Assembly: GCF_003725775.1 (NCBI RefSeq) | Contig: NZ_RJSG01000002.1 | Span: 186,001-250,000 of the forward strand | DNA length: 64,000 nucleotides | Direction: 5' to 3' | Origin: Nocardioides marmorisolisilvae | Lineage (GTDB): Bacteria > Actinomycetota > Actinomycetes > Propionibacteriales > Nocardioidaceae | Part shown: positions 1-64,000 of the stretch, piece after piece | Layout: the number at the start of each line of letters is the position of its first letter | How positions within the stretch are numbered: position 1 is the first letter of the stretch | The notes under the pieces: generated by a model | What the model was told of the DNA's origin: nothing | Seen by the model: the letters and a program-made list of their open reading frames with translations, nothing else | The model's database searches: none | Translations under genes and position numbers: made by a program

Positions 1-484
<484 letters not shown>

Positions 485-548
485 CGAGTCATCATGTCGC
501 AGCGTTCCGACAGTGCCGATCCGGCCGCTGGCTCGTTGATCTGAGTAC

Positions 549-579
549 TGGACAAAACCACCGTACCCAGGGGTATGGT
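549..579 (+). promoter_or_regulatory. Mce operon promoter with inverted-repeat operator
   Basis: The inverted repeat CCGTACC-CAGG-GGTATGG (561-578) sits upstream of the first YrbE gene. A possible sigma-70 promoter is TGGACA (549-554) with TATGGT (574-579), so the repeat would overlap the -10 box. Essentially the same repeat occurs at 11812-11829 upstream of the DUF2236 oxygenase operon and beside a TetR gene, which suggests a common repressor. The repeat is seen directly; promoter and regulator assignments are inferred. Confidence 0.6.
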
Positions 580-613
580 ACCCATCACGACCCCGGGCCC
601 GAAGGAGCGATAC

Positions 614-1405
614 GTGTCGGACACCGTCGCTCGCGTGCGCGGGCGCACGCTCACGATCCTCGACTCCCTGGGCCTCTTCTTCGGCTTCGTCGGCGAGGTC
701 CTGCGCGGCTTCTTCCGCCCGCCGTTCCACTGGCGCGAGGCGATCGACCAGGGCTGGCAGCTGGCGCGCGTGGTGATCGTCCCGACCGCCCTGGTCTCGA
801 TCCCGCTCGGCGCGGTGGTGGCGCTCCAGGTCGGCAGCCTGACCCAGCAGCTCGGCGCGCAGAGCTTCGCCGGCGCCGCCTCGGTGGTCTCGATCCTGCG
901 CGAGGGCGCTCCACTGGCGACGGCGCTGCTGCTGGCCGGTGCCGGCGGGTCGGCGATCTGCGCCGACTTCGGCAGCCGGATGATCCGCGAGGAGATCGAC
1001 GCCCTGCGCACCCTGGGCGTCAACGTGATCACCCGCCTCGTGGTGCCGCGGGTCGCCGCGGCGATGGCGGTCGCCGTCCTCCTCACCGGTCTGGTGATGG
1101 GGGTCGGGATCGGCGGCGGCTACTTCTTCAACGTCGTCCTCCAGCACGGCACGTCCGGGGTCTACGTCGAGTCGTTCCGGGCACTGGCCACCCGGCCCGA
1201 CCTCTACGCGAGCCTGCTCAAGGGCCTGGTCTTCGGCGCGATCGCCGCGGTGGTGGGCAGCTACAAGGGCCTGCACGTGAAGGGCGGGCCCAAGGGCGTC
1301 GGCCAGGCGGTCAACGAGTCGGTGGTCGTCACGTTCCTGCTGCTCTTCGGTGCCAACTACCTGATGAGCGTGGCCTACTTCCAGCTCTACCCGCAGGGCG
1401 GCTGA
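614..1405 (+). CDS. yrbEA: YrbE/MlaE-family permease of the Mce transporter (first)
   Basis: Integral membrane permease of an Mce-type ABC lipid importer. The 263-residue product has the MlaE/YrbE permease layout: amphipathic N-terminus, then several membrane segments, with the conserved signature region around EIDALRTLGV in the middle. The GTG at 614 is preferred because GGAG stands 6 bases upstream; the ATG at 575 lies inside the operator and would add 13 unlikely residues. First gene of an eight-gene operon (two YrbE, six Mce), where it pairs with the next permease. The MlaF-type ATPase is not encoded here. Confidence 0.93.
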   Translation: MSDTVARVRGRTLTILDSLGLFFGFVGEVLRGFFRPPFHWREAIDQGWQLARVVIVPTALVSIPLGAVVALQVGSLTQQLGAQSFAGAASVVSILREGAPLATALLLAGAGGSAICADFGSRMIREEIDALRTLGVNVITRLVVPRVAAAMAVAVLLTGLVMGVGIGGGYFFNVVLQHGTSGVYVESFRALATRPDLYASLLKGLVFGAIAAVVGSYKGLHVKGGPKGVGQAVNESVVVTFLLLFGANYLMSVAYFQLYPQGG

Positions 1406-1409
1406 CGCC

Positions 1410-2234
1410 GTGGCGATCCTCGACCCGATCGACAGCACCCGTGCGTCCCTGCGACGGCTGGGACACCAGCTGGAGTTCTACGGCCGCTCGGTCGCCCAGG
1501 CACCGCGGGCGTTCACCCGCTACCGCCGCGAGACGATGAAGGTGCTCGCCGACATCGCCCTCGGGAGTGGCGGCATGGCCGTCGTCGGCGGCACCGTGGG
1601 CGTGATGATCGCGCTGTCCTTCGCGATCGGCGCCGAGGTCGGGCTGCAGAGCCACTCGACGCTGGACCAGATCGGCGCGACCAACTTCTCCGCGTTCCTC
1701 TCGGCGTACTTCAACACCCGGGAGTCGGCACCGCTGATCGCCGGGGTGGCGATGGCCGCGACCATCGGCTGCGGCTTCACCGCGCAGCTCGGTGCGATGC
1801 GGATCGGGGAGGAGGTCGACGCCCTCGAGGTGATGGCGGTGCCCTCGATCCCGTTCCTGGTCACCACCCGGATGGTGGCCGCGGTCCTGGCCGTCACCCC
1901 GCTCTACGCGATCGGGCTGTTCGCCTCCTACCTGGCGACGCGGTTGGTGACCGTCAGCTACTTCGGGCAGTCGCACGGCACCTTCGACCACTACTTCAGC
2001 CAGTACCTCTCACCCGCGGACGTGGGCTGGTCGTTCCTCAAGGTCTTCGTCTTCGCGATCGTGATCATCCTGATCCACTGCTACTACGGCTTCTTCGCCG
2101 GTGGCGGTCCCGCCGGTGTCGGCATCGCCGTCGGGCAGGCGATCCGCACCTCGATCGTGGTGCTCACCGTCAGCGACTTCTTCATCTCGTTCGCCATCTG
2201 GGGTTCGAGCACCACCGTTCGGATCACCGGGTGA
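1410..2234 (+). CDS. yrbEB: YrbE/MlaE-family permease of the Mce transporter (second)
   Basis: Second permease subunit of the Mce importer, 274 residues, with the MlaE-family core (GCGFTAQLGAMRIGEEVDAL) that in MlaE homologues faces the ATPase. Starts with GTG five bases after the previous stop and overlaps the next gene by four bases (GTGA), so the operon is translationally coupled. YrbEA/B pairs are thought to form the heterodimeric inner-membrane channel through which lipid or sterol delivered by the Mce proteins passes. Confidence 0.93.
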   Translation: MAILDPIDSTRASLRRLGHQLEFYGRSVAQAPRAFTRYRRETMKVLADIALGSGGMAVVGGTVGVMIALSFAIGAEVGLQSHSTLDQIGATNFSAFLSAYFNTRESAPLIAGVAMAATIGCGFTAQLGAMRIGEEVDALEVMAVPSIPFLVTTRMVAAVLAVTPLYAIGLFASYLATRLVTVSYFGQSHGTFDHYFSQYLSPADVGWSFLKVFVFAIVIILIHCYYGFFAGGGPAGVGIAVGQAIRTSIVVLTVSDFFISFAIWGSSTTVRITG

Positions 2235-3367
2235 AGGCGCTCCAGGCCGGCGTACCGGCTCGTCGTCTCGAGGCCGTGGGTCTGCTCTACGTCCTCGTCA
2301 TCGCGCTGCTGGTCTGGGTCTCGATCGCGTCGTACCAGCACGTGTTCACCGACCACGTCACCGTGGTCGTCAAGGCCCGCCAGGCCGGGCAGCAGCTCAA
2401 CGTCGGCGGCGACGTCCGGATGAACGGCGCCATCGTCGGCCGGGTCTCCGCGGTCGACGGCGGCCCGAACGGGGTCCGGGTCAGCCTGCAGATCGACAGC
2501 GGCGATGCCCGCCGGATCCCGCGCGACGTGGTCGCCCGGATCCTGCCGACCACCTTGTTCGGGCAGAAGTTCGTCGAGCTGTCCTCGAGCTCGACGACCG
2601 CGGCAGGGCACCTGGTCAACGGCTCGGTGATCGCCGAGGACCGCAGTGCCGAGGCGGTCGAGCTGACCGACGTCCTCGACGACCTCGACCCGGTGCTGCG
2701 CGCCGTCCACCCCGAGCAGCTCTCGGCCGCCCTCGGCGGCCTGGCCGACGGCCTCTCCGGCCACGGTCAGGACCTCGCCGACCTGCTCAACGCCGGCGGT
2801 CGCTACCTCGGCGAGCTGAACGAGCAGACCCCGACCTTCGAGCGCGACCTGGCGCTGCTGCAGCGGGTCAGCGGCCAGTACGCCGTCGACGCGCCCGACT
2901 TCCTGGCGCTGCTGCGCAACGCGACCGTCACCTCGCGGTCGCTGACCGCGCGTCCCGACACGGTCTCCGCCTTCATCGCGGCGGTGACCGGAGCCGCCAC
3001 CAGCGGGACCTCGTTGGTGAAGGCGAACGCCGACCGCCTCGCCGAGAGTGCGCAGCTGGCCAGGCCGATCTCCGAGCTCCTCGCCGAGTACTCGCCCGAG
3101 CTCGTCTGCACCATCGGCGGATTCCTCCAGGTCGAGGCGGAGTCGGCCAAGCAGATCCGCAACGGGTCCTTCCAGGGACACTTCACGATCGGGGCCCAGG
3201 CTCGCGGTTACACGCCGGCCGACGCGCTCGTGCTCGGCGACCTCGGCACCGGGCCCGCCTGTCGCGGCCTGCCGGTGGCGCCCATCCCGTACGGCGCGGT
3301 GAACCTGAACGACGGCGCCGGCGACACCAGCCTGGCCGGACTGCTGATGCCCGGCGGTGCGCGATGA
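2231..3367 (+). CDS. mceA: Mce family protein, first of six (MceA position)
   Basis: Substrate-conducting Mce protein. 378 residues: short cytoplasmic start, one N-terminal membrane helix (about residues 17-37, VGLLYVLVIALLVWVSIA), then an MCE/MlaD beta domain (about 40-115, with GGDVRMNGAIVGRV), a helical stretch and a conserved C-terminal part. GTG start overlaps the preceding stop. Mce proteins A-F are believed to assemble into a hexameric tube across the cell envelope. The substrate cannot be read from sequence; sterols, fatty acids and other hydrophobics are known for mycobacterial homologues. Confidence 0.93.
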   Translation: MKALQAGVPARRLEAVGLLYVLVIALLVWVSIASYQHVFTDHVTVVVKARQAGQQLNVGGDVRMNGAIVGRVSAVDGGPNGVRVSLQIDSGDARRIPRDVVARILPTTLFGQKFVELSSSSTTAAGHLVNGSVIAEDRSAEAVELTDVLDDLDPVLRAVHPEQLSAALGGLADGLSGHGQDLADLLNAGGRYLGELNEQTPTFERDLALLQRVSGQYAVDAPDFLALLRNATVTSRSLTARPDTVSAFIAAVTGAATSGTSLVKANADRLAESAQLARPISELLAEYSPELVCTIGGFLQVEAESAKQIRNGSFQGHFTIGAQARGYTPADALVLGDLGTGPACRGLPVAPIPYGAVNLNDGAGDTSLAGLLMPGGAR

Positions 3368-4425
3368 GCACCGCCATGCCCAGCACCCGGGGCGCCGCGA
3401 TCCGGCTCGGGATCTTCGCCGTCGTGGCGCTGGTGGTGACGGTCACGATCGCCGCCACCATCCGCCCGTTCGGCTCGCACACCGCCACCACCGGCTACCG
3501 GGCGGTTTTCACGTCGGCGAGCCGGCTCGTGCCGGGTGACGACGTCCGGGTCGCGGGTGTCGCGGTCGGCAAGGTCACCGGTGTCTCGGTGACGCCGGAC
3601 GCGAAGGCGGAGGTCAGCTTCACCGTGGCGAAGGACCTGCCGCTGCTGACCACCTCGCGCGCCGAGATCCGCTACCTGGACCTGGCCGGCAACCGCTACC
3701 TCGCGGTGACCGAGGGGGACGGCGGCCCACAGCAGTCGCCGCGCCGCGTGATCGGCACCGACCGCACCCAGCCGGCTCTCGACCTCGACGACCTGCTCGA
3801 CGGGTTCAAGCCGCTGCTGGTCGCGCTCTCGCCGAGCGACGTCAACAAGCTCACCCTCGACATCGTGCGCACCCTGCAGGGCGACGGCTCGACGGTGCAG
3901 CACCTGATCGCCAAGACCGCCTCGCTGACGACCGGCCTGGCCGAGCGCGACCAGCTGATCAACGACGTCGTGCAGAACCTCAACGGTGCCGTCGGGTCGA
4001 TCGCCGACCACCACACCCAGCTCGAGGAGCTGATCGGCCAGCTGCGCCAGCTCGCCGGCGGGTTGGCGTCCCAGCGCACCGACGTCGGGGCGGCGATCGG
4101 CCACATCGACGAGCTCACCCGGCTCTCGACCACGCTGCTGGCGCGCGGTCGCCCGTCGATCAAGGCCGACATCGCAGCCCTCCAGGCCGTGATGGAGACG
4201 CTGTCCTCGCCGACCGGCCATGCCGAGATCGACCACGCGCTCAACCACCTGCCGGACAAGCTGCGCCGGCTGACCGCGACCGCGGCGTACGGGTCCTGGT
4301 TCAACTACTACGTCTGCGGCGTCCGGATCCACCTCGCCACCGGGGTCCCGGCCACCGACAACTGGCTGACCGCGGCGCTCGAGCAGGTGCACGTCGTCGA
4401 CACCGCGAAGAGGTGCCAGTCGTGA
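3364..4425 (+). CDS. mceB: Mce family protein, second (MceB position)
   Basis: 353-residue Mce protein with an N-terminal membrane helix (IRLGIFAVVALVVTVTIAAT), an MCE domain (about 45-120, with VPGDDVRVAGVAVGKVTGV) and a long alpha-helical region with regular leucine/alanine spacing. The ATG overlaps the previous stop (ATGA), which fixes the start. The C-terminal YGSWFNYYVCG motif is the usual ending of the helical needle region in Mce B/C-type subunits. Part of the coupled Mce operon. Confidence 0.93.
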   Translation: MSTAMPSTRGAAIRLGIFAVVALVVTVTIAATIRPFGSHTATTGYRAVFTSASRLVPGDDVRVAGVAVGKVTGVSVTPDAKAEVSFTVAKDLPLLTTSRAEIRYLDLAGNRYLAVTEGDGGPQQSPRRVIGTDRTQPALDLDDLLDGFKPLLVALSPSDVNKLTLDIVRTLQGDGSTVQHLIAKTASLTTGLAERDQLINDVVQNLNGAVGSIADHHTQLEELIGQLRQLAGGLASQRTDVGAAIGHIDELTRLSTTLLARGRPSIKADIAALQAVMETLSSPTGHAEIDHALNHLPDKLRRLTATAAYGSWFNYYVCGVRIHLATGVPATDNWLTAALEQVHVVDTAKRCQS

Positions 4426-5390
4426 GCGCCCGGACGACCCCGCGTCGCCCGGCGTACGCCGGAGCCATCGGGCTGGCGATCACCGCACTGCTGATCTTCG
4501 CGGCGATGAACGCCGGCCGGCTGCCGGTGATCGGGCACGGCGGTCGCGAGGTGCGGGCAGACTTCGTCGACGCCAGCGGGATCGAGAAGGGCGACCGGGT
4601 CGAGGTCGCCGGGGTCCGGGTCGGCGAGGTGCGCGGGCTCGCGATGGGTCGCGGCCACATCGAGGTGCGCTTCACCGTCGCCGACGGCATCAAGCTCGGG
4701 TCGCGGACCACTGCGCGGATCAAGGTCGGCAACCTGCTCGGCAGCAAGTACCTGCAGGTGATCCCGGCCGGCGGCGGCACCCTGACCGGCACCATCCCGG
4801 TCAGCCGGACCCGACCGGCGTACGACGTCACGGCAGCGCTCGGCGACTTCACCGAGACCACGGCGCCGATCGACACGAAGCAGCTCGAGACGGCGCTGTC
4901 CTCGATCACCACCACCTTCCGCGGCGCCGCGCCCGACGTGCGCGCGTCGGTCCGCGGGCTCTCGACGATCGCGCGCACGATCGCGGACCGCGACGCCGAC
5001 GTCTCGGCGCTGCTGTCGCGTTCGGAGAAGCTGACCGCCTCGCTCGACTCCAGCCGGGGCGACATCGCGGGCCTCGTCCGGGACGCCGGCCTGCTGCTCG
5101 CCGAGCTCGACCGACGCCGGGAGGCGATCCACGGTCTGATCGTGCACACCGACGCGCTCGCCGTGCAGCTGCACGGCCTGGTGCGCGACAACCAGGCGAC
5201 CCTGGCCCCTGCGCTCGCGGCGCTCGGTCAGGTCACCGCGCAGCTCGAGCGCCGTCAGCACGACGTCGAGGCGACGCTGCACGCCGTCGCCAAGTTCGCC
5301 CGGGTCTTCGTCGACACCATCGGCAGCGGCCCGTGGTTCGACTCCTACATCGCCAACCTGCCGGACTCGGTCACGAAGGACGCCCCGTGA
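4422..5390 (+). CDS. mceC: Mce family protein, third (MceC position)
   Basis: 322-residue Mce protein: N-terminal membrane segment, MCE domain (with GIEKGDRVEVAGVRVGEVRG) and helical region ending in the GPWFDSYI motif also seen in the previous subunit. Two GTG codons are possible; the one at 4422 overlaps the upstream stop (GTGA) and has GAAGAGG 8 bases upstream, whereas the 4413 GTG lies within that Shine-Dalgarno sequence, so 4422 is preferred. Envelope component of the lipid importer. Confidence 0.92.
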   Translation: MSARTTPRRPAYAGAIGLAITALLIFAAMNAGRLPVIGHGGREVRADFVDASGIEKGDRVEVAGVRVGEVRGLAMGRGHIEVRFTVADGIKLGSRTTARIKVGNLLGSKYLQVIPAGGGTLTGTIPVSRTRPAYDVTAALGDFTETTAPIDTKQLETALSSITTTFRGAAPDVRASVRGLSTIARTIADRDADVSALLSRSEKLTASLDSSRGDIAGLVRDAGLLLAELDRRREAIHGLIVHTDALAVQLHGLVRDNQATLAPALAALGQVTAQLERRQHDVEATLHAVAKFARVFVDTIGSGPWFDSYIANLPDSVTKDAP

Positions 5391-6562
5391 TGAGCCGGCG
5401 GGTGATCCCCGCGATGACGTTGCTGGTCCTGGTGCTGCTCGCCGGCGCGCTGATCATCCTCGGCGGGCACCAGACCCGGACCGTCTCGGCCGAGTTCGAC
5501 CGCACCGTCGGCCTGTTCGAGGGCTCCGACGTCCGGGTGATGGGGATGCGGATCGGCGAGGTCACCCGGATCACCCCGCACGGCACCGCGGTCCGCGTCG
5601 ACATGTCCTACGACGCCAAGTACCGGCTGCCCAAGGACGTGAAGGCCGTCGTGATCGCGCCGTCGGTGATCGCCGACCGGTTCGTCCAGCTCACTCCCGG
5701 CTACGTCGACGGTCCGGTGCTCGCCTCCGGTGCCGTGATCCCCGAGCAGCGCACGCGGGTACCGGTCGAGCTCGACCGCTCGCTCGAGGTCACCCAGGAC
5801 CTGGTCACCGCCCTCGGGCCCGACGGGGCCAACAAGAACGGGGCACTGTCCGGAGCGCTCGGCACCGTCGCGCACCTGCTCGACGGCAACGGGGCCGCGA
5901 CCCGGAACGCGCTCCAGGCACTCGCCGACGCCAGCGGCACCATCGCCCGCGGTTCGGGCAACCTGTCCGGCACGGTCACGCACCTGGCGTCGGTCAGCGG
6001 GACGCTCGCCACCTACGACGACGACGTACAACGCTTCAACACCGAGCTCAGCTCGGTCACCGGTTCGCTCGCCGCGGACTCCGACCAGCTCTCGGCCCTG
6101 CTGGCCAGCCTGGCCCGCTCGCTGGGCGAGGTTTCCACGTTCGTCGCTCAGAACCGCAGCGCGCTGGTCACCGACGTCGGCCGGCTCAGCTCGGTCACCC
6201 AGGCGCTGGTCAACGAGCGCCAGGCGCTGACCGAGATCCTCACCATCGCGCCGTTGGCGTTCACCGACCTGACCGAGACCTACGACCCGCAGGCCCAGGC
6301 GGTGCGCACCCGGGCGAACTTCAGCGAGATCGCCCGCATCCTCGACCAGGTGGTCTGCGACGCGCTGGTCAAGCAGGCTGGTTCGAAGGTCCAGCCGTTG
6401 TGCACCGCGCTGCACCAGTTCCTCGACACCACGCCGTTGCGCAGCGGGCTCGACTCCCTGCCGACGCCGCCGGCAGCACCGACCGCACCGGCGACCAGCG
6501 GCCGGACGAGTCTGTTCAGCGGGCCGCTGGCCAGCCTGACCTCGATGGGAGGCCTGCTGTGA
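5390..6562 (+). CDS. mceD: Mce family protein, fourth (MceD position)
   Basis: About 390-residue Mce protein with an N-terminal membrane helix, MCE domain (LFEGSDVRVMGMRIGEV) and a long helical region rich in Ser, Leu and Thr, ending in a Pro/Ala/Thr tail, as is common in MceD-type subunits. GTG 5387 and ATG 5390 stand side by side; GAAGGA at 5375-5380 suits either, and both overlap the end of the previous gene. Co-transcribed with its neighbours. Confidence 0.92.
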   Translation: MSRRVIPAMTLLVLVLLAGALIILGGHQTRTVSAEFDRTVGLFEGSDVRVMGMRIGEVTRITPHGTAVRVDMSYDAKYRLPKDVKAVVIAPSVIADRFVQLTPGYVDGPVLASGAVIPEQRTRVPVELDRSLEVTQDLVTALGPDGANKNGALSGALGTVAHLLDGNGAATRNALQALADASGTIARGSGNLSGTVTHLASVSGTLATYDDDVQRFNTELSSVTGSLAADSDQLSALLASLARSLGEVSTFVAQNRSALVTDVGRLSSVTQALVNERQALTEILTIAPLAFTDLTETYDPQAQAVRTRANFSEIARILDQVVCDALVKQAGSKVQPLCTALHQFLDTTPLRSGLDSLPTPPAAPTAPATSGRTSLFSGPLASLTSMGGLL

Positions 6563-7677
6563 AGCGCCTCCTGACCGGTGCGCTGATGAGTGCGCTGCTG
6601 CTGACCGGCGGCTGCGGGTTCGCCGGGATGTCCGACCTGCCGCTGCCCGGTGGCCCGGACGTGGGCTCGCACCCGATCACGGTCACGGCCGACTTCAGCG
6701 ACGTGCTCAGCCTGGCCCGGGACGCGACGGTGAAGTACGACGGCGTCACCGTCGGGAAGGTCGCGAAGGTCGGCCGGCACGGGTGGCAGGCGCGGGTCAC
6801 CCTGGAGCTGCGCGGCGACCTCGACCTGCCGGCGAACACCACCGCCCGGATCGCGCAGACCAGCCTGCTGGGGGAGAAGTACGTCGAGCTCGCCAAGCCT
6901 GCGCACGCCACCGGCCACCTCGGCAACGGTGACCGCATCGCGCTGGCGAGCACCAGCCGCGGGCGCGAGGTCGAGGAGGTGCTGGGCGCCCTGTCGCTGC
7001 TGCTCAACGGCGGTGGCGTCGCGCAGCTGCAGACCATCACCCACGAGCTCGGCACCGCGTTCGGCGACCAGGGCAGCACCAAGGCCTTCCTGCGCGAGCT
7101 CGACCAGTTCGTCACCACGCTGGACCGCAACCGTTCGACGATCATCGCCACGCTGGAGAACGTGAACCGGCTCTCGGGCCAGATCGCCCGCGACCGCACG
7201 ACGATCGCTGCGGCGGTCGCGACGATCACGCCGGCGGTGCACAGCCTGGCCCAGCAGCGCACCCAGCTGGTGACCATGCTCAACCGGCTCTCCGAGTTCG
7301 GCACCGTGACCAGCTCGCTGCTGCGGCGTTCCACCGACGACCTGGTCGCTGACCTGAAGGCGCTCGAGCCGGTGCTCCAGCAGCTGCAGAAGGCCGGGGA
7401 CGCGGTGCCGCGGGTGCTCGAGACGGTCCTCAGCTTCCCGTTCCCCGACGAGGTGCTGAAGGCGGTGAAGGGCGACTACGTGAATCTCGACGTGCTCGTC
7501 GACCTCTCGCCGCTGACCCTGCTCGGCAACGCGACCGGCGACGACGAGAAGCTGCAGAACCTGCCCGGCGCGCTCACCCCGCCCAGGTCCGGGACCACCA
7601 CCACGACGTCGCCGGTCCAGGGCGCCGTCGGTGCGGTGCTCGACCTGATCGCCTCGCTCACCGGGACCGGACGATGA
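6559..7677 (+). CDS. mceE: Mce family lipoprotein, fifth (MceE/LprN type)
   Basis: 372-residue Mce protein that, unlike its neighbours, carries a lipoprotein signal: KRLLTGALMSALLLTGGC, with the lipobox LTGGC placing the modified Cys at about residue 20. This is the hallmark of MceE (LprN-like) subunits. An MCE domain follows (about 35-110), then a helical region and a Thr-rich tail. The GTG start overlaps the preceding stop. Expected to be lipid-anchored on the outer face of the cell membrane as part of the Mce hexamer. Confidence 0.93.
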   Translation: MKRLLTGALMSALLLTGGCGFAGMSDLPLPGGPDVGSHPITVTADFSDVLSLARDATVKYDGVTVGKVAKVGRHGWQARVTLELRGDLDLPANTTARIAQTSLLGEKYVELAKPAHATGHLGNGDRIALASTSRGREVEEVLGALSLLLNGGGVAQLQTITHELGTAFGDQGSTKAFLRELDQFVTTLDRNRSTIIATLENVNRLSGQIARDRTTIAAAVATITPAVHSLAQQRTQLVTMLNRLSEFGTVTSSLLRRSTDDLVADLKALEPVLQQLQKAGDAVPRVLETVLSFPFPDEVLKAVKGDYVNLDVLVDLSPLTLLGNATGDDEKLQNLPGALTPPRSGTTTTTSPVQGAVGAVLDLIASLTGTGR

Positions 7678-8753
7678 GCCGCGGCGCCCGGATCCGGCTC
7701 TGGGTCTTCCTGGTGATCGGCGGGCTCGCCGTCATCAACGCCGGAGCCCGGTACGCCGGCCTGACCGATGCCCTCCTGCCCACGACGTACTCGGTCTCGG
7801 TGCACCTCAAGGAGAGCGGCGGCCTGTTCCAGCGCGGTGAGGTGACCTACCGCGGCTTCACCGTCGGACGGGTCCAGCGGCTCGACTTCCGCACCGACGG
7901 CGTGATCGCGCGGATCCAGATCAAGGACCGCTGGAAGATCCCCGCGGACCTGACCGCGGAGGTGCACAACCGCTCGGCCGTCGGTGAGCAGTACCTCGAC
8001 CTCGTCCCGCACACCGACCACGGCCCCTACCTCCACGACGGCTCGGTGATCCGGACCGCCCAGACCACGACACCGGTGCGCGACCAGGACCTGATCGTGG
8101 CGACCGACCGGCTGCTGAAGTCGATCGACGTCGACGACCTCGCCACCGTGGTCGACGAGTCGGCGACCGCCTTCGGGGGCGAGGGCAACGACCTGGCGGC
8201 GCTGCTGACCAACAGCCGCACGATCCTGAACGCCGCGCAGACCTCGCTCCCGGCGACGAAGGCGTTGCTGCGCTCGGGCGCGACCGTGCTCGGTACCCAG
8301 GACCTGCAGGCGCGCACGATCGCCGACTACCTCGACTCCCTGGCCCGCACCAGCGGTGTCCTCGCGAACCGCGACCGCGACGTCCGTCTGGTGCTCGCCG
8401 ACGGCACCCGGGCGGCTCGCGAGCTGCAGCTGCTGGCCGACGGGCTCTCGCCCGAGCTGCCCGACCTGCTCGCGCACATCGTCGACATCTCCGGCCTCCT
8501 CGATGCGCACCGCGACGGCATCGAGGAGACCCTGGTCGCCATCCCGTGGGCACTGGCCAGCGCCCAGACCCCCGGTCGGGACGGGCGCGCGCACTTCACC
8601 TTCGTGGGCGGACTGACCCCGCAGCCGTGCCGGACCGGGTACATCCCGGCCGCGGACTGGCGCTCGCCGCTGGACCCGACCGTCTCGGACCTACCGGACG
8701 ACATCGGTTGCCGGACGCCGTCCTCGGTGCCGCGCGGGGTCGCCGGTCACTAG
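7674..8753 (+). CDS. mceF: Mce family protein, sixth (MceF position)
   Basis: 359-residue Mce protein closing the operon: N-terminal membrane helix, MCE domain (about 40-115, GLFQRGEVTYRGFTVGRV), helical region, and a C-terminal segment with two cysteines (QPCRTGYIP and DIGCRT) that could form a disulfide outside the membrane. The ATG overlaps the previous stop (ATGA). No Mce-associated (Mas) genes follow, in contrast to mycobacterial mce loci. Confidence 0.92.
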   Translation: MSRGARIRLWVFLVIGGLAVINAGARYAGLTDALLPTTYSVSVHLKESGGLFQRGEVTYRGFTVGRVQRLDFRTDGVIARIQIKDRWKIPADLTAEVHNRSAVGEQYLDLVPHTDHGPYLHDGSVIRTAQTTTPVRDQDLIVATDRLLKSIDVDDLATVVDESATAFGGEGNDLAALLTNSRTILNAAQTSLPATKALLRSGATVLGTQDLQARTIADYLDSLARTSGVLANRDRDVRLVLADGTRAARELQLLADGLSPELPDLLAHIVDISGLLDAHRDGIEETLVAIPWALASAQTPGRDGRAHFTFVGGLTPQPCRTGYIPAADWRSPLDPTVSDLPDDIGCRTPSSVPRGVAGH

Positions 8754-8762
8754 CAGGACCCG

Positions 8763-8783
8763 TTGGTCGAACCTGTCGAAACC
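8763..8783 (+). repeat. Short interspersed repeat (GTCGAAAC element), copy 1
   Basis: The 21-base sequence TTGGTCGAACCTGTCGAAACC lies just after the Mce operon. Related copies are at 46207-46225 (reverse orientation) and 54018-54037. The conserved core is TTGRnCnnGTCGAAAC, itself partly self-complementary. It belongs to no gene here. Confidence 0.55.
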
Positions 8784-8822
8784 TGGTTGCCCGCACCGGA
8801 TCAGCCCTGGAACGCTCGCGGC

Positions 8823-9146
8823 ATGGCCGATGCCAATCCGTTGCTCGACCCCTTCCTCGCGGCTGCCGAGGACGTCACCGCCGTGCGCCCCGAGGTCGAC
8901 CTCGACCTGGCCCGCGAGCTGATGGGCGAGGCCGCCGTGATGCTGCACAACGGTCTGGCACTCGAGGGTCTCGACGAGCACGACACCCGTGCTGCGGCGA
9001 CGGTCCTGGCGCACGCCCTCGTCGACGTCGACCCGACGGCCGCCGTGCGCGCGGCCGCTCGGGACGTGCTCGGTGACGGGGAGCTGCACGAGCCCGAGGT
9101 CGTCTCCGGCGCGATCCTGGTCGCGGCCGCGATCCTTCAGCTCTAG
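8823..9146 (+). CDS. Hypothetical protein, small, alanine/leucine-rich
   Basis: 107-residue acidic protein, mostly predicted helix by composition, with no recognisable domain or signal peptide. The ATG at 8823 (MADANPLLDPF) is preferred to the GTG at 8763, which would read through the interspersed repeat. Its stop codon overlaps that of the convergent DoxX-like gene through a shared CTAG (9143-9146). The function is unknown; coding bias in this frame supports a real gene. Confidence 0.65.
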   Translation: MADANPLLDPFLAAAEDVTAVRPEVDLDLARELMGEAAVMLHNGLALEGLDEHDTRAAATVLAHALVDVDPTAAVRAAARDVLGDGELHEPEVVSGAILVAAAILQL

Positions 9147-9484
9147 AGGGTCAGCGCCACGGCGAGAGCGGCGGCGCCGAGCACGGCGGCCGGCGCGTAG
9201 GCGAGCACGGGTTCCCGGACCCGCAGGTGAGCGCCGCAGCCGAGCAGGGCTTGGAGCGCGAGGCCGCAGCCGGCGGCGATGCCGATCCAGGTCGCGACGA
9301 AGACCCCGGCGACGAGCCCGAGCGCTCCGAGGGTCTGGAAGAACCCGGCGACCCGGATGACGCCGTACTCCAGGTCGACCCGCTTGGCCAGGACCTGCAT
9401 GGAGTCGACGCCGGCGAGCTGCTGCAGCCCGCCGGCGCCGAAGATCGCGGCCAGGGCGAGCGCGCCGACCTCGGGGACGGTCAC
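9143..9484 (-). CDS. DoxX-like small membrane protein
   Basis: 113-residue protein with about four hydrophobic segments and the DoxX-family look (LALAAIFGAGGLQQLAG near the start, then a central G/A-rich helix pair). The GTG start at 9484 overlaps the stop of the upstream lipocalin-like gene (GTGA), so the two are coupled. DoxX-type proteins are small membrane subunits of poorly known redox or lipid-related systems. Third gene of the oxygenase operon. The family call is moderate because such proteins diverge strongly. Confidence 0.65.
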   Translation of the reverse strand: MTVPEVGALALAAIFGAGGLQQLAGVDSMQVLAKRVDLEYGVIRVAGFFQTLGALGLVAGVFVATWIGIAAGCGLALQALLGCGAHLRVREPVLAYAPAAVLGAAALAVALTL

Positions 9485-10536
9485 GCCAGCGCGACCATCT
9501 CGTGCAGGGTGTTGCCGGTCCGGGTCACGGTGTTGCCGCCGTCCTCGTGCACGGTCAGCTCGAAGCGCGAGTCGAACCGGAAGTAGCCGGGGCGGCCGAC
9601 GAGCTTGCGGATCAGCGGCTTGATCCGCCGGATCACCGGGACCTCGTCGAGGAGGTCCTGGGAGTCGATGATCCGCTCGACGTCCAGGCGCAGGTCGAAC
9701 TGGCCCGGCGCGTTGATCCGCACCCACGTCGGGTACTCGCGGTTCGCGTTCTCGTGGAAGACCATCGGGCCCTCGGTCAGCTCGACCTCGCCGGTGCTCA
9801 GCAGGATCTCGCCGTTCTTGGCGAGCATCACCGGCTGCGAGCGGTGGTGGTCGAACCGCTTCTGCGTCATCACGTTGGCATAGATGAAGGAGTAGTCGTC
9901 GAGGTAGAGACGACCCCAGTGCCAGCGCTCGATGATCCGCTTCATGTCGCCTGCGCCCCAGTTGTGGTCGGCGTACCCGATGCCGGCGGCGTCCAGGGTC
10001 TGGTCGCCGATCCGCACGGTGCCGGTCACCCGGGCGCGCGGCGCGGCGACGACCCAGCCGAAGTGCTCCTTCGGGCTGTAGTGCGTCTCGCCCTTGCCCG
10101 GCATCCAGCTCGGCAGCTCGTTGTGGAACTGGAGGTCGAAGACCACGTCCTCCTCGGCGAGGTAGGCGTGCTGGACCGGCAGTGCACCGGAGCGGTCGAC
10201 CCAGCACTTGTTCGGGCCGACCTGGGCGTCGACGTCATCGCTGGCGAAGCTCGACTCGGTCTTCGGGTAGTGCGCCCGGACCTGCCGCTTGGTGCCGTCG
10301 GGGGAGTAGATCAGCAGCTCGACCGAGGGCTTGGCCCACGGCGGCTCCTCGGGACGACGCTTGGTGATGAACGCGACCACGGTGTGGCCGGTGTCCAGGC
10401 GGGCGTCGAAGTACCAGTGCTCGAAGGCGAGCTTGCTGGTCGAGGCGTGCAGCCCGTGGTCGCTGGGCTGGACCTCGGTGAGCACCGCGTCCTTGGGTCC
10501 GGGGCCGTTCCAGGCCTCGACGATCGTCACAGTCAT
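9481..10536 (-). CDS. CrtC/AttH-type lipocalin-fold protein
   Basis: 351-residue soluble protein. The segment GYADHNWGAGDMKRIIERWH (middle) and the preceding EDVVFDLQFHNELPSW match the two-lipocalin-domain family of AttH and carotenoid 1,2-hydratase CrtC; several members hydrate or bind hydrophobic isoprenoid-like substrates. No signal peptide. The ATG (10536) overlaps the upstream stop (ATGA), but GAGGAG abuts it with no spacer, while the in-frame GTG at 10530 has ideal 6-base spacing and may be the true start. Middle gene of the oxygenase operon. The substrate is unknown. Confidence 0.75.
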   Translation of the reverse strand: MTVTIVEAWNGPGPKDAVLTEVQPSDHGLHASTSKLAFEHWYFDARLDTGHTVVAFITKRRPEEPPWAKPSVELLIYSPDGTKRQVRAHYPKTESSFASDDVDAQVGPNKCWVDRSGALPVQHAYLAEEDVVFDLQFHNELPSWMPGKGETHYSPKEHFGWVVAAPRARVTGTVRIGDQTLDAAGIGYADHNWGAGDMKRIIERWHWGRLYLDDYSFIYANVMTQKRFDHHRSQPVMLAKNGEILLSTGEVELTEGPMVFHENANREYPTWVRINAPGQFDLRLDVERIIDSQDLLDEVPVIRRIKPLIRKLVGRPGYFRFDSRFELTVHEDGGNTVTRTGNTLHEMVALA

Positions 10537-11807
10537 CTCCTCAGTGCCGAGCTGGCGTCGAACGCGGCCTCGCGGCCTTCCATCTGGGCCTCGTACCAAC
10601 CGAGTCGGTGCTTGACCATCAGCTTGTTGTGCAGGCCGCGCAGGCCCGGGAGCCGGCGCAGCAGCTCGGTCACGGTGATCAGCGGCCAACGGGCGATCAG
10701 GATCAACGTCCACGGGAAGGCCCGGGGCAGGTCGTAGGGCTTGCGGGTGGCCGGGGCCATCCAGACGCCGCAGTACGCCGCGATGATCCGGAAGTTGTAC
10801 GCCGACCGCAGCCGCTGGAGCCGGGACTGGCCGGGGCGCGGGGCGAACGCGGCCGGGAAGGACTCGATCAGCTCCTTGCCGTGCTCGCCGGAGTCGTAGG
10901 AGCGGGCCGCGGTCGACATCGCGAGGACCTGGAGGCAGTCGCGGACGGTCGTGGGGCGCCACTGCGGCTGCACGCCGAGCAGGTGGCCCTGGTACTGGTT
11001 GAAGTGCAGCAGCGCCCGCATCTCCTTGGGCGTGGTCTGGTAGCCGAGCACCCACAGCGCCATCGCGGGGGCGATGGAGCCGCCGATCTGGGTCAGCATC
11101 ATGTAGGTCTGGCTGATCGGCAGGCCCCAGAGCTCGTCGTCCCACTCGGGGTGGTCGGCCACGCGCTTGCGGACCGCGACGTGCATCACCCGGACCAGCA
11201 TCGCGGTGGTGCGGCCGGCGGAGCCCGGGGTGAAGAGCGCCTCGGCCTCGGAGGTGTCGATCCAGAACTTGCAGGACTCCAGGAAGCGGCGCAGCGCGTT
11301 GTCCCCGGCGTAGCCGCCGGCCAGCGACAGCGGAGTGGCGACGCCGGCCTCGGTGTAGATCTCCAGGGTGATCACGCCGGCGACGTTGAACAGCATCGTG
11401 CCCCAGCGGCGCCAGATCTCCGCGCCCAGCTCGACCTGCTCGCGGTCGACCCAGTCGGGGACGGTGTTGAAGTCGGCGAACAGGTCGATCATCGACTGCG
11501 GCGCGTCCGGGACCGACTCGATGCCCTCGGCCAGGGCCTGGGTCAGCATCTGGCGACCCTTCTGGTGGCCGGCTGGGCCGAAGAAGACCTCGGCGACGAA
11601 ACGCTCAGCGACCGGGTCCCCGCCGTACAGGTCGTCGAGCAGGAACCGGGCGTGCTCGTCGGTGGGGAAGAGGTCGTGCTTGAACAGCTTCTTGACCAGC
11701 TTCTCGCGCTTGAGCCAGGCGGGTTCGTTGCGCGCCTCCCAGTAGCGGAAGTGCGTCGGGGCGCGCCACTCCCGGGAGCTGGAGACGTCGCTGATCTCGG
11801 CGGTCAT
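10533..11807 (-). CDS. DUF2236/MpaB-family oxygenase (rubber-oxygenase-like)
   Basis: 424-residue protein of the DUF2236 family, which includes latex-clearing protein Lcp and fungal MpaB, haem-dependent oxygenases acting on isoprenoid chains. Family features visible are the N-terminal DEHARFLLDDLYGGDPVAERF, VPDWVDREQVELGAEIWRRWG, and histidine- and arginine-bearing central helices (LVRVMHVAVRKRV) where the haem ligand lies in relatives. No signal peptide, so the protein is intracellular or peripheral. First gene of a leftward operon; its -10 box lies inside the CCATACC/GGTATGG operator and a TetR gene is divergent. Confidence 0.85.
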   Translation of the reverse strand: MTAEISDVSSSREWRAPTHFRYWEARNEPAWLKREKLVKKLFKHDLFPTDEHARFLLDDLYGGDPVAERFVAEVFFGPAGHQKGRQMLTQALAEGIESVPDAPQSMIDLFADFNTVPDWVDREQVELGAEIWRRWGTMLFNVAGVITLEIYTEAGVATPLSLAGGYAGDNALRRFLESCKFWIDTSEAEALFTPGSAGRTTAMLVRVMHVAVRKRVADHPEWDDELWGLPISQTYMMLTQIGGSIAPAMALWVLGYQTTPKEMRALLHFNQYQGHLLGVQPQWRPTTVRDCLQVLAMSTAARSYDSGEHGKELIESFPAAFAPRPGQSRLQRLRSAYNFRIIAAYCGVWMAPATRKPYDLPRAFPWTLILIARWPLITVTELLRRLPGLRGLHNKLMVKHRLGWYEAQMEGREAAFDASSALRR

Positions 11808-11811
11808 AACT

Positions 11812-11829
11812 CCATACCTTAGGGTATGG
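11812..11829. promoter_or_regulatory. TetR-type operator over the oxygenase promoter
   Basis: Perfect 7-bp inverted repeat CCATACC-TTAG-GGTATGG between the divergent oxygenase and TetR genes. On the minus strand its centre reads TAAGGT, a good actinobacterial -10 box 8 bases before the oxygenase ATG. A bound repressor would therefore block that promoter. A near-identical copy lies at the Mce promoter (561-578). Confidence 0.7.
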
Positions 11830-11872
11830 TGACGGGGTCAGCAAGCGCTCCGCTCCTCGCTAAGGTTGTTCA

Positions 11873-12436
11873 ATGACCGCCAGTGCCTCCTCCCGCCTGT
11901 CGATCGAGGACTGGACCGAGCGCGCCCTGGCGTTGGTGATGGACGAGGGCGTCGGCGCCATCAAGATCAACCGGCTCTGCAAGGAGCTCGGGGTCACCAA
12001 GGGCAGCTTCTACTGGCACTTCGCCGACCTCGACGCGCTGCTCGAGGCCATCGCCGAGCGCTGGTGCGCCGAGACCCGCACCCTGCTCGGCAGCCTGTCC
12101 GCGCTCGACGACCTGCCGCCGCTGGAGCGGATCCGGGCGATGGCCCTGCGGCTCATCGACGGCCCGTCGTTCAGCGTGGAGCGGGCCCTGCGCGAGTGGG
12201 CCCGCAGCGACGCGAAGGTCGCCGCGATGATCGTGGAGTCCGACCAGTTCGTCTTCGAGCTGGTCCAGGCGGCGCTGGTGGACCTCGGTCACACGCCCGA
12301 GGGAGCCCGGATGCGGGCCGGCTTGCTCGTGTACGCCGGCATCGGGTTCGCCCACGGCCAGAACTCGCTGCCGCAGCCGACGGCGGACGACATCGAGGAC
12401 CTGGTCGCGTTCCTGGCGGGGGAGGCCGCCCGCTAG
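11873..12436 (+). CDS. TetR/AcrR-family transcriptional regulator
   Basis: 187-residue regulator. The N-terminal helix-turn-helix is clear (GVGAIKINRLCKELGVTKGS, then FYWHFADLDALLEAIAERW), and the C-terminal helical part should bind a ligand. A -10 box TAAGGT (11861-11866) ends 6 bases before the ATG, so the mRNA is probably leaderless. It is divergent from the DUF2236 operon with an operator-like repeat in between; a matching repeat at the Mce operon suggests it controls both. The ligand is not deducible but is likely a hydrophobic molecule handled by the regulon. Confidence 0.9.
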   Translation: MTASASSRLSIEDWTERALALVMDEGVGAIKINRLCKELGVTKGSFYWHFADLDALLEAIAERWCAETRTLLGSLSALDDLPPLERIRAMALRLIDGPSFSVERALREWARSDAKVAAMIVESDQFVFELVQAALVDLGHTPEGARMRAGLLVYAGIGFAHGQNSLPQPTADDIEDLVAFLAGEAAR

Positions 12437-12472
12437 CCCATTCTGCGGGACGCGCGTCCCGAGATTCGAGAC

Positions 12473-12503
12473 AACGCGTTGTGGCGATTTGCCACAACGC
12501 GTT
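12473..12503. other. Perfect 13-bp inverted repeat with palindromic core
   Basis: AACGCGTTGTGGC (12473-12485), 5-base loop, then GCCACAACGCGTT (12491-12503). The left arm is also part of the 12-base palindrome ACAACGCGTTGT. No T-run follows. It lies between the TetR gene and the Pst-like locus and could be a terminator or a binding site for a regulator of the downstream genes. The AT-rich stretch 12504-12560 just after it is the likely promoter zone of the locus. Confidence 0.6.
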
Positions 12504-12598
12504 CTCTTACCCACTATTGTCTACTAAATAACTTAAGAAACTCTCTCGGGCACACAATCACAACCTCATGATCACCTCCTCATGAAAGAGGCATCTTC

Positions 12599-14395
12599 GT
12601 GCGTAGATCGTTCAGGCTCGCGGGACTCACCGCAGCAGGTGCGTTGGCGGTCGCAGCCGTCCCGTTCCTGGCCACCAGCAGCGCCCACGCGGACACCTGG
12701 ACCGGTGGCGACCTCGTCGTCTACCGCGTCGGCAACGGCTCGGCCGGGCTGACCAACGCCGCGGCTCCGGTCTTCCTGGACAGCTTCCACGCCGCGGGCG
12801 GCGCGCCCTTCGCCAGCCTCGCGCTCCCGACCACGACCGCGGACGGCAACAAGCCGCTGACGGCAGCCGGCCTGTCGCGCTCCGAGGGTCAGCTCACCCG
12901 CTCCGCGGATGGTCACTACCTGGCCGTCACCGGCTACGCCGCGACGCCCGGCACCACCGGCCCGTCCGGCACCAGCCTGACCGCGAGCGACAAGAACACC
13001 GTCGGTCGCGTCGTCGGCATCGTCGATGCCAACGGCGGGGTCGACACCAGCACGGTGCTCACCGGTTCCAAGGCGCCGACGATCATCCGGTCCGCGGTGA
13101 CCGACGGCAGCCGCTACTGGGCGACCGGCGACAAGTCCGGCATCGTCGGCGCCGCGTTCGGTGGCACCCCCGCGGTGATCGCGGGCAGTGCCAGCGACAA
13201 CCTCAACGGCCTGAGCGTGCAGTCCGGGCAGCTGTTCACCAGCGGCCTGCTCACTCACCGCCTCAGCATCGTCGGCTCCGGCGTACCGACGTCCTCGGCG
13301 TCGTTCGCCGACCTGCCGGCGGCACCGACCACCAACGAGGCGATCCCGGCGAACCTGCTGACCTACGGGTACGCGTTCGTGGATCGCATCGACGGCACGG
13401 GGTACGCCGGCACCACCCTGGACACCCTGTACGTCGCGAACGCGTCCAACCGCAACGGGACGCTCGACAAGTACTCCTTCAACGGCACCAACTGGGTCGC
13501 CAAGGGTTCGATCGACGTCCCCGGCATCCAGGGCCTGGTGGCGAACAAGACCGGCACCAACCCGAACGGCGCCGTCGAGCTGGCGATCACCACGCCGACC
13601 GCCCTGCTCGCGAAGACGGACTCCTCGGCGGCGACCGGCACCCTCACCGCCGGCGCCCCGACGACGCTGGCCACGGCCGGTGCGAACACCGAGTTCCGCG
13701 GCGTCGCGCTGGCCCCGACCGGCACCAACGGTCCGGTCGCGTTCTACCGGAGCCCGGCCGCCTCGGCCTCGGTGCCCGCCGGAACCGCGATCAGCGCCTC
13801 GGCCAACGTGCTCGGCGCCGTCACCGGCGTGACCTTCAAGCTCGGCACCGGTACGCCGGTCGCGGCGACCAAGGGCGCCGGCAACGTCTGGACCGCCTCG
13901 ATCCCGACCACGGGCAAGCAGGTCGGCAGCTACGCCCTCGAGCTCAGTGCCACCGACGGCACCACGACGGTGACGCAGACCCGGACGGTCGCGATCACGG
14001 CGCCGACCGGTTCGGTGGGCTACGGGACCTACGCGATCCGCAACACGCTGTTCAAGCGGGCCGGCACCTGGGCGACGTTCTCGACGACGTACTCGCCGGA
14101 CAAGAAGGGCCTGTACACCGCGACCGCCAAGCGCTCGATCACCGGTTACGTCTACGGCTCGAAGCTGGTGCTCACGTTCCAGAAGCGGACGACCGCCGGA
14201 AAGGTCTACCTGATCGTCGACGGCAAGAGCACGCTGATCGACCTCTACGGGACCAGCACCTCGAAGTACACGAAGACCTTCACCTTCACGGGAGCGCTGA
14301 AGAAGCACTCCTTCGTCATCAAGGTGGCCGGCACCAAGCGGTCCGCCTCGAAGGGCAAGTACGTGTACGCAGCCGCCGTGCAGGTCGTCAAGTGA
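12599..14395 (+). CDS. Secreted protein, beta-propeller-like with C-terminal Ig-like region
   Basis: 598-residue exported protein. Signal peptide about residues 1-31 (RRSF... ending SSAHA-D). The body has repeated short beta-rich segments with Thr/Ser/Gly turns, suggesting a propeller; about residues 385-460 resemble a bacterial Ig-like domain (ATSDGTTTVTQTRT-type strand pattern), and the C-terminal ~110 residues form another beta domain rich in Tyr, Lys and Thr. No LPXTG or membrane anchor. GTG start with AAAGAGG upstream. First gene of the Pst-like locus, ending 33 bases before the next start. No specific function is recognisable. Confidence 0.8.
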   Translation: MRRSFRLAGLTAAGALAVAAVPFLATSSAHADTWTGGDLVVYRVGNGSAGLTNAAAPVFLDSFHAAGGAPFASLALPTTTADGNKPLTAAGLSRSEGQLTRSADGHYLAVTGYAATPGTTGPSGTSLTASDKNTVGRVVGIVDANGGVDTSTVLTGSKAPTIIRSAVTDGSRYWATGDKSGIVGAAFGGTPAVIAGSASDNLNGLSVQSGQLFTSGLLTHRLSIVGSGVPTSSASFADLPAAPTTNEAIPANLLTYGYAFVDRIDGTGYAGTTLDTLYVANASNRNGTLDKYSFNGTNWVAKGSIDVPGIQGLVANKTGTNPNGAVELAITTPTALLAKTDSSAATGTLTAGAPTTLATAGANTEFRGVALAPTGTNGPVAFYRSPAASASVPAGTAISASANVLGAVTGVTFKLGTGTPVAATKGAGNVWTASIPTTGKQVGSYALELSATDGTTTVTQTRTVAITAPTGSVGYGTYAIRNTLFKRAGTWATFSTTYSPDKKGLYTATAKRSITGYVYGSKLVLTFQKRTTAGKVYLIVDGKSTLIDLYGTSTSKYTKTFTFTGALKKHSFVIKVAGTKRSASKGKYVYAAAVQVVK

Positions 14396-14427
14396 CCTCC
14401 GAGACCTCGAAGAGAGCAGGAACTTCC

Positions 14428-15582
14428 ATGCGCAAGAACACCTCCGGCCTCGGGCGGATCGGGGTCGCCCTGGCGGCGGCCGCGATCCTCACGATCGGCG
14501 CCACCGGGATCGCCACCGCCGACCCGAACTACAACCCGGACACCGGTGCGGGCACCGTCGGTGACGCCCCGACCGGCAAGACGCAGACCCAGGTCTTCGC
14601 CGGCGTCGGAGCGGACGCCTTCGCGGAGCTGACGAACAACTTCGCGAACGCCTACAACAACCGGCCCAGCGCGACCGACCCGGTGATCGCCTCCTACGAC
14701 GCGGTCAACCCGAAGACGAGCGCCGCCGGCGAGACGATCAACACGAAGCCGGGCTGCTCGCTGGTCCGCCCCAACGGCGCCAACGGCGGACTGACCGAGA
14801 TCCTCAAGAACAACAAGTCCACCGTCGACGGCACCACCTACTGCGTCGACTTCGTGCGGGCCAGCCGGGCGAAGAAGACCGACGGCACCGAGGCGGCACT
14901 GACGTTCTTCGCGCAGAGCCAGGACGCGGTCGGCTACGCCACCATCGGCAACGCCTACGCCCCGACCGCCCCGCTGACGAAGGCGCAGCTGAAGGGGATC
15001 TACACCTGCCAGATCACCGACTGGAGCCAGGTCGGCGGCCAGGCGGGCGACATCCACCTGTACGTGCAGCCGGCCAGCGCGGCGACGTACACGTTCTAGC
15101 TGCAGGCGATCGGCGTAACCAACGGCGTCAACGACGTCGCCGCCGGGTGCGGTGCGGTCGGTGCGGCCGGCTCGCGGCAGATCATGTCGCAGCAGAACGA
15201 CGGCCGGACGCTGCAGGGTGACCCGCAGGGCATCGCGCCGTACGCGATCACGAAGTGGGCCGCCCAGGAGAACGAGGTCCCCGGCATCCGCGACCTGCGC
15301 GGAGGCGCCGACCTCGGGCTGATCGTCACCAACGTGGCCGACACCGCCGTCGCGCCGACGGTGACCTCGGGCCAGTACCAGGTGCTGAACCCGGCCTTCA
15401 CCGCCGCCAACCCGTCGTTCGCCCGGTTCTTTTTCAACGCCGTGCGCACCGCGGACCCGAACTTCGCCGCCCTCTCGGCGATCTTCGGCCCCGGCGGCTA
15501 CCTGTGCACCAACCAGGACGCCCTGCTGGTGCCCTACGGCAACACGCCGCTGGGTGACCACTGCGGTTCCGAGAACCCGTAG
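14428..15582 (+). pseudogene. PstS-like secreted binding protein interrupted by an in-frame amber codon
   Basis: A single reading frame of 384 sense codons is interrupted once by TAG at 15097-15099. Before it: signal peptide (MRKNTSGLG ... GIATA-D) and a PBP fold with GVGADAFAELTNNFANAY and LKGIYTCQITDWSQVGG, which match PstS-type phosphate-binding proteins. After it, in the same frame, the family continues (NDVAAGC ... DPQGIAPYAITKWAAQ ... GGYLCTNQDALLVPYG). One base change (e.g. TGG or CAG to TAG) explains it. Both halves keep coding bias and nothing else is damaged, so the stop is recent, a sequencing error, or read through. Second gene of the locus. Confidence 0.8.
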
Positions 15583-15589
15583 TACGGGT

Positions 15590-15621
15590 CCGGGGCCGCC
15601 CGCCCTCCTGGGCGGCCCCGG
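15590..15621 (+). terminator. Strong GC hairpin inside the Pst-like locus
   Basis: CCGGGGCCGCCC and GGGCGGCCCCGG form a perfect 12-bp stem with an 8-base loop just after the interrupted PstS-like gene. No U-tract follows. It may end or attenuate transcription between the first two secreted-protein genes and the membrane part of the locus. Confidence 0.55.
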
Positions 15622-15669
15622 GCCACTGCGATCGAACCTGACCACCTTGATCGAGCTGGAGCACCGACC

Positions 15670-17847
15670 ATGACCACCCCGCTTCGCCGCACAAGCAGAT
15701 CTCTGGGCGCCCTGCTGGGCGTCCTCGCGGTCCTCGTCCTCTCGCTGGTGCCGCCCGTGGCCGCCGGTGCGGCGGACGTCCCCGGCTCGGTGACCGTCGC
15801 GGCGCCGGGCGCGGGAGCGAGCGCGAAGGTGACGGTCAGCAAGGTCTCCAACCTGGTCAACCAGACCGTCGCGGTCAGCTGGACCGGCTTCCAGTCGAGC
15901 TCGGCCACGCGGTTGAGCAACTCCGGTGACTCCTACGACGTGAGCACCAAGCGGCCGGTGCGGGTCTACCAGTGCCGCGGCGCGAACCCGAGCTCCTCGA
16001 GCGACTGCTACGGCTCGCCCGGCTTCGGCGGGGTCGCGGCGACCGCGGATCACCCGGCCGTCCCGGCGGTGCCGGCGTTCACCTACCCCGGCCAGCAGAA
16101 CGCGTACGACGCGAACCCGGACGGGCCCTCGAACTGGCAGGACACCGTGACCGCGCCCGACGGCAGTGGCGAGGTCGCCATCCAGCTCTTCACCCGACGC
16201 GAGTCCGCGGCCCTGGGCTGCGCCGACGACACCCCGTGCTCGATCGTGGTGGTGCCGAACTACGGCGATGCCGACGGCAACGGCGCCACCGAGCTCTCGC
16301 TGGACGCCCCGTGGGCCTGGGCGAACCGGACCGTGATCCCGCTGAGCTTCCTGCCCCTGGACGTCTCCTGCCCGTTGACCGGGAAGTCCGTCGACGTCGA
16401 GGGCAGCCCGGTCGCCGCCCGGCTGCTGGCCAGCTGGCGCGCCCGCACCTGCACGCTGAGCAGCGGCGCGGTCCGGATCGACTACACCGCGATCGGTGAG
16501 CCGCAGACCCGCACCGACGTGGCCGGCAGCTCGACCGACGTCGGCCTGGTCATCGACCCCCTGAACGCCGAGGCAGCCTCGGACCACGGCGTCGTCTACG
16601 CGCCGGTCGCCGCCTCGTCACTGGTGGTCGCCTACCAGATCGACGACGCCGAGGGCCGACCCGTGCGCGACCTCAAGCTCAACGCCCGACTGGTCGCGAA
16701 GCTGATCACGGCCTCCTACCGGACCGGCGGCAACGACGCGGTCACCGGCAACCCGTTCAACCTGTTCCACGACCCCGAGTTCCTCGCGCTCAACCCGGGC
16801 ATCGACTGGCCGGACGGCTCCCCGGGCAACCACCCGCTGCTGCTCGCCGACATCTCCGACACCACCCAGGCGCTCACCCGGTGGATCGAGGCCGACCCGG
16901 CTGCGCGCGCCTTCATCAACGGCAAGCCGGACCCGTGGGGGATGCACGTCAACACCCACTACAAGAAGATCGCGCTGCCGTTCGACACCTTCCCGGTCCT
17001 CGACCAGGCCCAGTCCGACTTCTTCCAGCCGATCCAGGAGCTCGACGCGCTGGCCCGGCAGACCTCGATCGCGCAGTTCCCCGGCGCGATCACCAGCATC
17101 GAGAACGGCGTCTCGGTGATCAGCAAGCCGCCGCGGCAGAACCCGGGCAGCCGCGAGGTCATCGGGATCATCGACGCGGCCTCGGCTGCTGACTTCCGGC
17201 TCTCGACCGCACGGTTGCTGAACGCTGGCGGCGCGTACGTCGCGCCCACCAACGCCGGTGTGCTCGCGGCTCTCGCGCACTCGAAGCCGAATGCCGACCA
17301 GGTGACTCGCACCGTCGACCTGGCCAGCAAGGACAAGGCGATCTACCCGCTCAGCCTGCTGATCAGCGCCGCCGCGTCGACCAAGGCCACCACGAGCGTG
17401 CGCACCTCGGTGAGCACCTTCCTCGACTACGCCGCCGGTGCCGGTCAGGTCCCCGGCGACGAGATCGGCAGGCTGCCCGCCGGCTACGTCCCGCTGCCGT
17501 CCGCGCTGCGCACCAAGATCGAGGCCGCCCAGCACGCGTTGAAGGCCGGCTACCAGGCACCCGCTGCCGACCCGACCCCGACGACGACGCCCACCGGCAC
17601 CGACACCCCGACCGAACCGGTCGCCGCGCCGCCGGTCGACGCCGCTCCGCCCGCCGCCGTCGCCGAGCCCGGCGTCGACGACGTGAAGCAGCTGGCGGCC
17701 AGCACCACGTCCCTGCCGCAACCGCTGGTCCGCCGGCTTCTCGCGTTGCCGGTGCTCGTCGGGATCGGGCTGCTCGCCAGCCTGGCCGGCCCGTCGGTCG
17801 CGCTGCTGCGGAAGGTCGGGAAGGGGCCGGCATGGTTGCGACACTGA
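15670..17847 (+). CDS. Large PstS/PBP-like surface protein with C-terminal membrane anchor
   Basis: 725-residue exported protein. A signal peptide (about 1-34) is followed by a ~110-residue beta domain (SVTVAAPGAGASAKVTVSKV), a region with paired cysteines, then a segment resembling periplasmic-binding-protein lobes (e.g. ARLVAKLITASY, DFRLSTARLLNAGG). After about residue 630 comes a Pro/Thr/Ala linker, then a hydrophobic helix (about 693-715) and a basic end (LLRKVGKGPAWLRH). It is thus an outward-facing membrane-anchored protein. Upstream of the sortase-fold gene, which it overlaps by 16 bases. The ligand is unknown. Confidence 0.75.
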   Translation: MTTPLRRTSRSLGALLGVLAVLVLSLVPPVAAGAADVPGSVTVAAPGAGASAKVTVSKVSNLVNQTVAVSWTGFQSSSATRLSNSGDSYDVSTKRPVRVYQCRGANPSSSSDCYGSPGFGGVAATADHPAVPAVPAFTYPGQQNAYDANPDGPSNWQDTVTAPDGSGEVAIQLFTRRESAALGCADDTPCSIVVVPNYGDADGNGATELSLDAPWAWANRTVIPLSFLPLDVSCPLTGKSVDVEGSPVAARLLASWRARTCTLSSGAVRIDYTAIGEPQTRTDVAGSSTDVGLVIDPLNAEAASDHGVVYAPVAASSLVVAYQIDDAEGRPVRDLKLNARLVAKLITASYRTGGNDAVTGNPFNLFHDPEFLALNPGIDWPDGSPGNHPLLLADISDTTQALTRWIEADPAARAFINGKPDPWGMHVNTHYKKIALPFDTFPVLDQAQSDFFQPIQELDALARQTSIAQFPGAITSIENGVSVISKPPRQNPGSREVIGIIDAASAADFRLSTARLLNAGGAYVAPTNAGVLAALAHSKPNADQVTRTVDLASKDKAIYPLSLLISAAASTKATTSVRTSVSTFLDYAAGAGQVPGDEIGRLPAGYVPLPSALRTKIEAAQHALKAGYQAPAADPTPTTTPTGTDTPTEPVAAPPVDAAPPAAVAEPGVDDVKQLAASTTSLPQPLVRRLLALPVLVGIGLLASLAGPSVALLRKVGKGPAWLRH

Positions 17848-18725
17848 CCCCGCCGCCGGTCCGCCCTGCCGAGCGCGCGCAGCTAGCGCCGGCACGTCGG
17901 GCGCTGCCCGTGCCGCTGGGTTACGCGGCTCTGTCCGCGTGGATGCTCACGACCGTGGGCCTGGTGCTGCTCGCCTTCGTCGGTTTCCTGCTCCTCGGCA
18001 GCTCGGTGCAGGCCAACCGCGCCCAGGACGTCGCGTACTCGAAGATCCGTGAGCAGCTCGCCGACGGAATCGCGCCGGTCAGCGGCGTGGTCGCGGCCGG
18101 GACGCCGATCGGCGTCCTGGAGATCCCGGCGCTCGACCTGCACCAGGCGTTGCTCCAGGGCAGCACCAGCGAGCAGACCGTGGACGGGCCCGGGCTCAAG
18201 AGCGACACCGCGTTCCCCGGGGCGACCGGCAATTCGCTGATCGTCGGCCGCCGGGCGACCTTCGGGGCCCCGTTCCGCCACCTCGCGCGGCTGAAGGTGG
18301 GGGACGAGATCACGGTCGTCACCGGGCTCGGCAAGGCGGTCTTCACGGTGGACGTGGTCCGGCACTCCGACGACCCGACCAGCACCGTCCCGGCCGCGGC
18401 CTCGCGGATCACGCTGGTGACCTCGGACCCGGCGCTGACCCCGACGCGCCAGATCGTCGTCTCGGCAGCCCTGGTCGGTACGCCGTACCCGGCAGCCACC
18501 ACGCCGGTCGCCCGCGACGGCGAGGCGCCCGGCCAGCGCACCTGGGACCGCGCGATCTTCGTCCTGCTCTGGACCCAGCTGCTGCTGGTCGTCGCGTGGG
18601 CGACCACCCGGCTGGCGCTCCGGTTCGGGCACCGGGCGGTGTGGATCGGCGCCGTGCCGGTCGTGCTCTTCGTCCTCTGGAACCTCTTCGAAGGAGTGGC
18701 CGTGCTGCTCCCCAACACCCTCTGA
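17832..18725 (+). CDS. Sortase-fold membrane protein lacking catalytic His and Cys (pseudo-sortase)
   Basis: 297-residue protein: N-terminal helix (about 36-58), extracytoplasmic sortase domain (about 92-215), two C-terminal helices (about 240-260 and 268-290). The domain follows class E sortases (IPALDL, VDGPG, FPGATGN, TFGAPF, LKVGDE), but the usual AGHRTTYGAPF motif reads VGRRATFGAPF (Arg140 for the catalytic His) and the TLTTC motif reads TLVTSDP (Ser198 for the catalytic Cys). The third active-site residue, Arg206, is kept. It is therefore very unlikely to be a transpeptidase and may serve as a scaffold or receptor within this ABC locus. Confidence 0.8.
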   Translation: MVATLTPPPVRPAERAQLAPARRALPVPLGYAALSAWMLTTVGLVLLAFVGFLLLGSSVQANRAQDVAYSKIREQLADGIAPVSGVVAAGTPIGVLEIPALDLHQALLQGSTSEQTVDGPGLKSDTAFPGATGNSLIVGRRATFGAPFRHLARLKVGDEITVVTGLGKAVFTVDVVRHSDDPTSTVPAAASRITLVTSDPALTPTRQIVVSAALVGTPYPAATTPVARDGEAPGQRTWDRAIFVLLWTQLLLVVAWATTRLALRFGHRAVWIGAVPVVLFVLWNLFEGVAVLLPNTL

Positions 18726-18759
18726 CCCGCGACCGCACCCCTGACCGAAGGTGAGCACC

Positions 18760-19596
18760 ATGACCGACACCCTGACCACTCCGCTCCCGCCGCTGCCGAC
18801 GAGCGCCGGGACGCCGGCGACCCTGAGCGCGCGCAACGTGGGCGCCTGGTTCGGCGACCACCAGGTGCTCGAGGGTGTCGACCTGGAGATGAAGGCCGGG
18901 CAGGTGACCGCGCTGATCGGACCGTCCGGCTGCGGCAAGTCGACCTTCTTGCGGATCCTGAACCGGATGCACGAGCTCGTCCCCGGCGCCAGCCTCTCCG
19001 GCGAGGTGCTCATCGACGGCGACGACATCTACGCCCCGACGATGCCGCCGATCGAGAGCCGTCGTCGGATCGGGATGGTGTTCCAGAAGGCGAACCCGTT
19101 CCCGACGATGTCCATCCACGACAACGTGCTCTCCGGGCTCAAGCTCGCCGGCAAGGGGTTCGGCAAGGGCCGTGCGGCCGAGGCCGGTGACCTGGTCGAG
19201 CACAGCCTGCGCAGCGCCGGCCTGTGGGACGAGGTCCGCAACCGGCTTGGTGCCCCGGGTGGCTCGCTGTCCGGCGGTCAGCAGCAGCGCCTGTGCATCG
19301 CCCGCGCGCTCGCGGTCTCCCCGGACGTGCTGCTGATGGACGAGCCCTGCTCGGCCCTCGACCCGACCAGCACCCGCCGCGTCGAGGAGACCATCGCGGC
19401 GATCGCCCACGAGGTCACGGTCGTCATCGTCACCCACAACATGCAGCAGGCCCAACGGGTCTCCGACCGCTGCGCGTTCTTCCTGGCCGCCGAGAACCAG
19501 CCGGGCCACATCGTCGAGCAGGGCTCGACCGCGGACATCTTCGAGAACCCGCGCGACGAGCGCACCTCGGACTACGTGAACGGTCGGTTCGGATGA
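18760..19596 (+). CDS. pstB: Phosphate-type ABC transporter ATPase PstB
   Basis: 278-residue ABC ATPase. Walker A GPSGCGKS (about 54-61), Q-loop VFQKANPFPTMS (typical PstB wording), signature LSGGQQQR (170-177), Walker B VLLMDEP (190-196), H-loop VTHN. GAAGG 8 bases upstream supports the ATG at 18760 rather than the GTG at 18751. Overlaps pstC by four bases. Powers uptake through PstC/PstA. The linked surface proteins are unusual, so the natural ligand may not be simple phosphate. Confidence 0.93.
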   Translation: MTDTLTTPLPPLPTSAGTPATLSARNVGAWFGDHQVLEGVDLEMKAGQVTALIGPSGCGKSTFLRILNRMHELVPGASLSGEVLIDGDDIYAPTMPPIESRRRIGMVFQKANPFPTMSIHDNVLSGLKLAGKGFGKGRAAEAGDLVEHSLRSAGLWDEVRNRLGAPGGSLSGGQQQRLCIARALAVSPDVLLMDEPCSALDPTSTRRVEETIAAIAHEVTVVIVTHNMQQAQRVSDRCAFFLAAENQPGHIVEQGSTADIFENPRDERTSDYVNGRFG

Positions 19597-20597
19597 GCGC
19601 CCTCCTCGAGCACGCACCGCCACCACCCCCGCGCAGCGACGAGCGCCGCGAGATCCACCCGGTCCCGCCGCGCTCGGACCGGATCTTCGTCGGCGCGGTC
19701 CGCACCGCGTCGGTCTCCACCCTGGTGGTGATGGGCCTGATCGGTCTGTTCCTGCTGCTGCGGGCGATGCCGGCGCTGAAGGTCGCGAAGTGGCACTTCC
19801 TCACCGAGCACCAGTGGCTGCCGGAGGTGAACAAGTTCGGCGTCGCCTCCCTGCTCTGGGGCACGATCCTGATCGCGCTCATCGCCCTGGCCGTCGCGGT
19901 GCCGGTCGCGTTCGGGGCCGCGCTGTTCATCAGCGAGTACGCGCCGCGCAGCCTGAAGAAGCTGCTGATCACGCTGACCGACCTGATGGCCGCGGTCCCG
20001 GCGGTCGTCTACGCGATGTGGGGCTTCTTCTGGCTCCAGGGCCACCTGCTCGAAGTGTCCAAGTTCCTCTCCGACACGTTCGGCCCGGTACTGCCGTTCC
20101 TGCGCGTCGACAACCCCGACACGCTCTCGTCGTACTCGTCCTCGGCGTTCATCGCCGGGGTCGCCGTCAGCGCCGTGGTGCTGCCGACGATCACCTCGGT
20201 GATGCGCGAGGTGTTCTCCCAGGCGCCGGTCAGCGAGCGCGAGGGAGCGATCGCCCTCGGCGCCACCAAGTGGGGGATGATCCGCACCGTCGTGCTGCCG
20301 TTCGGCCGCGGCGGCATCATCGGCGGGATCATGCTCGGCCTGGGTCGCGCGCTCGGCGAGACCATCGTGGTGTTCCTGATCATCTCGCCGATGTTCGACT
20401 TCACCACGCATCCGCTGCAGAGCGGCACCAACTCGATCGCGCCGCACATCGCGCTGCGCTCGACCGAGTCCAGCGGCACCGCCCTCTCCGGCCTGCTCGC
20501 CTGCGGTCTGGTGCTGTTCCTGTTCACCCTGCTCATCAATACCGCGGCGGGGTTCGTCATCAGCCGTTCGCGGTCCGGCGCAGCGACGGAGATCTGA
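19593..20597 (+). CDS. pstC: Phosphate-type ABC transporter permease PstC
   Basis: 334-residue membrane permease with a proline-rich cytoplasmic start, a first helix near residue 45, a periplasmic loop and five further helices. The permease coupling motif is EREGAIALGATKWGMIRTVVLP (positions about 210-231), and GLGRALGETIVV is characteristic of PstC. ATG overlaps the pstB stop. Forms the channel with PstA. Confidence 0.93.
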   Translation: MSALLEHAPPPPPRSDERREIHPVPPRSDRIFVGAVRTASVSTLVVMGLIGLFLLLRAMPALKVAKWHFLTEHQWLPEVNKFGVASLLWGTILIALIALAVAVPVAFGAALFISEYAPRSLKKLLITLTDLMAAVPAVVYAMWGFFWLQGHLLEVSKFLSDTFGPVLPFLRVDNPDTLSSYSSSAFIAGVAVSAVVLPTITSVMREVFSQAPVSEREGAIALGATKWGMIRTVVLPFGRGGIIGGIMLGLGRALGETIVVFLIISPMFDFTTHPLQSGTNSIAPHIALRSTESSGTALSGLLACGLVLFLFTLLINTAAGFVISRSRSGAATEI

Positions 20598-21766
20598 TGA
20601 GCACGAACCTCCCCGCGCCCGGTCGGATCCGCACCGGCGGGCTCAACCCGGACCAGCTGTTCCACCTCGGCAGCGCGGTCGCCGGCTCGTTCGCGCTGAC
20701 CTGGATGCTGTTCGAGCGGATCCTCCCGGTCACCAGCCCGCTCGGCTTCGCCGTCTCCTGGTACGCGCTCTTCCTGACCATGTACGCCGTCATCAGCGCG
20801 ACCACGCTGGACCGGGTCGGCGTCGTCGACCGCGTCGTCGGAGCGCTGGTCGCCACCGCGGGAGCGGTCCTGGTCGCCGTGCTCGCCGGCATCGTCGTGT
20901 TCATCACGATCCGCGGCAAGGGCGCGCTGGCGCACACCAACTTCTACACCGACACCCTGGCTCTGGTGGGGCCCGATGACGGTCTCACCAAGGGCGGCAT
21001 CTACTCGGCGATGATCGGCACCTTCGAGCAGGTCGCGCTGGCGATCCTGATCAGCGTGCCGGTCGGCATCGCGACCGCGGTCTACCTCAACGAGGTGGGC
21101 GGTCGGCTGGCCCGGACGGTGCGCACGGTGGTGCACGCGATGAGCGCGATCCCGACGATCGTGGCCGGCCTGTTCATCTACGCGATGTTCATCATCGGCT
21201 TCGACCTGCCGCACTGGCTGCCGCTGCTCGGCGACCGGGTGAGCCTGCCGCGCAGCGGGTTCGCGGCCTCGCTCGCGCTGTCGGTCAGCATGATCCCGGT
21301 CGTGATCACCACCGCCGAGGTCGTGCTCCGGCTGGTCCCGAACGGATTGCGCGAGGCATCCCTCGCACTCGGCACGAGCAGGTGGCAGACCGTGAAGGGC
21401 GTGGTGCTGCCGACCGCTCGCCCCGGCCTGATCACCGCGGTGCTGCTCGGCATCGCCCGGGTCATCGGCGAGACCTCGCCGGTGCTGCTCGTCGCGGGCT
21501 ACACCAACGCGCTCAACTACGACCCGTTCCACGGGCCGCAGGTCTCGTTGCCGCTGTTCGTGTTCAACCTCGCCCGGCAGCCGTTCGACGTCGCGATCGC
21601 CCGCGCGTTCGGTGCTGCCGTGGTCCTGCTCGTCCTGGTCGTCATCTTCTTCGCGACGGCCCGCATCCTCGGCGGTCGCGCCCCGGGTCAGGTGAGCGCG
21701 CGCAAGCAGCGTCGCCTCTCGGCCCGGCTCGCACGCCGCCAGCTCGTCGAAGGGAACCTCCTGTGA
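20597..21766 (+). CDS. pstA: Phosphate-type ABC transporter permease PstA
   Basis: 389-residue permease, longer than typical PstA (~300) through an N-terminal extension with three extra hydrophobic segments. The coupling motif LREASLALGTSRWQTVKGVVLP region and GIARVIGETSPVLLVAG identify PstA. The start shares one base with the pstC stop (TGATG). GAAGGGA near its end serves as Shine-Dalgarno for the next gene. Confidence 0.93.
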   Translation: MSTNLPAPGRIRTGGLNPDQLFHLGSAVAGSFALTWMLFERILPVTSPLGFAVSWYALFLTMYAVISATTLDRVGVVDRVVGALVATAGAVLVAVLAGIVVFITIRGKGALAHTNFYTDTLALVGPDDGLTKGGIYSAMIGTFEQVALAILISVPVGIATAVYLNEVGGRLARTVRTVVHAMSAIPTIVAGLFIYAMFIIGFDLPHWLPLLGDRVSLPRSGFAASLALSVSMIPVVITTAEVVLRLVPNGLREASLALGTSRWQTVKGVVLPTARPGLITAVLLGIARVIGETSPVLLVAGYTNALNYDPFHGPQVSLPLFVFNLARQPFDVAIARAFGAAVVLLVLVVIFFATARILGGRAPGQVSARKQRRLSARLARRQLVEGNLL

Positions 21767-23298
21767 AGAAGCCTCGTCCGGGCCGGCGTACTGCCGTGCT
21801 CCTCGCGCTGCTGGTGGTCAGCCTCGGGCTGGACCCGGCGCCCGCGCACGCCGACAGCTACGTGCCGATCTCCGGTGCCGGGTCGACCTGGTCGCAGGTG
21901 GCCGTGGACGCCTGGCGCGCGGACATCCGGGCCAGCGGCGTCGTCGTGAACTTCGCCGGCACCGGTTCGACCGACGGCCGCTCCCAGTTCATCCAGGCCA
22001 CCGTCGACTTCGCCAACTCCGAGATCCCGTTCCAGAACCCGCCCGAGCCCGGTCAGCAGGCCGAGGTCCCGGAGCGCAAGTACGCCTACCTCCCGATCGT
22101 CGCCGGCGGTACCTCGTTCATGTACAACCTGACGGTCGGGGGCAAGCGGGTCCGCGACCTGCGGCTGTCGGGCCCGACGCTGGCCAAGATCTTCACCGGC
22201 AAGATCACCCGCTGGAACGACCCGGCGATCACGAAGGACTACGGACGGGCGCTGCCGAACATCCCGATCGTGCCGGTCGTCCGCTCCGACGGTGCGGGTG
22301 CCTCGGCCCAGTTCGCGCTCTACATGCGCAGCCAGGCGTCGTCGATCTACTGCCCGTTCATCCGCTCCAAGCTGCACCTGAGCGGCAGCGCCTGCCCGAG
22401 CGTGTCCTTCTACCCGCAGTTCGGCGCCTCCAAGGCTCAGGTCGGCTCCAACGGCGTGGCGAACTACGTCTCCGCCCAGTACGGCGCGGGCGCGATCGGC
22501 TACGTCGAGTACGCCTACGCCAAGCGGATCGACTTCCCGGTGGTCAGCCTGCTCAACAAGGCCGGCTACTTCGCCCAGCCGACTGCTGGCAACGTGGCCG
22601 TCGCGCTGACCAAGGCGAAGATCAACGCGAACCTGACCCAGAACCTGGAGAGCGTCTACACGAACCCGGACCCGCGCACCTACCCGATGTCGTCGTACTC
22701 GTACATGATCGTGCCGACCACGACGCAGGCCCCGTTCAACGTGAACAAGGGCAAGACGCTCTCGACGTTCATCAACTACTTCCTCTGCGCCGGGCAGCAG
22801 AAGGCCGACAAGCTCGGCTACTCGCCGCTGCCGAAGAACCTGGTCGAGGCCGGCTTCAAGCAGGTCAAGCGGATCCCGGGCTTCGTCGCCCCGCCGTCGA
22901 TCAGCCAGTGCAACAACCCGGCGCTGCGGATCCTGACGACGGCTCCGATGCCGGACAAGTGCTCGAAGGTCGGAGCGACCTGCGCCTCGGCGCCGGGAGG
23001 CACCGGCGGCAACGGGACCGGCGGTACGTCCGGCACCGGTGGCACCGCGCAGCCCGGAACCGGTACGCCGACCCAGGCGGTCGCCCCCGACGCCCAGCCG
23101 ACCGGTGACCCGTTGTCCGGGGGCCAACCGCAGGCAGGGGCCGGCGGACCCGCGGCCGCGACGGCGATCCCGGTCTCGCTCGCCGACGCCCGCGCCGAGC
23201 GCAACCGCAACCGGCTGCTCTACGGCATCTCAGCCGGGCTGCTGCTCCTGGTGGTGCTGGTGCCTCCGGTGCTGATCGGCCGCGCACGAGCGCGCTGA
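21763..23298 (+). CDS. pstS: PstS-family substrate-binding protein with C-terminal membrane anchor
   Basis: 511-residue exported binding protein. Signal peptide about 1-30 (ends PAHA-D). PstS motifs: ISGAGSTWSQVAVDAW, FAGTGSTDGRSQFI, VAGGTSFMYNL, FTGKITRWNDPAI, VVRSDGAGASAQFA, which include the Ser/Thr/Asp residues that hold phosphate in family members. After about residue 400 there is a Gly/Thr/Ala-rich linker and a final membrane helix (about 482-503) with a basic tail. Classical PstS is a lipoprotein or soluble; here anchoring is C-terminal. GTG overlaps the pstA stop. Confidence 0.9.
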   Translation: MKKPRPGRRTAVLLALLVVSLGLDPAPAHADSYVPISGAGSTWSQVAVDAWRADIRASGVVVNFAGTGSTDGRSQFIQATVDFANSEIPFQNPPEPGQQAEVPERKYAYLPIVAGGTSFMYNLTVGGKRVRDLRLSGPTLAKIFTGKITRWNDPAITKDYGRALPNIPIVPVVRSDGAGASAQFALYMRSQASSIYCPFIRSKLHLSGSACPSVSFYPQFGASKAQVGSNGVANYVSAQYGAGAIGYVEYAYAKRIDFPVVSLLNKAGYFAQPTAGNVAVALTKAKINANLTQNLESVYTNPDPRTYPMSSYSYMIVPTTTQAPFNVNKGKTLSTFINYFLCAGQQKADKLGYSPLPKNLVEAGFKQVKRIPGFVAPPSISQCNNPALRILTTAPMPDKCSKVGATCASAPGGTGGNGTGGTSGTGGTAQPGTGTPTQAVAPDAQPTGDPLSGGQPQAGAGGPAAATAIPVSLADARAERNRNRLLYGISAGLLLLVVLVPPVLIGRARAR

Positions 23299-23309
23299 TC
23301 CCTGAACTC

Positions 23310-23355
23310 CTCACGGCCGGCGCCCGTCCTGGTCAGACGCGGTGCCGGTCGTGAG
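23310..23355 (+). terminator. Hairpin terminator of the Pst-like operon
   Basis: CTCACGGCCGGCGCC (23310-23324) pairs with GGTGCCGGTCGTGAG (23341-23355): a 15-bp stem with two G-U pairs and a 16-base loop, 11 bases after pstS. No T-run follows, as is common in high-GC actinobacteria. Confidence 0.6.
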
Positions 23356-23363
23356 GGCTGGCC

Positions 23364-23433
23364 GAACGGTCGCTCGCGTACGTCGAACGGTCGCTCGCGT
23401 ACGTCGAACGGTCGCTCGGGTACGTCGAACTGT
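23364..23433 (+). repeat. 21-bp tandem repeat array (three copies plus a partial)
   Basis: Three head-to-tail copies of GAACGGTCGCTCGCGTACGTC (23364-23384, 23385-23405, 23406-23426; the third has one C-to-G change) and a degenerate fourth beginning GAACTGTC. The period equals two helical turns, so a protein bound to each copy would sit on the same face of the DNA. It ends about 40 bases before the exporter -10 box (23475) and is the only such array in the window. Confidence 0.85.
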
Positions 23434-23487
23434 CCCGTCGGAACAACCCGCTGTCCCTTGTCGGCACCCGCGTCTAGGGTCGAGCAG

Positions 23488-24426
23488 GTGAGCGAACCAA
23501 TGATTTACGCGTCCGGGTTGCGCAAATCCTTCGTCGCGGGTGGCAGCACTGTGGAGGCAGTGCGCGGCATCGACGTCGAGGTCCGCAAGGGGGAGTACTT
23601 CGGCTTCCTCGGGCCCAACGGCGCCGGGAAGTCCTCGACCATGCGGATGATCGCCGCCGTCTCGCCGGTCTCCGGCGGCAGCCTGAAGATCCTCGGGCTC
23701 GACCCCGCCAAGGACGGTCCCGAGATCCGCGCGCGCATCGGGGTCTGCCCGCAGGAGGACACCCTCGACACCGAGCTCAACGTCCGCGACAACCTGGTCA
23801 TCTACGGCCGCTACTTCGGTCTGTCGCGAACCGAGGTGAAGCAACGCGCCGAGGAGCTGCTCGAGTTCGTCCAGCTCACCGAGAAGGCGACCGCCAAGGT
23901 CGACGACCTGTCCGGGGGCATGAAGCGTCGGCTGACGATCGCCCGCTCGCTGATCAACAAGCCCGAGGTGCTGCTGCTCGACGAGCCGACCACCGGCCTG
24001 GACCCGCAAGCCCGGCACGTCGTCTGGGACCGGCTGTTCCGGCTCAAGCAGCAGGGCGTCACGCTGGTGATGACCACCCACTACATGGACGAGGCCGAGC
24101 AGCTCTGCGACCGGCTCGTCGTGATGGACAAGGGCCTGATCGTCGCTGAGGGTTCCCCGACCGACCTGATCCGCGAGTACTCGACCCGCGAGGTCGCCGA
24201 GCTCCGCTTCGGCATCGGGGAGAACGAGCTGGTCGCCCCCAAGGTCGAGGACCTGGCCGAGCGGGTCGAGGTGCTCCCGGACCGGCTGCTGCTCTACAGC
24301 GCGGACGGGGAGGAGACGATCGCGAAGGTGCACGAGCGCGGTCTCGAGCCGGTGATGTCGCTGGTCCGCCGCTCCACCCTGGAGGACGTCTTCCTGCGGC
24401 TCACCGGCCGGACGCTGGTCGACTGA
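23488..24426 (+). CDS. ABC-2 type exporter, ATPase subunit
   Basis: 312-residue ATPase of the DrrA/NodI type. Walker A GPNGAGKS (42-49), signature LSGGMKRR (141-148), Walker B VLLLDEP (161-167), H-loop TTHY, plus a C-terminal ~85-residue domain. TAGGGT (23475-23480) ends 7 bases before the GTG at 23488, suggesting a leaderless mRNA and this start; ATG 23500 is an alternative. Followed by two permeases in overlapping frames. The exported substrate is unknown; DrrAB-like systems move lipids, polysaccharides or drugs. Confidence 0.9.
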   Translation: MSEPMIYASGLRKSFVAGGSTVEAVRGIDVEVRKGEYFGFLGPNGAGKSSTMRMIAAVSPVSGGSLKILGLDPAKDGPEIRARIGVCPQEDTLDTELNVRDNLVIYGRYFGLSRTEVKQRAEELLEFVQLTEKATAKVDDLSGGMKRRLTIARSLINKPEVLLLDEPTTGLDPQARHVVWDRLFRLKQQGVTLVMTTHYMDEAEQLCDRLVVMDKGLIVAEGSPTDLIREYSTREVAELRFGIGENELVAPKVEDLAERVEVLPDRLLLYSADGEETIAKVHERGLEPVMSLVRRSTLEDVFLRLTGRTLVD

Positions 24427-25247
24427 TGGCGCTCGCGGATCGAACCGCCGGTCGGGAGTCCAGTTCGCTGGACGTGCGCCGCGCGTGGCGGCAGGCCGAC
24501 TACTGGGCCACCCTCTACCTGCGCACCTGGAAGAGCTCGGTGGTCTCCTCGTTCATCACCCCGCTGCTCTACATCGTGGCCATGGGCGTGCTGCTCGGCG
24601 GCTTCATCAAGGGCGACCCGTCCAAGCTGGAAGGCGCGACCTCCTACCTCGCCTTCGTGACACCGGGCCTGCTCGCTGCCCAGGGCATGAACACCGTCGT
24701 CGGCGAGGTCACCTACCCGGTGATGGGCATGATCAAGTGGCAGCGGATCTACTTCGGGATGATCGCCACCCCGCTGACCGTCAGCGAGGTCGTGCTGGCC
24801 CACCTCGGCTTCGTGGTCTTCCGGGTCGCCACCGTCTCCGCGGTCTTCCTCGCGGTGATGGCGCCCTTCGGGGTCTTCGAGTCGTTCACCGGCGTGATCC
24901 TGGCGTTCCTCGTCCAGCTGCTCGCGGCGGTCGCGTTCGCTGCCCCGGTCTACGCGCTGACCACCCGCCTGAAGGACGAGAGCGGCTTCTCGTTGATCTT
25001 CCGGCTCGGCCTGATCCCGATGTTCCTGTTCTCCGGCGGCTTCTTCCCGGTCTCCAACCTGGACACCTGGATGGAGTGGCTCGCCAAGGCGACGCCGCTG
25101 TGGCACGTGGTCGACCTGACCCGGATGCTGGTGCTCGGCACCGTGGACGGCTCGACGGCACTGATCCACGTCGTCTACCTGGTGGCGCTGGCCGCGGTCG
25201 GCTGGGTGCTCGCGGTGCGCGGCCTGGAACGGCGGCTGATCTCGTGA
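24426..25247 (+). CDS. ABC-2 type exporter, permease subunit 1
   Basis: 273-residue ABC-2 permease with six hydrophobic helices and the family signature near the fifth helix (FRLGLIPMFLFSGGFFPVSNLD). Shares one base with the ATPase stop and overlaps the second permease by four bases (GTGA). Likely forms a heterodimeric channel with the next protein. Confidence 0.9.
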   Translation: MALADRTAGRESSSLDVRRAWRQADYWATLYLRTWKSSVVSSFITPLLYIVAMGVLLGGFIKGDPSKLEGATSYLAFVTPGLLAAQGMNTVVGEVTYPVMGMIKWQRIYFGMIATPLTVSEVVLAHLGFVVFRVATVSAVFLAVMAPFGVFESFTGVILAFLVQLLAAVAFAAPVYALTTRLKDESGFSLIFRLGLIPMFLFSGGFFPVSNLDTWMEWLAKATPLWHVVDLTRMLVLGTVDGSTALIHVVYLVALAAVGWVLAVRGLERRLIS

Positions 25248-26026
25248 CGACCTCGCTCCTCGGCGCTCGGCAAGCCACCAACCTGCTGATCGAGCGCAAC
25301 TACATCGCCTACCGGTCGGCCTGGTGGATCTTCGTGTCCGGCTTCCTCGAGCCGGTCTTCTACCTGTTCTCGATCGGCATCGGCGTCGGCCAGTTGGTCC
25401 ACGGCTTCGAGTTCAACGGCGAGCACATCAAGTACGCCGAGTTCGTGGCCCCTGGCATGCTGGCGGCCTCGGCCATGAACGGCGCGCTGCTCGACTCGAC
25501 GTACAACTTCTTCTTCAAGCTGAAGTACACGAAGCTCTTCGACCAGATGCTGGCCACCCCGCTGCGCACCAGCGACGTCGCCCGCGGCGAGCTGTCCTGG
25601 TCGCTGCTGCGCGGCGGTATCTACGCAGGCGTGTTCCTGCTGGTGATGGTCGCGATGGGGTTGGTGCACTCCTGGTGGGCCGTGCTCGCGCTGCCGGCGG
25701 CGCTGCTCATCGGGCTCGCCTTCGGCGGGATCTGCATGGCGCTGACCACCTACATGCGCTCCTGGCAGGACTTCGACTACGTGACGCTGGGCCAGCTGCC
25801 GCTGTTCCTGTTCTCGGCCACGTTCTTCCCGCTCAGCGCCTTCCCGGGCTGGATCGCCGCGATCGTCCAGTGCACCCCGCTGTACCGGTCGGTGGTGCTG
25901 ATCCGCGAGCTGACCACCGGGTCGATCACCTCGGCCTCGCTGATCTCGGTCGTCTACCTGGTGGTCTTCGGCCTGGTCGGGCTGGTCATCGTGGGCCGCC
26001 GATTGGACAAGCTGCTCCTGTCCTAG
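25244..26026 (+). CDS. ABC-2 type exporter, permease subunit 2
   Basis: 260-residue NodJ/DrrB-like permease with six helices; LPLFLFSATFFPLSAFPGW is the ABC-2 signature and SGFLEPVFYLFSIGIGVG opens the first helices. The GTG start at 25244 overlaps the first permease stop, so the start is secure. Third and last gene of the exporter operon. Confidence 0.9.
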   Translation: MTTSLLGARQATNLLIERNYIAYRSAWWIFVSGFLEPVFYLFSIGIGVGQLVHGFEFNGEHIKYAEFVAPGMLAASAMNGALLDSTYNFFFKLKYTKLFDQMLATPLRTSDVARGELSWSLLRGGIYAGVFLLVMVAMGLVHSWWAVLALPAALLIGLAFGGICMALTTYMRSWQDFDYVTLGQLPLFLFSATFFPLSAFPGWIAAIVQCTPLYRSVVLIRELTTGSITSASLISVVYLVVFGLVGLVIVGRRLDKLLLS

Positions 26027-26050
26027 GGCTGCGTTCCCTACGCTTCCCTC

Positions 26051-27076
26051 GTGGAGAAGTGGTGGCAGCTCGACGGCTGGCGACGCCAGGCTGCGCTGTA
26101 CACCGCCGTGCTCGTCGGCACCGTCCTGCTGGGCGCGCTGATCGGCTCGCAGCTCGGCATCGACGGCGGCACCGGCTCGACGCCGTCGGCGAACTCCCGG
26201 CTCGAGCCGCTGGCACCCGGGACGCTCGAGGAGCTCCCGAAGGCGACGCCGTCCAAGCTCGAGGACCCGCTCGTGATCGGTTCGCAGAACGCCGGCGTCG
26301 CCGTGGTCGGCTCCTCCGAGCCCGACTCGATCGACACCAAGGACGGCGAGCGCCGTGCGCCGGACGGCGGCAGCCTGGTCGTGTTCACGCTCGCCGACTG
26401 GGGGTGCGAGAACCCGCCGTGCAAGCCGTGGACCACCCTGAAGCCGCAGATCCAGGCCGACGGGCTGGTGAAGGACGTGCCCACCGACGGCGACACCTTC
26501 GTGATCGCCGTCCCGGCGGGCACCAGCTCGCTGCGGCTGGTCGTCGAGGACTCCGGCTACAAGCAGACGATCTCGCTGCTCGACGACGACCCGGGCAGCA
26601 GGAACATCGCGCTGCTCGCGCAGAAGAACGGCACCAAGAAGCTCGACCTGAACAAGAGCGTCGCGCTGACCGAGAACACCGACATCGACTTCCGCGAGCC
26701 GAACGGCGCGCTGGTCAACCAGTTCACCCGCGACGCCACCGTGGTCTCGGCCCAGCGCCGGTTCTTCTACGGCGAGGAGCGCCCCAGCGCGCCGGGCAAG
26801 GCGTTTCTGCTCGTCACCGCCTCCTACGCCTACCCGGGCAAGACCCAGCGCTACGCGTTCGCCGCCCCCGAGGTCCACTTCGTCGACGACGAGGGGAACA
26901 GCTACGACGTGAGCAGTCCCGCGGCGGCCGGTTCGTCGGTGCTCACCTTCGAGATCCCCGGATCGGTCCGGTCGGGATCGCTGGTCTTCGGCGGCAGCAC
27001 CGCCAAGACCGCGTCGAACGGGGTGCCGTACACCTCGACGCTCACCGAGGCGAGGGTGCCGATCAAGTTCGGCTAG
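26051..27076 (+). CDS. Hypothetical membrane-anchored extracytoplasmic protein
   Basis: 341 residues: a short cytoplasmic start, one membrane helix (about 15-35, AALYTAVLVGTVLLGALIG) and a ~300-residue exposed beta-rich domain with a CENPPC cysteine pair. I do not recognise a family. TACGCT (26039-26044) ends 6 bases before the GTG, so it probably has its own leaderless transcript. Its stop overlaps that of the convergent acetyltransferase in a shared CTAG. Confidence 0.7.
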   Translation: MEKWWQLDGWRRQAALYTAVLVGTVLLGALIGSQLGIDGGTGSTPSANSRLEPLAPGTLEELPKATPSKLEDPLVIGSQNAGVAVVGSSEPDSIDTKDGERRAPDGGSLVVFTLADWGCENPPCKPWTTLKPQIQADGLVKDVPTDGDTFVIAVPAGTSSLRLVVEDSGYKQTISLLDDDPGSRNIALLAQKNGTKKLDLNKSVALTENTDIDFREPNGALVNQFTRDATVVSAQRRFFYGEERPSAPGKAFLLVTASYAYPGKTQRYAFAAPEVHFVDDEGNSYDVSSPAAAGSSVLTFEIPGSVRSGSLVFGGSTAKTASNGVPYTSTLTEARVPIKFG

Positions 27077-27576
27077 GACTCGTCGTGGAGCATCAGCTGG
27101 AAGATGCCGACGTCGATCATCCGCTCCTGCTTGTCGCCGACCTCGCGCATCGTCCCGGCCAGCTCGAACCCGTGCTGCTCGTGCAGCCGGACGCTGCCCG
27201 GGTTCGGCAGGGCGATCAGCGCCAGCGCGGTGTGGAAGCCGGCCGCGCGCAGGCGGGTCAGCAGCTCGGCGTACAGGCGGGAGCCCAGACCCTCGCGCCG
27301 GGCAGCACGGTGCAGGTAGACCGAGGTCTCCCGGGTCAGGTGGTACGCCGGCCGCTCGCGGAACGGTGAGGCGTAGGCGAACCCGAGCACCACCCCGCCG
27401 TCGACGGCGACCACGAACGGGTCACCGGTCTCGAGCTTGTGCTCCCAGGTGGCGGCCGGCCGCTCCTCGGTCTCGAACGTGGAGTAGGCGTAGAGGGACT
27501 CGTGGCTGTAGATCTCGGCCACCATCTCCAGGTCCGCGACCACGGCGTCCCGGATCTCGACCACACGCACTCCCAT
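27073..27576 (-). CDS. GNAT acetyltransferase, phosphinothricin/methionine-sulfoximine acetyltransferase type
   Basis: 167-residue single-domain GNAT enzyme. The opening IRDAVVADLEMVAEIYSHES, central VVLGFAYASPFRERPAYHLT and acetyl-CoA loop REGLGSRLYAELL match the Pat/Bar/MnaT family, which N-acetylates phosphinothricin or methionine analogues. The late LPNPGSVRLHEQHGFELAGTM is the usual C-terminal signature. The natural substrate may be another amino-acid analogue. Transcribed alone, convergent with its neighbour. Confidence 0.85.
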   Translation of the reverse strand: MGVRVVEIRDAVVADLEMVAEIYSHESLYAYSTFETEERPAATWEHKLETGDPFVVAVDGGVVLGFAYASPFRERPAYHLTRETSVYLHRAARREGLGSRLYAELLTRLRAAGFHTALALIALPNPGSVRLHEQHGFELAGTMREVGDKQERMIDVGIFQLMLHDES

Positions 27577-27626
27577 GGACCGAATAATCCCATCGACCCG
27601 ACCGCCGCGTGCGGCAGTATGGCGCC

Positions 27627-28172
27627 GTGGCCATCGAACCTGACACCAAGGACTGGACCTGGGTCCTCACCGACCCGTGCCCGGAGTGCGGGTTCGACCC
27701 GAAGGCCGTCGACGTCAGCAAGCTGCCCGAGCTGATCCACGAGAACACCCGCGGCTGGTACGGCGCCCTGGACGACGCCGACGCCGCCGTGCGGCCGTCG
27801 GCGAACATCTGGTCGCGGCTCGAGTACGCCTGCCACGTCCGCGACGTGCACGTCCTCTTCGCCGAGCGCGCCCGGCTGATGCTCGAGCAGGACGACCCGC
27901 AGTTCGCCAACTGGGACCAGGACGTCACCGCGATCGAGAGCCGGTACGACGAGCAGGACCCGGCCGAGGTCTCGGTCGCCCTCGTCGAAGCCGCCGCCGA
28001 GATGGCGGCCGTCTACGCCGGGGTCCGGGGCGACCAGTGGCAGCGCGTCGGCCGACGCAGCAACGGCTCGGTCTTCACCGTCGAGACGCTCGGCATCTAC
28101 TACCTGCACGACGTGGTGCACCACCTCTACGACATCGGTGGCCCGGCCGCCGGTTCCCCGGCCGCCCCGTGA
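27627..28172 (+). CDS. DinB-like (mycothiol-transferase superfamily) protein
   Basis: 181-residue four-helix protein. Widely spaced histidines (YACHVRDVH, and YYLHDVVHHLYD near the end) fit the three-His metal site of the DinB/MDMPI superfamily; an N-terminal CPEC pair is extra. The GTG at 27627 follows CAGTAT by 6 bases, consistent with a leaderless transcript. Overlaps the DUF3046 gene by four bases. Superfamily members include thiol-S-transferases. The precise role is unknown. Confidence 0.75.
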   Translation: MAIEPDTKDWTWVLTDPCPECGFDPKAVDVSKLPELIHENTRGWYGALDDADAAVRPSANIWSRLEYACHVRDVHVLFAERARLMLEQDDPQFANWDQDVTAIESRYDEQDPAEVSVALVEAAAEMAAVYAGVRGDQWQRVGRRSNGSVFTVETLGIYYLHDVVHHLYDIGGPAAGSPAAP

Positions 28173-28363
28173 GGCACACCGAGTTCTGGGACCGGATGGA
28201 CCAGGCGCTCGGCCCGGCGTACGCGAAGTCCTGGGCGTCGATGCACGTGATCGCCGAGCTCGGCGGCAAGACCGCGCAGGAGGCCCTCGACGCCGGCGTC
28301 TCGCCGAAGACCGTGTGGCGCGCGGTGTGGGCGGTGCTCGAGCTCCCGGCGCGGGAGCGCTGA
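28169..28363 (+). CDS. DUF3046 protein
   Basis: 64-residue helical protein beginning MRHTEFWDRMDQALG and containing KTVWRAVWAVLELP, diagnostic of DUF3046, a small family regularly encoded close to recA in actinobacteria. It overlaps the DinB-like gene (GTGA) and shares one base with the MFS start, forming one transcription unit. Function unknown; position suggests a link to the recA region. Confidence 0.9.
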   Translation: MRHTEFWDRMDQALGPAYAKSWASMHVIAELGGKTAQEALDAGVSPKTVWRAVWAVLELPARER

Positions 28364-29625
28364 TGGTCACCACGGTCGACGTCCCGGCTGCGCAGCGGCG
28401 GACCGTCGCCACCCTCGTCGGCGCGCAGGCGTTCGGTGCTCTGGGCATCACCATCGGCATCGCGACGGCCTCGCTGCTGGCGCGCGACCTCTCCGGCTCC
28501 GACGAGCTGGCCGGTACCACCCAGACCGCCCAGGTCCTCGGCGCTGCCGGCGCCTCCTGGATGCTGGCGCGACTGATGGCCGTGCGCGGTCGTCGCGCGG
28601 GGCTGGTCACCGGCTACCTGCTCGGGGCGAGCGGGGCGACGCTGGCCGTGCTCGCCGGTGTCTGGCACTCGATGCCCGTGCTGCTCGTCGGTGCTGTGCT
28701 GCTCGGTTCGACCAGCTCGGCGAACTACGCCTCCCGCTACGCCGCCACCGACCTGGCACCACCTGATGGTCGCGGCCGCGCGCTCGCGGTCGTGGTCTGG
28801 GCGACCACGATCGGCGCGGTGCTCGGCCCGAACCTGACCGGACCGGCGGCCGATCTGGCCCGCCGGCTCGACATCCCCAAGACCGCGGGGCCGTTCGCCA
28901 TCGGTGCCGTCGGCATGCTGATCGCCGCGCTGGTCATCTGGGTGCGGATGCGTCCGGACCCGCTCCTGCTCGCCCGCCGGGTGCACGCGGACGCCGTGAG
29001 CGCCGGTACGGCGGCCGCCGAGTCTCCCCGCCCGGTGCGGGAGGTGCTGCGCGAGCGCCCGGTGCTGGTCGCGGCGATGACCGGCCTGGCGGCGGCGCAC
29101 GCGGTGATGATCTCGGTGATGGTGATGACCCCGCTGCACATGGAGCACGGCGGTTCCTCGCTGAAGATCATCGGGTTCGTGATCAGCCTGCACGTCCTCG
29201 GCATGTTCGCGTTCGCGCCGGTGATCGGCTTCGCCGTCGACCGGACCAGCGCCGCGACGGTGCTCGCCGCCGGGGGAGTGGTGCTGCTGCTCGCCCTGCT
29301 GTTCTCCGGGATGTCGCCCGAGGGCACCAGCCACTCGATCTTTGGCGGGCTCTTCCTGCTCGGGCTCGGCTGGTCGATGGCCACGGTCTCCGCGTCGACG
29401 CTGGTGGCCGAGCAGGCGCCGCTGGCCGCGCTCACCCAGGTCCAGGGCACCGCCGACCTGGTGATGAGCCTGGCCGCCGCGGTCGGCGGAGGCGCCTCCG
29501 GCGTCATCGTCGGGGAGTACGGCTTCTCGACGCTGGCCGGCTTCGCCTCGCTGTTCGCCCTGATGGGGCTGGCGGCTGCGGTGTACGCCGGCCGGCTGGT
29601 GCGGCGCGCGGCGCTGGCGAGCTGA
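28363..29625 (+). CDS. MFS transporter
   Basis: 420-residue major facilitator with twelve predicted hydrophobic segments in two halves joined by a loop near residues 195-225. An MFS motif-A-like stretch (DRTSAATVLAAGG) follows helix 8. Shares one base with the DUF3046 stop (TGATG). The substrate is not identifiable; the protein resembles actinobacterial drug/metabolite efflux carriers found just upstream of recA. Confidence 0.85.
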   Translation: MVTTVDVPAAQRRTVATLVGAQAFGALGITIGIATASLLARDLSGSDELAGTTQTAQVLGAAGASWMLARLMAVRGRRAGLVTGYLLGASGATLAVLAGVWHSMPVLLVGAVLLGSTSSANYASRYAATDLAPPDGRGRALAVVVWATTIGAVLGPNLTGPAADLARRLDIPKTAGPFAIGAVGMLIAALVIWVRMRPDPLLLARRVHADAVSAGTAAAESPRPVREVLRERPVLVAAMTGLAAAHAVMISVMVMTPLHMEHGGSSLKIIGFVISLHVLGMFAFAPVIGFAVDRTSAATVLAAGGVVLLLALLFSGMSPEGTSHSIFGGLFLLGLGWSMATVSASTLVAEQAPLAALTQVQGTADLVMSLAAAVGGGASGVIVGEYGFSTLAGFASLFALMGLAAAVYAGRLVRRAALAS

Positions 29626-29667
29626 CCGTTTCGCCCCCGGGCGCCCTGGGTAGCGGTCCGGACGGGC

Positions 29668-29734
29668 GGGGCGTCCGCTAATTCCCTCCCCTTCAGGGAC
29701 GCCCCGTCTCGTCATGCCCTCTCTGGAGGAGGGC
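29668..29734 (+). terminator. Two consecutive hairpins after the MFS gene
   Basis: GGGGCGTCC (29668-29676) pairs with GGACGCCCC (29697-29705), and GCCCTC (29716-29721) with GAGGGC (29729-29734). They occupy the first part of the 302-base gap before recA and probably end the upstream transcript. The rest of the gap holds the recA control sites listed separately. Confidence 0.5.
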
Positions 29735-29763
29735 ACGACACGCCGGGCCTCAGTTCCTCCGAT

Positions 29764-29777
29764 CGAACACCTGTTCG
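29764..29777. promoter_or_regulatory. LexA (SOS) box of recA
   Basis: CGAAC-ACCT-GTTCG is a perfect match to the actinobacterial/Gram-positive SOS box CGAAC-N4-GTTCG, 151 bases before the recA ATG. Expected to bind LexA and make recA damage-inducible. Confidence 0.9.
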
Positions 29778-29786
29778 GCTAGTTTG

Positions 29787-29822
29787 TTGTCCACAGGCGG
29801 GAACGACCGGCCGCTTTCCACA
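29787..29822 (+). promoter_or_regulatory. DnaA-box-like pair upstream of recA
   Basis: TTGTCCACA (29787-29795) equals the high-GC actinobacterial DnaA box consensus, and CTTTCCACA (29814-29822) is a one-sided variant 27 bases later. They lie between the LexA box and the recA promoter. Two boxes are far too few for an origin; binding of DnaA is possible but unproven. Confidence 0.4.
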
Positions 29823-29844
29823 GGCCCAGCACGGGTCGAGGTGA

Positions 29845-29867
29845 GTGTCGGTGGCCGTCTCTAGCGT
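29845..29867 (+). promoter_or_regulatory. RecA-NDp-type (PafBC-dependent) promoter of recA
   Basis: GTGTCGGTG (29845-29853), exactly 8 bases, then TAGCGT (29862-29867). This matches the RecA-NDp consensus TTGTCRGTG-N8-TANNNT at all but the first base. In mycobacteria such promoters are activated by PafBC after DNA damage, independently of LexA. The predicted transcription start is near 29874, giving a ~54-base leader. Confidence 0.8.
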
Positions 29868-29927
29868 CTGGCGGGACACGACCGCCGAAGACAGGCGCGC
29901 AGGACCTCGAGAGACAGGACAAGGAAC

Positions 29928-31001
29928 ATGGCGGCACCGAGCAAGGAGCGGGACGGCAACAAGGACAAGGCGCTCGACATGGCCCTGGCCACGATCGAGA
30001 AGAACTACGGCAAGGGCACGGTGATGCGCCTCGGTGACGAGGTCCGCGCCCCCCTCGAGGTCATTCCGACCGGATCCATCTCCCTCGACATCGCACTCGG
30101 CCTCGGCGGCCTCCCGCGCGGTCGCGTTGTGGAGATCTACGGTCCGGAGTCCTCCGGTAAGACGACGGTCGCGCTGCACGCGGTCGCGAACGCGCAGGCC
30201 GCCGGCGGCATCGTGGCCTTCATCGACGCCGAGCACGCGCTCGACCCGGAGTACGCCAAGGCCCTCGGCGTCGACACCGACGCGCTGCTGGTCTCCCAGC
30301 CCGACAGCGGTGAGCAGGCGCTCGAGATCGCCGACATGCTGATCCGCTCCGGCGCGCTGGACCTGATCGTCGTCGACTCGGTCGCTGCGCTCGTGCCCCG
30401 CGCCGAGATCGAGGGCGAGATGGGTGACAGCCACGTCGGCCTGCAGGCCCGCCTGATGAGCCAGGCGCTGCGCAAGATGACCGGTGCGCTGAACAACTCC
30501 AACACCACGATGATCTTCATCAACCAGCTGCGCGAGAAGATCGGCGTGATGTTCGGTTCGCCGGAGACCACCACCGGTGGCAAGGCGCTGAAGTTCTACT
30601 CCTCGGTGCGCCTGGACGTGCGCCGGATCGAGACCCTCAAGGACGGCACCGACATGGTCGGCAACCGGACCCGGGTCAAGGTCGTGAAGAACAAGGTCGC
30701 GCCGCCGTTCAAGCAGGCCGAGTTCGACATCATGTACGGCAAGGGGATCTCCCGCGAGGGTGGCCTGATCGACGTCGGTGTCGACCAGGGCATCGTCCGC
30801 AAGGCCGGCGCCTGGTACACCTACGAGGGCGACCAGCTCGGTCAGGGCAAGGAGAACTCGCGGCAGTTCCTCAAGGACAACCCGGACCTGGCCAACGAGA
30901 TCGAGAAGCGGATCCTCGAGAAGCTCGGCATCGGCCCGACCGTGGACGCCCCGTCGGACCTCAACGAGAAGGTCATCGACCCGGATGGCATCGATTTCTG
31001 A
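29928..31001 (+). CDS. recA: Recombinase RecA
   Basis: 357-residue RecA, full length. Walker A GPESSGKT (72-79), [19 protein letters not shown], Walker [13 protein letters not shown], loop-2 region [30 protein letters not shown], and an acidic C-terminus ([14 protein letters not shown]). No intein. Catalyses strand exchange and LexA self-cleavage. Controlled by a LexA box and a RecA-NDp promoter upstream; the following recX overlaps its end by 17 bases. Confidence 0.99.
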
Positions 31002-31524
31002 TCCCGTCGACGAGCAGGATCTTGGGCCGGAGGCCGACCCCGAGTCGGTCGGGCGCAAGATCCTGCTCGACCAGCTGACCGGTCGCGCTCGCAGCCGGTC
31101 GGACCTGGCCAAGAAGCTGGCGCAGAAGAACGTGCCGGACGACATCGCGACCCGCCTCCTCGACCGTTTCGAGGAGGTCGGGCTCGTCGATGACGCAGCC
31201 TTCGCCCACGAGTGGGTGGCCCAGCGCCAGGAGGGCCGCGGCCTGGCCAAGCGGGCCCTGGCCCAGGAGCTGCGCAAGAAGGGCATCGACGACGAGGTGG
31301 CCCGCGCCGCGCTCGACACCGTCGACGCCAAGGACGAGGTCGACGCCGCCCGGCTGCTGGTCCAGCGCAAGCTCCGCTCGATGCGCGGCCTCGACGAGCA
31401 GGTCGCCGTCCGGCGGCTGGTCGGCATGCTCGCCCGCAAGGGCTACTCCAGCGGAACGGCCTTCAAGGTTGTCCGCGAGGAGCTTGGTGCCGACCTCAAC
31501 GACCCCGAGCACCAGGGTCTCTAG
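30985..31524 (+). CDS. recX: RecA regulator RecX
   Basis: 179-residue helical RecX, which modulates RecA filaments. The conserved start of the domain ([23 protein letters not shown]) and the tandem three-helix repeats ([16 protein letters not shown]) are clear. The start chosen is ATG 30985 inside the end of recA; GAGAAGG lies upstream and the 17-base overlap implies coupled translation, as usual for recA-recX. Confidence 0.95.
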
Positions 31525-31602
31525 CCACCACCGGCGTAGTTCTTAGCGAAGTGGTCGGTTCTGTCCGCGAAACACAGCCATATCGCTCAGAACTGTGGGT
31601 CT

Positions 31603-32097
31603 TCAGCCGCCGAGAGCGGCGAACAGACGCTTGCCGGGCTCGCTGAGCTCACCGTGCGCGTCGGCAACCCGGCACCACTCGCGGGTCATGGTCGCGAACT
31701 TGGCCGGGTTGTAGATGTCCTCTTCGCGGATGAGGTTGCCCTCGTCGTCGAAAGTCAGGATCGTGATGTTCGATTCCTCGTGGACCGAGCCGTCGCCGGG
31801 GTCGCGCATGATGTTGCGGACGTCGAGGATGACCCGGTTGGTCGGCGGGTCGAAGACGTACCAGGACGGCGGGAAGCCGATCATCTCGTTGCCGGGGAAC
31901 TCGTCGACCATCGTCTTCACGATCCAGGCCCGGATCTCCTCGCGGCCCTTGAAGTCGCCGTAGACGTGCTCGCAGTAGGTGGCGTCCTCGGAGAACATGT
32001 CGGCGAACGCCGACCAGTCCTTCGTCTGGCAGATCTCCTCGACCTTGTCGAGGTAGCGCTGGAAGGCAGACTGCAACACGTTCTCGTTTTCGCTCAC
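31603..32097 (-). CDS. SnoaL/NTF2-like protein
   Basis: 164-residue protein with the NTF2/SnoaL cone fold pattern: YLDKVEEICQTKDWSAFADMFSEDATYCEH, then GREEIRAWIVKTM and paired C-terminal strands with ITILTFDDEGNLIREEDIYNP. Such proteins are small ligand-binding or isomerase/dehydratase-type enzymes, often in polyketide or steroid pathways. GTG start at 32097; longer in-frame extensions run into the divergent gene and are unlikely. Confidence 0.8.
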   Translation of the reverse strand: MSENENVLQSAFQRYLDKVEEICQTKDWSAFADMFSEDATYCEHVYGDFKGREEIRAWIVKTMVDEFPGNEMIGFPPSWYVFDPPTNRVILDVRNIMRDPGDGSVHEESNITILTFDDEGNLIREEDIYNPAKFATMTREWCRVADAHGELSEPGKRLFAALGG

Positions 32098-32131
32098 GCC
32101 GTCATCAAACCACTCACGGCAGAATGTGGGA

Positions 32132-32824
32132 ATGCACTTCGAGGTTCTCCGTGCCGATGCGCAGCCGGGAGAGCCCTGGGCGGCGCTCGCGGATCGGAGC
32201 TGCCCCGAGGTCGGGCCGGTACTCGCCGAGGACCTCTCCGCGGAGCCGATGAAGTTCCGCACCGACCCCCAGCATCGGATCTCGGTGCGCCCGATGACCG
32301 TCGGCGATCTCGCGGACGTCACCCGCTGGGTCAACGAGCCGCACGTCGCGAAGTGGTGGGACGAGCACCGCACGCCCGAGCAGGTCGCGGCCTACTACGG
32401 CCCGGCGCTCCGGGGCGAAGAGCCGACCCGGTTGTGGGTCTGGGAGGTCAACGGGCGCTCCATCGGGTTCGGCCAGGACTACCGGATCTCCGACTACCCG
32501 GAGTACGCGCTGGTGTGCTCGCGCCCGGACGCGATCGGCTTCGACTACGCGATCGGCGAGGCCGCGTTCGTCGGCAAGGGGATCGGGACGGCGATCCTCT
32601 GGGTCTACCTGCGCGACATCGTCTGGCCGGCGTACCCGGGTGCGTCGGAGTTCTTCGCGGCCCCCGACCATCGCAACAAGGCCTCGCTCCGGGTGCTGGT
32701 GAAGCTCGGGTTCACCCCGGGCGTCTGGTTCGACGAGCCGGCTGACGGGGGCCGGGTCGACACGGTGGTCGGCCACTCGCTCGATGTGGCGCAGGTCATG
32801 GGTCTCAATCCGGTTACCCGGTAG
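32132..32824 (+). CDS. GNAT acetyltransferase, AAC(6')/IucB-like
   Basis: 230-residue enzyme. After a ~45-residue unrelated start it has RISVRPMTVGDLADVTRWVNEPHVAKWWDEH, LWVWEVNGRSIGFGQDYRI and GKGIGTAILWVYLRDI, the pattern of the Acetyltransf_8 group that includes aminoglycoside 6'-N-acetyltransferases and siderophore acetylases. The ATG at 32132 follows CAGAAT by 6 bases. Resistance activity cannot be inferred; many homologues are housekeeping enzymes of unknown substrate. Confidence 0.8.
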   Translation: MHFEVLRADAQPGEPWAALADRSCPEVGPVLAEDLSAEPMKFRTDPQHRISVRPMTVGDLADVTRWVNEPHVAKWWDEHRTPEQVAAYYGPALRGEEPTRLWVWEVNGRSIGFGQDYRISDYPEYALVCSRPDAIGFDYAIGEAAFVGKGIGTAILWVYLRDIVWPAYPGASEFFAAPDHRNKASLRVLVKLGFTPGVWFDEPADGGRVDTVVGHSLDVAQVMGLNPVTR

Positions 32825-32836
32825 TAACATCGAGGT

Positions 32837-33322
32837 ATGCCCAACGTCGCAGACCTCTACAAGACCACCACCACGCTGCCGATAGTCGGCCCGCTGGTCG
32901 GTGAGCGAGCGTTCTCGTTCCTGTTCGCCCAGAAGGCGCCGTACTTCGCGAGCATCCACCCGCGCTTCACCAAGGTCGAGCCGAACCACGCCGAGCTGGT
33001 GATCCCGAAGCGTCGTTCGGTGCAGAACCACATCGGCACCGTGCACGCGATCGCGCTGTGCAACGGCCTCGAGGCGGCGATGGGTGCCCTGGCCGAGTCG
33101 ACGATCCCGAAGAACAAGCGCTGGATCCCCAAGGGGATGGACATCTCCTACACGGCGAAGGCCACCACCGACATCACCTGCATCGCCGAGACCGACCCGG
33201 AGCAGTGGACCAGCGACAACCCCGACCTGCACGTCCGGGTCAAGGGTGTGCGGACCGACGGGGTCGTCGTGATCGAGGGCGTCATCAAGCTCTGGGTCAC
33301 CGAGAAGCCCAAGAAGGACTGA
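32837..33322 (+). CDS. Hotdog-fold thioesterase-like protein (DUF4442)
   Basis: 161-residue protein of the DUF4442 hotdog family (HPRFTKVEPNHAELVIPKRRSVQNHIGTVHAIALCNGLEAAMG). The IGTVHA segment corresponds to the catalytic helix region of acyl-CoA thioesterases. TAACAT (32825-32830) ends 6 bases before the ATG, a leaderless arrangement. Its stop is 2 bases from the convergent peptidase stop. Confidence 0.85.
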   Translation: MPNVADLYKTTTTLPIVGPLVGERAFSFLFAQKAPYFASIHPRFTKVEPNHAELVIPKRRSVQNHIGTVHAIALCNGLEAAMGALAESTIPKNKRWIPKGMDISYTAKATTDITCIAETDPEQWTSDNPDLHVRVKGVRTDGVVVIEGVIKLWVTEKPKKD

Positions 33323-33323
33323 C

Positions 33324-34661
33324 CTAGCCGTCGAAGTGCTGGGAGTCGGTCGTCGCATACGTCCACCGGAACCCGGCTGACGTCATCAGCTTCACCACCA
33401 GGCTGCTCCGGTACTTCCACGCGTACTTCCCGGCCTGCTTGTGCGCCCACCACTTCGTCGGCAACCAGCCGACGTGGGAGTGGAAGGGGTTCTCCCACGG
33501 GTTGATGTCGATCGACCGTCCGTAGGAGTGCGGCGACATCGTCCCAGGGTCGCCGGTCACGCCGCGGCAGTTGAAGGCCGAGGTGTTGTCGTGCTTCATC
33601 GACTGCAGGTCGTTGGCGCCCGGCGAGCTCGGGTTCCTGCCGAAGCGGTCGGGCAGGTACATCGAGCGGATGGGGACCTGAGCGTCGTACAGCTTGGTCA
33701 GGGCGACCTTGAACTTGCTGACCGCGGCGTCGCGGACCACCAGCTCGCCGCGGTGCCGGTACCCGTCGAACCCCCAGTAGTTGACGGTGACGTAGCGCAG
33801 GCTGCCGCGGCCGATCGGGCAGCCGGGGTGCCAGCTGCGCCCGAACATCCGCTTCCAGACGGTGTCGGAGATCAGGTGGACGGCGATGTTCGGGCCGTCC
33901 CCGGACGCCCGGTACTGCGCCAGCAGCGTGTGCGGTCGGGAGGCGCCGGACGGGAGCGTGACCGGCCGCAGCGGGGGACGGTTGTCGACCTTCCAGGTCG
34001 GCGACGTGTCGGATCTCCAGCCGGGACCGGATTCGGCGCGCAGCTGGTAGGAGGTGTCCCAGCGCGGCGAGATCGTCAGGTACGCCCGGCCTCCCGCGCT
34101 GGTGATGACCGACCCGAGCCGGGTCCACGGCTGGCCGCTCTTGTGGAAGTAGACGGCGACCCGGCCCTTCACGGCGTACCCGTCGGAGCCGAGCCAGAGC
34201 ACCGAGAGGTGCCCGCTCTGCTCGTCGACCACGCTGTCCGACCCGTGCAGGTGCACGTCGCTGGAGACCATGATCCCCTCGAGACTGACCGGGACGCTGG
34301 TGACCTGAAGGTCGCCGACGGAGATCCGGGCGCGCAGCTGCTGCGGCCCGGCGACCGGTACGACGCTGAGGCCGGCGGTCCCGTCCGAGGCGGTGACGCC
34401 GTCCGCGATCGTCGTCCAGGCTCCGCCGTCGCCCTGGCGCTGCAGGCTCACGCCCAGGCCGGACGTCACGCGCTGGTCGTCGTCCTGGAACGCCGCCTGC
34501 ACCGTCATGGTGCGTCCTATCCGGGCTGTGCCGGGCGCGGTGAGGACGAGCTGGGGATCGTCCGCCGAGGCGGCACCGGCCGGAGCGGCGGTCCCCAGGA
34601 GGCCCAGAGCGAGCAGGGTGACGACGAGGGGCGCGAGAACGCGCAGAGGATGCCCGAGCAC
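33324..34661 (-). CDS. Secreted D-Ala-D-Ala carboxypeptidase, M15 (VanY-type)
   Basis: 445-residue exported enzyme. Signal peptide about 1-31 (ends GAA-S). About 35-230 are Ig/beta-rich, cell-surface-like modules. The C-terminal M15 domain holds the zinc site: His378 and Asp385 in SPHSYGRSIDIN, and His442 in SQHF. It should trim D-alanine or cut peptidoglycan stems. GTG start with GGAGAAGG upstream. It stands next to a second carboxypeptidase gene on the same strand. Confidence 0.88.
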   Translation of the reverse strand: MLGHPLRVLAPLVVTLLALGLLGTAAPAGAASADDPQLVLTAPGTARIGRTMTVQAAFQDDDQRVTSGLGVSLQRQGDGGAWTTIADGVTASDGTAGLSVVPVAGPQQLRARISVGDLQVTSVPVSLEGIMVSSDVHLHGSDSVVDEQSGHLSVLWLGSDGYAVKGRVAVYFHKSGQPWTRLGSVITSAGGRAYLTISPRWDTSYQLRAESGPGWRSDTSPTWKVDNRPPLRPVTLPSGASRPHTLLAQYRASGDGPNIAVHLISDTVWKRMFGRSWHPGCPIGRGSLRYVTVNYWGFDGYRHRGELVVRDAAVSKFKVALTKLYDAQVPIRSMYLPDRFGRNPSSPGANDLQSMKHDNTSAFNCRGVTGDPGTMSPHSYGRSIDINPWENPFHSHVGWLPTKWWAHKQAGKYAWKYRSSLVVKLMTSAGFRWTYATTDSQHFDG

Positions 34662-34716
34662 GCCTTCTCCTACCCCGACGCGGCCCGCCTCAAGCGATCA
34701 CGGCCACGTCGGAGGG

Positions 34717-35610
34717 TCAGCGAGCCGCGTCGAGGATCAGCCGGGCGTCCCGGTACCGGGCATCGCCGCTGGCCGAGTGGAGCACCACGCCGACCAGGGT
34801 GCGCCCGCCGCGGGTGATGGCGAAGACCAGGCACGCGCCCGCAGGTGTGGTGGTCCCGGTCTTGACGCCGATGACGCCCCAGTACCGGCCGAGCAGCTGG
34901 TTGGTGTTCTCCCAGGTGTAGATCCGCCGGCCACCCGACGCCGTCCAGCCGGGCACGCTCGTCGTCCGGGTGCGCACGATCGCGGCGAACTGCTCGTTGC
35001 CCAACGCGTACGACGCCAGCCGGGCCAGCGAGCGCGGCGTAATGTGGTTGGTGCTCGTCGGTGCCAGACCGTCGAACGACCCGAACTGCGTTCGGCTCAG
35101 TCCGAGCTCGGCCGCCTTGGCGTTCATGCGGCTGATGAACTCGGCCGTGCGGGCAGTCCGGGTGCTCCCGTGGCCGAACCTGTCGGCCAGGGCGTAGGCC
35201 GCGTCGCTCCCCGACGGCAGCAGCAGGCCGTAGAGCAGCTGGCGGACCGTGAGGCTGTCGCCGGTGTGCAGGTGAGCGGTGCTGGCGTCCTTCCACACGG
35301 CGTACCGGTGGTAGACCGACTTGACCGGGATCCGTGCGTCGAGGTCGAGTCCCGGCGTCTCGAGCACGACGACGGCGGTCATGATCTTGGTGGTGCTGGC
35401 CATCGGGCGCTCGGTGTAGATGGCGCGTCCCATCAGCACGGATCCGTCGGCCTGGTCGATGAGGATCGCGCCCGCTGCCGTCACTCCGGCAGGAACCCGA
35501 GGGATGGGCGCGGTCTCCGCGACTCCCGGTGCGGGCGCCAGGAACGCCGAGGTCGCGACCAGCCCGACGGCGAGGGTCCGCGCCCAACTGCTGAACGCGC
35601 CCGATCGCAT
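34717..35610 (-). CDS. D-alanyl-D-alanine carboxypeptidase, S11 (DacA/DacC type)
   Basis: 297-residue penicillin-binding protein. Signal peptide about 1-33. Active-site motifs: S72-T-T-K75 (SxxK), S133-G-S135 in place of the usual SxN, and K250-T-G (KTG). The SGS variant keeps the motif geometry and occurs in other actinobacterial members. Lacks the long C-terminal beta domain and membrane helix of PBP5, so it is a free or weakly attached secreted form. The ATG at 35610 is chosen because it directly begins the signal peptide. Confidence 0.9.
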   Translation of the reverse strand: MRSGAFSSWARTLAVGLVATSAFLAPAPGVAETAPIPRVPAGVTAAGAILIDQADGSVLMGRAIYTERPMASTTKIMTAVVVLETPGLDLDARIPVKSVYHRYAVWKDASTAHLHTGDSLTVRQLLYGLLLPSGSDAAYALADRFGHGSTRTARTAEFISRMNAKAAELGLSRTQFGSFDGLAPTSTNHITPRSLARLASYALGNEQFAAIVRTRTTSVPGWTASGGRRIYTWENTNQLLGRYWGVIGVKTGTTTPAGACLVFAITRGGRTLVGVVLHSASGDARYRDARLILDAAR

Positions 35611-35726
35611 CACCCTGCGTACTCTGCCACCGCATCGAGGAGTTCGCTGGCGTGTGACGCAGCCCATGCGTTCATTCGTTCTGCGGTAGGAGGCGGCTGC
35701 GCCGGATTCTCGGAACACTTCTCCCC

Positions 35727-38720
35727 ATGAGCCCCGAGGGTCCCGAGTCGTCAACGCTGGCCAGGCTGGCGCGCTTCACCATCTCCCGGGCTCCCTGGAT
35801 GATCGGTGGCTGGCTGCTGTTCGTGATCGCCGTCAACGTGCAGGTGCCGCAGATCGAGTCGGTCGTGGCGAAGGACAGCACGCCGTTCGTGCCCGAGTCC
35901 GCGCCGTCGCTGCGCGCGGTCAAGGCGATGGACACCACCTTCGGCAACGGCAAGAGCCGCAGCTTCATCGTGCTGGTCGCCGCACGCGACGGCGGCCTGA
36001 CCGCCGCGGACCGTCAGTACGTCGTGAAGCTGGCCGACCGCCTGCGCGCCGACACCAAGCACGTCACCTACGTCCAGGACATCAGCTCGCCGACCCTGCG
36101 CAAGGCGCTGGAGAGCAAGGACGGTGAGGCGACGTACTTCCAGATCGGCCTCTCCGGCTACACCGGCGCTCCCACCTCGGTCGGTCAGGTCGAGGCGGTG
36201 CGCGACGACGCCGAGATCGGGAAGCCGGCCGGACTCGACGTGAAGGTCACCGGCGCCAGCGCGACCATCACCGACATGGTGGTCAACGTCGAGCACAGCA
36301 TCGTCACGATCACCGCCGTGACGCTGGTGATGATCGCGATCATCCTGATGCTGATCTACCGCTCCGTCGTCGTCACCGGGTTCATCCTCGGCGCCATCGG
36401 CGTCGCCCTGGCCGCGGCCCGCGGCACGGTCGCGTTCCTCGGCGACCACCACGTCTTCCACGTCTCGACCTTCACCGGCTCGTTCCTCACCGCGATCGTG
36501 CTCGGGGCGACCACCGACTATGCGATCTTCCTGATTAGCCGCTTCCACGAGGAGCGCCGCAAGGGCGTCGAACCCCGCGAGGCAGCGCGGGTCGCGGCCA
36601 GCCGGGTCTCGGCGGTGATCATCGGCTCGGCGCTGACCGTGATCCTGGCCAACGCCTGCCTGGCGCTCGCGCACGTCGGTCTGTTCCGCACCACCGGCCC
36701 GGCGATCGCGGTCAGCATCGTGCTGGCGCTCGGGATCTCGCTGACCCTGATCCCGCCGCTCATCGCGATCATGGGCACCCGCGGCCTGCTCGAGCCGCGC
36801 GAGCGCAACAGCGCCGAGGGCGGCTGGGCGCGCTGGGGCGAGCGGGTCGTCTCCCGGCCCGGTCTGGCGCTGGCCGGCGGGCTGATCCCGCTGGTCCTGC
36901 TCGCCGCGTTCCTGCCCGCGTTCAAGCCGAGCTACGACGAGCGCTCCGTGCAGCCGAAGGACACCGACAGCAACGACGGCTACGCGCTGATGGACGCCCA
37001 CTACCCGGTCAACGAGGCGCTCCCGGACTTCGTGCTGGTCACCGCGGACCACGACCTGCGCAACCCGAAGGACCTGGCCGCCCTCGAGCAGGCCTCGGCC
37101 AACGTCGCGCGGGTCACCGGTGTCGGTTCGGTGCGCGGCGTCACCCGCCCGACCGGTACGACGATCACCCAGGCCTCGGTCGGCTACCAGGCCGGCCTCA
37201 TCGGCGACCGGCTCGCCGATGCGAAGGACCAGCTCGCCGGGGGAGCGAAGGACGCCACCAAGCTGAGCGACGGTGCGGCCCAGCTCGCCGACGGCGCCGA
37301 CCAGCTGGCCAGCGGTGCGAGCTCGGCGGCTGACGGGGCCGACCGCGTGCTCGCCGGTGTCGAGTCCCTGCACGGTGGCCTGGAGAAGCTGGCCGCGGGC
37401 AGCGACGACGCCGTCGACGGCAGCACCCAGCTGCGCGCCGGGGCACAGGCGCTCGCCGACGGTCTCGCGACCGCGGTCGACCAGACCCAGCTCGCCGTCG
37501 ACGGCCTCGGGCTGGCGTACCAGGCGCTGCGCAAGAGCTTGACCTGCGGGTTGGACCCGTACTGCAAGGGCGCCCGCGACGGTATCCAGCAGATCTACAC
37601 CGGCGAGCGGGACCAGCTGATCCCCGGCCTGAAGAAGGCGGAGACCGGCGCCCGCAAGCTCGCCAACGGCACCGTCGACCTCCAGACCGGGCTGCGTCAG
37701 ATCCGCAGCGGACTCGGTTCCGCACGCGACGGCGCCGCCAGCCTGAAGGCCGGCCAGCAGACACTGGCCGACGGCCTGGACGACCTCGCCTCCGGCACGG
37801 ATCGCGTCGCCGGCGCGAGCGACCAGGTGGCCGGCGGCACCAAGCAGCTCACCGGCTCGGTCGCCCAGCTCCAGTCGGGTCTGGCGGCGGCCGCGGCGTA
37901 CCTGAAGTCGACCGCGGCGGCGACCAGGTCAACGGGTGGTGGCGGCTTCTACCTCCCGCCGAGCGCGCTGAAGGACGATCGGTTCGCGCTGTCCAGCGGC
38001 GCCTACCTGTCTCCGGACGGCAAGGTCGCTCGGCTCATCGTGCTGGGGGACACCAACGCCTTCGGCCATGCCGCGGCCGACCGCAGCGCGAAGATCTCGG
38101 CAGCGGTGCGCAGCGGCCTGAAGGGCACCGAGCTGGCCGACGCGAACGTCGCGATCACCGGCATGTCGGCCACGAACGCCGACATCCAGAAGCTGTCGAG
38201 CTCGGACTTCCGGTTGGTGGCGATCGTCGCGATGATCGCGGTCTTCCTGATCCTGCTGCTGCTGATCCGCAGCCTCGTGGCATCGGTCTTCCTGCTGGCC
38301 TCGGTGCTGCTCTCCTACGCGGCGACGATGGGCCTGGCGGTCCTGGCCTGGCAGATCATCGGCGGTACGCCGCTGGAGTGGACGGTCGCCTGCATCGCGT
38401 TCGTGCTGCTGGTCGCGGTCGGGGCCGACTACAACCTGCTGCTGATCAAGCGGATGCACGAGGAGTCGCCGGACGGCTCCCGGGCCGGCATCGCCCGGGC
38501 GGTCGCGCTCACCGGCGGGGTCATCACTGCCGCCGGGGTCATCTTCGCCACCAGCCTGTTCGCGATGATGAGCGGCTCGGTGACGACGTTGGTCCAGCTC
38601 GGCTTCACCGTCGGCATCGGTCTGCTCATCGACACCTTCGTGGTGCGCACGATGGTGGTGCCGGCGTTCGCGGCACTGGTCGGTCCGCGGCTGTGGTGGC
38701 CGTCCAAGGCCGAGGCCTAG
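35727..38720 (+). CDS. MMPL/RND-family lipid transporter
   Basis: 997-residue membrane protein with two RND halves. Helix 1 is about 24-45; a first exported loop follows; then five helices around 190-360 with GATTDYAIFLISRFHEE (the proton-relay Asp-Tyr pair); a second very large loop (about 410-830) containing repeated LxxGAxxLxxG-type segments likely to form coiled rods; and a second helix set with VGADYNLLLIKRMHEE. Such proteins export lipids or glycolipids. A cytoplasmic end is almost absent. It is divergent from the carboxypeptidase and convergent with marR. Confidence 0.92.
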   Translation: MSPEGPESSTLARLARFTISRAPWMIGGWLLFVIAVNVQVPQIESVVAKDSTPFVPESAPSLRAVKAMDTTFGNGKSRSFIVLVAARDGGLTAADRQYVVKLADRLRADTKHVTYVQDISSPTLRKALESKDGEATYFQIGLSGYTGAPTSVGQVEAVRDDAEIGKPAGLDVKVTGASATITDMVVNVEHSIVTITAVTLVMIAIILMLIYRSVVVTGFILGAIGVALAAARGTVAFLGDHHVFHVSTFTGSFLTAIVLGATTDYAIFLISRFHEERRKGVEPREAARVAASRVSAVIIGSALTVILANACLALAHVGLFRTTGPAIAVSIVLALGISLTLIPPLIAIMGTRGLLEPRERNSAEGGWARWGERVVSRPGLALAGGLIPLVLLAAFLPAFKPSYDERSVQPKDTDSNDGYALMDAHYPVNEALPDFVLVTADHDLRNPKDLAALEQASANVARVTGVGSVRGVTRPTGTTITQASVGYQAGLIGDRLADAKDQLAGGAKDATKLSDGAAQLADGADQLASGASSAADGADRVLAGVESLHGGLEKLAAGSDDAVDGSTQLRAGAQALADGLATAVDQTQLAVDGLGLAYQALRKSLTCGLDPYCKGARDGIQQIYTGERDQLIPGLKKAETGARKLANGTVDLQTGLRQIRSGLGSARDGAASLKAGQQTLADGLDDLASGTDRVAGASDQVAGGTKQLTGSVAQLQSGLAAAAAYLKSTAAATRSTGGGGFYLPPSALKDDRFALSSGAYLSPDGKVARLIVLGDTNAFGHAAADRSAKISAAVRSGLKGTELADANVAITGMSATNADIQKLSSSDFRLVAIVAMIAVFLILLLLIRSLVASVFLLASVLLSYAATMGLAVLAWQIIGGTPLEWTVACIAFVLLVAVGADYNLLLIKRMHEESPDGSRAGIARAVALTGGVITAAGVIFATSLFAMMSGSVTTLVQLGFTVGIGLLIDTFVVRTMVVPAFAALVGPRLWWPSKAEA

Positions 38721-39170
38721 CTACTCCTCCGCGAGGAGCTCCATCACACCCTGGAGCACCCGGTAGGTGGCATCGACGTCCCGGTCGCCGAACTTCTCGC
38801 GGACCAGGGCGTCGATCTCGATGATGTGGCTGTAGCCGCTGGAGGCGACCTTCCGGCCGTACTCGGTGAACATCACGATCTTGGCGCGCCCGTCGGCGGG
38901 GTCGGGGACCATCTCGACGATCCCGTGCGCGGCGAGGTCGCGGATCGCCTCGCCCATCGACTGCCGGGTGATCCCGGCGCGGTGTGCCATGTCGACGGCG
39001 CGGGCGCCTTCCGGGGGGAGCGTGGCGAAGACCGGGTTGTGCAGAGGCTGCAGCTCGGTGAAGCCGCGGGAGTGCGCGGTCGTGACCATGTCGTCGCGCA
39101 GGGCGCGCGCGGACTTCTCGGCGAGTGCGATCAGCGGCAAGAAATTCGGCCGCTCGAGACCTCTTGACAT
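38721..39170 (-). CDS. MarR-family transcriptional regulator of the glutathione operon
   Basis: 149-residue winged-helix regulator: FATLPPEGARAVDMAHRAGITRQSMGEAIRDLAAHGIVEMVPDPADGRAKIVMFTEYG contains the recognition helix and the DxRxK wing of MarR proteins. ATG at 39170; longer starts run into the divergent operon. The intergenic region contains an inverted repeat between the -35 and -10 of the gsh operon, so it most likely represses that operon and itself, and responds to a thiol-reactive or electrophilic signal (inference). Confidence 0.88.
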   Translation of the reverse strand: MSRGLERPNFLPLIALAEKSARALRDDMVTTAHSRGFTELQPLHNPVFATLPPEGARAVDMAHRAGITRQSMGEAIRDLAAHGIVEMVPDPADGRAKIVMFTEYGRKVASSGYSHIIEIDALVREKFGDRDVDATYRVLQGVMELLAEE

Positions 39171-39192
39171 TTGTAAGGCTGCCTTCCAATAT
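39164..39192 (+). promoter_or_regulatory. Promoter and MarR-type operator of the glutathione operon
   Basis: Consensus -35 TTGACA (39164-39169), 17-base spacer, -10 CAATAT (39187-39192). The spacer carries TTGTAAGG-CTG-CCTTCCAA (39171-39189), an inverted repeat with one mismatch that overlaps the -10. The start codon (39226) has AGGAGC before it. The divergent marR start lies within this same element, so one bound dimer could control both directions. Confidence 0.7.
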
Positions 39193-39225
39193 TTGACAGG
39201 TAACCTTACTTTATCAGGAGCAGTC

Positions 39226-40188
39226 ATGAACCGCACGCCGATTCTCGAAGCAGTCGCCCCGCTGTTCGCCCGGACCGGTCGCAGCACCCGCGTCGCGATC
39301 GAGCAGGAGCTCTTCGCGATGGACGTCTTCGGCGGCGCCAGCGTCGCCCCGAAGCGCGTGCTCGAGGCCGTCGCTGGTCGCGACTACGCGCGCTGGGTGA
39401 CGTTCGAGCCGGGCGGCCAGGTCGAGCTGAGCCTGCCGCCGGCCGAGACCCCGGCGGCGGCAGCCGCCCAGCTGGCCCGGGTTACCGACGCCCTGGCGGA
39501 CGACCTGATGGCTCACGGCATCGCGATCTGCGCGCGGCCGGTGCGGGGCCAGGACCCGAACACCCCGCGCCACCTGCTCTCGCCCCGGTACGACGCGATG
39601 GAGCGCCACCTCGACAGCATCGGCGCCGCCGGTCGCCGGATGATGCGCTCGACCGCCTCGACCCAGGTCTGCCTGGACTGGTGGGCCGGGCGCGAGGGCC
39701 TCGAGCAGTGGCGGGTGCTGAACCTGGCCGGCCCGTTCCTCGCCGCCGCCACCGCGAAGGCCACCGGACCGCAGAGCCGGCTGGCCACCTGGCTCGAGGT
39801 CGACCCGTCGCGGACTGCGTTCGACGACCGGCTGCTGCACGGCCGCGACCCGGTCGCGGCGTACGCGGACTTCGCCGCCGGCGCCCGCGTCTTCGTCGAC
39901 GGGGGAGTCGCCGACCACCTGACCACCCTGTTCCCGCCGGTGCGCCCGCGCGGTTCGTACCTGGAGGTCCGCTTCCCCGACGCCCGCCCGGCCGCCCAGG
40001 TCGAGGCGCTGGTCGAAGGCTTCGCAGGGCTCCTGTACGACGACGAGCGCCGTCGCAGCGCCCTGGCCGTTCTCGCTGGCGAGCAGGATCGGCTCGCCGA
40101 GCACTGGGCGGCGGCCGCCGTCGGGACGCTCGACCTGGAGCTGGGGGCCTGGCTGCTCGGGGGCGACCGCCGGGCGGTGGCGGCATGA
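39226..40188 (+). CDS. Glutamate-cysteine ligase, GCS2/EgtA type
   Basis: 320-residue ATP-dependent carboxylate-amine ligase. TRVAIEQELFAMDV (about 20-33) is the glutamate/metal-binding opening of the GCS2 family, followed by MRSTASTQVCLDW, and DPSRTAFDD and RPRGSYLEVRFPDARP near the end, where the adenine and Mg sites lie. It is shorter than EgtA (~420) but has the same order. Overlaps a gshB gene by four bases, which strongly suggests it makes gamma-glutamylcysteine for glutathione rather than for ergothioneine. Confidence 0.85.
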   Translation: MNRTPILEAVAPLFARTGRSTRVAIEQELFAMDVFGGASVAPKRVLEAVAGRDYARWVTFEPGGQVELSLPPAETPAAAAAQLARVTDALADDLMAHGIAICARPVRGQDPNTPRHLLSPRYDAMERHLDSIGAAGRRMMRSTASTQVCLDWWAGREGLEQWRVLNLAGPFLAAATAKATGPQSRLATWLEVDPSRTAFDDRLLHGRDPVAAYADFAAGARVFVDGGVADHLTTLFPPVRPRGSYLEVRFPDARPAAQVEALVEGFAGLLYDDERRRSALAVLAGEQDRLAEHWAAAAVGTLDLELGAWLLGGDRRAVAA

Positions 40189-41180
40189 GCGTCCTCGTCG
40201 TGGCCGACCCGATGGCGAGCCTCGACCCGCAGATCGACGCCAGCGTCGGCCTGATGGACGCGGCTCAGCGCCTCGGCCACCAGGTCTGGATCTGCACTCC
40301 CGAAGACCTGTCCGCCCGTGACGGCAGGGTCCGCGCCCGGGCGCAGCGGATCACGTTGGCGCCCCGGGTCCGCGGCGGTGACCACCGCTGGCTCGTCGAG
40401 CCCACCTGGTACGCCGTCAACGCGAGCACCACCCTCGATGTCGTCGCCGAGGTCGAGCTGGTGCTGCTCCGGATCGACCCGCCGGTCGAGGGCCGCTACC
40501 TGCACACGACGTACTTGCTTGATCTGGTCGAGGCCGGCGGCGTCCGGGTCGTCAACCGCCCCGAGGGCATCCGCGCCTTCCACGAGAAGCTGGGGGCACT
40601 GCTCCTTCCCGATCTGTGCCCGCCGACGCTCGTGAGCACCGATGCCGCCGAGCTGCGCGCTTTCGTCGCCGAGCACGGTGCCTGCGTGGTCAAGCCGGTC
40701 GACGGCTTCGCCGGCCTGGACGTCTGGCTGGTCCGCGACGATCGGGGCGCCCGGGCCCTGCTCGAGTCCGCGACCCGCACCGGGACCCGCCAGGTCATCG
40801 CCCAGCGCTACCTCGAGCAGGTCGACGGCGGCAACAAGAGGCTGTTCCTGCTCGACGGCGAGATCGTCGGTGCGGTGCTGCGACGCCCGAGCGACGACGA
40901 CTTCCGGATCGGCCCGCCGTGCGCGCCTGCCGACGTCGACGAGCAGGACCAGCGCATCGCCGCAGCGCTCGCGCCGCTTCTCGCCCGTCACGGCCTGGCC
41001 CTGGCCGGGCTCGACGTCATCGACGGCCGCCTGATCGAGGTCAACGTGACCTGTCCGGGCGGGATGCACAAGACGGATGCCCTGCTGGGCACCGACCTCT
41101 CCGGCGTGATCATGCGCCGGCTCACCCACCACCACGAAAACACCCTCCTGAAGGAGTTCCACCCATGTCTGACACCATGA
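40185..41180 (+). CDS. gshB: Glutathione synthetase, GshB type
   Basis: 331-residue ATP-grasp ligase similar along its length to proteobacterial GshB: VADPMASLDPQIDAS (start), LLRIDPPVEGRYLHTTYLLD, VVNRPEGIRAFHEKL, VVKPVDGFAGLDVWLV, AQRYLEQVDGGNKRLFLLDGE and GLDVIDGRLIEVNVTCPGG, which carries the Mg-binding Asn/Glu and substrate loop. It adds glycine to gamma-glutamylcysteine. Its last 16 bases overlap the MAPEG start. Unusual in this phylum, where mycothiol is the normal thiol. Confidence 0.93.
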   Translation: MSVLVVADPMASLDPQIDASVGLMDAAQRLGHQVWICTPEDLSARDGRVRARAQRITLAPRVRGGDHRWLVEPTWYAVNASTTLDVVAEVELVLLRIDPPVEGRYLHTTYLLDLVEAGGVRVVNRPEGIRAFHEKLGALLLPDLCPPTLVSTDAAELRAFVAEHGACVVKPVDGFAGLDVWLVRDDRGARALLESATRTGTRQVIAQRYLEQVDGGNKRLFLLDGEIVGAVLRRPSDDDFRIGPPCAPADVDEQDQRIAAALAPLLARHGLALAGLDVIDGRLIEVNVTCPGGMHKTDALLGTDLSGVIMRRLTHHHENTLLKEFHPCLTP

Positions 41181-41563
41181 TCATCTGCATCGCCCTGATG
41201 GGCGCCCTGGTCTTCGTTCTCGGCGCCAACGTGACCCGGCACCGCGCGATGCGCGGCAAGTCCGGCGGCCCCCAGATGTCGACCGACCCGACCGACCGGC
41301 TGTTCATCGCCCAGCGCGCCCACGGCAACGCCACCGAGTACGTCCCCACCCTGATCGGCCTGCTGATCGTCTGCTCGACGCTGACCAGCGGCACCTGGTT
41401 GAACGTCGTCGCGATCGTGGCGACCGCTGCCCGCTACGTGCACGCCTTCGGGATGCTCAGCTCGAAGAGTCTCGCCGAGCACGGACCGGTCCGTGACTCG
41501 GGCGCGATGTTCACCTACCTCTCCGGCCTGGCGCTGGCCGTCACCGCGATCGCGTCGCTCTGA
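41165..41563 (+). CDS. MAPEG-family membrane protein
   Basis: 132-residue protein with about four helices. ALVFVLGANVTRHRA, FIAQRAHGNATEYVPTLIGL and ARYVHAFGMLSS are the conserved MAPEG blocks (Arg, His, Asn, Glu line the glutathione pocket in human members). MAPEG proteins are glutathione transferases or peroxidases of the membrane. AAGGAG 8 bases upstream supports the ATG. Its place directly after gshB suggests it uses the glutathione made by the operon to detoxify hydrophobic compounds. Confidence 0.92.
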   Translation: MSDTMIICIALMGALVFVLGANVTRHRAMRGKSGGPQMSTDPTDRLFIAQRAHGNATEYVPTLIGLLIVCSTLTSGTWLNVVAIVATAARYVHAFGMLSSKSLAEHGPVRDSGAMFTYLSGLALAVTAIASL

Positions 41564-41565
41564 CC

Positions 41566-42258
41566 ATGACCAGGAAGCCCGTGGTGGGGGTGGTCGGTCA
41601 CGGGTACCGGGTCCCGAAGCCCTTCGGCGACCTGCCCGTGACCGGCACCCCGCCCACCTATGTGGACGCGATCACCGCGGCCGGCGGGCGACCCCTGATC
41701 CTGCCGCCGCGCCACGCGCCGGAGCTGCTCGACCTCGTCGACGCCCTGGTGCTCACCGGAGGGGGAGACGTGGACCCCGCCCGGTACGGCGGCAGCGGCC
41801 CGGCCGAGGATGTCGACCCGCAACGCGACGAGGAGGAGATCGCCGTCGTGCACGCCGCAGCCGCGGACCGGGTGCCGCTGCTCGGGGTCTGCCGCGGGAT
41901 GCAGATCCTCGCGGTCGCCTTCGGAGGCACCCTGCGGGGCGGGCTCGAGCACCGCCTGCCCGTCGACGGCCACGAGGTCCGCACAGCTCCGGGCTCGCTG
42001 ATCGCCGACCTCCTCGGGCCGGTTGCGCAGACCTCGGCGTTGCACCGACAGGCGGTCCTCGACCCAGGACCGTCCTGGACGGCGACCGCCTGGTCGCACG
42101 ACGGCACCACCGAGGCCCTCGAACCGACGACCACCGGCTGGTCCGTCCTGGGGGTCCAGTGGCATCCCGAGCTCCACGCCCACGAGCTCCTCACCGACCC
42201 GACCGGACCGGCGCTCTTCGGCTGGCTGGTCGGACAGGCCCGGGTCCTCACCGCGTGA
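41566..42258 (+). CDS. Gamma-glutamyl hydrolase-like class I glutamine amidotransferase (peptidase C26, PuuD type)
   Basis: 230-residue triad amidotransferase. The nucleophile elbow is GVCRGMQIL; oxyanion DALVLTGGGDVDPARYG; the catalytic His/Glu are in VQWHPELHA. PuuD-type enzymes cleave gamma-glutamyl bonds. Starts 3 bases after the MAPEG stop, so it is the fourth gene of the operon. It could recycle glutathione conjugates or gamma-glutamyl peptides (inference from context). Confidence 0.88.
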   Translation: MTRKPVVGVVGHGYRVPKPFGDLPVTGTPPTYVDAITAAGGRPLILPPRHAPELLDLVDALVLTGGGDVDPARYGGSGPAEDVDPQRDEEEIAVVHAAAADRVPLLGVCRGMQILAVAFGGTLRGGLEHRLPVDGHEVRTAPGSLIADLLGPVAQTSALHRQAVLDPGPSWTATAWSHDGTTEALEPTTTGWSVLGVQWHPELHAHELLTDPTGPALFGWLVGQARVLTA

Positions 42259-42325
42259 GGACACCGTTTGTGGCGCCGACGTTCGGGCACATCTGAGGGG
42301 AGTGACCGAACGACGGAGGCGATGG

Positions 42326-42784
42326 ATGAAGCCCGGAAACGTCGTCGACCCGGTGGTCGACGCTGCCAAGCACCCCCTCAAGACGACCGCGTGGGCCGTT
42401 GGCCTGATGCGTGGCATCGCAGCCTCGGTGATCCGGGTCGCCGCAGGGGAGAAGGGTCCGGTCATCCCCGGGTACCTCCCGGGTCCGCTGGCCGCGCCCG
42501 TCGAGGAGAACGTCGCCCACGAGGACGTCGTGCACTACGACCTGATCGACCCGCCCGAGCAGGCGACCGAGTTGGCGATCGACGTCGAGCCGGCGCCCGA
42601 GCGCGAACCGGAGCCGCTGCGGGAGTCGTTCGCCAACGAGCCGACCGCGGTCAGCCGTGACTCCGCCCACGGGGGTGGCGGGAACGACGAGCAGATCGAC
42701 GACTGGTACGGCGAGACCGACGACGCAGACCTGCCGGAGACGGTCGTCGAGATGCTCGAGCTCGGCGACGAGAAGCCGCGCTAG
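42326..42784 (+). CDS. Hypothetical acidic protein
   Basis: 152-residue protein with a basic/hydrophobic first third (KTTAWAVGLMRGIAASVIRVAAGEKGPVIPGYLPGP, split here) and a very acidic, Pro/Glu-rich remainder, probably disordered. GGAGG 6 bases upstream sets the ATG at 42326. No family recognised. Its stop overlaps that of the convergent L,D-transpeptidase in a shared CTAG. Confidence 0.7.
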   Translation: MKPGNVVDPVVDAAKHPLKTTAWAVGLMRGIAASVIRVAAGEKGPVIPGYLPGPLAAPVEENVAHEDVVHYDLIDPPEQATELAIDVEPAPEREPEPLRESFANEPTAVSRDSAHGGGGNDEQIDDWYGETDDADLPETVVEMLELGDEKPR

Positions 42785-43482
42785 CGGACCACGACCACCT
42801 TGGTGCCCGGGTCCGCGAAGTACCAGATGTGCTTCGCGGTCTCGTTGCTCACCCGGGTGCAGCCGTGGCTGGTCATCATGTTGGTGCCGAGCATCCAGTC
42901 CGGGTGGATCTGCTTGCCGGTGCCGACGTACGTGGGCACCCGGTGGATGCCGACGCCGCACGCGATGATCCGCGTGAAGTAGTCCAGCTGCAGCTTCAGG
43001 TCGTAGGACCGGTTGTGCAGGATCTTGGCTGGCCGGCCGCACTTGGACCCGCTGTGGTAGGTGCCGACGCTGACGATCTTCGGGTTGTCGATCATGCCGC
43101 CCTGGGCAGCGATGTCGCCACTCTCGCGGACCAGCCAGATCCAGTTCTGCTTCTGGCTGATCACGATCCGCCGGCCGGTGCCGGAGTTCGACGGGACCGG
43201 ACGGTTGTCGCAGTGGACCGAGGTCGACGTGAGCAGCTTGGCCTTGGTCGCGTCGGTCAGCGTGCCGGTCTGGGAGAGCCAGTTCGCCGCCTGGAAGCGG
43301 ATGATCCCGGCAGTGGTGTGGTCGTTCGGCGAACCGGTCGTCGGGCCGGCGTCGCAGCCGAAGTGGTTCAACCGCCACTGCGTGTGCCGGAACCAGTCCG
43401 AGGCGTTGGACGGTGCGACCGTCGAGGTGGCGAGAACGAACGCGCCGACAATGGCGAGACACCCGAGAACTGCGCGGCGCAT
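42781..43482 (-). CDS. L,D-transpeptidase (YkuD) with peptidoglycan-binding domain
   Basis: 233-residue secreted enzyme. Signal peptide about 1-27. A PG_binding_1-like helical module (about 32-85: WRLNHFGCDAGPTTG ... AGIIRFQAANWL). Catalytic YkuD domain about 105-233, with His180 and the motif S205-H-G-C208-x-R. It forms 3-3 peptidoglycan cross-links or attaches proteins. AGAGGAAG precedes the ATG. Confidence 0.92.
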   Translation of the reverse strand: MRRAVLGCLAIVGAFVLATSTVAPSNASDWFRHTQWRLNHFGCDAGPTTGSPNDHTTAGIIRFQAANWLSQTGTLTDATKAKLLTSTSVHCDNRPVPSNSGTGRRIVISQKQNWIWLVRESGDIAAQGGMIDNPKIVSVGTYHSGSKCGRPAKILHNRSYDLKLQLDYFTRIIACGVGIHRVPTYVGTGKQIHPDWMLGTNMMTSHGCTRVSNETAKHIWYFADPGTKVVVVR

Positions 43483-43529
43483 GGACTTCCTCTGATCGTT
43501 GAGCGGGGGATCAGCGTACCTGGGAGACG

Positions 43530-43566
43530 GCCGAGCCCGCCGCGGACTTTCCACGGCGGGCTCGGC
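43530..43566. terminator. Hairpin between the transpeptidase promoter region and protease relic
   Basis: GCCGAGCCCGCCG (43530-43542) and GGCGGGCTCGGC-type right arm (43554-43566) form a perfect 13-bp stem with an 11-base loop. It lies 15 bases past the stop of the leftward protease relic and before the leftward transpeptidase gene, so it probably ends leftward transcription. Confidence 0.65.
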
Positions 43567-43580
43567 TGTTCGGTTGATCC

Positions 43581-43752
43581 CTAGTGACCCGCGAGGCCGT
43601 GGATGTACGCCGCAGCGTTCGGCGTACCCCAGCCCGTGGTCATGTCGTAACCGGAAAGGGTCGGCCACCCGGGGACGGCGTCCGGTGCCACCGAGCCGTC
43701 CGGGAGGTAGTCCCACATCCAGTTGCTGTCCAGGACGCCGCTGGCCGCGGTG
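43581..43752 (-). pseudogene. C-terminal relic of a secreted serine protease (S8/S53-like)
   Basis: An open stretch of about 57 codons with strong coding bias ends in TAG at 43581-43583. It reads VLDSNWMWDYLPDG..., then GYDMTTGWGTPNAAAYIHGL and GH. The D-M-T-T-G-W-G-T-P-N motif is the hallmark of the C-terminal end of sedolisin/subtilisin-like secreted peptidases, just after the catalytic Ser region. The rest is missing; the DUF2238-like gene abuts it. No start codon or active site is present. Confidence 0.7.
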
Positions 43753-43758
43753 CTCCGG

Positions 43759-44340
43759 TCAGGTTCTGGCGAGGCGCCTGGCGACGACGAGCCCGGCCAC
43801 GGACGCTCCGAGCGTTCCCAGCGTCAGGTCACCGAGGGTGTCCTCGTACGCGGTGTCCAGCTCGGTCCCGTGTCGGATGAACGTGTACCACTCACCGAGC
43901 TCCCAGCCGATCGCGAGCACCGCGCCGAGTCCGGTGACCAGGAGTGCCAGCGCCCAGGTGGGGCGCACCGAGCGCCCGATGAGCAGCCCGATGCCGCTGA
44001 GCAGGAAGAACCAGTTCACCAAGTGGTTCAGGTCGTCCCACCAGCCGATGGCGTCGTACAGGTCGGCGGAGTTGCCGCTCACGTCGATGAGGAAGGGCAG
44101 CATGATCAGCGAGAACGCCCCGTACGGCGGCGCCTCGGACTGCCGCCGGCGCCTGGAAGCCACCCACCACAACGCGGGCGCGATCAGCATCAGCAGTGGA
44201 TAGCTGATCAGGCGTGCTCCGAACGCTTTGTCGGCGAAGCGGTCGATGCCCGGCCACCACTCCGCGACCGCCAGCTGGACGACGGTCAGGACGAGGATCG
44301 TGATCGGGACCGCGAGCAGCACCGGGCGGCGGGTGGTCAC
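43759..44340 (-). CDS. DUF2238/YjdF-like membrane protein
   Basis: 193-residue protein with about five to six hydrophobic helices and the order seen in YjdF/DUF2238 proteins: a conserved DLYDAIGWWDDLNHLVNWFFLLSG block, GWELGEWYTF, and DTLGDLTLGTLGASVAGL near the end. Several acidic and aromatic residues lie at the membrane face. GTG start at 44340. Function unknown. It ends next to the protease relic, suggesting a past deletion at that junction. Confidence 0.75.
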   Translation of the reverse strand: MTTRRPVLLAVPITILVLTVVQLAVAEWWPGIDRFADKAFGARLISYPLLMLIAPALWWVASRRRRQSEAPPYGAFSLIMLPFLIDVSGNSADLYDAIGWWDDLNHLVNWFFLLSGIGLLIGRSVRPTWALALLVTGLGAVLAIGWELGEWYTFIRHGTELDTAYEDTLGDLTLGTLGASVAGLVVARRLART

Positions 44341-44369
44341 CGGCCGATCATTCCGGTCGGCGGCACCTC

Positions 44370-44672
44370 TCACGACTTGGGTGAGTCGTCGACCTTGATG
44401 TCGAACTTGACCTTGCCGCCGTCGACGGAGGTCACCGTGACGGTCAGCCCGTAGGTCTTGCCCTCGGCCTTGAGGGTGCAGCGCGCGGTGGCGCCGACCT
44501 TGCCCTTCAGGTCCTTGGGGCAGTCGACGGAGTCGGGTGCCTGGCCGACCGACTTCGTCAGACCGGACTTCACCTGCTTCTCCAGGTCGTTGGCGGGGAC
44601 CGACTTGGTGCAACCGGTGACGGCGACGGTGAGACCGGCAGCGAGGGCCACGGCGGTGAGGCGACGGGTCAT
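44370..44672 (-). CDS. DUF4333 lipoprotein
   Basis: 100-residue lipoprotein. Signal peptide with lipobox VTGC (Cys about residue 21). The mature part SVPANDLEKQVKSGLTKSVGQAPDSVDCPKDLKGKVGATARCTL matches DUF4333, with two cysteines likely forming a disulfide. Anchored outside the membrane. CAGGAG precedes the ATG. Followed 29 bases later on the same strand by the DUF2238-like gene. Confidence 0.85.
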   Translation of the reverse strand: MTRRLTAVALAAGLTVAVTGCTKSVPANDLEKQVKSGLTKSVGQAPDSVDCPKDLKGKVGATARCTLKAEGKTYGLTVTVTSVDGGKVKFDIKVDDSPKS

Positions 44673-44811
44673 GACGAGCTCCTGGGAGGGTAGGCGTCGC
44701 CCGGGCTGCCCGAGCGCACCCGGACAACGTGCCAGCCCCGGAGCCGGTTCGTCACGGCCATCGGGCAGAGATGCCGGAATGGACTAGCCCAAGCCGTACT
44801 CTTGTGCGGCT

Positions 44812-46302
44812 ATGTCTGAGTCCCGCACGTATGAGGTCCGCACCTACGGGTGCCAGATGAACGTCCACGACTCCGAGCGCCTCTCCGGCCTGCTCGAGGG
44901 CGCGGGCTACCTGGCCGTCCCCGAGGGCGAGCAGGCCGACGTGGTCGTCTTCAACACCTGCGCGGTGCGCGAGAACGCGGACAACAAGCTCTACGGCAAC
45001 CTCGGGCACCTCGCGCCGATCAAGGCGAAGACACCCGGCATGCAGATCGCGGTCGGCGGCTGCCTGGCGCAGAAGGACCGCAGCACGATCACCCAGAAGG
45101 CGCCCTGGGTCGACGTCGTCTTCGGCACCCACAACATCGGCTCGCTGCCGGTGCTGCTCGAGCGTGCCCGCGTCGCCGAGGAGGCCCAGGTCGAGATCCT
45201 CGAGTCCCTCGAGGTCTTCCCGTCGACCCTGCCGACCAAGCGCGAGTCGGCGTACGCCGCGTGGGTCTCGGTCAGCGTCGGCTGCAACAACACCTGCACG
45301 TTCTGCATCGTCCCGGCGCTGCGCGGCAAGGAGAAGGACCGCCGGCCTGGCGAGATCCTCGCCGAGATCGAGGCGCTGGTCGCCGAGGGCGTCACCGAGG
45401 TGACCCTGCTCGGCCAGAACGTGAACACCTACGGCGTCGAGTTCGGCGACAAGCTCGCGTTCGGCAAGCTGCTCCGGGCCTGCGGGCAGATCGAGGGCCT
45501 CGAGCGAGTCCGGTTCACCTCGCCGCACCCGTCCTCGTTCACCGACGACGTGATCGCCGCGATGGCCGAGACCCCGAACGTGATGCACCAGCTGCACATG
45601 CCGCTTCAGTCCGGCTCGGACAAGGTGCTCCGCGACATGCGGCGCTCCTACCGGGCCGAGCGCTTCCTCGGGATCATCGACCGGGTCCGCGCCGCGATGC
45701 CGGACGCGGCGATCAGCACCGACATCATCGTCGGCTTCCCGGGGGAGACCGAGGAGGACTTCCAGGGCACCCTGGACGTCGTCAGGGCCGCCCGTTTCGC
45801 GAACGCGTTCACCTTCCAGTACTCCAAGCGCCCCGGTACGCCGGCCGCGGACCTGCCCGACCAGATCGACCCGAAGGTCGTCAACGAGCGCTACCAGCGG
45901 CTGCAGGCCCTGGTGCAGGAGATCTCCTGGGAGGAGAACCGGAAGTTCGAGGGCCAGGTCGTCGAGCTGATGGTGGCCGAGGGCGAGGGCCGCAAGGACA
46001 CCGAGACGCACCGGCTCTCCGGCCGTGCGCGCGACAACCGGTTGGTGCACTTCACGCCGATCGCCCCGGACGGTGGTGAGCTCGAGGTCCGCCCTGGCGA
46101 CGTGGTCGAGGCCCGGGTCACCTACGGCTCGCCGACGTACTTGATCGCCGACGGCCCGGTGCTGTCGGTGCGGCGTACGCGGGCCGGTGACGCCTGGGAG
46201 GCCAGGGTTTCGACGGGCTCAACCAGCAAGGCTGGTGTCGGGCTCGGGATGCCAGGCGTCGGCGTACCGGCTCCGCTGCCGGACGCCCCGGTCTGCGGCT
46301 GA
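44812..46302 (+). CDS. miaB: tRNA methylthiotransferase MiaB
   Basis: 496-residue radical-SAM enzyme that makes ms2i6A at tRNA position 37. N-terminal cluster Cys14, Cys50 and Cys84; radical SAM cluster Cys158-xxx-Cys162-xx-Cys165 (GCNNTCTFC); TRAM domain about 370-450. The last ~35 residues are a Gly/Pro/Val tail, partly encoded by an interspersed repeat (46207-46225), and are not part of the family core. TACTCT (44797-44802) is a likely -10 box. It pairs functionally with miaA downstream. Confidence 0.97.
46207..46225 (-). repeat. Short interspersed repeat (GTCGAAAC element), copy 2
   Basis: GTTTCGACGGGCTCAACCA, the reverse complement of the type at 54018-54037. It lies inside the last part of miaB and encodes the VSTGSTS segment of its tail, so the repeat has been accommodated in a coding region. 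Confidence 0.6.
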
Positions 46303-46366
46303 CGTAATCCCAGGGCGCTTTGCGCGTCTGACCGGGGTACTGCCGACGCCCGAGAGGTGGCTCCCC

Positions 46367-46738
46367 GTGCCCGTTGTCGATCTCTACCTGCCTGACGACC
46401 TTCCGATCGCCGCCGACGCGGACCTGGGTCGCACCCTGGCTGCTGTCGTGGACGCGGCGACGGCCGATGCCGCGGCTCCCTGTGCGGTGTTCGTGCACCG
46501 GCTGCCGGTCTACGCGGTGGTGTCCGCCGACGCCGAGGGCGTTCGCACCGTGCGGGTCCAGGTCTCCTGCGACGCAGGCCCGTGGCTGGACCTCGCGCCC
46601 GGGCTCGACGACGTCGTCCGGACCTACCTGCGTTCCCTGAAGGCCGACGTGCCGACCCGGATCACGGTCTCGGTCCAGGCGGTCACCGAGACCAACGCGG
46701 TGACCTGGCCGCACCCGGTGCCGAGCCTCGCCGTCTGA
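46367..46738 (+). CDS. Hypothetical protein
   Basis: 123-residue protein starting MPVVDLYLPDDLPIAADADLG at the GTG 46367, with GAGAGG upstream. It has an alternating alpha/beta pattern and a repeated V-x-V strand motif (TVRVQVSCDAG, TRITVSVQAV). No family recognised. It follows miaB closely and may be co-transcribed. Confidence 0.65.
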   Translation: MPVVDLYLPDDLPIAADADLGRTLAAVVDAATADAAAPCAVFVHRLPVYAVVSADAEGVRTVRVQVSCDAGPWLDLAPGLDDVVRTYLRSLKADVPTRITVSVQAVTETNAVTWPHPVPSLAV

Positions 46739-46741
46739 TGC

Positions 46742-46984
46742 TCAGGCCGAAGGTTCGGTGCTCGGGTTCTCGACATTCGCCTCGGAGTCCGGCTCCTCGG
46801 GCTCGGTGATCGCCGAGGGCATGTCCTCGTCATCGATCTGGGCCGACAACGGACTGTCCGGGGTGACCGGCGGGAACGGCACCGCTTCCTCGACCGCGTC
46901 GGTCCCACCGGCCTCGTTCCCGGGGTCCGGGTCCTCGTCGACCTGCGGTTCCGGGGCCGGGCCCGGGGTCGCTCGCTGCTTCGC
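46742..46984 (-). pseudogene. Small acidic reading frame without a valid start (possible frameshift)
   Basis: About 80 codons with strong third-position G/C encode a Pro/Glu/Asp-rich chain (PEPQVDEDPDPGNEAGG ... ENPSTEPSA) ending in TGA at 46742. The frame opens directly after a TGA at 46985-46987 and has no start codon until an internal GTG. The ATG at 46988 (MSEAAS) is one base out of frame, so a one-base indel near 46960-46985 would explain it. Could also be a sequencing error. Confidence 0.45.
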
Positions 46985-47023
46985 TCATACGACGCGATTG
47001 CCCCGATCGGCCCGAGCGGAAAC

Positions 47024-47230
47024 TCAGTCCTTGATGTCGTCGTTCTTGCCGTCGAGCCCGTCCAGCGCACCCTTGGCCTTGTCGACGCCCTTGGTGATCT
47101 TGTCGCTGTACTTGCCCTTGGTCTTCTTGTCGATCATGCCGCCGGTCTTCTCCAGGCCGTCGGCGATCTTGTCGCCGTGCTTGTCGACCGCGTCCTTCAG
47201 CTTCGACTTGGCGTCGTCCAGGAATCCCAT
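47024..47230 (-). CDS. Antitoxin of the Rv0909/MT0933 family, orphan
   Basis: 68-residue, highly charged protein MGFLDDAKSKLKDAVDKHGD ..., with the duplicated KxGDKIxDGLEKTGGMIDKKTKGKYSDKI pattern of the MT0933-type antitoxins. AAGGGAG 6 bases before the ATG. In Mycobacterium tuberculosis the partner Rv0910 is an SRPBCC-fold toxin; no such gene adjoins here (the SRPBCC gene at 54894 is 7.6 kb away). It may simply be a stress protein. Confidence 0.75.
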   Translation of the reverse strand: MGFLDDAKSKLKDAVDKHGDKIADGLEKTGGMIDKKTKGKYSDKITKGVDKAKGALDGLDGKNDDIKD

Positions 47231-47355
47231 GTCCGCTCCCTTCGAGAGGGTGCGGGTCCACCCCATGGGGACCCGCACCTAGGTGCCGTAATACTCCCGT
47301 CCGCTCTCCGTCCGCAAGCGAGCCGCGTCCTGCGGTGCCGTGAGCGGAGGTCGCA

Positions 47356-47982
47356 GTGGGTCGTCGGATCGTGTCGTGGCTGGCGTGCGCGCTGGCCGTC
47401 GGAGTGCTCGCCGGGTGCGGGCACGAGGCTCCCGAGCCACTCGCCGAACCCGTGAAGACCTACCCGACGAGCTTCTCGGTGCCCGACGCCGCCTTCGACG
47501 CCGAGAGCACCGCGGAGGAGCTCGAGGATCCGCCGAACGTGGATCTGACCAGCATCGCGGCCGAGGTCGGGTACGACGGCATCCGGGCGCACTTCACCTA
47601 TGCGAAGGACTGGAACCCGGACAGCTCCTCGCGGTGGGGAATCCGGTTCGAGATCCGCGGCAGCGACGGCAGCCGGCTCTCCGGCGCGTGGACGCAGGAC
47701 CCGACCTCGACCGCGCTCACCCGGCAGGTGCAGCTCGCGCCCAGGCCGGCGGGTTGCTCCGGCACGGTCAGCTTCGCGACGGCGGCCCGGGTGCTCACCC
47801 TGTCCCTCACCCCGGGCTGCCTGCCCGGCGCCAGCCCGACCGAATCGCGACGCTGGATCCGGTTCGACACGATCGAGTCGGTCTCCTCCTGGCACTCCGG
47901 ACCGAAGATCCTCTACGCCTGGGACCAGCTCTACGCCCGCGTGGTCGCCCCCGAACCCGAGCGGCTCTACCTGCCAGACTGA
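47356..47982 (+). CDS. Hypothetical lipoprotein
   Basis: 208-residue predicted lipoprotein: MGRRIVSWLACALAVGVLAG-C, with lipobox LAGC (Cys about 21). The mature domain is beta-rich with one cysteine pair (GCSGTV and TPGCLPG). No family recognised. Ends 4 bases before miaA and likely shares its transcript. Confidence 0.75.
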   Translation: MGRRIVSWLACALAVGVLAGCGHEAPEPLAEPVKTYPTSFSVPDAAFDAESTAEELEDPPNVDLTSIAAEVGYDGIRAHFTYAKDWNPDSSSRWGIRFEIRGSDGSRLSGAWTQDPTSTALTRQVQLAPRPAGCSGTVSFATAARVLTLSLTPGCLPGASPTESRRWIRFDTIESVSSWHSGPKILYAWDQLYARVVAPEPERLYLPD

Positions 47983-47986
47983 CCCC

Positions 47987-48901
47987 ATGCCGAACCTCCC
48001 GATCGTGGCCGTCGTCGGCGCCACTGCATCGGGCAAGAGCGACCTGGCCCTGGACCTTGCCGAGCGGCTCGGCGGCGAGGTGGTCAACACCGATGCGATG
48101 CAGGTCTACCGCGGCATGGACATCGGGACGGCGAAGCTGCCGCCGGCCCAGCGCCGTGGCATCCGGCACCACCTGCTCGACCTGCTCGACGTCAGCGAAC
48201 CGGCCGCGGTCGCCGAGTTCCAGGCCTGGGCGCACGCGGTGATCGACGACTGCCGCAGCAGAGGAGTCGTTCCGGTACTCGTCGGCGGCTCGGCCCTGTA
48301 CACGCGAGCGATCCTCGATGTCTTCGAGTTCCCCGGCACCGACCCCGAGCTCCGCGCCCGGTACGCCGACCGCCTGGCCACCGAGGGACCGGAGGCGCTG
48401 CACGCCGAGCTCGCCAGGCTGGACCCGGAGGCGGCCGAGGGGATCATCGCGACCAACGGCCGGCGGATCGTCCGCGCGCTGGAGGTGATCGCGCTGACCG
48501 GCGAACCGTTCACCGCGACCCTGCCCGAGGCGACCTACCGCGACCCGGACACCGTGCAGATCGGCGTCGACATCGACCGCGAAGCCCTGGACGCACGTAT
48601 CGCGCAGCGGGTCGAGGCGATGTGGACGGGCGGCCTGGTGGACGAGGTGCGGCGGCTGGAGGGTGCCGGGCTCAGGGACGGTCTGACCGCCTCCCGGGCG
48701 ATCGGCTACCGCCAGGTGCTCGCGCTCCTCGACGGCGAGCTGACCGAGGAGGAGGCGCGGGAGCAGACGACCCGGGGCACCCGCCGGTTCGCCCGGCGCC
48801 AGGACAGCTGGTTCCGCAAGGACCCCCGGATCACCTGGGTCGCGTACGACGACCCGGAGCGCGTCGAGCGAGCGCTGGAGGCCGTCGGCCGCATCGGCTG
48901 A
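47987..48901 (+). CDS. miaA: tRNA dimethylallyltransferase MiaA
   Basis: 304-residue enzyme adding the dimethylallyl group to A37 of tRNA, the step before MiaB. P-loop GATASGKS (11-18), the catalytic Asp/Thr region VNTDAMQVYRGMDIGTAKL, and the substrate motifs ASRAIGYRQ and RRFARRQDSWFRKD near the C-terminus are all intact. The ATG at 47987 gives the canonical length. Confidence 0.97.
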   Translation: MPNLPIVAVVGATASGKSDLALDLAERLGGEVVNTDAMQVYRGMDIGTAKLPPAQRRGIRHHLLDLLDVSEPAAVAEFQAWAHAVIDDCRSRGVVPVLVGGSALYTRAILDVFEFPGTDPELRARYADRLATEGPEALHAELARLDPEAAEGIIATNGRRIVRALEVIALTGEPFTATLPEATYRDPDTVQIGVDIDREALDARIAQRVEAMWTGGLVDEVRRLEGAGLRDGLTASRAIGYRQVLALLDGELTEEEAREQTTRGTRRFARRQDSWFRKDPRITWVAYDDPERVERALEAVGRIG

Positions 48902-48918
48902 AAATCACGTCGATTGCG

Positions 48919-48926
48919 GCGTAATG
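48919..48926 (+). promoter_or_regulatory. GCGTAATR element 1 (sigma gene)
   Basis: GCGTAATG ends 28 bases before the sigma-factor ATG. The same octamer type lies 27 bases before the degenerate GGDEF gene (51105-51112, minus strand) and in front of the VWA gene (51156-51163). The three genes of the locus therefore share one promoter-proximal motif. Confidence 0.45.
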
Positions 48927-48954
48927 AGGCGTCACTTCGTGCGTCTTTCGAGAC

Positions 48955-50397
48955 ATGCCTGCTCTGGAACCTGCACCGGACGCTGACCCGCGCAGCGACG
49001 CCGAGGTGATTGCGGCGATCCGCGAGGGGGACAACGTCGCGATCGACGAGCTCTACCGCCGTCACCACCGCGCCGCGATGTCCTTCGCGGAGTCGATCGC
49101 CGGTCGCACGCTTGCCCCCGACCTCGTCTCGGACGCGTTCCTGCGCATCATCGACCTGCTCCAGCGCGGCGGCGGACCGACGCTGGTCTTCCGCTCCTAC
49201 CTCTACACGACGGTGCGGAACCTCTACATCGACCACATCCGCCACCACTCGCGACAGACGTCGCTGCCGGACTTCGGCCCGCTCGAGCAGGAGTTCGCGC
49301 TCGGTGACGGTCTCGACGACCACTTCGAGCACTCCCTGGTGAAGAAGGCGTTCGCCTCGCTCCCGGAGCGCTGGCAGGTCGCGCTCTGGTACACCACCGT
49401 CGAGGGCGTCTCGCTGGAGGACGCCGGGACCTACCTCGGCGTCGCTCCGAACGCGGTCGCCGCGCTGACCTTCCGCGCCCGCGAGGGCCTGCGCCAGGCC
49501 TACCTCGCCGAGCACCTGAAGCTGACGGCCGAGCAGCAGTGCGCCGAGGTGCGGGAGGCGTTGCCGAAGTACGTGCGCGGCGGGCTCCGAGGGCGCAAGC
49601 GCGAGGCCATCGAGGAGCACCTGGACGAGTGCCGGCAGTGCGCGACCGCGGCCCTCGAGCTCGACGAGGTCAACGCGAGCCTGCGCGGGATCCTGGTCGT
49701 CGCGCTGCTCGGTGCGACCACCGCCGGATACCTGGATCGAGCGCTCGGTGAGGTCACGCCGCCGGCAGTCCCGTCCGCCCCGTTCGGGATCCAGCACTTC
49801 GGCCGGATCGCGACCGCCGTCGGGACCGCCGCCGCAGCGGCCGTACTCGTTCTCGCCTGGCCGCACCACGATGCGCCGGGGAGCGAAAGCGGTCGACGGC
49901 CGAGCGGTCCCGGGATCGTGGAGCCGAGTCACTCCGGTCCCTCGCGCCAGCCGACACCGGCGGTCGGTACGCCGACGCCGACGCCGAGCCCGGCCGCAGG
50001 CACGGTCGCTCACACCGCGGCGTACGAACAGGGCACGACCACGACGAGCGGGGCCGGTGTCGCGCTGGGTTCGCCGTCGTGGATGCAGCTGACCACCTCG
50101 ACCCCATCCTGGTTCCACGTCGGCGTTCCGATCTCGGCGCCCGGCGCTCAGGCGAGCGACCTGACCCTGGTGGTCAGCGCTGCATCGTGGTCGGCCTTCC
50201 ACGTGCACCGCGAAGCCGGGTACGGCGCGTGGTCGTGTGAGGGGTCCGGGTCGAGCCGACTGATCTGCCACCTTCCAGCCGGAGCCGCCGCCTTCGACCT
50301 CGGGTTCGACGTGCAATCCGCTGGTCCGGTGAGCTTGCGGGTCTCGATCGCGCGCGATGGCGGCGACCCCGCGATCGCCGACATCAGCGTCGGCTGA
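48955..50397 (+). CDS. ECF-type sigma factor fused to zinc-finger anti-sigma and membrane-anchored domain
   Basis: 480-residue fusion. About 14-85 sigma region 2 (ELYRRHHRAAMSFAESIAG ... VRNLYIDHIRHHS); about 125-185 region 4 (SLPERWQVALWYTTVEGVSLEDAGTYLGV). Then a ZAS zinc-binding motif His222-xxx-Cys226-xx-Cys229 as in anti-sigma factors, a membrane helix (about 285-302), a Pro/Ser/Thr linker and a ~120-residue extracytoplasmic beta domain. It is thus a sigma factor tethered to its own sensor; release probably needs proteolysis (inference). Similar fusions are known in some actinobacterial ECF groups. Confidence 0.88.
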   Translation: MPALEPAPDADPRSDAEVIAAIREGDNVAIDELYRRHHRAAMSFAESIAGRTLAPDLVSDAFLRIIDLLQRGGGPTLVFRSYLYTTVRNLYIDHIRHHSRQTSLPDFGPLEQEFALGDGLDDHFEHSLVKKAFASLPERWQVALWYTTVEGVSLEDAGTYLGVAPNAVAALTFRAREGLRQAYLAEHLKLTAEQQCAEVREALPKYVRGGLRGRKREAIEEHLDECRQCATAALELDEVNASLRGILVVALLGATTAGYLDRALGEVTPPAVPSAPFGIQHFGRIATAVGTAAAAAVLVLAWPHHDAPGSESGRRPSGPGIVEPSHSGPSRQPTPAVGTPTPTPSPAAGTVAHTAAYEQGTTTTSGAGVALGSPSWMQLTTSTPSWFHVGVPISAPGAQASDLTLVVSAASWSAFHVHREAGYGAWSCEGSGSSRLICHLPAGAAAFDLGFDVQSAGPVSLRVSIARDGGDPAIADISVG

Positions 50398-50399
50398 GC

Positions 50400-51077
50400 T
50401 CAGGCGTTCAGGTCGTCGAGCAGGGCCAGCGCCTGGTCCGCAGCGACAGGCATCGGCTCGACCAGGACGCGCGGCGCGCTGCTGACCGGCAGCCGGCGCC
50501 GGAGCAGCCAGGCCAGCTCGTCGGCGCGGTGGGCCAGGGAGTCGTCGCGGCTCACCACGGCGAGCACCCGCCCGTGGTCCAGGGCGGCGACCACGTCGCA
50601 ACGGGCGAAGGTCGAGCGGAGGGTGTCGGAGATCGTGGCGAGCCGGAGCGACTGGTGGAAGGCGGCCTCGAGCACGTCGGCCTCGGGCGTGGGGCAGGCC
50701 TCGACGAGGCTGACGATCACCAGGGCGTGGGCGTCGTCGGGGTGCTCGCCTCGATCCGCGCAGGAGCGGTACAGCGACTGCAGGTGCACCCGCGCGTGCT
50801 GGGCGCTCGACATCCCGGTGAGCGGGTCCTCGCAGGCGAGGCCGTCCAGCTTCCCGAGGAACTCGTCGGCCCAGGCGATGCTTGCCTGCTTCACCAGGTC
50901 GAGGCTCGGCGGCGGGAGATTGAGGACCTGGTAGGCGACTTCGAGGTCGCCGAGGAACGTCGCCAGCGGTTCGCCGTCGCGGACGTACTGGCGGGCGGCT
51001 TCGCGGACCGCCGGGCCGGCCAGGCCGCTGGACGGCAGAGCCAGGGGAGTGTGCTGAGTTCGGTCGGTGGCGCGCAT
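50400..51077 (-). CDS. Degenerate GGDEF-domain protein
   Basis: 225-residue cytoplasmic protein. The middle holds CEDPLTGMSSAQHARVHLQSL, which equals the D-x-LTG-x start of a GGDEF domain, and the later ISDTLRSTFARCDVVAALDH aligns with the region before the signature. Where GGDEF/GGEEF should stand the sequence reads LDHGRVLAVV, so neither catalysis nor the usual I-site is expected. ATG at 51077; a longer start at 51107 is possible. Divergent from the VWA gene and convergent with the sigma-fusion gene. Confidence 0.65.
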   Translation of the reverse strand: MRATDRTQHTPLALPSSGLAGPAVREAARQYVRDGEPLATFLGDLEVAYQVLNLPPPSLDLVKQASIAWADEFLGKLDGLACEDPLTGMSSAQHARVHLQSLYRSCADRGEHPDDAHALVIVSLVEACPTPEADVLEAAFHQSLRLATISDTLRSTFARCDVVAALDHGRVLAVVSRDDSLAHRADELAWLLRRRLPVSSAPRVLVEPMPVAADQALALLDDLNA

Positions 51078-51104
51078 GCCCACCCGACGAGCCGCCGTTC
51101 GAAC

Positions 51105-51112
51105 CATTACGC
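51105..51112 (-). promoter_or_regulatory. GCGTAATR element 2 (degenerate GGDEF gene)
   Basis: Minus-strand GCGTAATG, 27 bases before the ATG at 51077, the same distance as at the sigma gene. Between this site and element 3 lies the near-palindrome CGGTGCACACGTGTACCG (51121-51138), a possible activator site shared by the divergent promoters. Confidence 0.45.
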
Positions 51113-51155
51113 GCCGAGGTCGGTGCACACGTGTACCGAAAAAGTCCGGTTTCCC

Positions 51156-51163
51156 GCGTAATA
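51156..51163 (+). promoter_or_regulatory. GCGTAATR element 3 (VWA gene)
   Basis: Plus-strand GCGTAATA upstream of the VWA gene, mirror image to element 2 about a centre near 51134. The distance to the proposed TTG start is 77 bases, longer than for the other two. Confidence 0.4.
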
Positions 51164-51240
51164 ACAGCGTGCGTGGGCCGTTTCTACCGGGTAGTCCTCA
51201 CCAAGCCGGTCCCGGCCGGCCAGATCCCCGGAGCCTCCCC

Positions 51241-53259
51241 TTGCAGCTTCGCAGCCCAGTGGCCCTGATCGCCGGCATCGGCGTCGCGGTCGCGCTCGCA
51301 CCTCTCGGTGTGCAGGCCGTCGTGCCCGCGCCGGGCGCCGACGAGGCTGTGATCACCGTCCGGGTCGGCGGCGACCGCCTCTCCGGCGCCATCACCGACA
51401 CCGGACCCGCCGATGCGGCGATCAGCGGGCTCGCCGGCGCCCGCCTCGGCCTGTTCGCGGCGCCGACCGACGGCTCGCCGATCTCCGCGCCCTGGGCGAG
51501 CTGCATCTCGGACGCCGACGGCGATTGCTCGTTCGTGGTCCCCGACACCCAGGTGGGTGGCGCCCACCGCGACGCCCGGTTCACGGTGAAGCAGCTGAGC
51601 GCACCGGCCGGCTGGTCGACCGCCACGAGCCTGCGCACGCACACCGCGGCCGGCGGCACCCAGACGACGGCTTACCAGTTCCTCACGGGGCCCGAGCTGC
51701 GCGCCGGGTCGACCTACGTGTCGACGTCCGACTTCATGTACGCGCCCGCGACGACCGACAACCTCGACGTCGCCACCGCCTCCAGCGGCGTCTCCCTGCT
51801 CGAGCGCGACAACCCGGCGGTCGTGGACCGGTGCGGCCTCGACGTCGCGATCATCCTCGACACCTCGAGCTCGGTCGGATCGGCCATGCCACAGCTCGTC
51901 GACGCGGCCGACAGCCTCGTCGACGCGCTGACCGGTACCCGGAGCAGGGCTGCTGCCTTCTCATTCGCAGCCCTGTCTCCGGGTGCCAACGCCGGGCCCA
52001 ACCATGCCGAGCTGACCTCGATCTCCACCGCGGACGGCGCGTCGGTGTTCAAGCAGCAGTACGCGGGTTGGGGCATCAGTACCGGCACCAGCTGGGACCG
52101 TGGCCTGTTCGCAGCGGCCAGCGCGCCCGAGCACTACGACGTCGCGGTGATCATCACCGACGGCAACCCCGACCTGTACGGCGACCCGCGCCCGGTGACC
52201 CGGTCGGTGAAGGCCACCCGGTTCAAGGAGCTCGAGTACGGCATCGCGTCCGCCAACGCGCTCAAGGCGAAGGGCACCCGCGTCATCGCCATCGGTGTCG
52301 GCTCCGGCATCGGCGTTGCTCCGATCTCCGGCCCGACCTTGTACGACGGCAGCAACCCACTTCAAGCGGACCGGTTCGCGCTGGCGGACTACGCGGCCGC
52401 CGGCGCCGCACTTCACGACCTGGCGACCAGCTTGTGCCAAGGCTCGCTGTCGGTCGTGACTGAGCTCGTCCCAGCCGGCAACTCGGGGGAGGACGTTTCC
52501 GGCGCGTCCCCCGTCGGTGCCGGCTGGGGCGTCACCACCTCGACCACGACAAGCGGCGTGAGCGGGCTGCCGAGCACCGTCACGACCACCGAGGACGGGA
52601 CCGGTGCGGTGACCTTCCCGATCGGGTTCGGGTCCGGGGTCTCGTCAGCCGCCCTCGCGGTCTCGCCGTCCGTGGCCAGCGGGTACCACGTCGTGACCCA
52701 GGGCGGACAGAACGCCGCCTGCCACGACCTCGGCACCGGGGTGCCGATCGCCGTGACCAACGCAGCCGGCGGGTTCCAGGTCGAGGCCCGTCCGGAGACC
52801 GCGACGTCCTGCATCGTGTACATCGCCGCGAACCCGGTCACACCGCCCGGTCTGTTCACGCCCATCTCGGTCGACCCGATCGCGGTCGCCGGCCGGATCG
52901 AGGCGATCCAGGACGTCGACGGCGACGGCCGGCTCAGCGCGGGCGACACCGTGATCTACGCGTACGACGTCACCAACCTGTCGGGCTTCACCCTCCACAA
53001 CGTGATGCTCGTCAGCGCGGTTCTCGGCGCGGTGGTGTGCCCTCAGACGCAGCTCGCCCAAGCGGTCAGCACGACCTGCGTCGCCCACGCCCCGTACGTC
53101 GTCTCGGACGCGGACGTGACTGCAGGCCAGCTCGAGCTCGGGGCGCACGCCGAGGGGCTGAACATCGTGGGGAGCACGCTCCAGTCGTCCACCAGCACCG
53201 TGACGACGATGATCGGCGACCGGATCCCGGTCGCACTGACGGCCAGGGGACGTCCTTGA
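51241..53259 (+). CDS. Secreted von Willebrand factor A-domain protein
   Basis: About 672 residues. Hydrophobic signal segment about 5-27, a SpaA/prealbumin-like beta domain (about 35-150), a VWA domain (about 195-400) with MIDAS Asp207-x-Ser209-x-Ser211 (DTSSSVGSA) and VIITDGNPDLYG, then beta domains ending in a DUF11-like unit (GDGRLSAGDTVIYAYDVTN). No anchor at the end. The TTG at 51241 is chosen because CGGAG precedes it and upstream codons lack coding bias; the true start is uncertain. Adjacent to the sigma/anti-sigma fusion, which may control it. Confidence 0.8.
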   Translation: MQLRSPVALIAGIGVAVALAPLGVQAVVPAPGADEAVITVRVGGDRLSGAITDTGPADAAISGLAGARLGLFAAPTDGSPISAPWASCISDADGDCSFVVPDTQVGGAHRDARFTVKQLSAPAGWSTATSLRTHTAAGGTQTTAYQFLTGPELRAGSTYVSTSDFMYAPATTDNLDVATASSGVSLLERDNPAVVDRCGLDVAIILDTSSSVGSAMPQLVDAADSLVDALTGTRSRAAAFSFAALSPGANAGPNHAELTSISTADGASVFKQQYAGWGISTGTSWDRGLFAAASAPEHYDVAVIITDGNPDLYGDPRPVTRSVKATRFKELEYGIASANALKAKGTRVIAIGVGSGIGVAPISGPTLYDGSNPLQADRFALADYAAAGAALHDLATSLCQGSLSVVTELVPAGNSGEDVSGASPVGAGWGVTTSTTTSGVSGLPSTVTTTEDGTGAVTFPIGFGSGVSSAALAVSPSVASGYHVVTQGGQNAACHDLGTGVPIAVTNAAGGFQVEARPETATSCIVYIAANPVTPPGLFTPISVDPIAVAGRIEAIQDVDGDGRLSAGDTVIYAYDVTNLSGFTLHNVMLVSAVLGAVVCPQTQLAQAVSTTCVAHAPYVVSDADVTAGQLELGAHAEGLNIVGSTLQSSTSTVTTMIGDRIPVALTARGRP

Positions 53260-53399
53260 CGTGGCGTTCCCCGGACCGACGGGCCGAGGTGCTCAGGGGT
53301 CGAGCCTCGGAAGTGAGGATCTAGGGCTCCGCCTGATCGGCCCGATCACGTGGGGTGAGCCCGGTTGGGAGGAACCGAGCTCGCACCACCGGCCCAGGG

Positions 53400-53430
53400 C
53401 GCGCCACCCGAACCCCATACGGGTGGCGCG
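53400..53430 (+). terminator. Hairpin terminator after the VWA gene
   Basis: CGCGCCACCCG (53400-53410), 9-base loop, CGGGTGGCGCG (53420-53430): a perfect 11-bp stem followed by TCCTGTGGTCTTCT. It ends the 216-base gap between the VWA gene and the reductase gene, in which I see no coding potential. Confidence 0.7.
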
Positions 53431-53475
53431 TCCTGTGGTCTTCTCGATGTCGGCGGTCGGTGACAGGCTCGCCGC

Positions 53476-54000
53476 ATGCTCACCCAGTACTACACGGCCT
53501 CGAGCCTGGACGGATTCATCGCCGCTGAGCCGGAGGACGGGCTCGCCTGGCTGCTGACCCGCGACGTCGACGCGAAGGGGCCGCAGGGCTACGACGGGTT
53601 CATCGCGGAGATCGGCGCCCTGTGCATGGGCGCGACGACCTACCAGTGGCTGCTCGACCACGCGCCGGGCGAGTGGTACTACGACATGCCCTGCTGGGTC
53701 TTCACCCACCGGACGTTCCCGGCGACCGAGCACGACATCCGGTTCACGTCCGAGCCGGTTACCGCCATCCACGCGCAGATGGTCGAGGCGGCCGCGGGTA
53801 AGAACGTGTGGGTCGTCGGCGGGGGAGAGCTGGTCGGACAGTTCGCCGACCACGGCCTGCTGGACGAGATCTGGATCCAGTACGCGCCGCTCACCCTGGG
53901 AGCCGGGGCGCCGCTGCTGCCGCGGCGGATCGAGTTCGAGCAGATCGAGCACGACCAGAACGGCGAGTTCTCGTGCCGCAGGCTGCGCGTGAAACGTTGA
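53476..54000 (+). CDS. Dihydrofolate reductase/RibD-C family protein
   Basis: 174-residue protein with the RibD C-terminal/DHFR-like fold: YYTASSLDGFIA (start), IGALCMGATTYQWLL, CWVFTHRTFPA, NVWVVGGGELVGQFADHGLLDEIWIQYAP and TLGAGAPLLP. The VVGGG glycine loop binds NADPH in relatives. A stand-alone reductase of unknown substrate, common in actinobacteria. Confidence 0.85.
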   Translation: MLTQYYTASSLDGFIAAEPEDGLAWLLTRDVDAKGPQGYDGFIAEIGALCMGATTYQWLLDHAPGEWYYDMPCWVFTHRTFPATEHDIRFTSEPVTAIHAQMVEAAAGKNVWVVGGGELVGQFADHGLLDEIWIQYAPLTLGAGAPLLPRRIEFEQIEHDQNGEFSCRRLRVKR

Positions 54001-54017
54001 TGTCCTGCTGACCGCGG

Positions 54018-54037
54018 TCGTTGAGCTTGTCGAAACG
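54018..54037 (+). repeat. Short interspersed repeat (GTCGAAAC element), copy 3
   Basis: TCGTTGAGCTTGTCGAAACG lies in the short gap before dapF, 17 bases upstream of the dapF -10 box. See the copies at 8763 and 46207. Confidence 0.6.
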
Positions 54038-54066
54038 CCGTGAACGACCCACTTAGACTTGACCCT

Positions 54067-54894
54067 GTGAACGACTACGCCTTCGTCAAGGGACACGGCA
54101 CCGAGAACGACTTCGTGCTGATCCCCGACGCCAACGGCCGCCACGAGCTCACTGCAGAGCAGGTCGCGCGGATCTGCGACCGCCGCGCCGGCATCGGCGG
54201 CGACGGCGTGATCCGGGTCGTGCGCACCGACGCGACCGAGGACCCCGCGGCGGTGGCCGCTCGGGGCGAGGCGCGCTGGTTCATGGACTACCGCAACAGC
54301 GACGGTTCGCTGTCGGAGATGTGCGGCAACGGAATCCGCGTCCTCGGCCTCTACCTGGTCACCCACGCCGACGTCGACCCGCGCGAACCGCTGAAGATCG
54401 CGACCCGGGCCGGGATCAAGGTGCTGACCTTCGAGGGCGACAAGATCACCGTCGACATGGGCAAGCCCGAGGTCCTGGGCGACACCAAGGTGTCGATCGA
54501 CGACCGCTCCTGGGCCGCCACCCGGATCAGCATGGGCAACCCGCACGCGGTCGCCTTCGTCGACTCCCTGGACGACGCCGGCTCGCTGCTGACCGAGCCC
54601 GACTACGACCACGGTCACTTCCCCGAGGGCGTGAACCTCGAGTTCGTCGTACGCCGCGGCGACCACCACGTGGCTCTCCGGGTGCACGAGCGCGGATCGG
54701 GCGAGACCCGGTCGTGCGGGACGGGAGCGTGTGCCGTGATGGTCGCCGCAGCGCTGTCCGACGGTGCCGAGCGGGGGACGTCGTACCAGGTCGACGTACC
54801 GGGTGGGAGTCTCGACATCGTCTGGACCGAGGACGACCGGATCCTGATGACCGGCCCGGCCGTCCTCGTGGCCGAAGGAATGACCGACCTCTGA
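54067..54894 (+). CDS. dapF: Diaminopimelate epimerase
   Basis: 275-residue epimerase interconverting LL- and meso-diaminopimelate for lysine and peptidoglycan. The two catalytic cysteines are Cys86 (MCGNGIR) and Cys217 (SCGTGAC); GTENDFVLI marks the N-terminal half. TAGACT (54054-54059) ends 7 bases before the GTG at 54067, so a leaderless mRNA starts there; the ATG... upstream extension from 54040 is not needed. Overlaps the SRPBCC gene by one base. Confidence 0.97.
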   Translation: MNDYAFVKGHGTENDFVLIPDANGRHELTAEQVARICDRRAGIGGDGVIRVVRTDATEDPAAVAARGEARWFMDYRNSDGSLSEMCGNGIRVLGLYLVTHADVDPREPLKIATRAGIKVLTFEGDKITVDMGKPEVLGDTKVSIDDRSWAATRISMGNPHAVAFVDSLDDAGSLLTEPDYDHGHFPEGVNLEFVVRRGDHHVALRVHERGSGETRSCGTGACAVMVAAALSDGAERGTSYQVDVPGGSLDIVWTEDDRILMTGPAVLVAEGMTDL

Positions 54895-55430
54895 TGTTTC
54901 CCTCGGTCGCCGTGACGGAGGCCGAGCGCGCAGCACCGCGCCCTGGTGACGAGGTCGTCGTGCCTGCCGATGTGGTCATGGACCGCGGCGCTACGTTCGC
55001 GGCTCCTGCCGAGGTGCTCTGGCCGTGGCTGGTCCAGCTCGGGAAGCAGCGCTCCGGTTGGTACCTGCGGCGCCGTATCGAGAGGGTTCTGCCCCGGAAG
55101 CGCCGAGCGCTCCGTCACGTCGAGCCCCGCTGGCAAGGGCTCGCCGTCGGCGACGTCGTACCGGACTGGGGAGGTGCCCACGAGACGTTCGAGGTCCTGG
55201 CCCTGGACCCGGGACGCTCGATCGTCTACGGCTCGCAGCGCGGGCGCACCCGGCTGACCTGGTCGATCACCCTGACCGAGCAAGGCCCAGGGCTGACCCG
55301 GGTGTTCTTCCGGCTCCGGCTGGCGCCGATCAAGCGCCGGTGGCTGGCCGAGTCGGTCGGGGAGTTCTTCGACGCCCTGACGATCGCCGGGATGGCGGCC
55401 GGTCTTCGCGAGCGTCTGGCCCAGACCTAG
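54894..55430 (+). CDS. SRPBCC-family protein
   Basis: 178-residue START/Bet v 1-like protein: MDRGATFAAPAEVLWPWLVQLGKQRSGWY opens a hydrophobic-ligand cavity fold, followed by DWGGAHETFEVLALDPGRSIVYGS and WSITLTEQGPGLTRVFFRLRL. The role is unknown. Shares one base with the dapF stop and is likely co-transcribed with it. Its stop overlaps the convergent thioesterase stop in a shared CTAG. Confidence 0.8.
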   Translation: MFPSVAVTEAERAAPRPGDEVVVPADVVMDRGATFAAPAEVLWPWLVQLGKQRSGWYLRRRIERVLPRKRRALRHVEPRWQGLAVGDVVPDWGGAHETFEVLALDPGRSIVYGSQRGRTRLTWSITLTEQGPGLTRVFFRLRLAPIKRRWLAESVGEFFDALTIAGMAAGLRERLAQT

Positions 55431-55876
55431 AGGATCAGGCACGCGCTCGTCCCGTGCGCGATCAGCTTCCCGTCCGGTCCCACGAGCCGTGCTTCCGCCG
55501 TGCTCTGCTTGCGGCCGCGGTGAACCACGGTCCCCGTGACCCGCACCGGGCCGTAGCCCGGCGACATCGCGCGCAGGTAGTGCACGTTGAGCTGCGCGGT
55601 CGTGTAGCTCGACCCAGGCGCCAAGGTGCTGTGCACCGCGCACGCCATCGCCGAGTCCAGCAGCGTCGCGGTCACGCCGCCGTGGATCGTGCCGAGCGGG
55701 TTGAGCAGCCGGTCGTCCGGCGTCATCTCGAACGACACCTGCCCGTCGGTGAGCTCGGTCATCGCGAACCCGAACAGGTCGCCGATGGTGGGGACGGGGA
55801 ACGCGCCGTCGCGCCACAGCTCGAGCTGCTCCAGCCCGGACATCCGGGCGATGTCCTCCAGGGTTACCGCGGTCAT
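55427..55876 (-). CDS. PaaI-type acyl-CoA thioesterase (hotdog fold)
   Basis: 149-residue hotdog protein. NPLGTIHGGVTATLLDSAMACAVHS is the PaaI/YbgC helix with the HGG loop, and QLNVHYLRAMSPG follows. Hydrolyses small or aromatic acyl-CoA thioesters in relatives. The ATG overlaps the MFS stop by four bases, so both genes form one operon under the HxlR-associated promoter region. Confidence 0.9.
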   Translation of the reverse strand: MTAVTLEDIARMSGLEQLELWRDGAFPVPTIGDLFGFAMTELTDGQVSFEMTPDDRLLNPLGTIHGGVTATLLDSAMACAVHSTLAPGSSYTTAQLNVHYLRAMSPGYGPVRVTGTVVHRGRKQSTAEARLVGPDGKLIAHGTSACLIL

Positions 55877-57324
55877 GCTGCTTCTCCGATCGGCTCGGTC
55901 GTGGGGGTCGGGTCGAGCGTCGCCGGGGCTGCTGCGCGGGCGACCTTGGGCAGCGCCAACGCTGCCGCCGAGGTGACCACGCCGGAGATCACGAGCATCC
56001 ACCAGACGTCGTGGAACTTGTCGAGCACGGTCTCCGGGGTGAGGTTGCCGAGCAGCGCGACCGTCAGCGCCACTCCGAACGTCGCGCCGAGCTGACGGAT
56101 CGCCTGGTTGACGGCCGAACCCGCTCCGAAGCGGTCCGCCGGCAGGCCCTGCACAGCTGCGCTGGTCAGGTGCGGGATCACCAGCGAGACGCCGAGACCG
56201 GCCAGCAGGGCACCGGGCAGCATCTCCCGGGTCCAGTGCGGCTCGACCGTGACGACGAGGATGAAGTAGATGCCGCTGGAGGCGTAGATCAGTCCTCCGG
56301 GCACGAGCAGGCTGCGCTGACCGATGCGGCCGGCGAGCTGGCCGAAGTACGGCGCCAGGATCATCACCACGGCCGGGCCGGGCATCATCGCGACGCCCGT
56401 CTTGACGATGCCGTAGCCCCAGACCTGGGTCAGGAACAGCACCTGGGCGAAGAACATCGCGGTGAAGCCGATGGTGAAGGCAGCGGTGGCGATGTTGGCC
56501 CAGCGGAACGACCGGGCGCCGAACAAGGTCAGGTCGAGCGCCGGGTGCGGGTGGTCGAGGGTCCGCACGACGAAGGCGCCGAGCACGATCACGCCGCTGG
56601 AGAGCGCGATGATCGTCCGCGTCGAACCCCAGTGCCACTGGTTGCTCTGGACGATGCCGAGCGCGAGCAGGCTGAGGGCACCGGCGAGGAGCAGGATGCC
56701 GACCGGGTCGGGGAAGCGGGCGCCGTGCTGGGACTCGCGCGACTCCGGCATCACGCGCCGGGCCAGCAGGAAGGCGACGATGCCGACCGGGACGTTCACC
56801 AGGAACACCGAGCGCCAACCCCACTGGTTGACCAGCAGACCGCCGATGGTCGGGCCGACGGCGGCGGCGAGGGCAGCGATCGCGCCCCAGATCGCCACGG
56901 CGGCCGGCACCTTCTCGGAGGGGAAGACCGAGAGCACGATGGCCAGCGAGGCAGGCACCAGCGCCGAGGCGCCGAGGGCCTGCACCACCCGGAAGATCAC
57001 CAGCAGCGCGGGGGAGTTCGCCACCGCGCACAGCGCCGAGGCGAGGGTGAAGGCGACCAGGCCGATCGTGAAGACGCGCTTGCGCCCGTACCGGTCGGCC
57101 AGGCGGCCGGCGGGGACGAGGGCCGCGGCCAGCGCGATCGTGTACGCCGACAGGGTCCACGACATCGTCGCGAAGGACACCGTCGGGAACGAGCTGCGGA
57201 TGTCGTCGAAGGCGACGAACAGCACCTGGGTGTCGAGGAAGACCATGAACGCGGCCAGGCTGGCCACGCCGAGCACGGCCCACGGGTTGACCGGCGTCTT
57301 TGCCGTCGGGGTGTCTGGAGTCAT
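55873..57324 (-). CDS. MFS drug transporter, DHA2 (14-helix) type
   Basis: 483-residue efflux carrier with about 14 hydrophobic segments. Motif A is GRLADRYGRKRVFTIG and motif C-like GPTIGGLLVNQWGWRSVFLVNVP is characteristic of DHA2 antiporters (EmrB/QacA). Starts with ATG at 57324, divergent from a HxlR regulator. Probably exports toxic compounds or metabolites, and is likely controlled by that regulator. Confidence 0.92.
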   Translation of the reverse strand: MTPDTPTAKTPVNPWAVLGVASLAAFMVFLDTQVLFVAFDDIRSSFPTVSFATMSWTLSAYTIALAAALVPAGRLADRYGRKRVFTIGLVAFTLASALCAVANSPALLVIFRVVQALGASALVPASLAIVLSVFPSEKVPAAVAIWGAIAALAAAVGPTIGGLLVNQWGWRSVFLVNVPVGIVAFLLARRVMPESRESQHGARFPDPVGILLLAGALSLLALGIVQSNQWHWGSTRTIIALSSGVIVLGAFVVRTLDHPHPALDLTLFGARSFRWANIATAAFTIGFTAMFFAQVLFLTQVWGYGIVKTGVAMMPGPAVVMILAPYFGQLAGRIGQRSLLVPGGLIYASSGIYFILVVTVEPHWTREMLPGALLAGLGVSLVIPHLTSAAVQGLPADRFGAGSAVNQAIRQLGATFGVALTVALLGNLTPETVLDKFHDVWWMLVISGVVTSAAALALPKVARAAAPATLDPTPTTEPIGEAA

Positions 57325-57342
57325 GGTCCGACGGTAGAAGGA

Positions 57343-57382
57343 GTTGCTTTAAAAAATCAACTAATTAGAATAAAGAAGCAAC
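57343..57382. promoter_or_regulatory. Divergent HxlR/MFS control region
   Basis: An AT-rich stretch between the divergent genes carries GTTGCTT (57343-57349) and its complement AAGCAAC (57376-57382), 26 bases apart, around TTTAAAAAAT and TAATTAGAATAAA. This is the likely HxlR operator and overlaps promoters for both directions. TAAGGT (57388-57393) is the -10 box for the regulator, 7 bases before its GTG. Confidence 0.55.
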
Positions 57383-57400
57383 CAACGTAAGGTACGTCAC

Positions 57401-58051
57401 GTGGCCAGCAAGACCTATGACCAGTACTGCACCATCGCCACCGCCCTGGACCGGGTGGGCGATCGGTGGACCCTGCTGATCCTGCGCGAGCTCTCCTTCG
57501 GCGAGCAGCGGTTCACCGACCTGCGCACGGCGCTGCCGGGCATCGCCTCCAACCTGCTGACCGACCGGCTGCGCGACCTCGAGGGCGTCGGCCTGGTCGA
57601 GCAGGTCGAGCTGCCCGCGCCAGCCGCCCGTTCCGTCTACCGGCTGACCAAGGACGGCGTCCGGATCCGCCCGGTGCTGCGGGCGTTGGCCAAGTTCGGG
57701 ATGCCCTACCTGGACGCGCCGAGCGCGGCCGACGTCCGGCCCCGGGTCGCGGTCTTCGGCGGCAGCGGGGCGCTCTTCGACCCCGTCGGCGCGGTCGGCG
57801 CCAACCTGCGTGTCCGGTTCGTGCTGGACCGTGAGGAGCACTGGCTGGAGGTGCGCGACGGCAAGCTGGCCCGGGCCGACCAGACCCAGGAGCCCGACCT
57901 GACTTTCACCGGCACCGCCGCCGCCCTGTTCGAGATCAACCGAGGCGCCGATCTCGACGGTCTGTCCGCGATGATCGTCACGGGCAGCCCCGAGGCGAAG
58001 GCGTTGTTCCGGCGTTGCTTCCCGCCATCCGACCACCTGACCGGAGTCTGA
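57401..58051 (+). CDS. HxlR-family transcriptional regulator
   Basis: 216 residues. The N-terminal HxlR winged helix is clear (CTIATALDRVGDRWTLLILREL, FTDLRTALPGIASNLLTDRLRDLEGVGLV, YRLTKDG). A C-terminal ~85-residue domain resembles an SCP2-like ligand pocket (FVLDREEHWLEVRDGKLARA, PDLTFTGTAAALFEI). The GTG start follows a leaderless -10. Divergent from the MFS/thioesterase operon it probably controls. Confidence 0.88.
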   Translation: MASKTYDQYCTIATALDRVGDRWTLLILRELSFGEQRFTDLRTALPGIASNLLTDRLRDLEGVGLVEQVELPAPAARSVYRLTKDGVRIRPVLRALAKFGMPYLDAPSAADVRPRVAVFGGSGALFDPVGAVGANLRVRFVLDREEHWLEVRDGKLARADQTQEPDLTFTGTAAALFEINRGADLDGLSAMIVTGSPEAKALFRRCFPPSDHLTGV

Positions 58052-58074
58052 CGCGGAGCCCTAGTATCGCCCGC

Positions 58075-58851
58075 ATGGACATCAACGGAGCCAGTGCAAT
58101 CGTCACCGGCGGCGCTTCGGGCATCGGCGAGGCCGCTGCCCGCCAGCTCGCCGCCAAGGGTGCAGTCGTCGTCATCGCGGACCTGAACGCCGAGAAGGGC
58201 GAGGCCATCGCCAAGGAGATCGGCGGCGCGTTCGTCGCGGTCGACGTCACCAACACCGAGCAGATCCAGAACGCGGTCAACACCGCCGTCGAGCTCGCCC
58301 CGCTGCGGGCGCTGGTCAACTCGGCCGGCATCGGCTGGGCCCAGCGCACCATCGGTCGCGACGGCAACCCGGACTCGGCGCACAACCTGGACGCCTTCAA
58401 GAAGGTCATCGCGATCAACCTGATCGGCACCTTCGACGCGGTCCGCCTCGCGGCCACCGCGATGAGCCTGAACGAGCCGGACGCCGACGGCGGTCGCGGC
58501 GCGATCGTGAACATGGCCTCCGTGGCCGCGTTCGACGGTCAGATCGGCCAGGCGTCGTACTCGGCGTCCAAGGGCGGCGTGGTCGGCATGACCCTGCCGG
58601 TGGCGCGCGACCTGTCCTCCTCGGGCATCCGCCTGAACACCATCGCCCCCGGCCTGATCGACACCCCGATCTACGGCGAGGGCCCGGAGTCGGAGGCGTT
58701 CAAGGCCAACCTCGGTCAGAACGTGCTCTTCCCGAAGCGCCTCGGCATCGGTGACGAGCTGGCCAGCATGGTCGTCGAGCTGATCACCAACTCCTACATG
58801 AACGCTGAGGTCGTCCGCGTCGACGGCGGCATCCGGATGCCTCCGAAGTAG
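58075..58851 (+). CDS. Short-chain dehydrogenase/reductase, 3-hydroxyacyl-CoA dehydrogenase type
   Basis: 258-residue SDR. Cofactor loop TGGASGIGEAAA, NAG motif VNSAGIGWA, catalytic Ser in NMASVAAFDGQIGQ, and Tyr/Lys in ASYSASKGG. The wording around the active site and the C-terminus (PKRLGIGDELASMVVELITN, RVDGGIRMPPK) is close to 17-beta-HSD10-like 3-hydroxyacyl-CoA dehydrogenases, so beta-oxidation is the best guess. TAGTAT (58062-58067) ends 7 bases before the ATG. Confidence 0.92.
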   Translation: MDINGASAIVTGGASGIGEAAARQLAAKGAVVVIADLNAEKGEAIAKEIGGAFVAVDVTNTEQIQNAVNTAVELAPLRALVNSAGIGWAQRTIGRDGNPDSAHNLDAFKKVIAINLIGTFDAVRLAATAMSLNEPDADGGRGAIVNMASVAAFDGQIGQASYSASKGGVVGMTLPVARDLSSSGIRLNTIAPGLIDTPIYGEGPESEAFKANLGQNVLFPKRLGIGDELASMVVELITNSYMNAEVVRVDGGIRMPPK

Positions 58852-58865
58852 GCACTGAACTCATC

Positions 58866-58911
58866 CGAACGCCCGGCCGACCCTCTGCGTAAGGGGTCTG
58901 CCGGGCGTTCG
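58866..58911. terminator. Hairpin terminator after the SDR gene
   Basis: CGAACGCCCGGCCGACCC (58866-58883) pairs with GGGTCTGCCGGGCGTTCG (58894-58911): 18 bp with one mismatch and a 10-base loop. Placed between the convergent SDR and small acidic genes, it can work in both directions. Confidence 0.8.
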
Positions 58912-58931
58912 TGCGCCCGCCTCCTAGCGGT

Positions 58932-59144
58932 TCACGACACGTCGTCCGAGGGTTGGTCGAGAGCGGACTCCGCGTTCTCCTCGGCGATCTCGTCCTCGGA
59001 GTGCGGCTCGACCGCCGGATCCTTGAGGTCCTGCGCCGAGAGGGGCTGGGTCTCCTCTGAGCTCGGCTGGGTCTGCGGGTCGTCGCGCGACTCCTCGGCG
59101 AGCTGCTCCTCGATCGTGCTGGTCAGGTCCTCGTCGTCGCCCAT
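58932..59144 (-). CDS. Small acidic hypothetical protein
   Basis: 70-residue, strongly acidic, Ser/Glu/Asp-rich, probably disordered protein (MGDDEDLTSTIEEQLAEESR ...). No domain recognised. Divergent from hflX with 72 bases between starts. Coding bias supports a real gene; composition resembles the broken frame at 46742. Confidence 0.6.
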   Translation of the reverse strand: MGDDEDLTSTIEEQLAEESRDDPQTQPSSEETQPLSAQDLKDPAVEPHSEDEIAEENAESALDQPSDDVS

Positions 59145-59216
59145 TCTGCTTACCTACCCGCCGTACGCGGACTTCATTCAAAACCTGTTGAGGTCCGGGC
59201 CTACCCTTGAACCTGT

Positions 59217-60710
59217 ATGACGAACGCACCTGACGACTTCAATCTCGACGACGAGCTGGCGGACACCGACAGCTGGGACGACGAGACCCCGACCACCGAC
59301 CCGTACGACGAGCCGGACCCCGAAGAGACCACCGGGTCCATGGACCTCGCCGAGCGGCACGCGCTGCGTCGGGTCGTCGGCCTGTCCACCGAGCTCGAGG
59401 ACATCACCGAGGTCGAGTACCGCCAGCTCCGCCTGGAGCGCGTGGTGCTCGTCGGCGTATGGACCGAGGGCAGCGTCGAGGACGCCGAGAACTCGATGGC
59501 CGAGCTGGCCGCGCTCGCCGAGACCGCCGGCTCGCAGGTGCTCGAGAACGTCTACCAGCGCCGCGACAAGCCGGACCCGGCCACCTACATCGGCCGCGGC
59601 AAGGTCGAGGGCGTCCGCGAGATCGTCGAGGCCACCGGTGCCGACACCGTGATCATGGACGGCGAGCTCGCGCCCAGCCAGCTGAGGAACCTCGAGGACA
59701 AGATCAAGGTCAAGGTCGTCGACCGGACCGCGCTGATCCTCGACATCTTCGCCCAGCACGCGAAGTCCAAGGAGGGCCAGGCGCAGGTCGAGCTGGCCCA
59801 GCTGAACTACATGAAGCAGCGTCTGCGTGGTTGGGGTGGAAGCCTCTCCCGTCAGGCCGGTGGTCGGGTCGCCGGCGGTGCCGGCATCGGTAGCCGTGGT
59901 CCCGGTGAGACCAAGATCGAGAACGACCGCCGCCGGATCAACACCAAGATCGCCAAGCTGCGCCGCGACCTGGCCGGGATGAAGACGACCCGGACCACGA
60001 TGCGCAGCGAGCGCCGTCGCAACGCGATCCCGAGCGTGGCCATCGCCGGCTACACCAACGCGGGCAAGTCCTCGATCCTCAATCGACTCACCGGCGCCGG
60101 CGTCCTCGTCGAGGACGCGCTGTTCGCGACCGTGGACCCGACGACGCGCCGCACGACGACCGCGGACGGCAGGATCTACACGCTGTCGGACACCGTCGGG
60201 TTCGTCCGGCACCTGCCGCACCAGCTGGTCGAGGCGTTCCGCAGCACGCTCGAGGAGGTCGCCGAGTCCGACCTGATCGTGCACGTGGTCGACGGCTCGC
60301 ACCCCGATCCGGAGGGGCAGATCTCTGCGGTCCGCGAGGTGCTCGCCGAGATCGACGCGAAGAACATCCCCGAGCTGATCGTGATCAACAAGTCCGACGC
60401 GGCCGACCCGATGGTCATCGCGCGACTGCTGCAGCGCGAGCCGCACTCGGTGGTCTGCTCGGCGAAGACGGGCGAGGGCATCGCCGAGGCGCTCGCGGCG
60501 ATCGAGGCAGACCTGCCCGTCGGCGCGGTCGAGCTGCGGGTGCTGCTTCCCTACAGCCGCGGTGACCTGGTCAGCCGGCTGCACGACAAGGCCGAGGTGC
60601 TGAGTGTCGAGCACACCGCTGACGGCACGCTCGTCCATGCCCGGGTCAGCGAGGCCATCGCTGGCGAGCTGGAGCTCTACACGCTCGCGGGTCTGACCGA
60701 GGGCGAGTAA
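59217..60710 (+). CDS. hflX: Ribosome-associated GTPase HflX
   Basis: 497-residue GTPase that splits stalled ribosomes. A ~45-residue acidic extension, HflX N-domain (about 65-270, including the GRGKVEGVREIV and glycine-rich RGWGGSLSRQAGGR helical hairpin), then G domain with G1 GYTNAGKS (278-285), G3 DTVGF and G4 NKSD. The ATG follows TACCCT (59202-59207) by 9 bases. Standard actinobacterial place after dapF. Confidence 0.97.
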   Translation: MTNAPDDFNLDDELADTDSWDDETPTTDPYDEPDPEETTGSMDLAERHALRRVVGLSTELEDITEVEYRQLRLERVVLVGVWTEGSVEDAENSMAELAALAETAGSQVLENVYQRRDKPDPATYIGRGKVEGVREIVEATGADTVIMDGELAPSQLRNLEDKIKVKVVDRTALILDIFAQHAKSKEGQAQVELAQLNYMKQRLRGWGGSLSRQAGGRVAGGAGIGSRGPGETKIENDRRRINTKIAKLRRDLAGMKTTRTTMRSERRRNAIPSVAIAGYTNAGKSSILNRLTGAGVLVEDALFATVDPTTRRTTTADGRIYTLSDTVGFVRHLPHQLVEAFRSTLEEVAESDLIVHVVDGSHPDPEGQISAVREVLAEIDAKNIPELIVINKSDAADPMVIARLLQREPHSVVCSAKTGEGIAEALAAIEADLPVGAVELRVLLPYSRGDLVSRLHDKAEVLSVEHTADGTLVHARVSEAIAGELELYTLAGLTEGE

Positions 60711-60752
60711 CCGGAGCGTTTGCTCTGGGCCCGTTGTGGCAACGGTGTGTAC

Positions 60753-61313
60753 ATGGCACGTGCGGAAGTTGCTACCCGGGACCAGCTCATCGAGGCCGCG
60801 GCCCGGATCCTCGCCGAGGAGGGCCTGGGCGGGCTGAGCACGCGCCGGTTGGCCAGCTCCCTGGGTGTCTCCACGATGGTCGTCTACACCCGGTTCGGGT
60901 CCATGCCCGAGCTGATGGAAGCCGTGGTCACCGAAGGGTTCGACCGGCAGGCGGCTCGTCTGGACGCGGTCGCCGCGAGCGCGGACCCGGCGGCTGACCT
61001 GATCGCGCTGGCCGTCGCCTACCGGGCGAACGCCGTCGACAACCCGCACCTGTACTCGATCATGTACGCCGCCAACGGCGAGAGCGCCCATCGTGCTGAG
61101 CAGGCCAAGGGGACCCTCGACCTGCTCACCGCGGCAGCGGCCAGGACGTTGGACAGCGGCGTCGGCGCGGAGACCCCAGGCGTCTTGGCGCGCCAGCTGT
61201 GGAGCACGGTCCACGGCCTGGTCAGCCTCGAGCTGTCGGGAGTCGCGGATGGAGAGGCCGGTGAGCACGCGCTGCGCGCGACCCTGAGGCGACTGATCTC
61301 CGGAAAGGGGTGA
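60753..61313 (+). CDS. TetR-family transcriptional regulator
   Basis: 186 residues. Helix-turn-helix LIEAAARILAEEGLGGLSTRRLASSLGVSTMVVYTRFGSMPELMEAVV at the N-terminus and a C-terminal TetR_C-like region (AVAYRANAVDNPHLYSIMY, ARQLWSTVHGLVSLELSG). Follows hflX by 42 bases with its own probable promoter. No obvious operator or divergent target; may act in trans. Confidence 0.9.
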   Translation: MARAEVATRDQLIEAAARILAEEGLGGLSTRRLASSLGVSTMVVYTRFGSMPELMEAVVTEGFDRQAARLDAVAASADPAADLIALAVAYRANAVDNPHLYSIMYAANGESAHRAEQAKGTLDLLTAAAARTLDSGVGAETPGVLARQLWSTVHGLVSLELSGVADGEAGEHALRATLRRLISGKG

Positions 61314-61347
61314 GCCCGCCGCCCCTGGTGCGGGGACGGCGGGCTCA
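61311..61347. terminator. Bidirectional hairpin between convergent tetR and LPPTG genes
   Basis: TGAGCCCGCCG (61311-61321) pairs with CGGCGGGCTCA (61337-61347); an inner CCCC/GGGG pair extends it past a one-base bulge. It begins at the tetR stop codon itself and ends 10 bases before the stop of the surface-protein gene, serving both. Confidence 0.75.
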
Positions 61348-61357
61348 GTCGTCGCCG

Positions 61358-62854
61358 CTAGCTCGGGTTGACGCGACGACGACGGCTGGCGCAGACGAGG
61401 ACGACGCCTCCTGCGAGGAGGGCTGCTCCACCGGTGGCGAGAGCTGCGGTGTTGGAGCCGAGTCCGGTTGGCGGCAGGTTGCCGCCGCCGACGTTGATCT
61501 CCGGCTGGTTGGGGCTCTCCGAAGGCGGAGGCGGCGTGGAGCCTCCGGTGTTCGGGCTTTCAGTCGGGTCGGTGGGCTCGGTGGTCGGCGGTGTGGACTC
61601 GTTCCCTCCGGGCAACGAGGTGGGATCGGTCGCCGGCCCGTCCGTGGGCAGGTCGGTGCCCGGGCCGTCGGTCGGCAGCTCGGTCGTCGGCTCGCCTGTG
61701 GGCTCGCCGGTCGTCGGCGAGTCCGTCGGCGTCGGAGGTTCCGTGGTCGGAGTGTCGGTCGGCGTCGGGGTGTCGGTCGGGGTGGGGACGTCCGTGGTCG
61801 GAGTGTCGGTCGTCGGGGTGTCGGTCGGGGTGGGGACGTCCGTGGTCGGGGTGTCGGTCGGAGTCGGCGTCGGCTCCTCGCTCTCGTCGCCCGGCTTGAC
61901 GTCGCCGGAGCCGTTGGCGCCGACGGTGTATTCACGCGCGACCGCACTGACCTGGTCGGTGTGTCCGTTCTGGGTCACCGTTCCGGAGTCCGGGTACGTC
62001 GCGCGGTCCTCCGTCGTGATCGCATACCCCTGCAGGTCGAGGTACTGACCAGCTGCGGTCGAGGTCATCGTGGCGGTGAAGCCGGCCTCGTCGCAGGAGA
62101 CCAGGGTGAACGGAGCGCTCCCGGTGAGCACGAGGTTCCCCCAAGGAGCGATCGTCCCGACGGAGCCGCTGAACCGGGTGCAGTCCATCCGCTGGCCGGG
62201 GCCGACGACGTCGGTGAACGTGACGACCTGGTCGGCCGCGGTGGTGATCGGCGAGTCGAAGAAGATGTGGATCTCATGATCGGCCGTGAGGGCGACCGAC
62301 TTCTGGCCCCTCGTCCGCGGATCCGTGCACCCGGTGCACGTGTTGGTGGTGACCGGGGTCGCGATCGACTGCCCGTCGCCGAGATCCCAGCGCAGGTCGT
62401 ACCCCTGCTCGGGCTGCCCGCCGGTGAGCCTGCCGTAGAAGTGACCGCCGAAGGTGACGTTGTCGTGCGTCTCCACGTAGTCGTTGAAGACGATCGTGAC
62501 GACGTTGTCGTCGGCCACCGTCATCGTGCCCAGCTGCACGCCGTCGGCATCGAGCAGGGGCGTCGTGCCGTTGCGCAACGGGAAGTTCGACGGGGCGGTG
62601 ATGACCACCGTGTCACCGGCGCACGAACCGTCCGGGAGCGCGCCCGTGAAGTCGACGCGCACGGTCTGGCTGCCTTGGAGGGTGGTGTCGTCGAGGGTGA
62701 AGGTCTTGATCGCGTCGGAGTGCTGCGTCGGTGTGCACGGGTCGGCTGCGCCAGCGGGGCCGAGCGTGATGACCGTCGCGAGTGATCCCCAAGCGCCGAC
62801 CAGCAGGGTGGCCATGGCCAACCGTGCCTTCCGGCTCCACAGGTCTCGGGTCAT
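61358..62854 (-). CDS. LPPTG-anchored adhesin-like surface protein
   Basis: 498-residue cell-wall protein. Signal peptide about 1-37; two adhesin-like beta domains (about 40-320, with the FTLDDTTLQGSQTVRVDFTG and VVITAPSNFPLRNG style of fibrinogen/collagen-binding MSCRAMM folds and a CTGC pair); a Pro/Thr/Asp/Glu stalk of short repeats (TPTPTDTPTTDVPTP-like, about 330-440); then LPPTG (460-464), a hydrophobic helix and an RRRR tail. AAGGAG 8 bases upstream supports ATG 62854. Needs a sortase, none intact in the window. Confidence 0.9.
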   Translation of the reverse strand: MTRDLWSRKARLAMATLLVGAWGSLATVITLGPAGAADPCTPTQHSDAIKTFTLDDTTLQGSQTVRVDFTGALPDGSCAGDTVVITAPSNFPLRNGTTPLLDADGVQLGTMTVADDNVVTIVFNDYVETHDNVTFGGHFYGRLTGGQPEQGYDLRWDLGDGQSIATPVTTNTCTGCTDPRTRGQKSVALTADHEIHIFFDSPITTAADQVVTFTDVVGPGQRMDCTRFSGSVGTIAPWGNLVLTGSAPFTLVSCDEAGFTATMTSTAAGQYLDLQGYAITTEDRATYPDSGTVTQNGHTDQVSAVAREYTVGANGSGDVKPGDESEEPTPTPTDTPTTDVPTPTDTPTTDTPTTDVPTPTDTPTPTDTPTTEPPTPTDSPTTGEPTGEPTTELPTDGPGTDLPTDGPATDPTSLPGGNESTPPTTEPTDPTESPNTGGSTPPPPSESPNQPEINVGGGNLPPTGLGSNTAALATGGAALLAGGVVLVCASRRRRVNPS

Positions 62855-62975
62855 GGTGAGTTCTCCTTGTGAGGTAGTGGTGTTCGGTGTCTCACGGGCG
62901 AACTCCGGATGCATCACGCGAAACCGGACTGTGATCTAGACCATCTCGGCCCCCCGATCTCGTAGGGTCAGCGCC

Positions 62976-64000
62976 ATGAAGCGTCTCGTGGCCACGATCT
63001 TCGGACTCCTGGTGCTCGCCGCGGTCGTGGCCTGCGGCGCGATCGACTTCAGCTCCGGCGGCGACTCCAACGAGACCGCGCGGATCGACAACTACCTCGC
63101 CGACTTCACGCTCAAGGCGGACGGCAGGCTCCAGGTCACCGAGGACCTGACGGTGACGTTCCCGGAGTACCGGCACGGCATCTTCCGGTTCTTCGACACC
63201 CGCGACCCGAACGTCACCAAGAACCGGCTCATCCCCACCGACATCCGCGTCACCCGCGACGGCAACCCTGAGCCCTTCCAGGTGCTCAAGGAGAGCCGCG
63301 GGCGGTACCGCAACATCAAGATCGGCAGCGCGGGCGTCACGTTCACCGGGACCCACGACTACCGGATCAGCTACGTCATCGAGGGCGCGATGACCCCGGG
63401 CTTCCACGGTGCCAAGTCGCAGTTCTACTGGCAGCTGATCCCGTCCGGCTGGCTGATGCCGATCGCGAAGTCCGACCTGGTGGTGACCCTGCCCGCCGAC
63501 GGGGAGAACCTCAAGTGCGCGGTGGGTCTGGGCACGGGCACCCCGTGCTCGGCCGAGGGGAGCGGGACCAAGAAGCTCGAGGTGAAGACCGGCGAGCTGG
63601 CGCCGCACACCCCGGTCACCATCAAGGTCGACCAGGACGTTCCCACCCCGTCGACCGATTCGCTGCCGTGGGCGGACAAGTACGACCCGATCCTGGGCAC
63701 CCACCCGGTGCTGCTCGGCATCGTCCTGGTCGCCTCGGTGCTGCTCGGCGGAGCCGGTACGGCGCTGAGCCAGTCCACGAAGGAGAAGGACCCGTCCTTC
63801 CCGCTGATGTACGCGCCGCCGGACGGTATCGGTCCGGCGCAGGCGGCGTACCTGCTGACCGAGAAGGTCGAGCGCAAGGCGTTCGTGGCGACGATGATGT
63901 ACGCCGCCGAGAAGGGCGCGGTGAAGCTCGACCAGGCCGACAAGTCCTGGAGCCTGACCGGGACCGAGGACGCGGACGCCTGGAACAAGGTCGACGGCGT
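62976..64000 (+). CDS. DUF2207 membrane protein, N-terminal part (truncated by window edge)
   Basis: First ~341 residues. A signal/lipoprotein-like start (FGLLVLAAVVAC), then the DUF2207 extracytoplasmic beta domain (about 35-210: LADFTLKADGRLQVTEDLTVTF, GIFRFFDT, DYRISYVIEGAM, FYWQLIPSGW), a membrane helix (about 242-265) and the beginning of the cytoplasmic part (PLMYAPPDGIGPAQAAYLL). TAGGGT (62963-62968) ends 7 bases before the ATG. Role unknown, envelope-associated. Confidence 0.88.
   Translation, partial: MKRLVATIFGLLVLAAVVACGAIDFSSGGDSNETARIDNYLADFTLKADGRLQVTEDLTVTFPEYRHGIFRFFDTRDPNVTKNRLIPTDIRVTRDGNPEPFQVLKESRGRYRNIKIGSAGVTFTGTHDYRISYVIEGAMTPGFHGAKSQFYWQLIPSGWLMPIAKSDLVVTLPADGENLKCAVGLGTGTPCSAEGSGTKKLEVKTGELAPHTPVTIKVDQDVPTPSTDSLPWADKYDPILGTHPVLLGIVLVASVLLGGAGTALSQSTKEKDPSFPLMYAPPDGIGPAQAAYLLTEKVERKAFVATMMYAAEKGAVKLDQADKSWSLTGTEDADAWNKVDG

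What the first reader, a model, noticed from the sequence alone, without database searches (positions are those of the whole stretch)
38721..42258. Glutathione operon with MAPEG and gamma-glutamyl hydrolase in an actinobacterium
A MarR regulator is divergent from four tightly packed genes: a GCS2-type glutamate-cysteine ligase, a clear GshB, a MAPEG protein (a family named for glutathione metabolism) and a C26 gamma-glutamyl hydrolase. Actinobacteria normally use mycothiol; glutathione genes are known only sporadically (for example in isoprene-degrading Rhodococcus). A self-contained make-use-recycle module with its own regulator looks like a detoxification cassette and may have been acquired from a Gram-negative donor, although base composition now matches the host.
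Basis: partly seen in the sequence, partly recalled or inferred. Interest (0 to 1): 0.75.

Follow-up and report, generated by a model that had tools for sequence, protein, structure and literature searches.

The report
Self-regulated glutathione-type thiol detoxification cassette
A soil actinobacterium that also carries the genes for its usual protective thiol, mycothiol, has a small self-regulated gene set that appears to make glutathione, or a close relative of it, for a membrane enzyme that uses such thiols; the enzyme for the last step has an unusual active site, so the exact product is an open question.

Summary
The five genes are real and exactly where reported. A MarR regulator faces a short GCS2 ligase, a GshB-type ATP-grasp ligase, a MAPEG membrane protein and a C26 hydrolase. 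The order MarR / GCS2-GshB-MAPEG, with a conserved double operator, recurs in Nocardioidaceae and Kribbella. In a sample of 394 class genomes the same 10 carry both this GshB clade and this MAPEG. All 18 cassette genomes checked encode MshC, so the thiol would be made besides mycothiol. "Clear GshB" needs a caveat: all 49 cassette GshBs differ from all 14 canonical GshBs compared, including a styrene-plasmid one from Gordonia, at three active-site motifs, one a four-residue loop deletion. GCS2 is its own clade beside EgtA, with fixed changes too. Best reading: an inducible cassette making a gamma-Glu-Cys tripeptide thiol for its MAPEG enzyme, with C26 (elsewhere an MFS transporter) handling products. 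Glutathione or an analogue: sequence cannot settle it. A recent Gram-negative donor is not supported. It is not an isoprene/styrene cluster; Nocardioides sp. Root240 carries this cassette and, separately, a canonical gshB near a styrene monooxygenase gene. The listed results of my open-access paper searches showed no description of it.

The parts
38721..39170 (-). MarR-family regulator (149 aa), divergent from the operon
   Evidence: Pfam MarR_2 25.5 bits, below cut-off 27; an orthologue in the same place in 35 of 35 group-1 loci; the window protein has no cysteine (sequence)
39164..39192 (+). inferred promoter of the operon: TTGACA, 17 bases, CAATAT; the TTGACA overlaps the MarR start codon
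   Evidence: sequence; TTGACA in 32 of 32 aligned intergenic regions, but its conservation may partly reflect the MarR Met-Ser-Arg start; promoter activity not shown
39173..39187 (.). operator box 1, GTAAGG-N3-CCTTCC (imperfect dyad)
   Evidence: two AGG-N3-CCT cores 21-23 bp apart in 32 of 32 intergenic regions
39195..39209 (.). operator box 2, GACAGG-N3-CCTTAC
   Evidence: ends in CCTTAC in 32 of 32; the only match of GWMAGGNNNCCTTAC in the own genome; the double-operator pattern also occurs once
39226..40188 (+). short GCS2-type ligase (320 aa), predicted first ligase (gamma-Glu-Cys)
   Evidence: Pfam GCS2; AF2 model pLDDT 87.5, best Foldseek hit plant glutamate-cysteine ligase 2gwc, E 5e-14; cassette ligases one clade beside EgtA, 100/99
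40185..41180 (+). GshB-type ATP-grasp ligase (331 aa), predicted second ligase, with altered catalytic loop
   Evidence: Pfam GSH-S_N and GSH-S_ATP; motif comparison
41165..41563 (+). MAPEG integral membrane protein (132 aa), predicted thiol transferase or peroxidase
   Evidence: Pfam MAPEG; R51, H53, N55 and E58 in 49 of 49, the pattern R74-H76-N78-E81 of MGST1; AF2 model with four helices, mean pLDDT 71.5; the top 26 Foldseek hits are MGST2, LTC4S or mPGES-1, at E 0.1-0.4
41566..42258 (+). Peptidase_C26 class-I amidotransferase-like gamma-glutamyl hydrolase (230 aa)
   Evidence: Pfam C26 163 bits; Cys109, His200 and Glu202 invariant in 6 of 6 aligned (catalytic role recalled); found at this place in 13 of 35 group-1 loci

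Best explanation
This is a self-regulated thiol cassette. The MarR protein sits on two dyad operators over the shared promoter region and is released by a small-molecule ligand (inferred). The short GCS2 ligase then joins glutamate through its gamma-carboxyl to cysteine, and the GshB-type ligase adds a third residue, giving glutathione or a close analogue (inferred from families). The MAPEG protein uses this thiol in the membrane to conjugate lipophilic electrophiles or reduce lipid peroxides (inferred from its conserved thiol-site residues and from studied MAPEG enzymes). The C26 enzyme cuts the gamma-glutamyl bond of the conjugate or of surplus thiol (inferred); in another actinobacterial lineage an MFS transporter gene follows MAPEG instead. 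The cassette is separate from the host's mycothiol pathway. Shown here: gene content, order, co-occurrence, conserved operators, retained catalytic residues, presence of MshC. Not shown: any enzyme activity, the thiol itself, the inducer.
For: GshB-MAPEG coupling: MAPEG follows gshB in 38 of 38 actinobacterial loci of the genome-contig scan, and 0 of 9 Myxococcota-type loci have a MAPEG match; the same 10 of 394 class genomes have both. Regulation: double operator in 32 of 32 intergenic regions, unique in the own genome. Catalysis: GshB keeps R219, R233, R241, D277, E285, N287 in 49 of 49; the E. coli counterparts of R219, D277, E285 and N287 (R210, D273, E281, N283) are described near the gamma-phosphate or at Mg (PMC10979984, passages). 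GCS2 keeps EPGGQ-E, R121-Y122, Q147, W189, D193, R196-T197, H231, FPPVRPR, E247, R249 in at least 41 of 43 and its model folds like plant GCL. MAPEG thiol-site residues 49 of 49. Product handling: C26 in 13 of 35 group-1 loci; MFS gene after MAPEG in 5 of 5 second-group loci tested, of 13. No EgtA over cut-off in the own genome, where the cassette ligase is the best EgtA-model match.
Against: No experiment shows a thiol. GshB has N217 for Asp208 and lacks the R-x-N-[LM]-x-x-G loop; GCS2 has Arg141 and Gln161 where EgtA has Cys and Arg. None of the 18 cassette genomes has a gene over the glutathione reductase TIGR01421 cut-off, so a recycling reductase is not identified. C26 was not found in 22 of 35 group-1 loci (two of these, L066 and L071, end too soon to tell), so it is not essential, and it is not the PuuD equivalog (83 against 266 bits). 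The MAPEG TM4 arginine (R110) is present in 43 of 49, not all. The MAPEG model has mean pLDDT 71.5 and no Foldseek hit at E<=0.001; a profile search of the PDB by sequence found no MAPEG entry.
Confidence: 0.68

Rival explanations
1. The product is exactly glutathione. The GshB differences are neutral drift of a lineage that still joins gamma-Glu-Cys and glycine. (A narrower form of the best explanation.)
For: NCBIfam PRK05246 passed; catalytic Mg and phosphate residues kept; MAPEG has the R-H-N-E residues that act on GSH in MGST1; E. coli GshB is the best PDB match.
Against: Three fixed motif changes in 49 of 49 against 0 of 14; 8 more distant GshB relatives also keep the R-x-N-x-x-x-G loop. 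Nocardioides sp. Root240 carries both a canonical gshB near a styrene monooxygenase gene and the cassette gshB. TIGR01380 cut-off missed.
Confidence: 0.4
2. The product is a glutathione analogue: a gamma-Glu-Cys tripeptide with another third residue, made by a re-shaped GshB and used by a matched MAPEG. (The other form of the best explanation.)
For: GNKR for GD[KR]R, DFRI with a 4-residue deletion for R-x-N-[LM]-x-x-G, N[VI]T[CS]xG[GA] for N[VI]T[SC]PT, all 49 of 49 against 0 of 14, and Lys at the E292 position; exclusive pairing with one MAPEG clade; both enzyme types in Root240.
Against: The changes do not identify an acceptor; Asp208 lies near the phosphate and ribose rather than the acceptor; MAPEG thiol residues look standard.
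Confidence: 0.28
3. A gamma-glutamylation route for an amine or amino acid (Puu-like): GCS2 and the ATP-grasp ligase load, and C26 unloads, a non-thiol substrate.
For: C26 is distantly PuuD-like; GCS2 has Arg141 and Gln161 where EgtA has Cys and Arg.
Against: MAPEG, the constant partner, is a thiol-enzyme family with its thiol-site residues invariant; C26 was not found in 22 of 35 group-1 loci; no amine-oxidising domain among the 10 flanking proteins scanned, two of which had no Pfam hit.
Confidence: 0.08
4. A substrate-specific catabolic module as in isoprene or styrene degraders.
For: Known actinobacterial glutathione clusters serve such pathways (PMC7355492, PMC8552685, PMC7657509, passages).
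Against: No monooxygenase, GST, CoA transferase or dehydrogenase domain among the five genes or the 12 other proteins around them that were scanned, 3 of which had no Pfam hit; the flanks are the recA-to-miaB backbone; the Gordonia styrene-plasmid ligase and GshB fall in other clades.
Confidence: 0.08
5. A recent acquisition from a Gram-negative donor.
For: Sporadic distribution: 10 of 394 class genomes.
Against: Best non-actinobacterial GshB 35-40% (Myxococcota-type); best listed Gram-negative plasmid record 36.1% (40 of 163 records listed, all 163 under 60%); one actinobacterial clade; GC3 near that of two neighbours. A search across Pseudomonadota genomes could not be run.
Confidence: 0.04

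Closest known systems
gshA/gshB of the styrene plasmid of Gordonia rubripertincta CWB2, and the isoprene clusters of Rhodococcus AD45 and Nocardioides WS12
   Same: Actinobacterial genes for a glutamate-cysteine ligase and GshB, with a MarR gene in CWB2 (annotation) and WS12 (passages)
   Different: CWB2 and WS12 carry GSTs, a monooxygenase and a CoA transferase; no MAPEG match in the 24.7 kb CWB2 stretch; the CWB2 GshB has canonical motifs; the CWB2 ligase groups with EgtA proteins. No AD45 or WS12 sequence was compared.
Canonical bacterial GshB (E. coli 1gsa)
   Same: Both Pfam domains; catalytic Arg210, Asp273, Glu281 and Asn283 equivalents kept
   Different: D208 to N, R-x-N-x-x-x-G loop lost, N[VI]TSPT changed, Lys at the E292 position
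EgtA, the gamma-Glu-Cys ligase of ergothioneine synthesis
   Same: Best NCBIfam model of the window ligase (134 bits); shared active-site motifs
   Different: Far below the cut-off of 370.8; shorter; separate clade; Arg141 and Gln161 where EgtA has Cys (13 of 14) and Arg (14 of 14)
MAPEG glutathione transferases (MGST1, MGST2, LTC4S; cyanobacterial Sll1147)
   Same: Fold and R-H-N-E pattern; Sll1147 protects against lipid peroxidation (PMC6798054, passages)
   Different: Here encoded in the operon that would make its own thiol, in bacteria with mycothiol genes; cognate thiol unproven
PuuD / Peptidase C26
   Same: Fold family and Cys-His-Glu
   Different: Not the PuuD equivalog (83 against 266 bits); substrate unknown

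Membership tests
GshB glutathione synthase | GSH-S_N and GSH-S_ATP domains | tested here: met
   113.0 and 144.2 bits, over cut-off
GshB glutathione synthase | curated equivalog cut-offs | tested here: inconclusive
   PRK05246 276.8 against 272 met; TIGR01380 271.5 against 299 not met
GshB glutathione synthase | Mg- and phosphate-site residues (E. coli R210, D273, E281, N283) | tested here: met
   R219, D277, E285, N287 in 49 of 49; Asp208, near the phosphate, is Asn in 49 of 49
GshB glutathione synthase | GD[KR]R, R-x-N-[LM]-x-x-G loop and N[VI]T[SC]PT motifs (taken from the 14 canonical sequences compared) | tested here: not met
   0 of 49 cassette against 14 of 14 canonical for each
GshB glutathione synthase | joins gamma-Glu-Cys and glycine | not testable with these tools
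   needs an enzyme assay
GCS2 gamma-glutamyl ligases | Pfam GCS2 and GCL fold | tested here: met
   68.4 bits; 2gwc TMq 0.80, E 5e-14
EgtA | TIGR03444 cut-off 370.8 | tested here: not met
   134 bits
MAPEG | Pfam MAPEG and four-helix fold | tested here: met
   64.1 bits; four helices, top 26 Foldseek hits MAPEG, though at E 0.1-0.4
MAPEG with thiol-dependent catalysis | Arg (MGST1 R74), Asn (N78) and TM4 Arg (R130) | tested here: met
   R51 and N55 49 of 49; R110 in the window, 43 of 49 overall; residue roles from PMC5554250 passages
PuuD | NCBIfam PRK11366 cut-off | tested here: not met
   83.2 against 266
Isoprene/styrene glutathione clusters | monooxygenase and GSTs beside gshB | tested here: not met
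   no such domain among the five genes or the 12 other proteins scanned around them, 3 of which had no Pfam hit

The most novel reading that the evidence does not exclude
The cassette makes a thiol not yet described: a gamma-glutamyl-cysteinyl tripeptide with a third residue other than glycine, built by a GshB subfamily with a re-shaped active site and used by its own MAPEG transferase. It would be a further low-molecular-weight thiol in actinobacteria beside mycothiol, ergothioneine and glutathione.
Probability: 0.28. Interest if true: 0.88.

Novelty: new variant of a known kind. Interest (0 to 1): 0.6.

Why it matters
Actinobacteria are the textbook mycothiol users, and glutathione there is known mainly from a few catabolic clusters. 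A self-regulated cassette found across Nocardioidaceae, Kribbella and, in a second form, Frankia and relatives would mean that inducible glutathione-type chemistry is an accessory trait of soil actinobacteria. The exclusive GshB-MAPEG pairing points to a transferase with its own dedicated thiol supply. The uniform change of the GshB active site makes the identity of the thiol a direct, cheap test by mass spectrometry.

Tried and rejected
Gram-negative donor: rejected as a recent event; a Pseudomonadota-wide search was not possible, so an ancient origin stays open. A phylum-wide sample (396 genomes, profile A1, E<=1e-30) gave 7 hits: the own genome at 577 bits and six distant ones at 120-154 bits.

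Vertical inheritance only: doubtful. Window GshB is 70% identical to G028 (another genus) and to G008 (same genus), 69% to G056 (another family), but 63% and 60% to same-genus G012 and G006. MiaB follows kinship better: 85, 83 and 82% for G012, G008 and G006, 77% for the f3 genomes listed, G056 not among them. Unequal rates are not excluded. Position: of 12 same-genus miaB-upstream stretches the cassette is next to miaB in G008 and about 14-16 kb away in G006, and absent from 10. MMPL as part of the cassette: rejected, since it stands near miaB without the cassette in G019, G007 and G016. Larger regulon: not found, one operator match in the genome at zero mismatches.

EgtA supplying gamma-Glu-Cys where the cassette lacks GCS2: 5 of 5 such genomes have EgtA over cut-off against 3 of 13 with GCS2, but those five are all from one family, so the contrast may be lineage. 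Glutathione reductase: none over the TIGR01421 cut-off in 18; other reductase models were not tried. Two other GCS2-family hits in the own genome were not properly classified: for one (272 bits) I sent a wrong reading frame, which matched nothing; it scores 19 bits with the EgtA model. The first GCS2 trees had rows read on the wrong strand (L116; then L113, L116 and L121); only one search is used, and there EgtA as one clade is not rejected (p-AU 0.236).

Papers: two works on glutathione in Actinobacteria, Johnson et al. 2009 and the review by Lienkamp et al. 2020, were asked for and are not held. So "undescribed" rests on what searches listed: 20 of 25, 20 of 138, 20 of 39, 20 of 226, 15 of 45 and 8 of 54 papers.
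Full report
Observation. All five genes lie at the stated coordinates, with Pfam support for the four operon genes and sub-threshold support for the MarR. The host genome is 3.83 Mb, window at G000:C4:186001-250000. Equal contig lengths link its genus-mate handles to N. pocheonensis (G008, L064), Marmoricola sp. URHB0036 (G006, L082) and a Propionibacteriales MAG (G012, L075), so the host is most likely a Nocardioidaceae member (my inference).

Recurrence. A genome-contig scan with a 10-member GshB alignment gave 47 loci. It used two peptide patterns, so it is not an unbiased census. Of these, 38 are actinobacterial and 9 Myxococcota-type. MAPEG follows gshB on the same strand in 38 of 38: within 30 bases or overlapping in 36, 67 bases away in L058 and 664 in L053; L071 ends inside or just after MAPEG. 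There is no MAPEG match in the 9 others. Group 1 (Nocardioidaceae and Kribbella): 35 loci counting the window, L026, L027 and L029; MarR, GCS2 and MAPEG in 35 of 35; C26 in 13 of 35, one of them (L070) with an internal deletion. Two of the 22 without C26 end within 150 bases of MAPEG. A Nocardioidaceae exception is L100 (G417): order GshB-MAPEG-GCS2-C26, no MarR match. Seven of the 13 have GCS2, all 13 MAPEG. An MFS gene follows MAPEG in 5 of 5 tested by Pfam; L079 and L080 showed no such open frame.

Co-occurrence. In 394 class genomes, the GshB search at E<=1e-60 and the MAPEG profile search at E<=1e-5 each hit 10 genomes, the same 10. The GshB threshold selects this clade and G028's styrene-type copy; a more distant GshB without MAPEG would not show.

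Regulation. Between marR and gcs2 there are two AGG-N3-CCT cores 21-23 bp apart in 32 of 32 regions aligned, about two helical turns. In the own genome the double operator and the box pattern GWMAGGNNNCCTTAC each occur once, here. The window MarR has no cysteine, so a ligand rather than a thiol switch is likelier (inference).

GshB. The protein keeps R219, R233, R241, D277, E285 and N287 (49 of 49). E. coli E281, N283 and D273 bind Mg, and R210 and D208 lie near the gamma-phosphate and ribose (PMC10979984, passages read). Three motifs separate 49 cassette GshBs (35 group 1, 13 second group, L100) from 14 canonical ones without exception: GNKR for GD[KR]R; DFRI with four residues fewer for R-x-N-[LM]-x-x-G; N[VI]T[CS]xG[GA] for N[VI]T[SC]PT. 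The sets were drawn by gene linkage and tree, not by motif. The canonical set is Gordonia L102, Root240 L033, nine Myxococcota-type, Legionella L108, Comamonadaceae L109 and Tistrella L110. Eight more distant GshB relatives also keep the loop. That E. coli residues 226-241 form a flexible active-site loop is recalled, from no call. Nocardioides sp. Root240 (G028) holds both types, the canonical one near a styrene monooxygenase gene and an integrase gene.

GCS2. The AF2 model (pLDDT 87.5) matches plant GCL best. Cassette ligases form one clade, 100/99, next to actinobacterial EgtA; the Gordonia and Root240 styrene-type ligases form another clade among EgtA proteins. Position 141 is Arg in 42 of 43 against Cys in 13 of 14 EgtA; 161 is Gln in 42 of 43 against Arg in 14 of 14. 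The own genome has no EgtA over cut-off.

MAPEG. R51, H53, N55 and E58 are in 49 of 49, Y59 in 48, the TM4 arginine R110 in 43. MGST1 has R74-H76-N78-E81, with loss of activity in N78 and R130 mutants (PMC5554250, passages). The top 26 Foldseek hits are MGST2, LTC4S or mPGES-1, at E 0.1-0.4, none at E<=0.001. A cyanobacterial MAPEG protects against lipid peroxidation (PMC6798054, passages).

Host thiols. MshC is over cut-off in 18 of 18 cassette genomes. No gene is over the TIGR01421 cut-off in 18.

Setting. The flanks hold recA, GNAT, DUF4442, carboxypeptidases, MMPL, an L,D-transpeptidase and miaB: backbone, with no recognisable thiol gene among the 12 proteins scanned around the cassette, 3 of which had no Pfam hit (miaB named from sequence). 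The cassette is present or absent in this region among genus-mates. GC is 0.720 in the cassette and 0.702 in the window.

Literature. Passages read: PMC8552685, PMC7355492, PMC6798054, PMC10979984, PMC5554250, PMC7657509. The papers listed (part of the matches each time) include none whose title or abstract start names a gshB-MAPEG cassette; only listings were seen for the rest.

Verdict. A real, conserved, self-regulated thiol cassette; glutathione or an analogue as product; not a recent Gram-negative import.

Noticed in passing
L033 (G028:C13, Nocardioides sp. Root240) 6516-14002: Styrene monooxygenase-like gene, canonical gshB, divergent EgtA-like GCS2 and a phage-type integrase close together: a likely mobile styrene/glutathione island resembling Gordonia plasmid pGCWB2.
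   Followed up: partly
L073 (NZ_JAAGLV010000017.1): Record titled Streptomyces sp. SID13031, but its GshB and GCS2 sit inside the Kribbella clade, and its genome (G043) is coded in the same family and genus (f3, g16) as G046, G048 and G056, whose GshBs also lie there; probably a mislabelled record.
   Followed up: partly
L070 7378-7683: C26 gene of a Kribbella strain with a large internal deletion, suggesting ongoing loss of the hydrolase in Kribbella.
   Followed up: partly
L098 (G352:C106) near 8804-9212: MAPEG matches lie in two frames, so a frameshift or a sequence error is possible.
   Followed up: no
L014, L034, L035 and L146-L151: A further GshB-like family in actinobacterial genomes, distant from the cassette GshB but keeping GD-x-R and the R-x-N-x-x-x-GG loop; role unknown.
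   Followed up: no
window 42326-42784 (+): A 152-aa protein just after the cassette with no Pfam or NCBIfam hit; a weak relative (40% identity) stands beside miaB in G021, so probably not part of the cassette.
   Followed up: partly
window 29928-46302: The stretch between recA and miaB differs in gene content among genus-mates (cassette, MMPL and others come and go), like an integration hot spot.
   Followed up: partly
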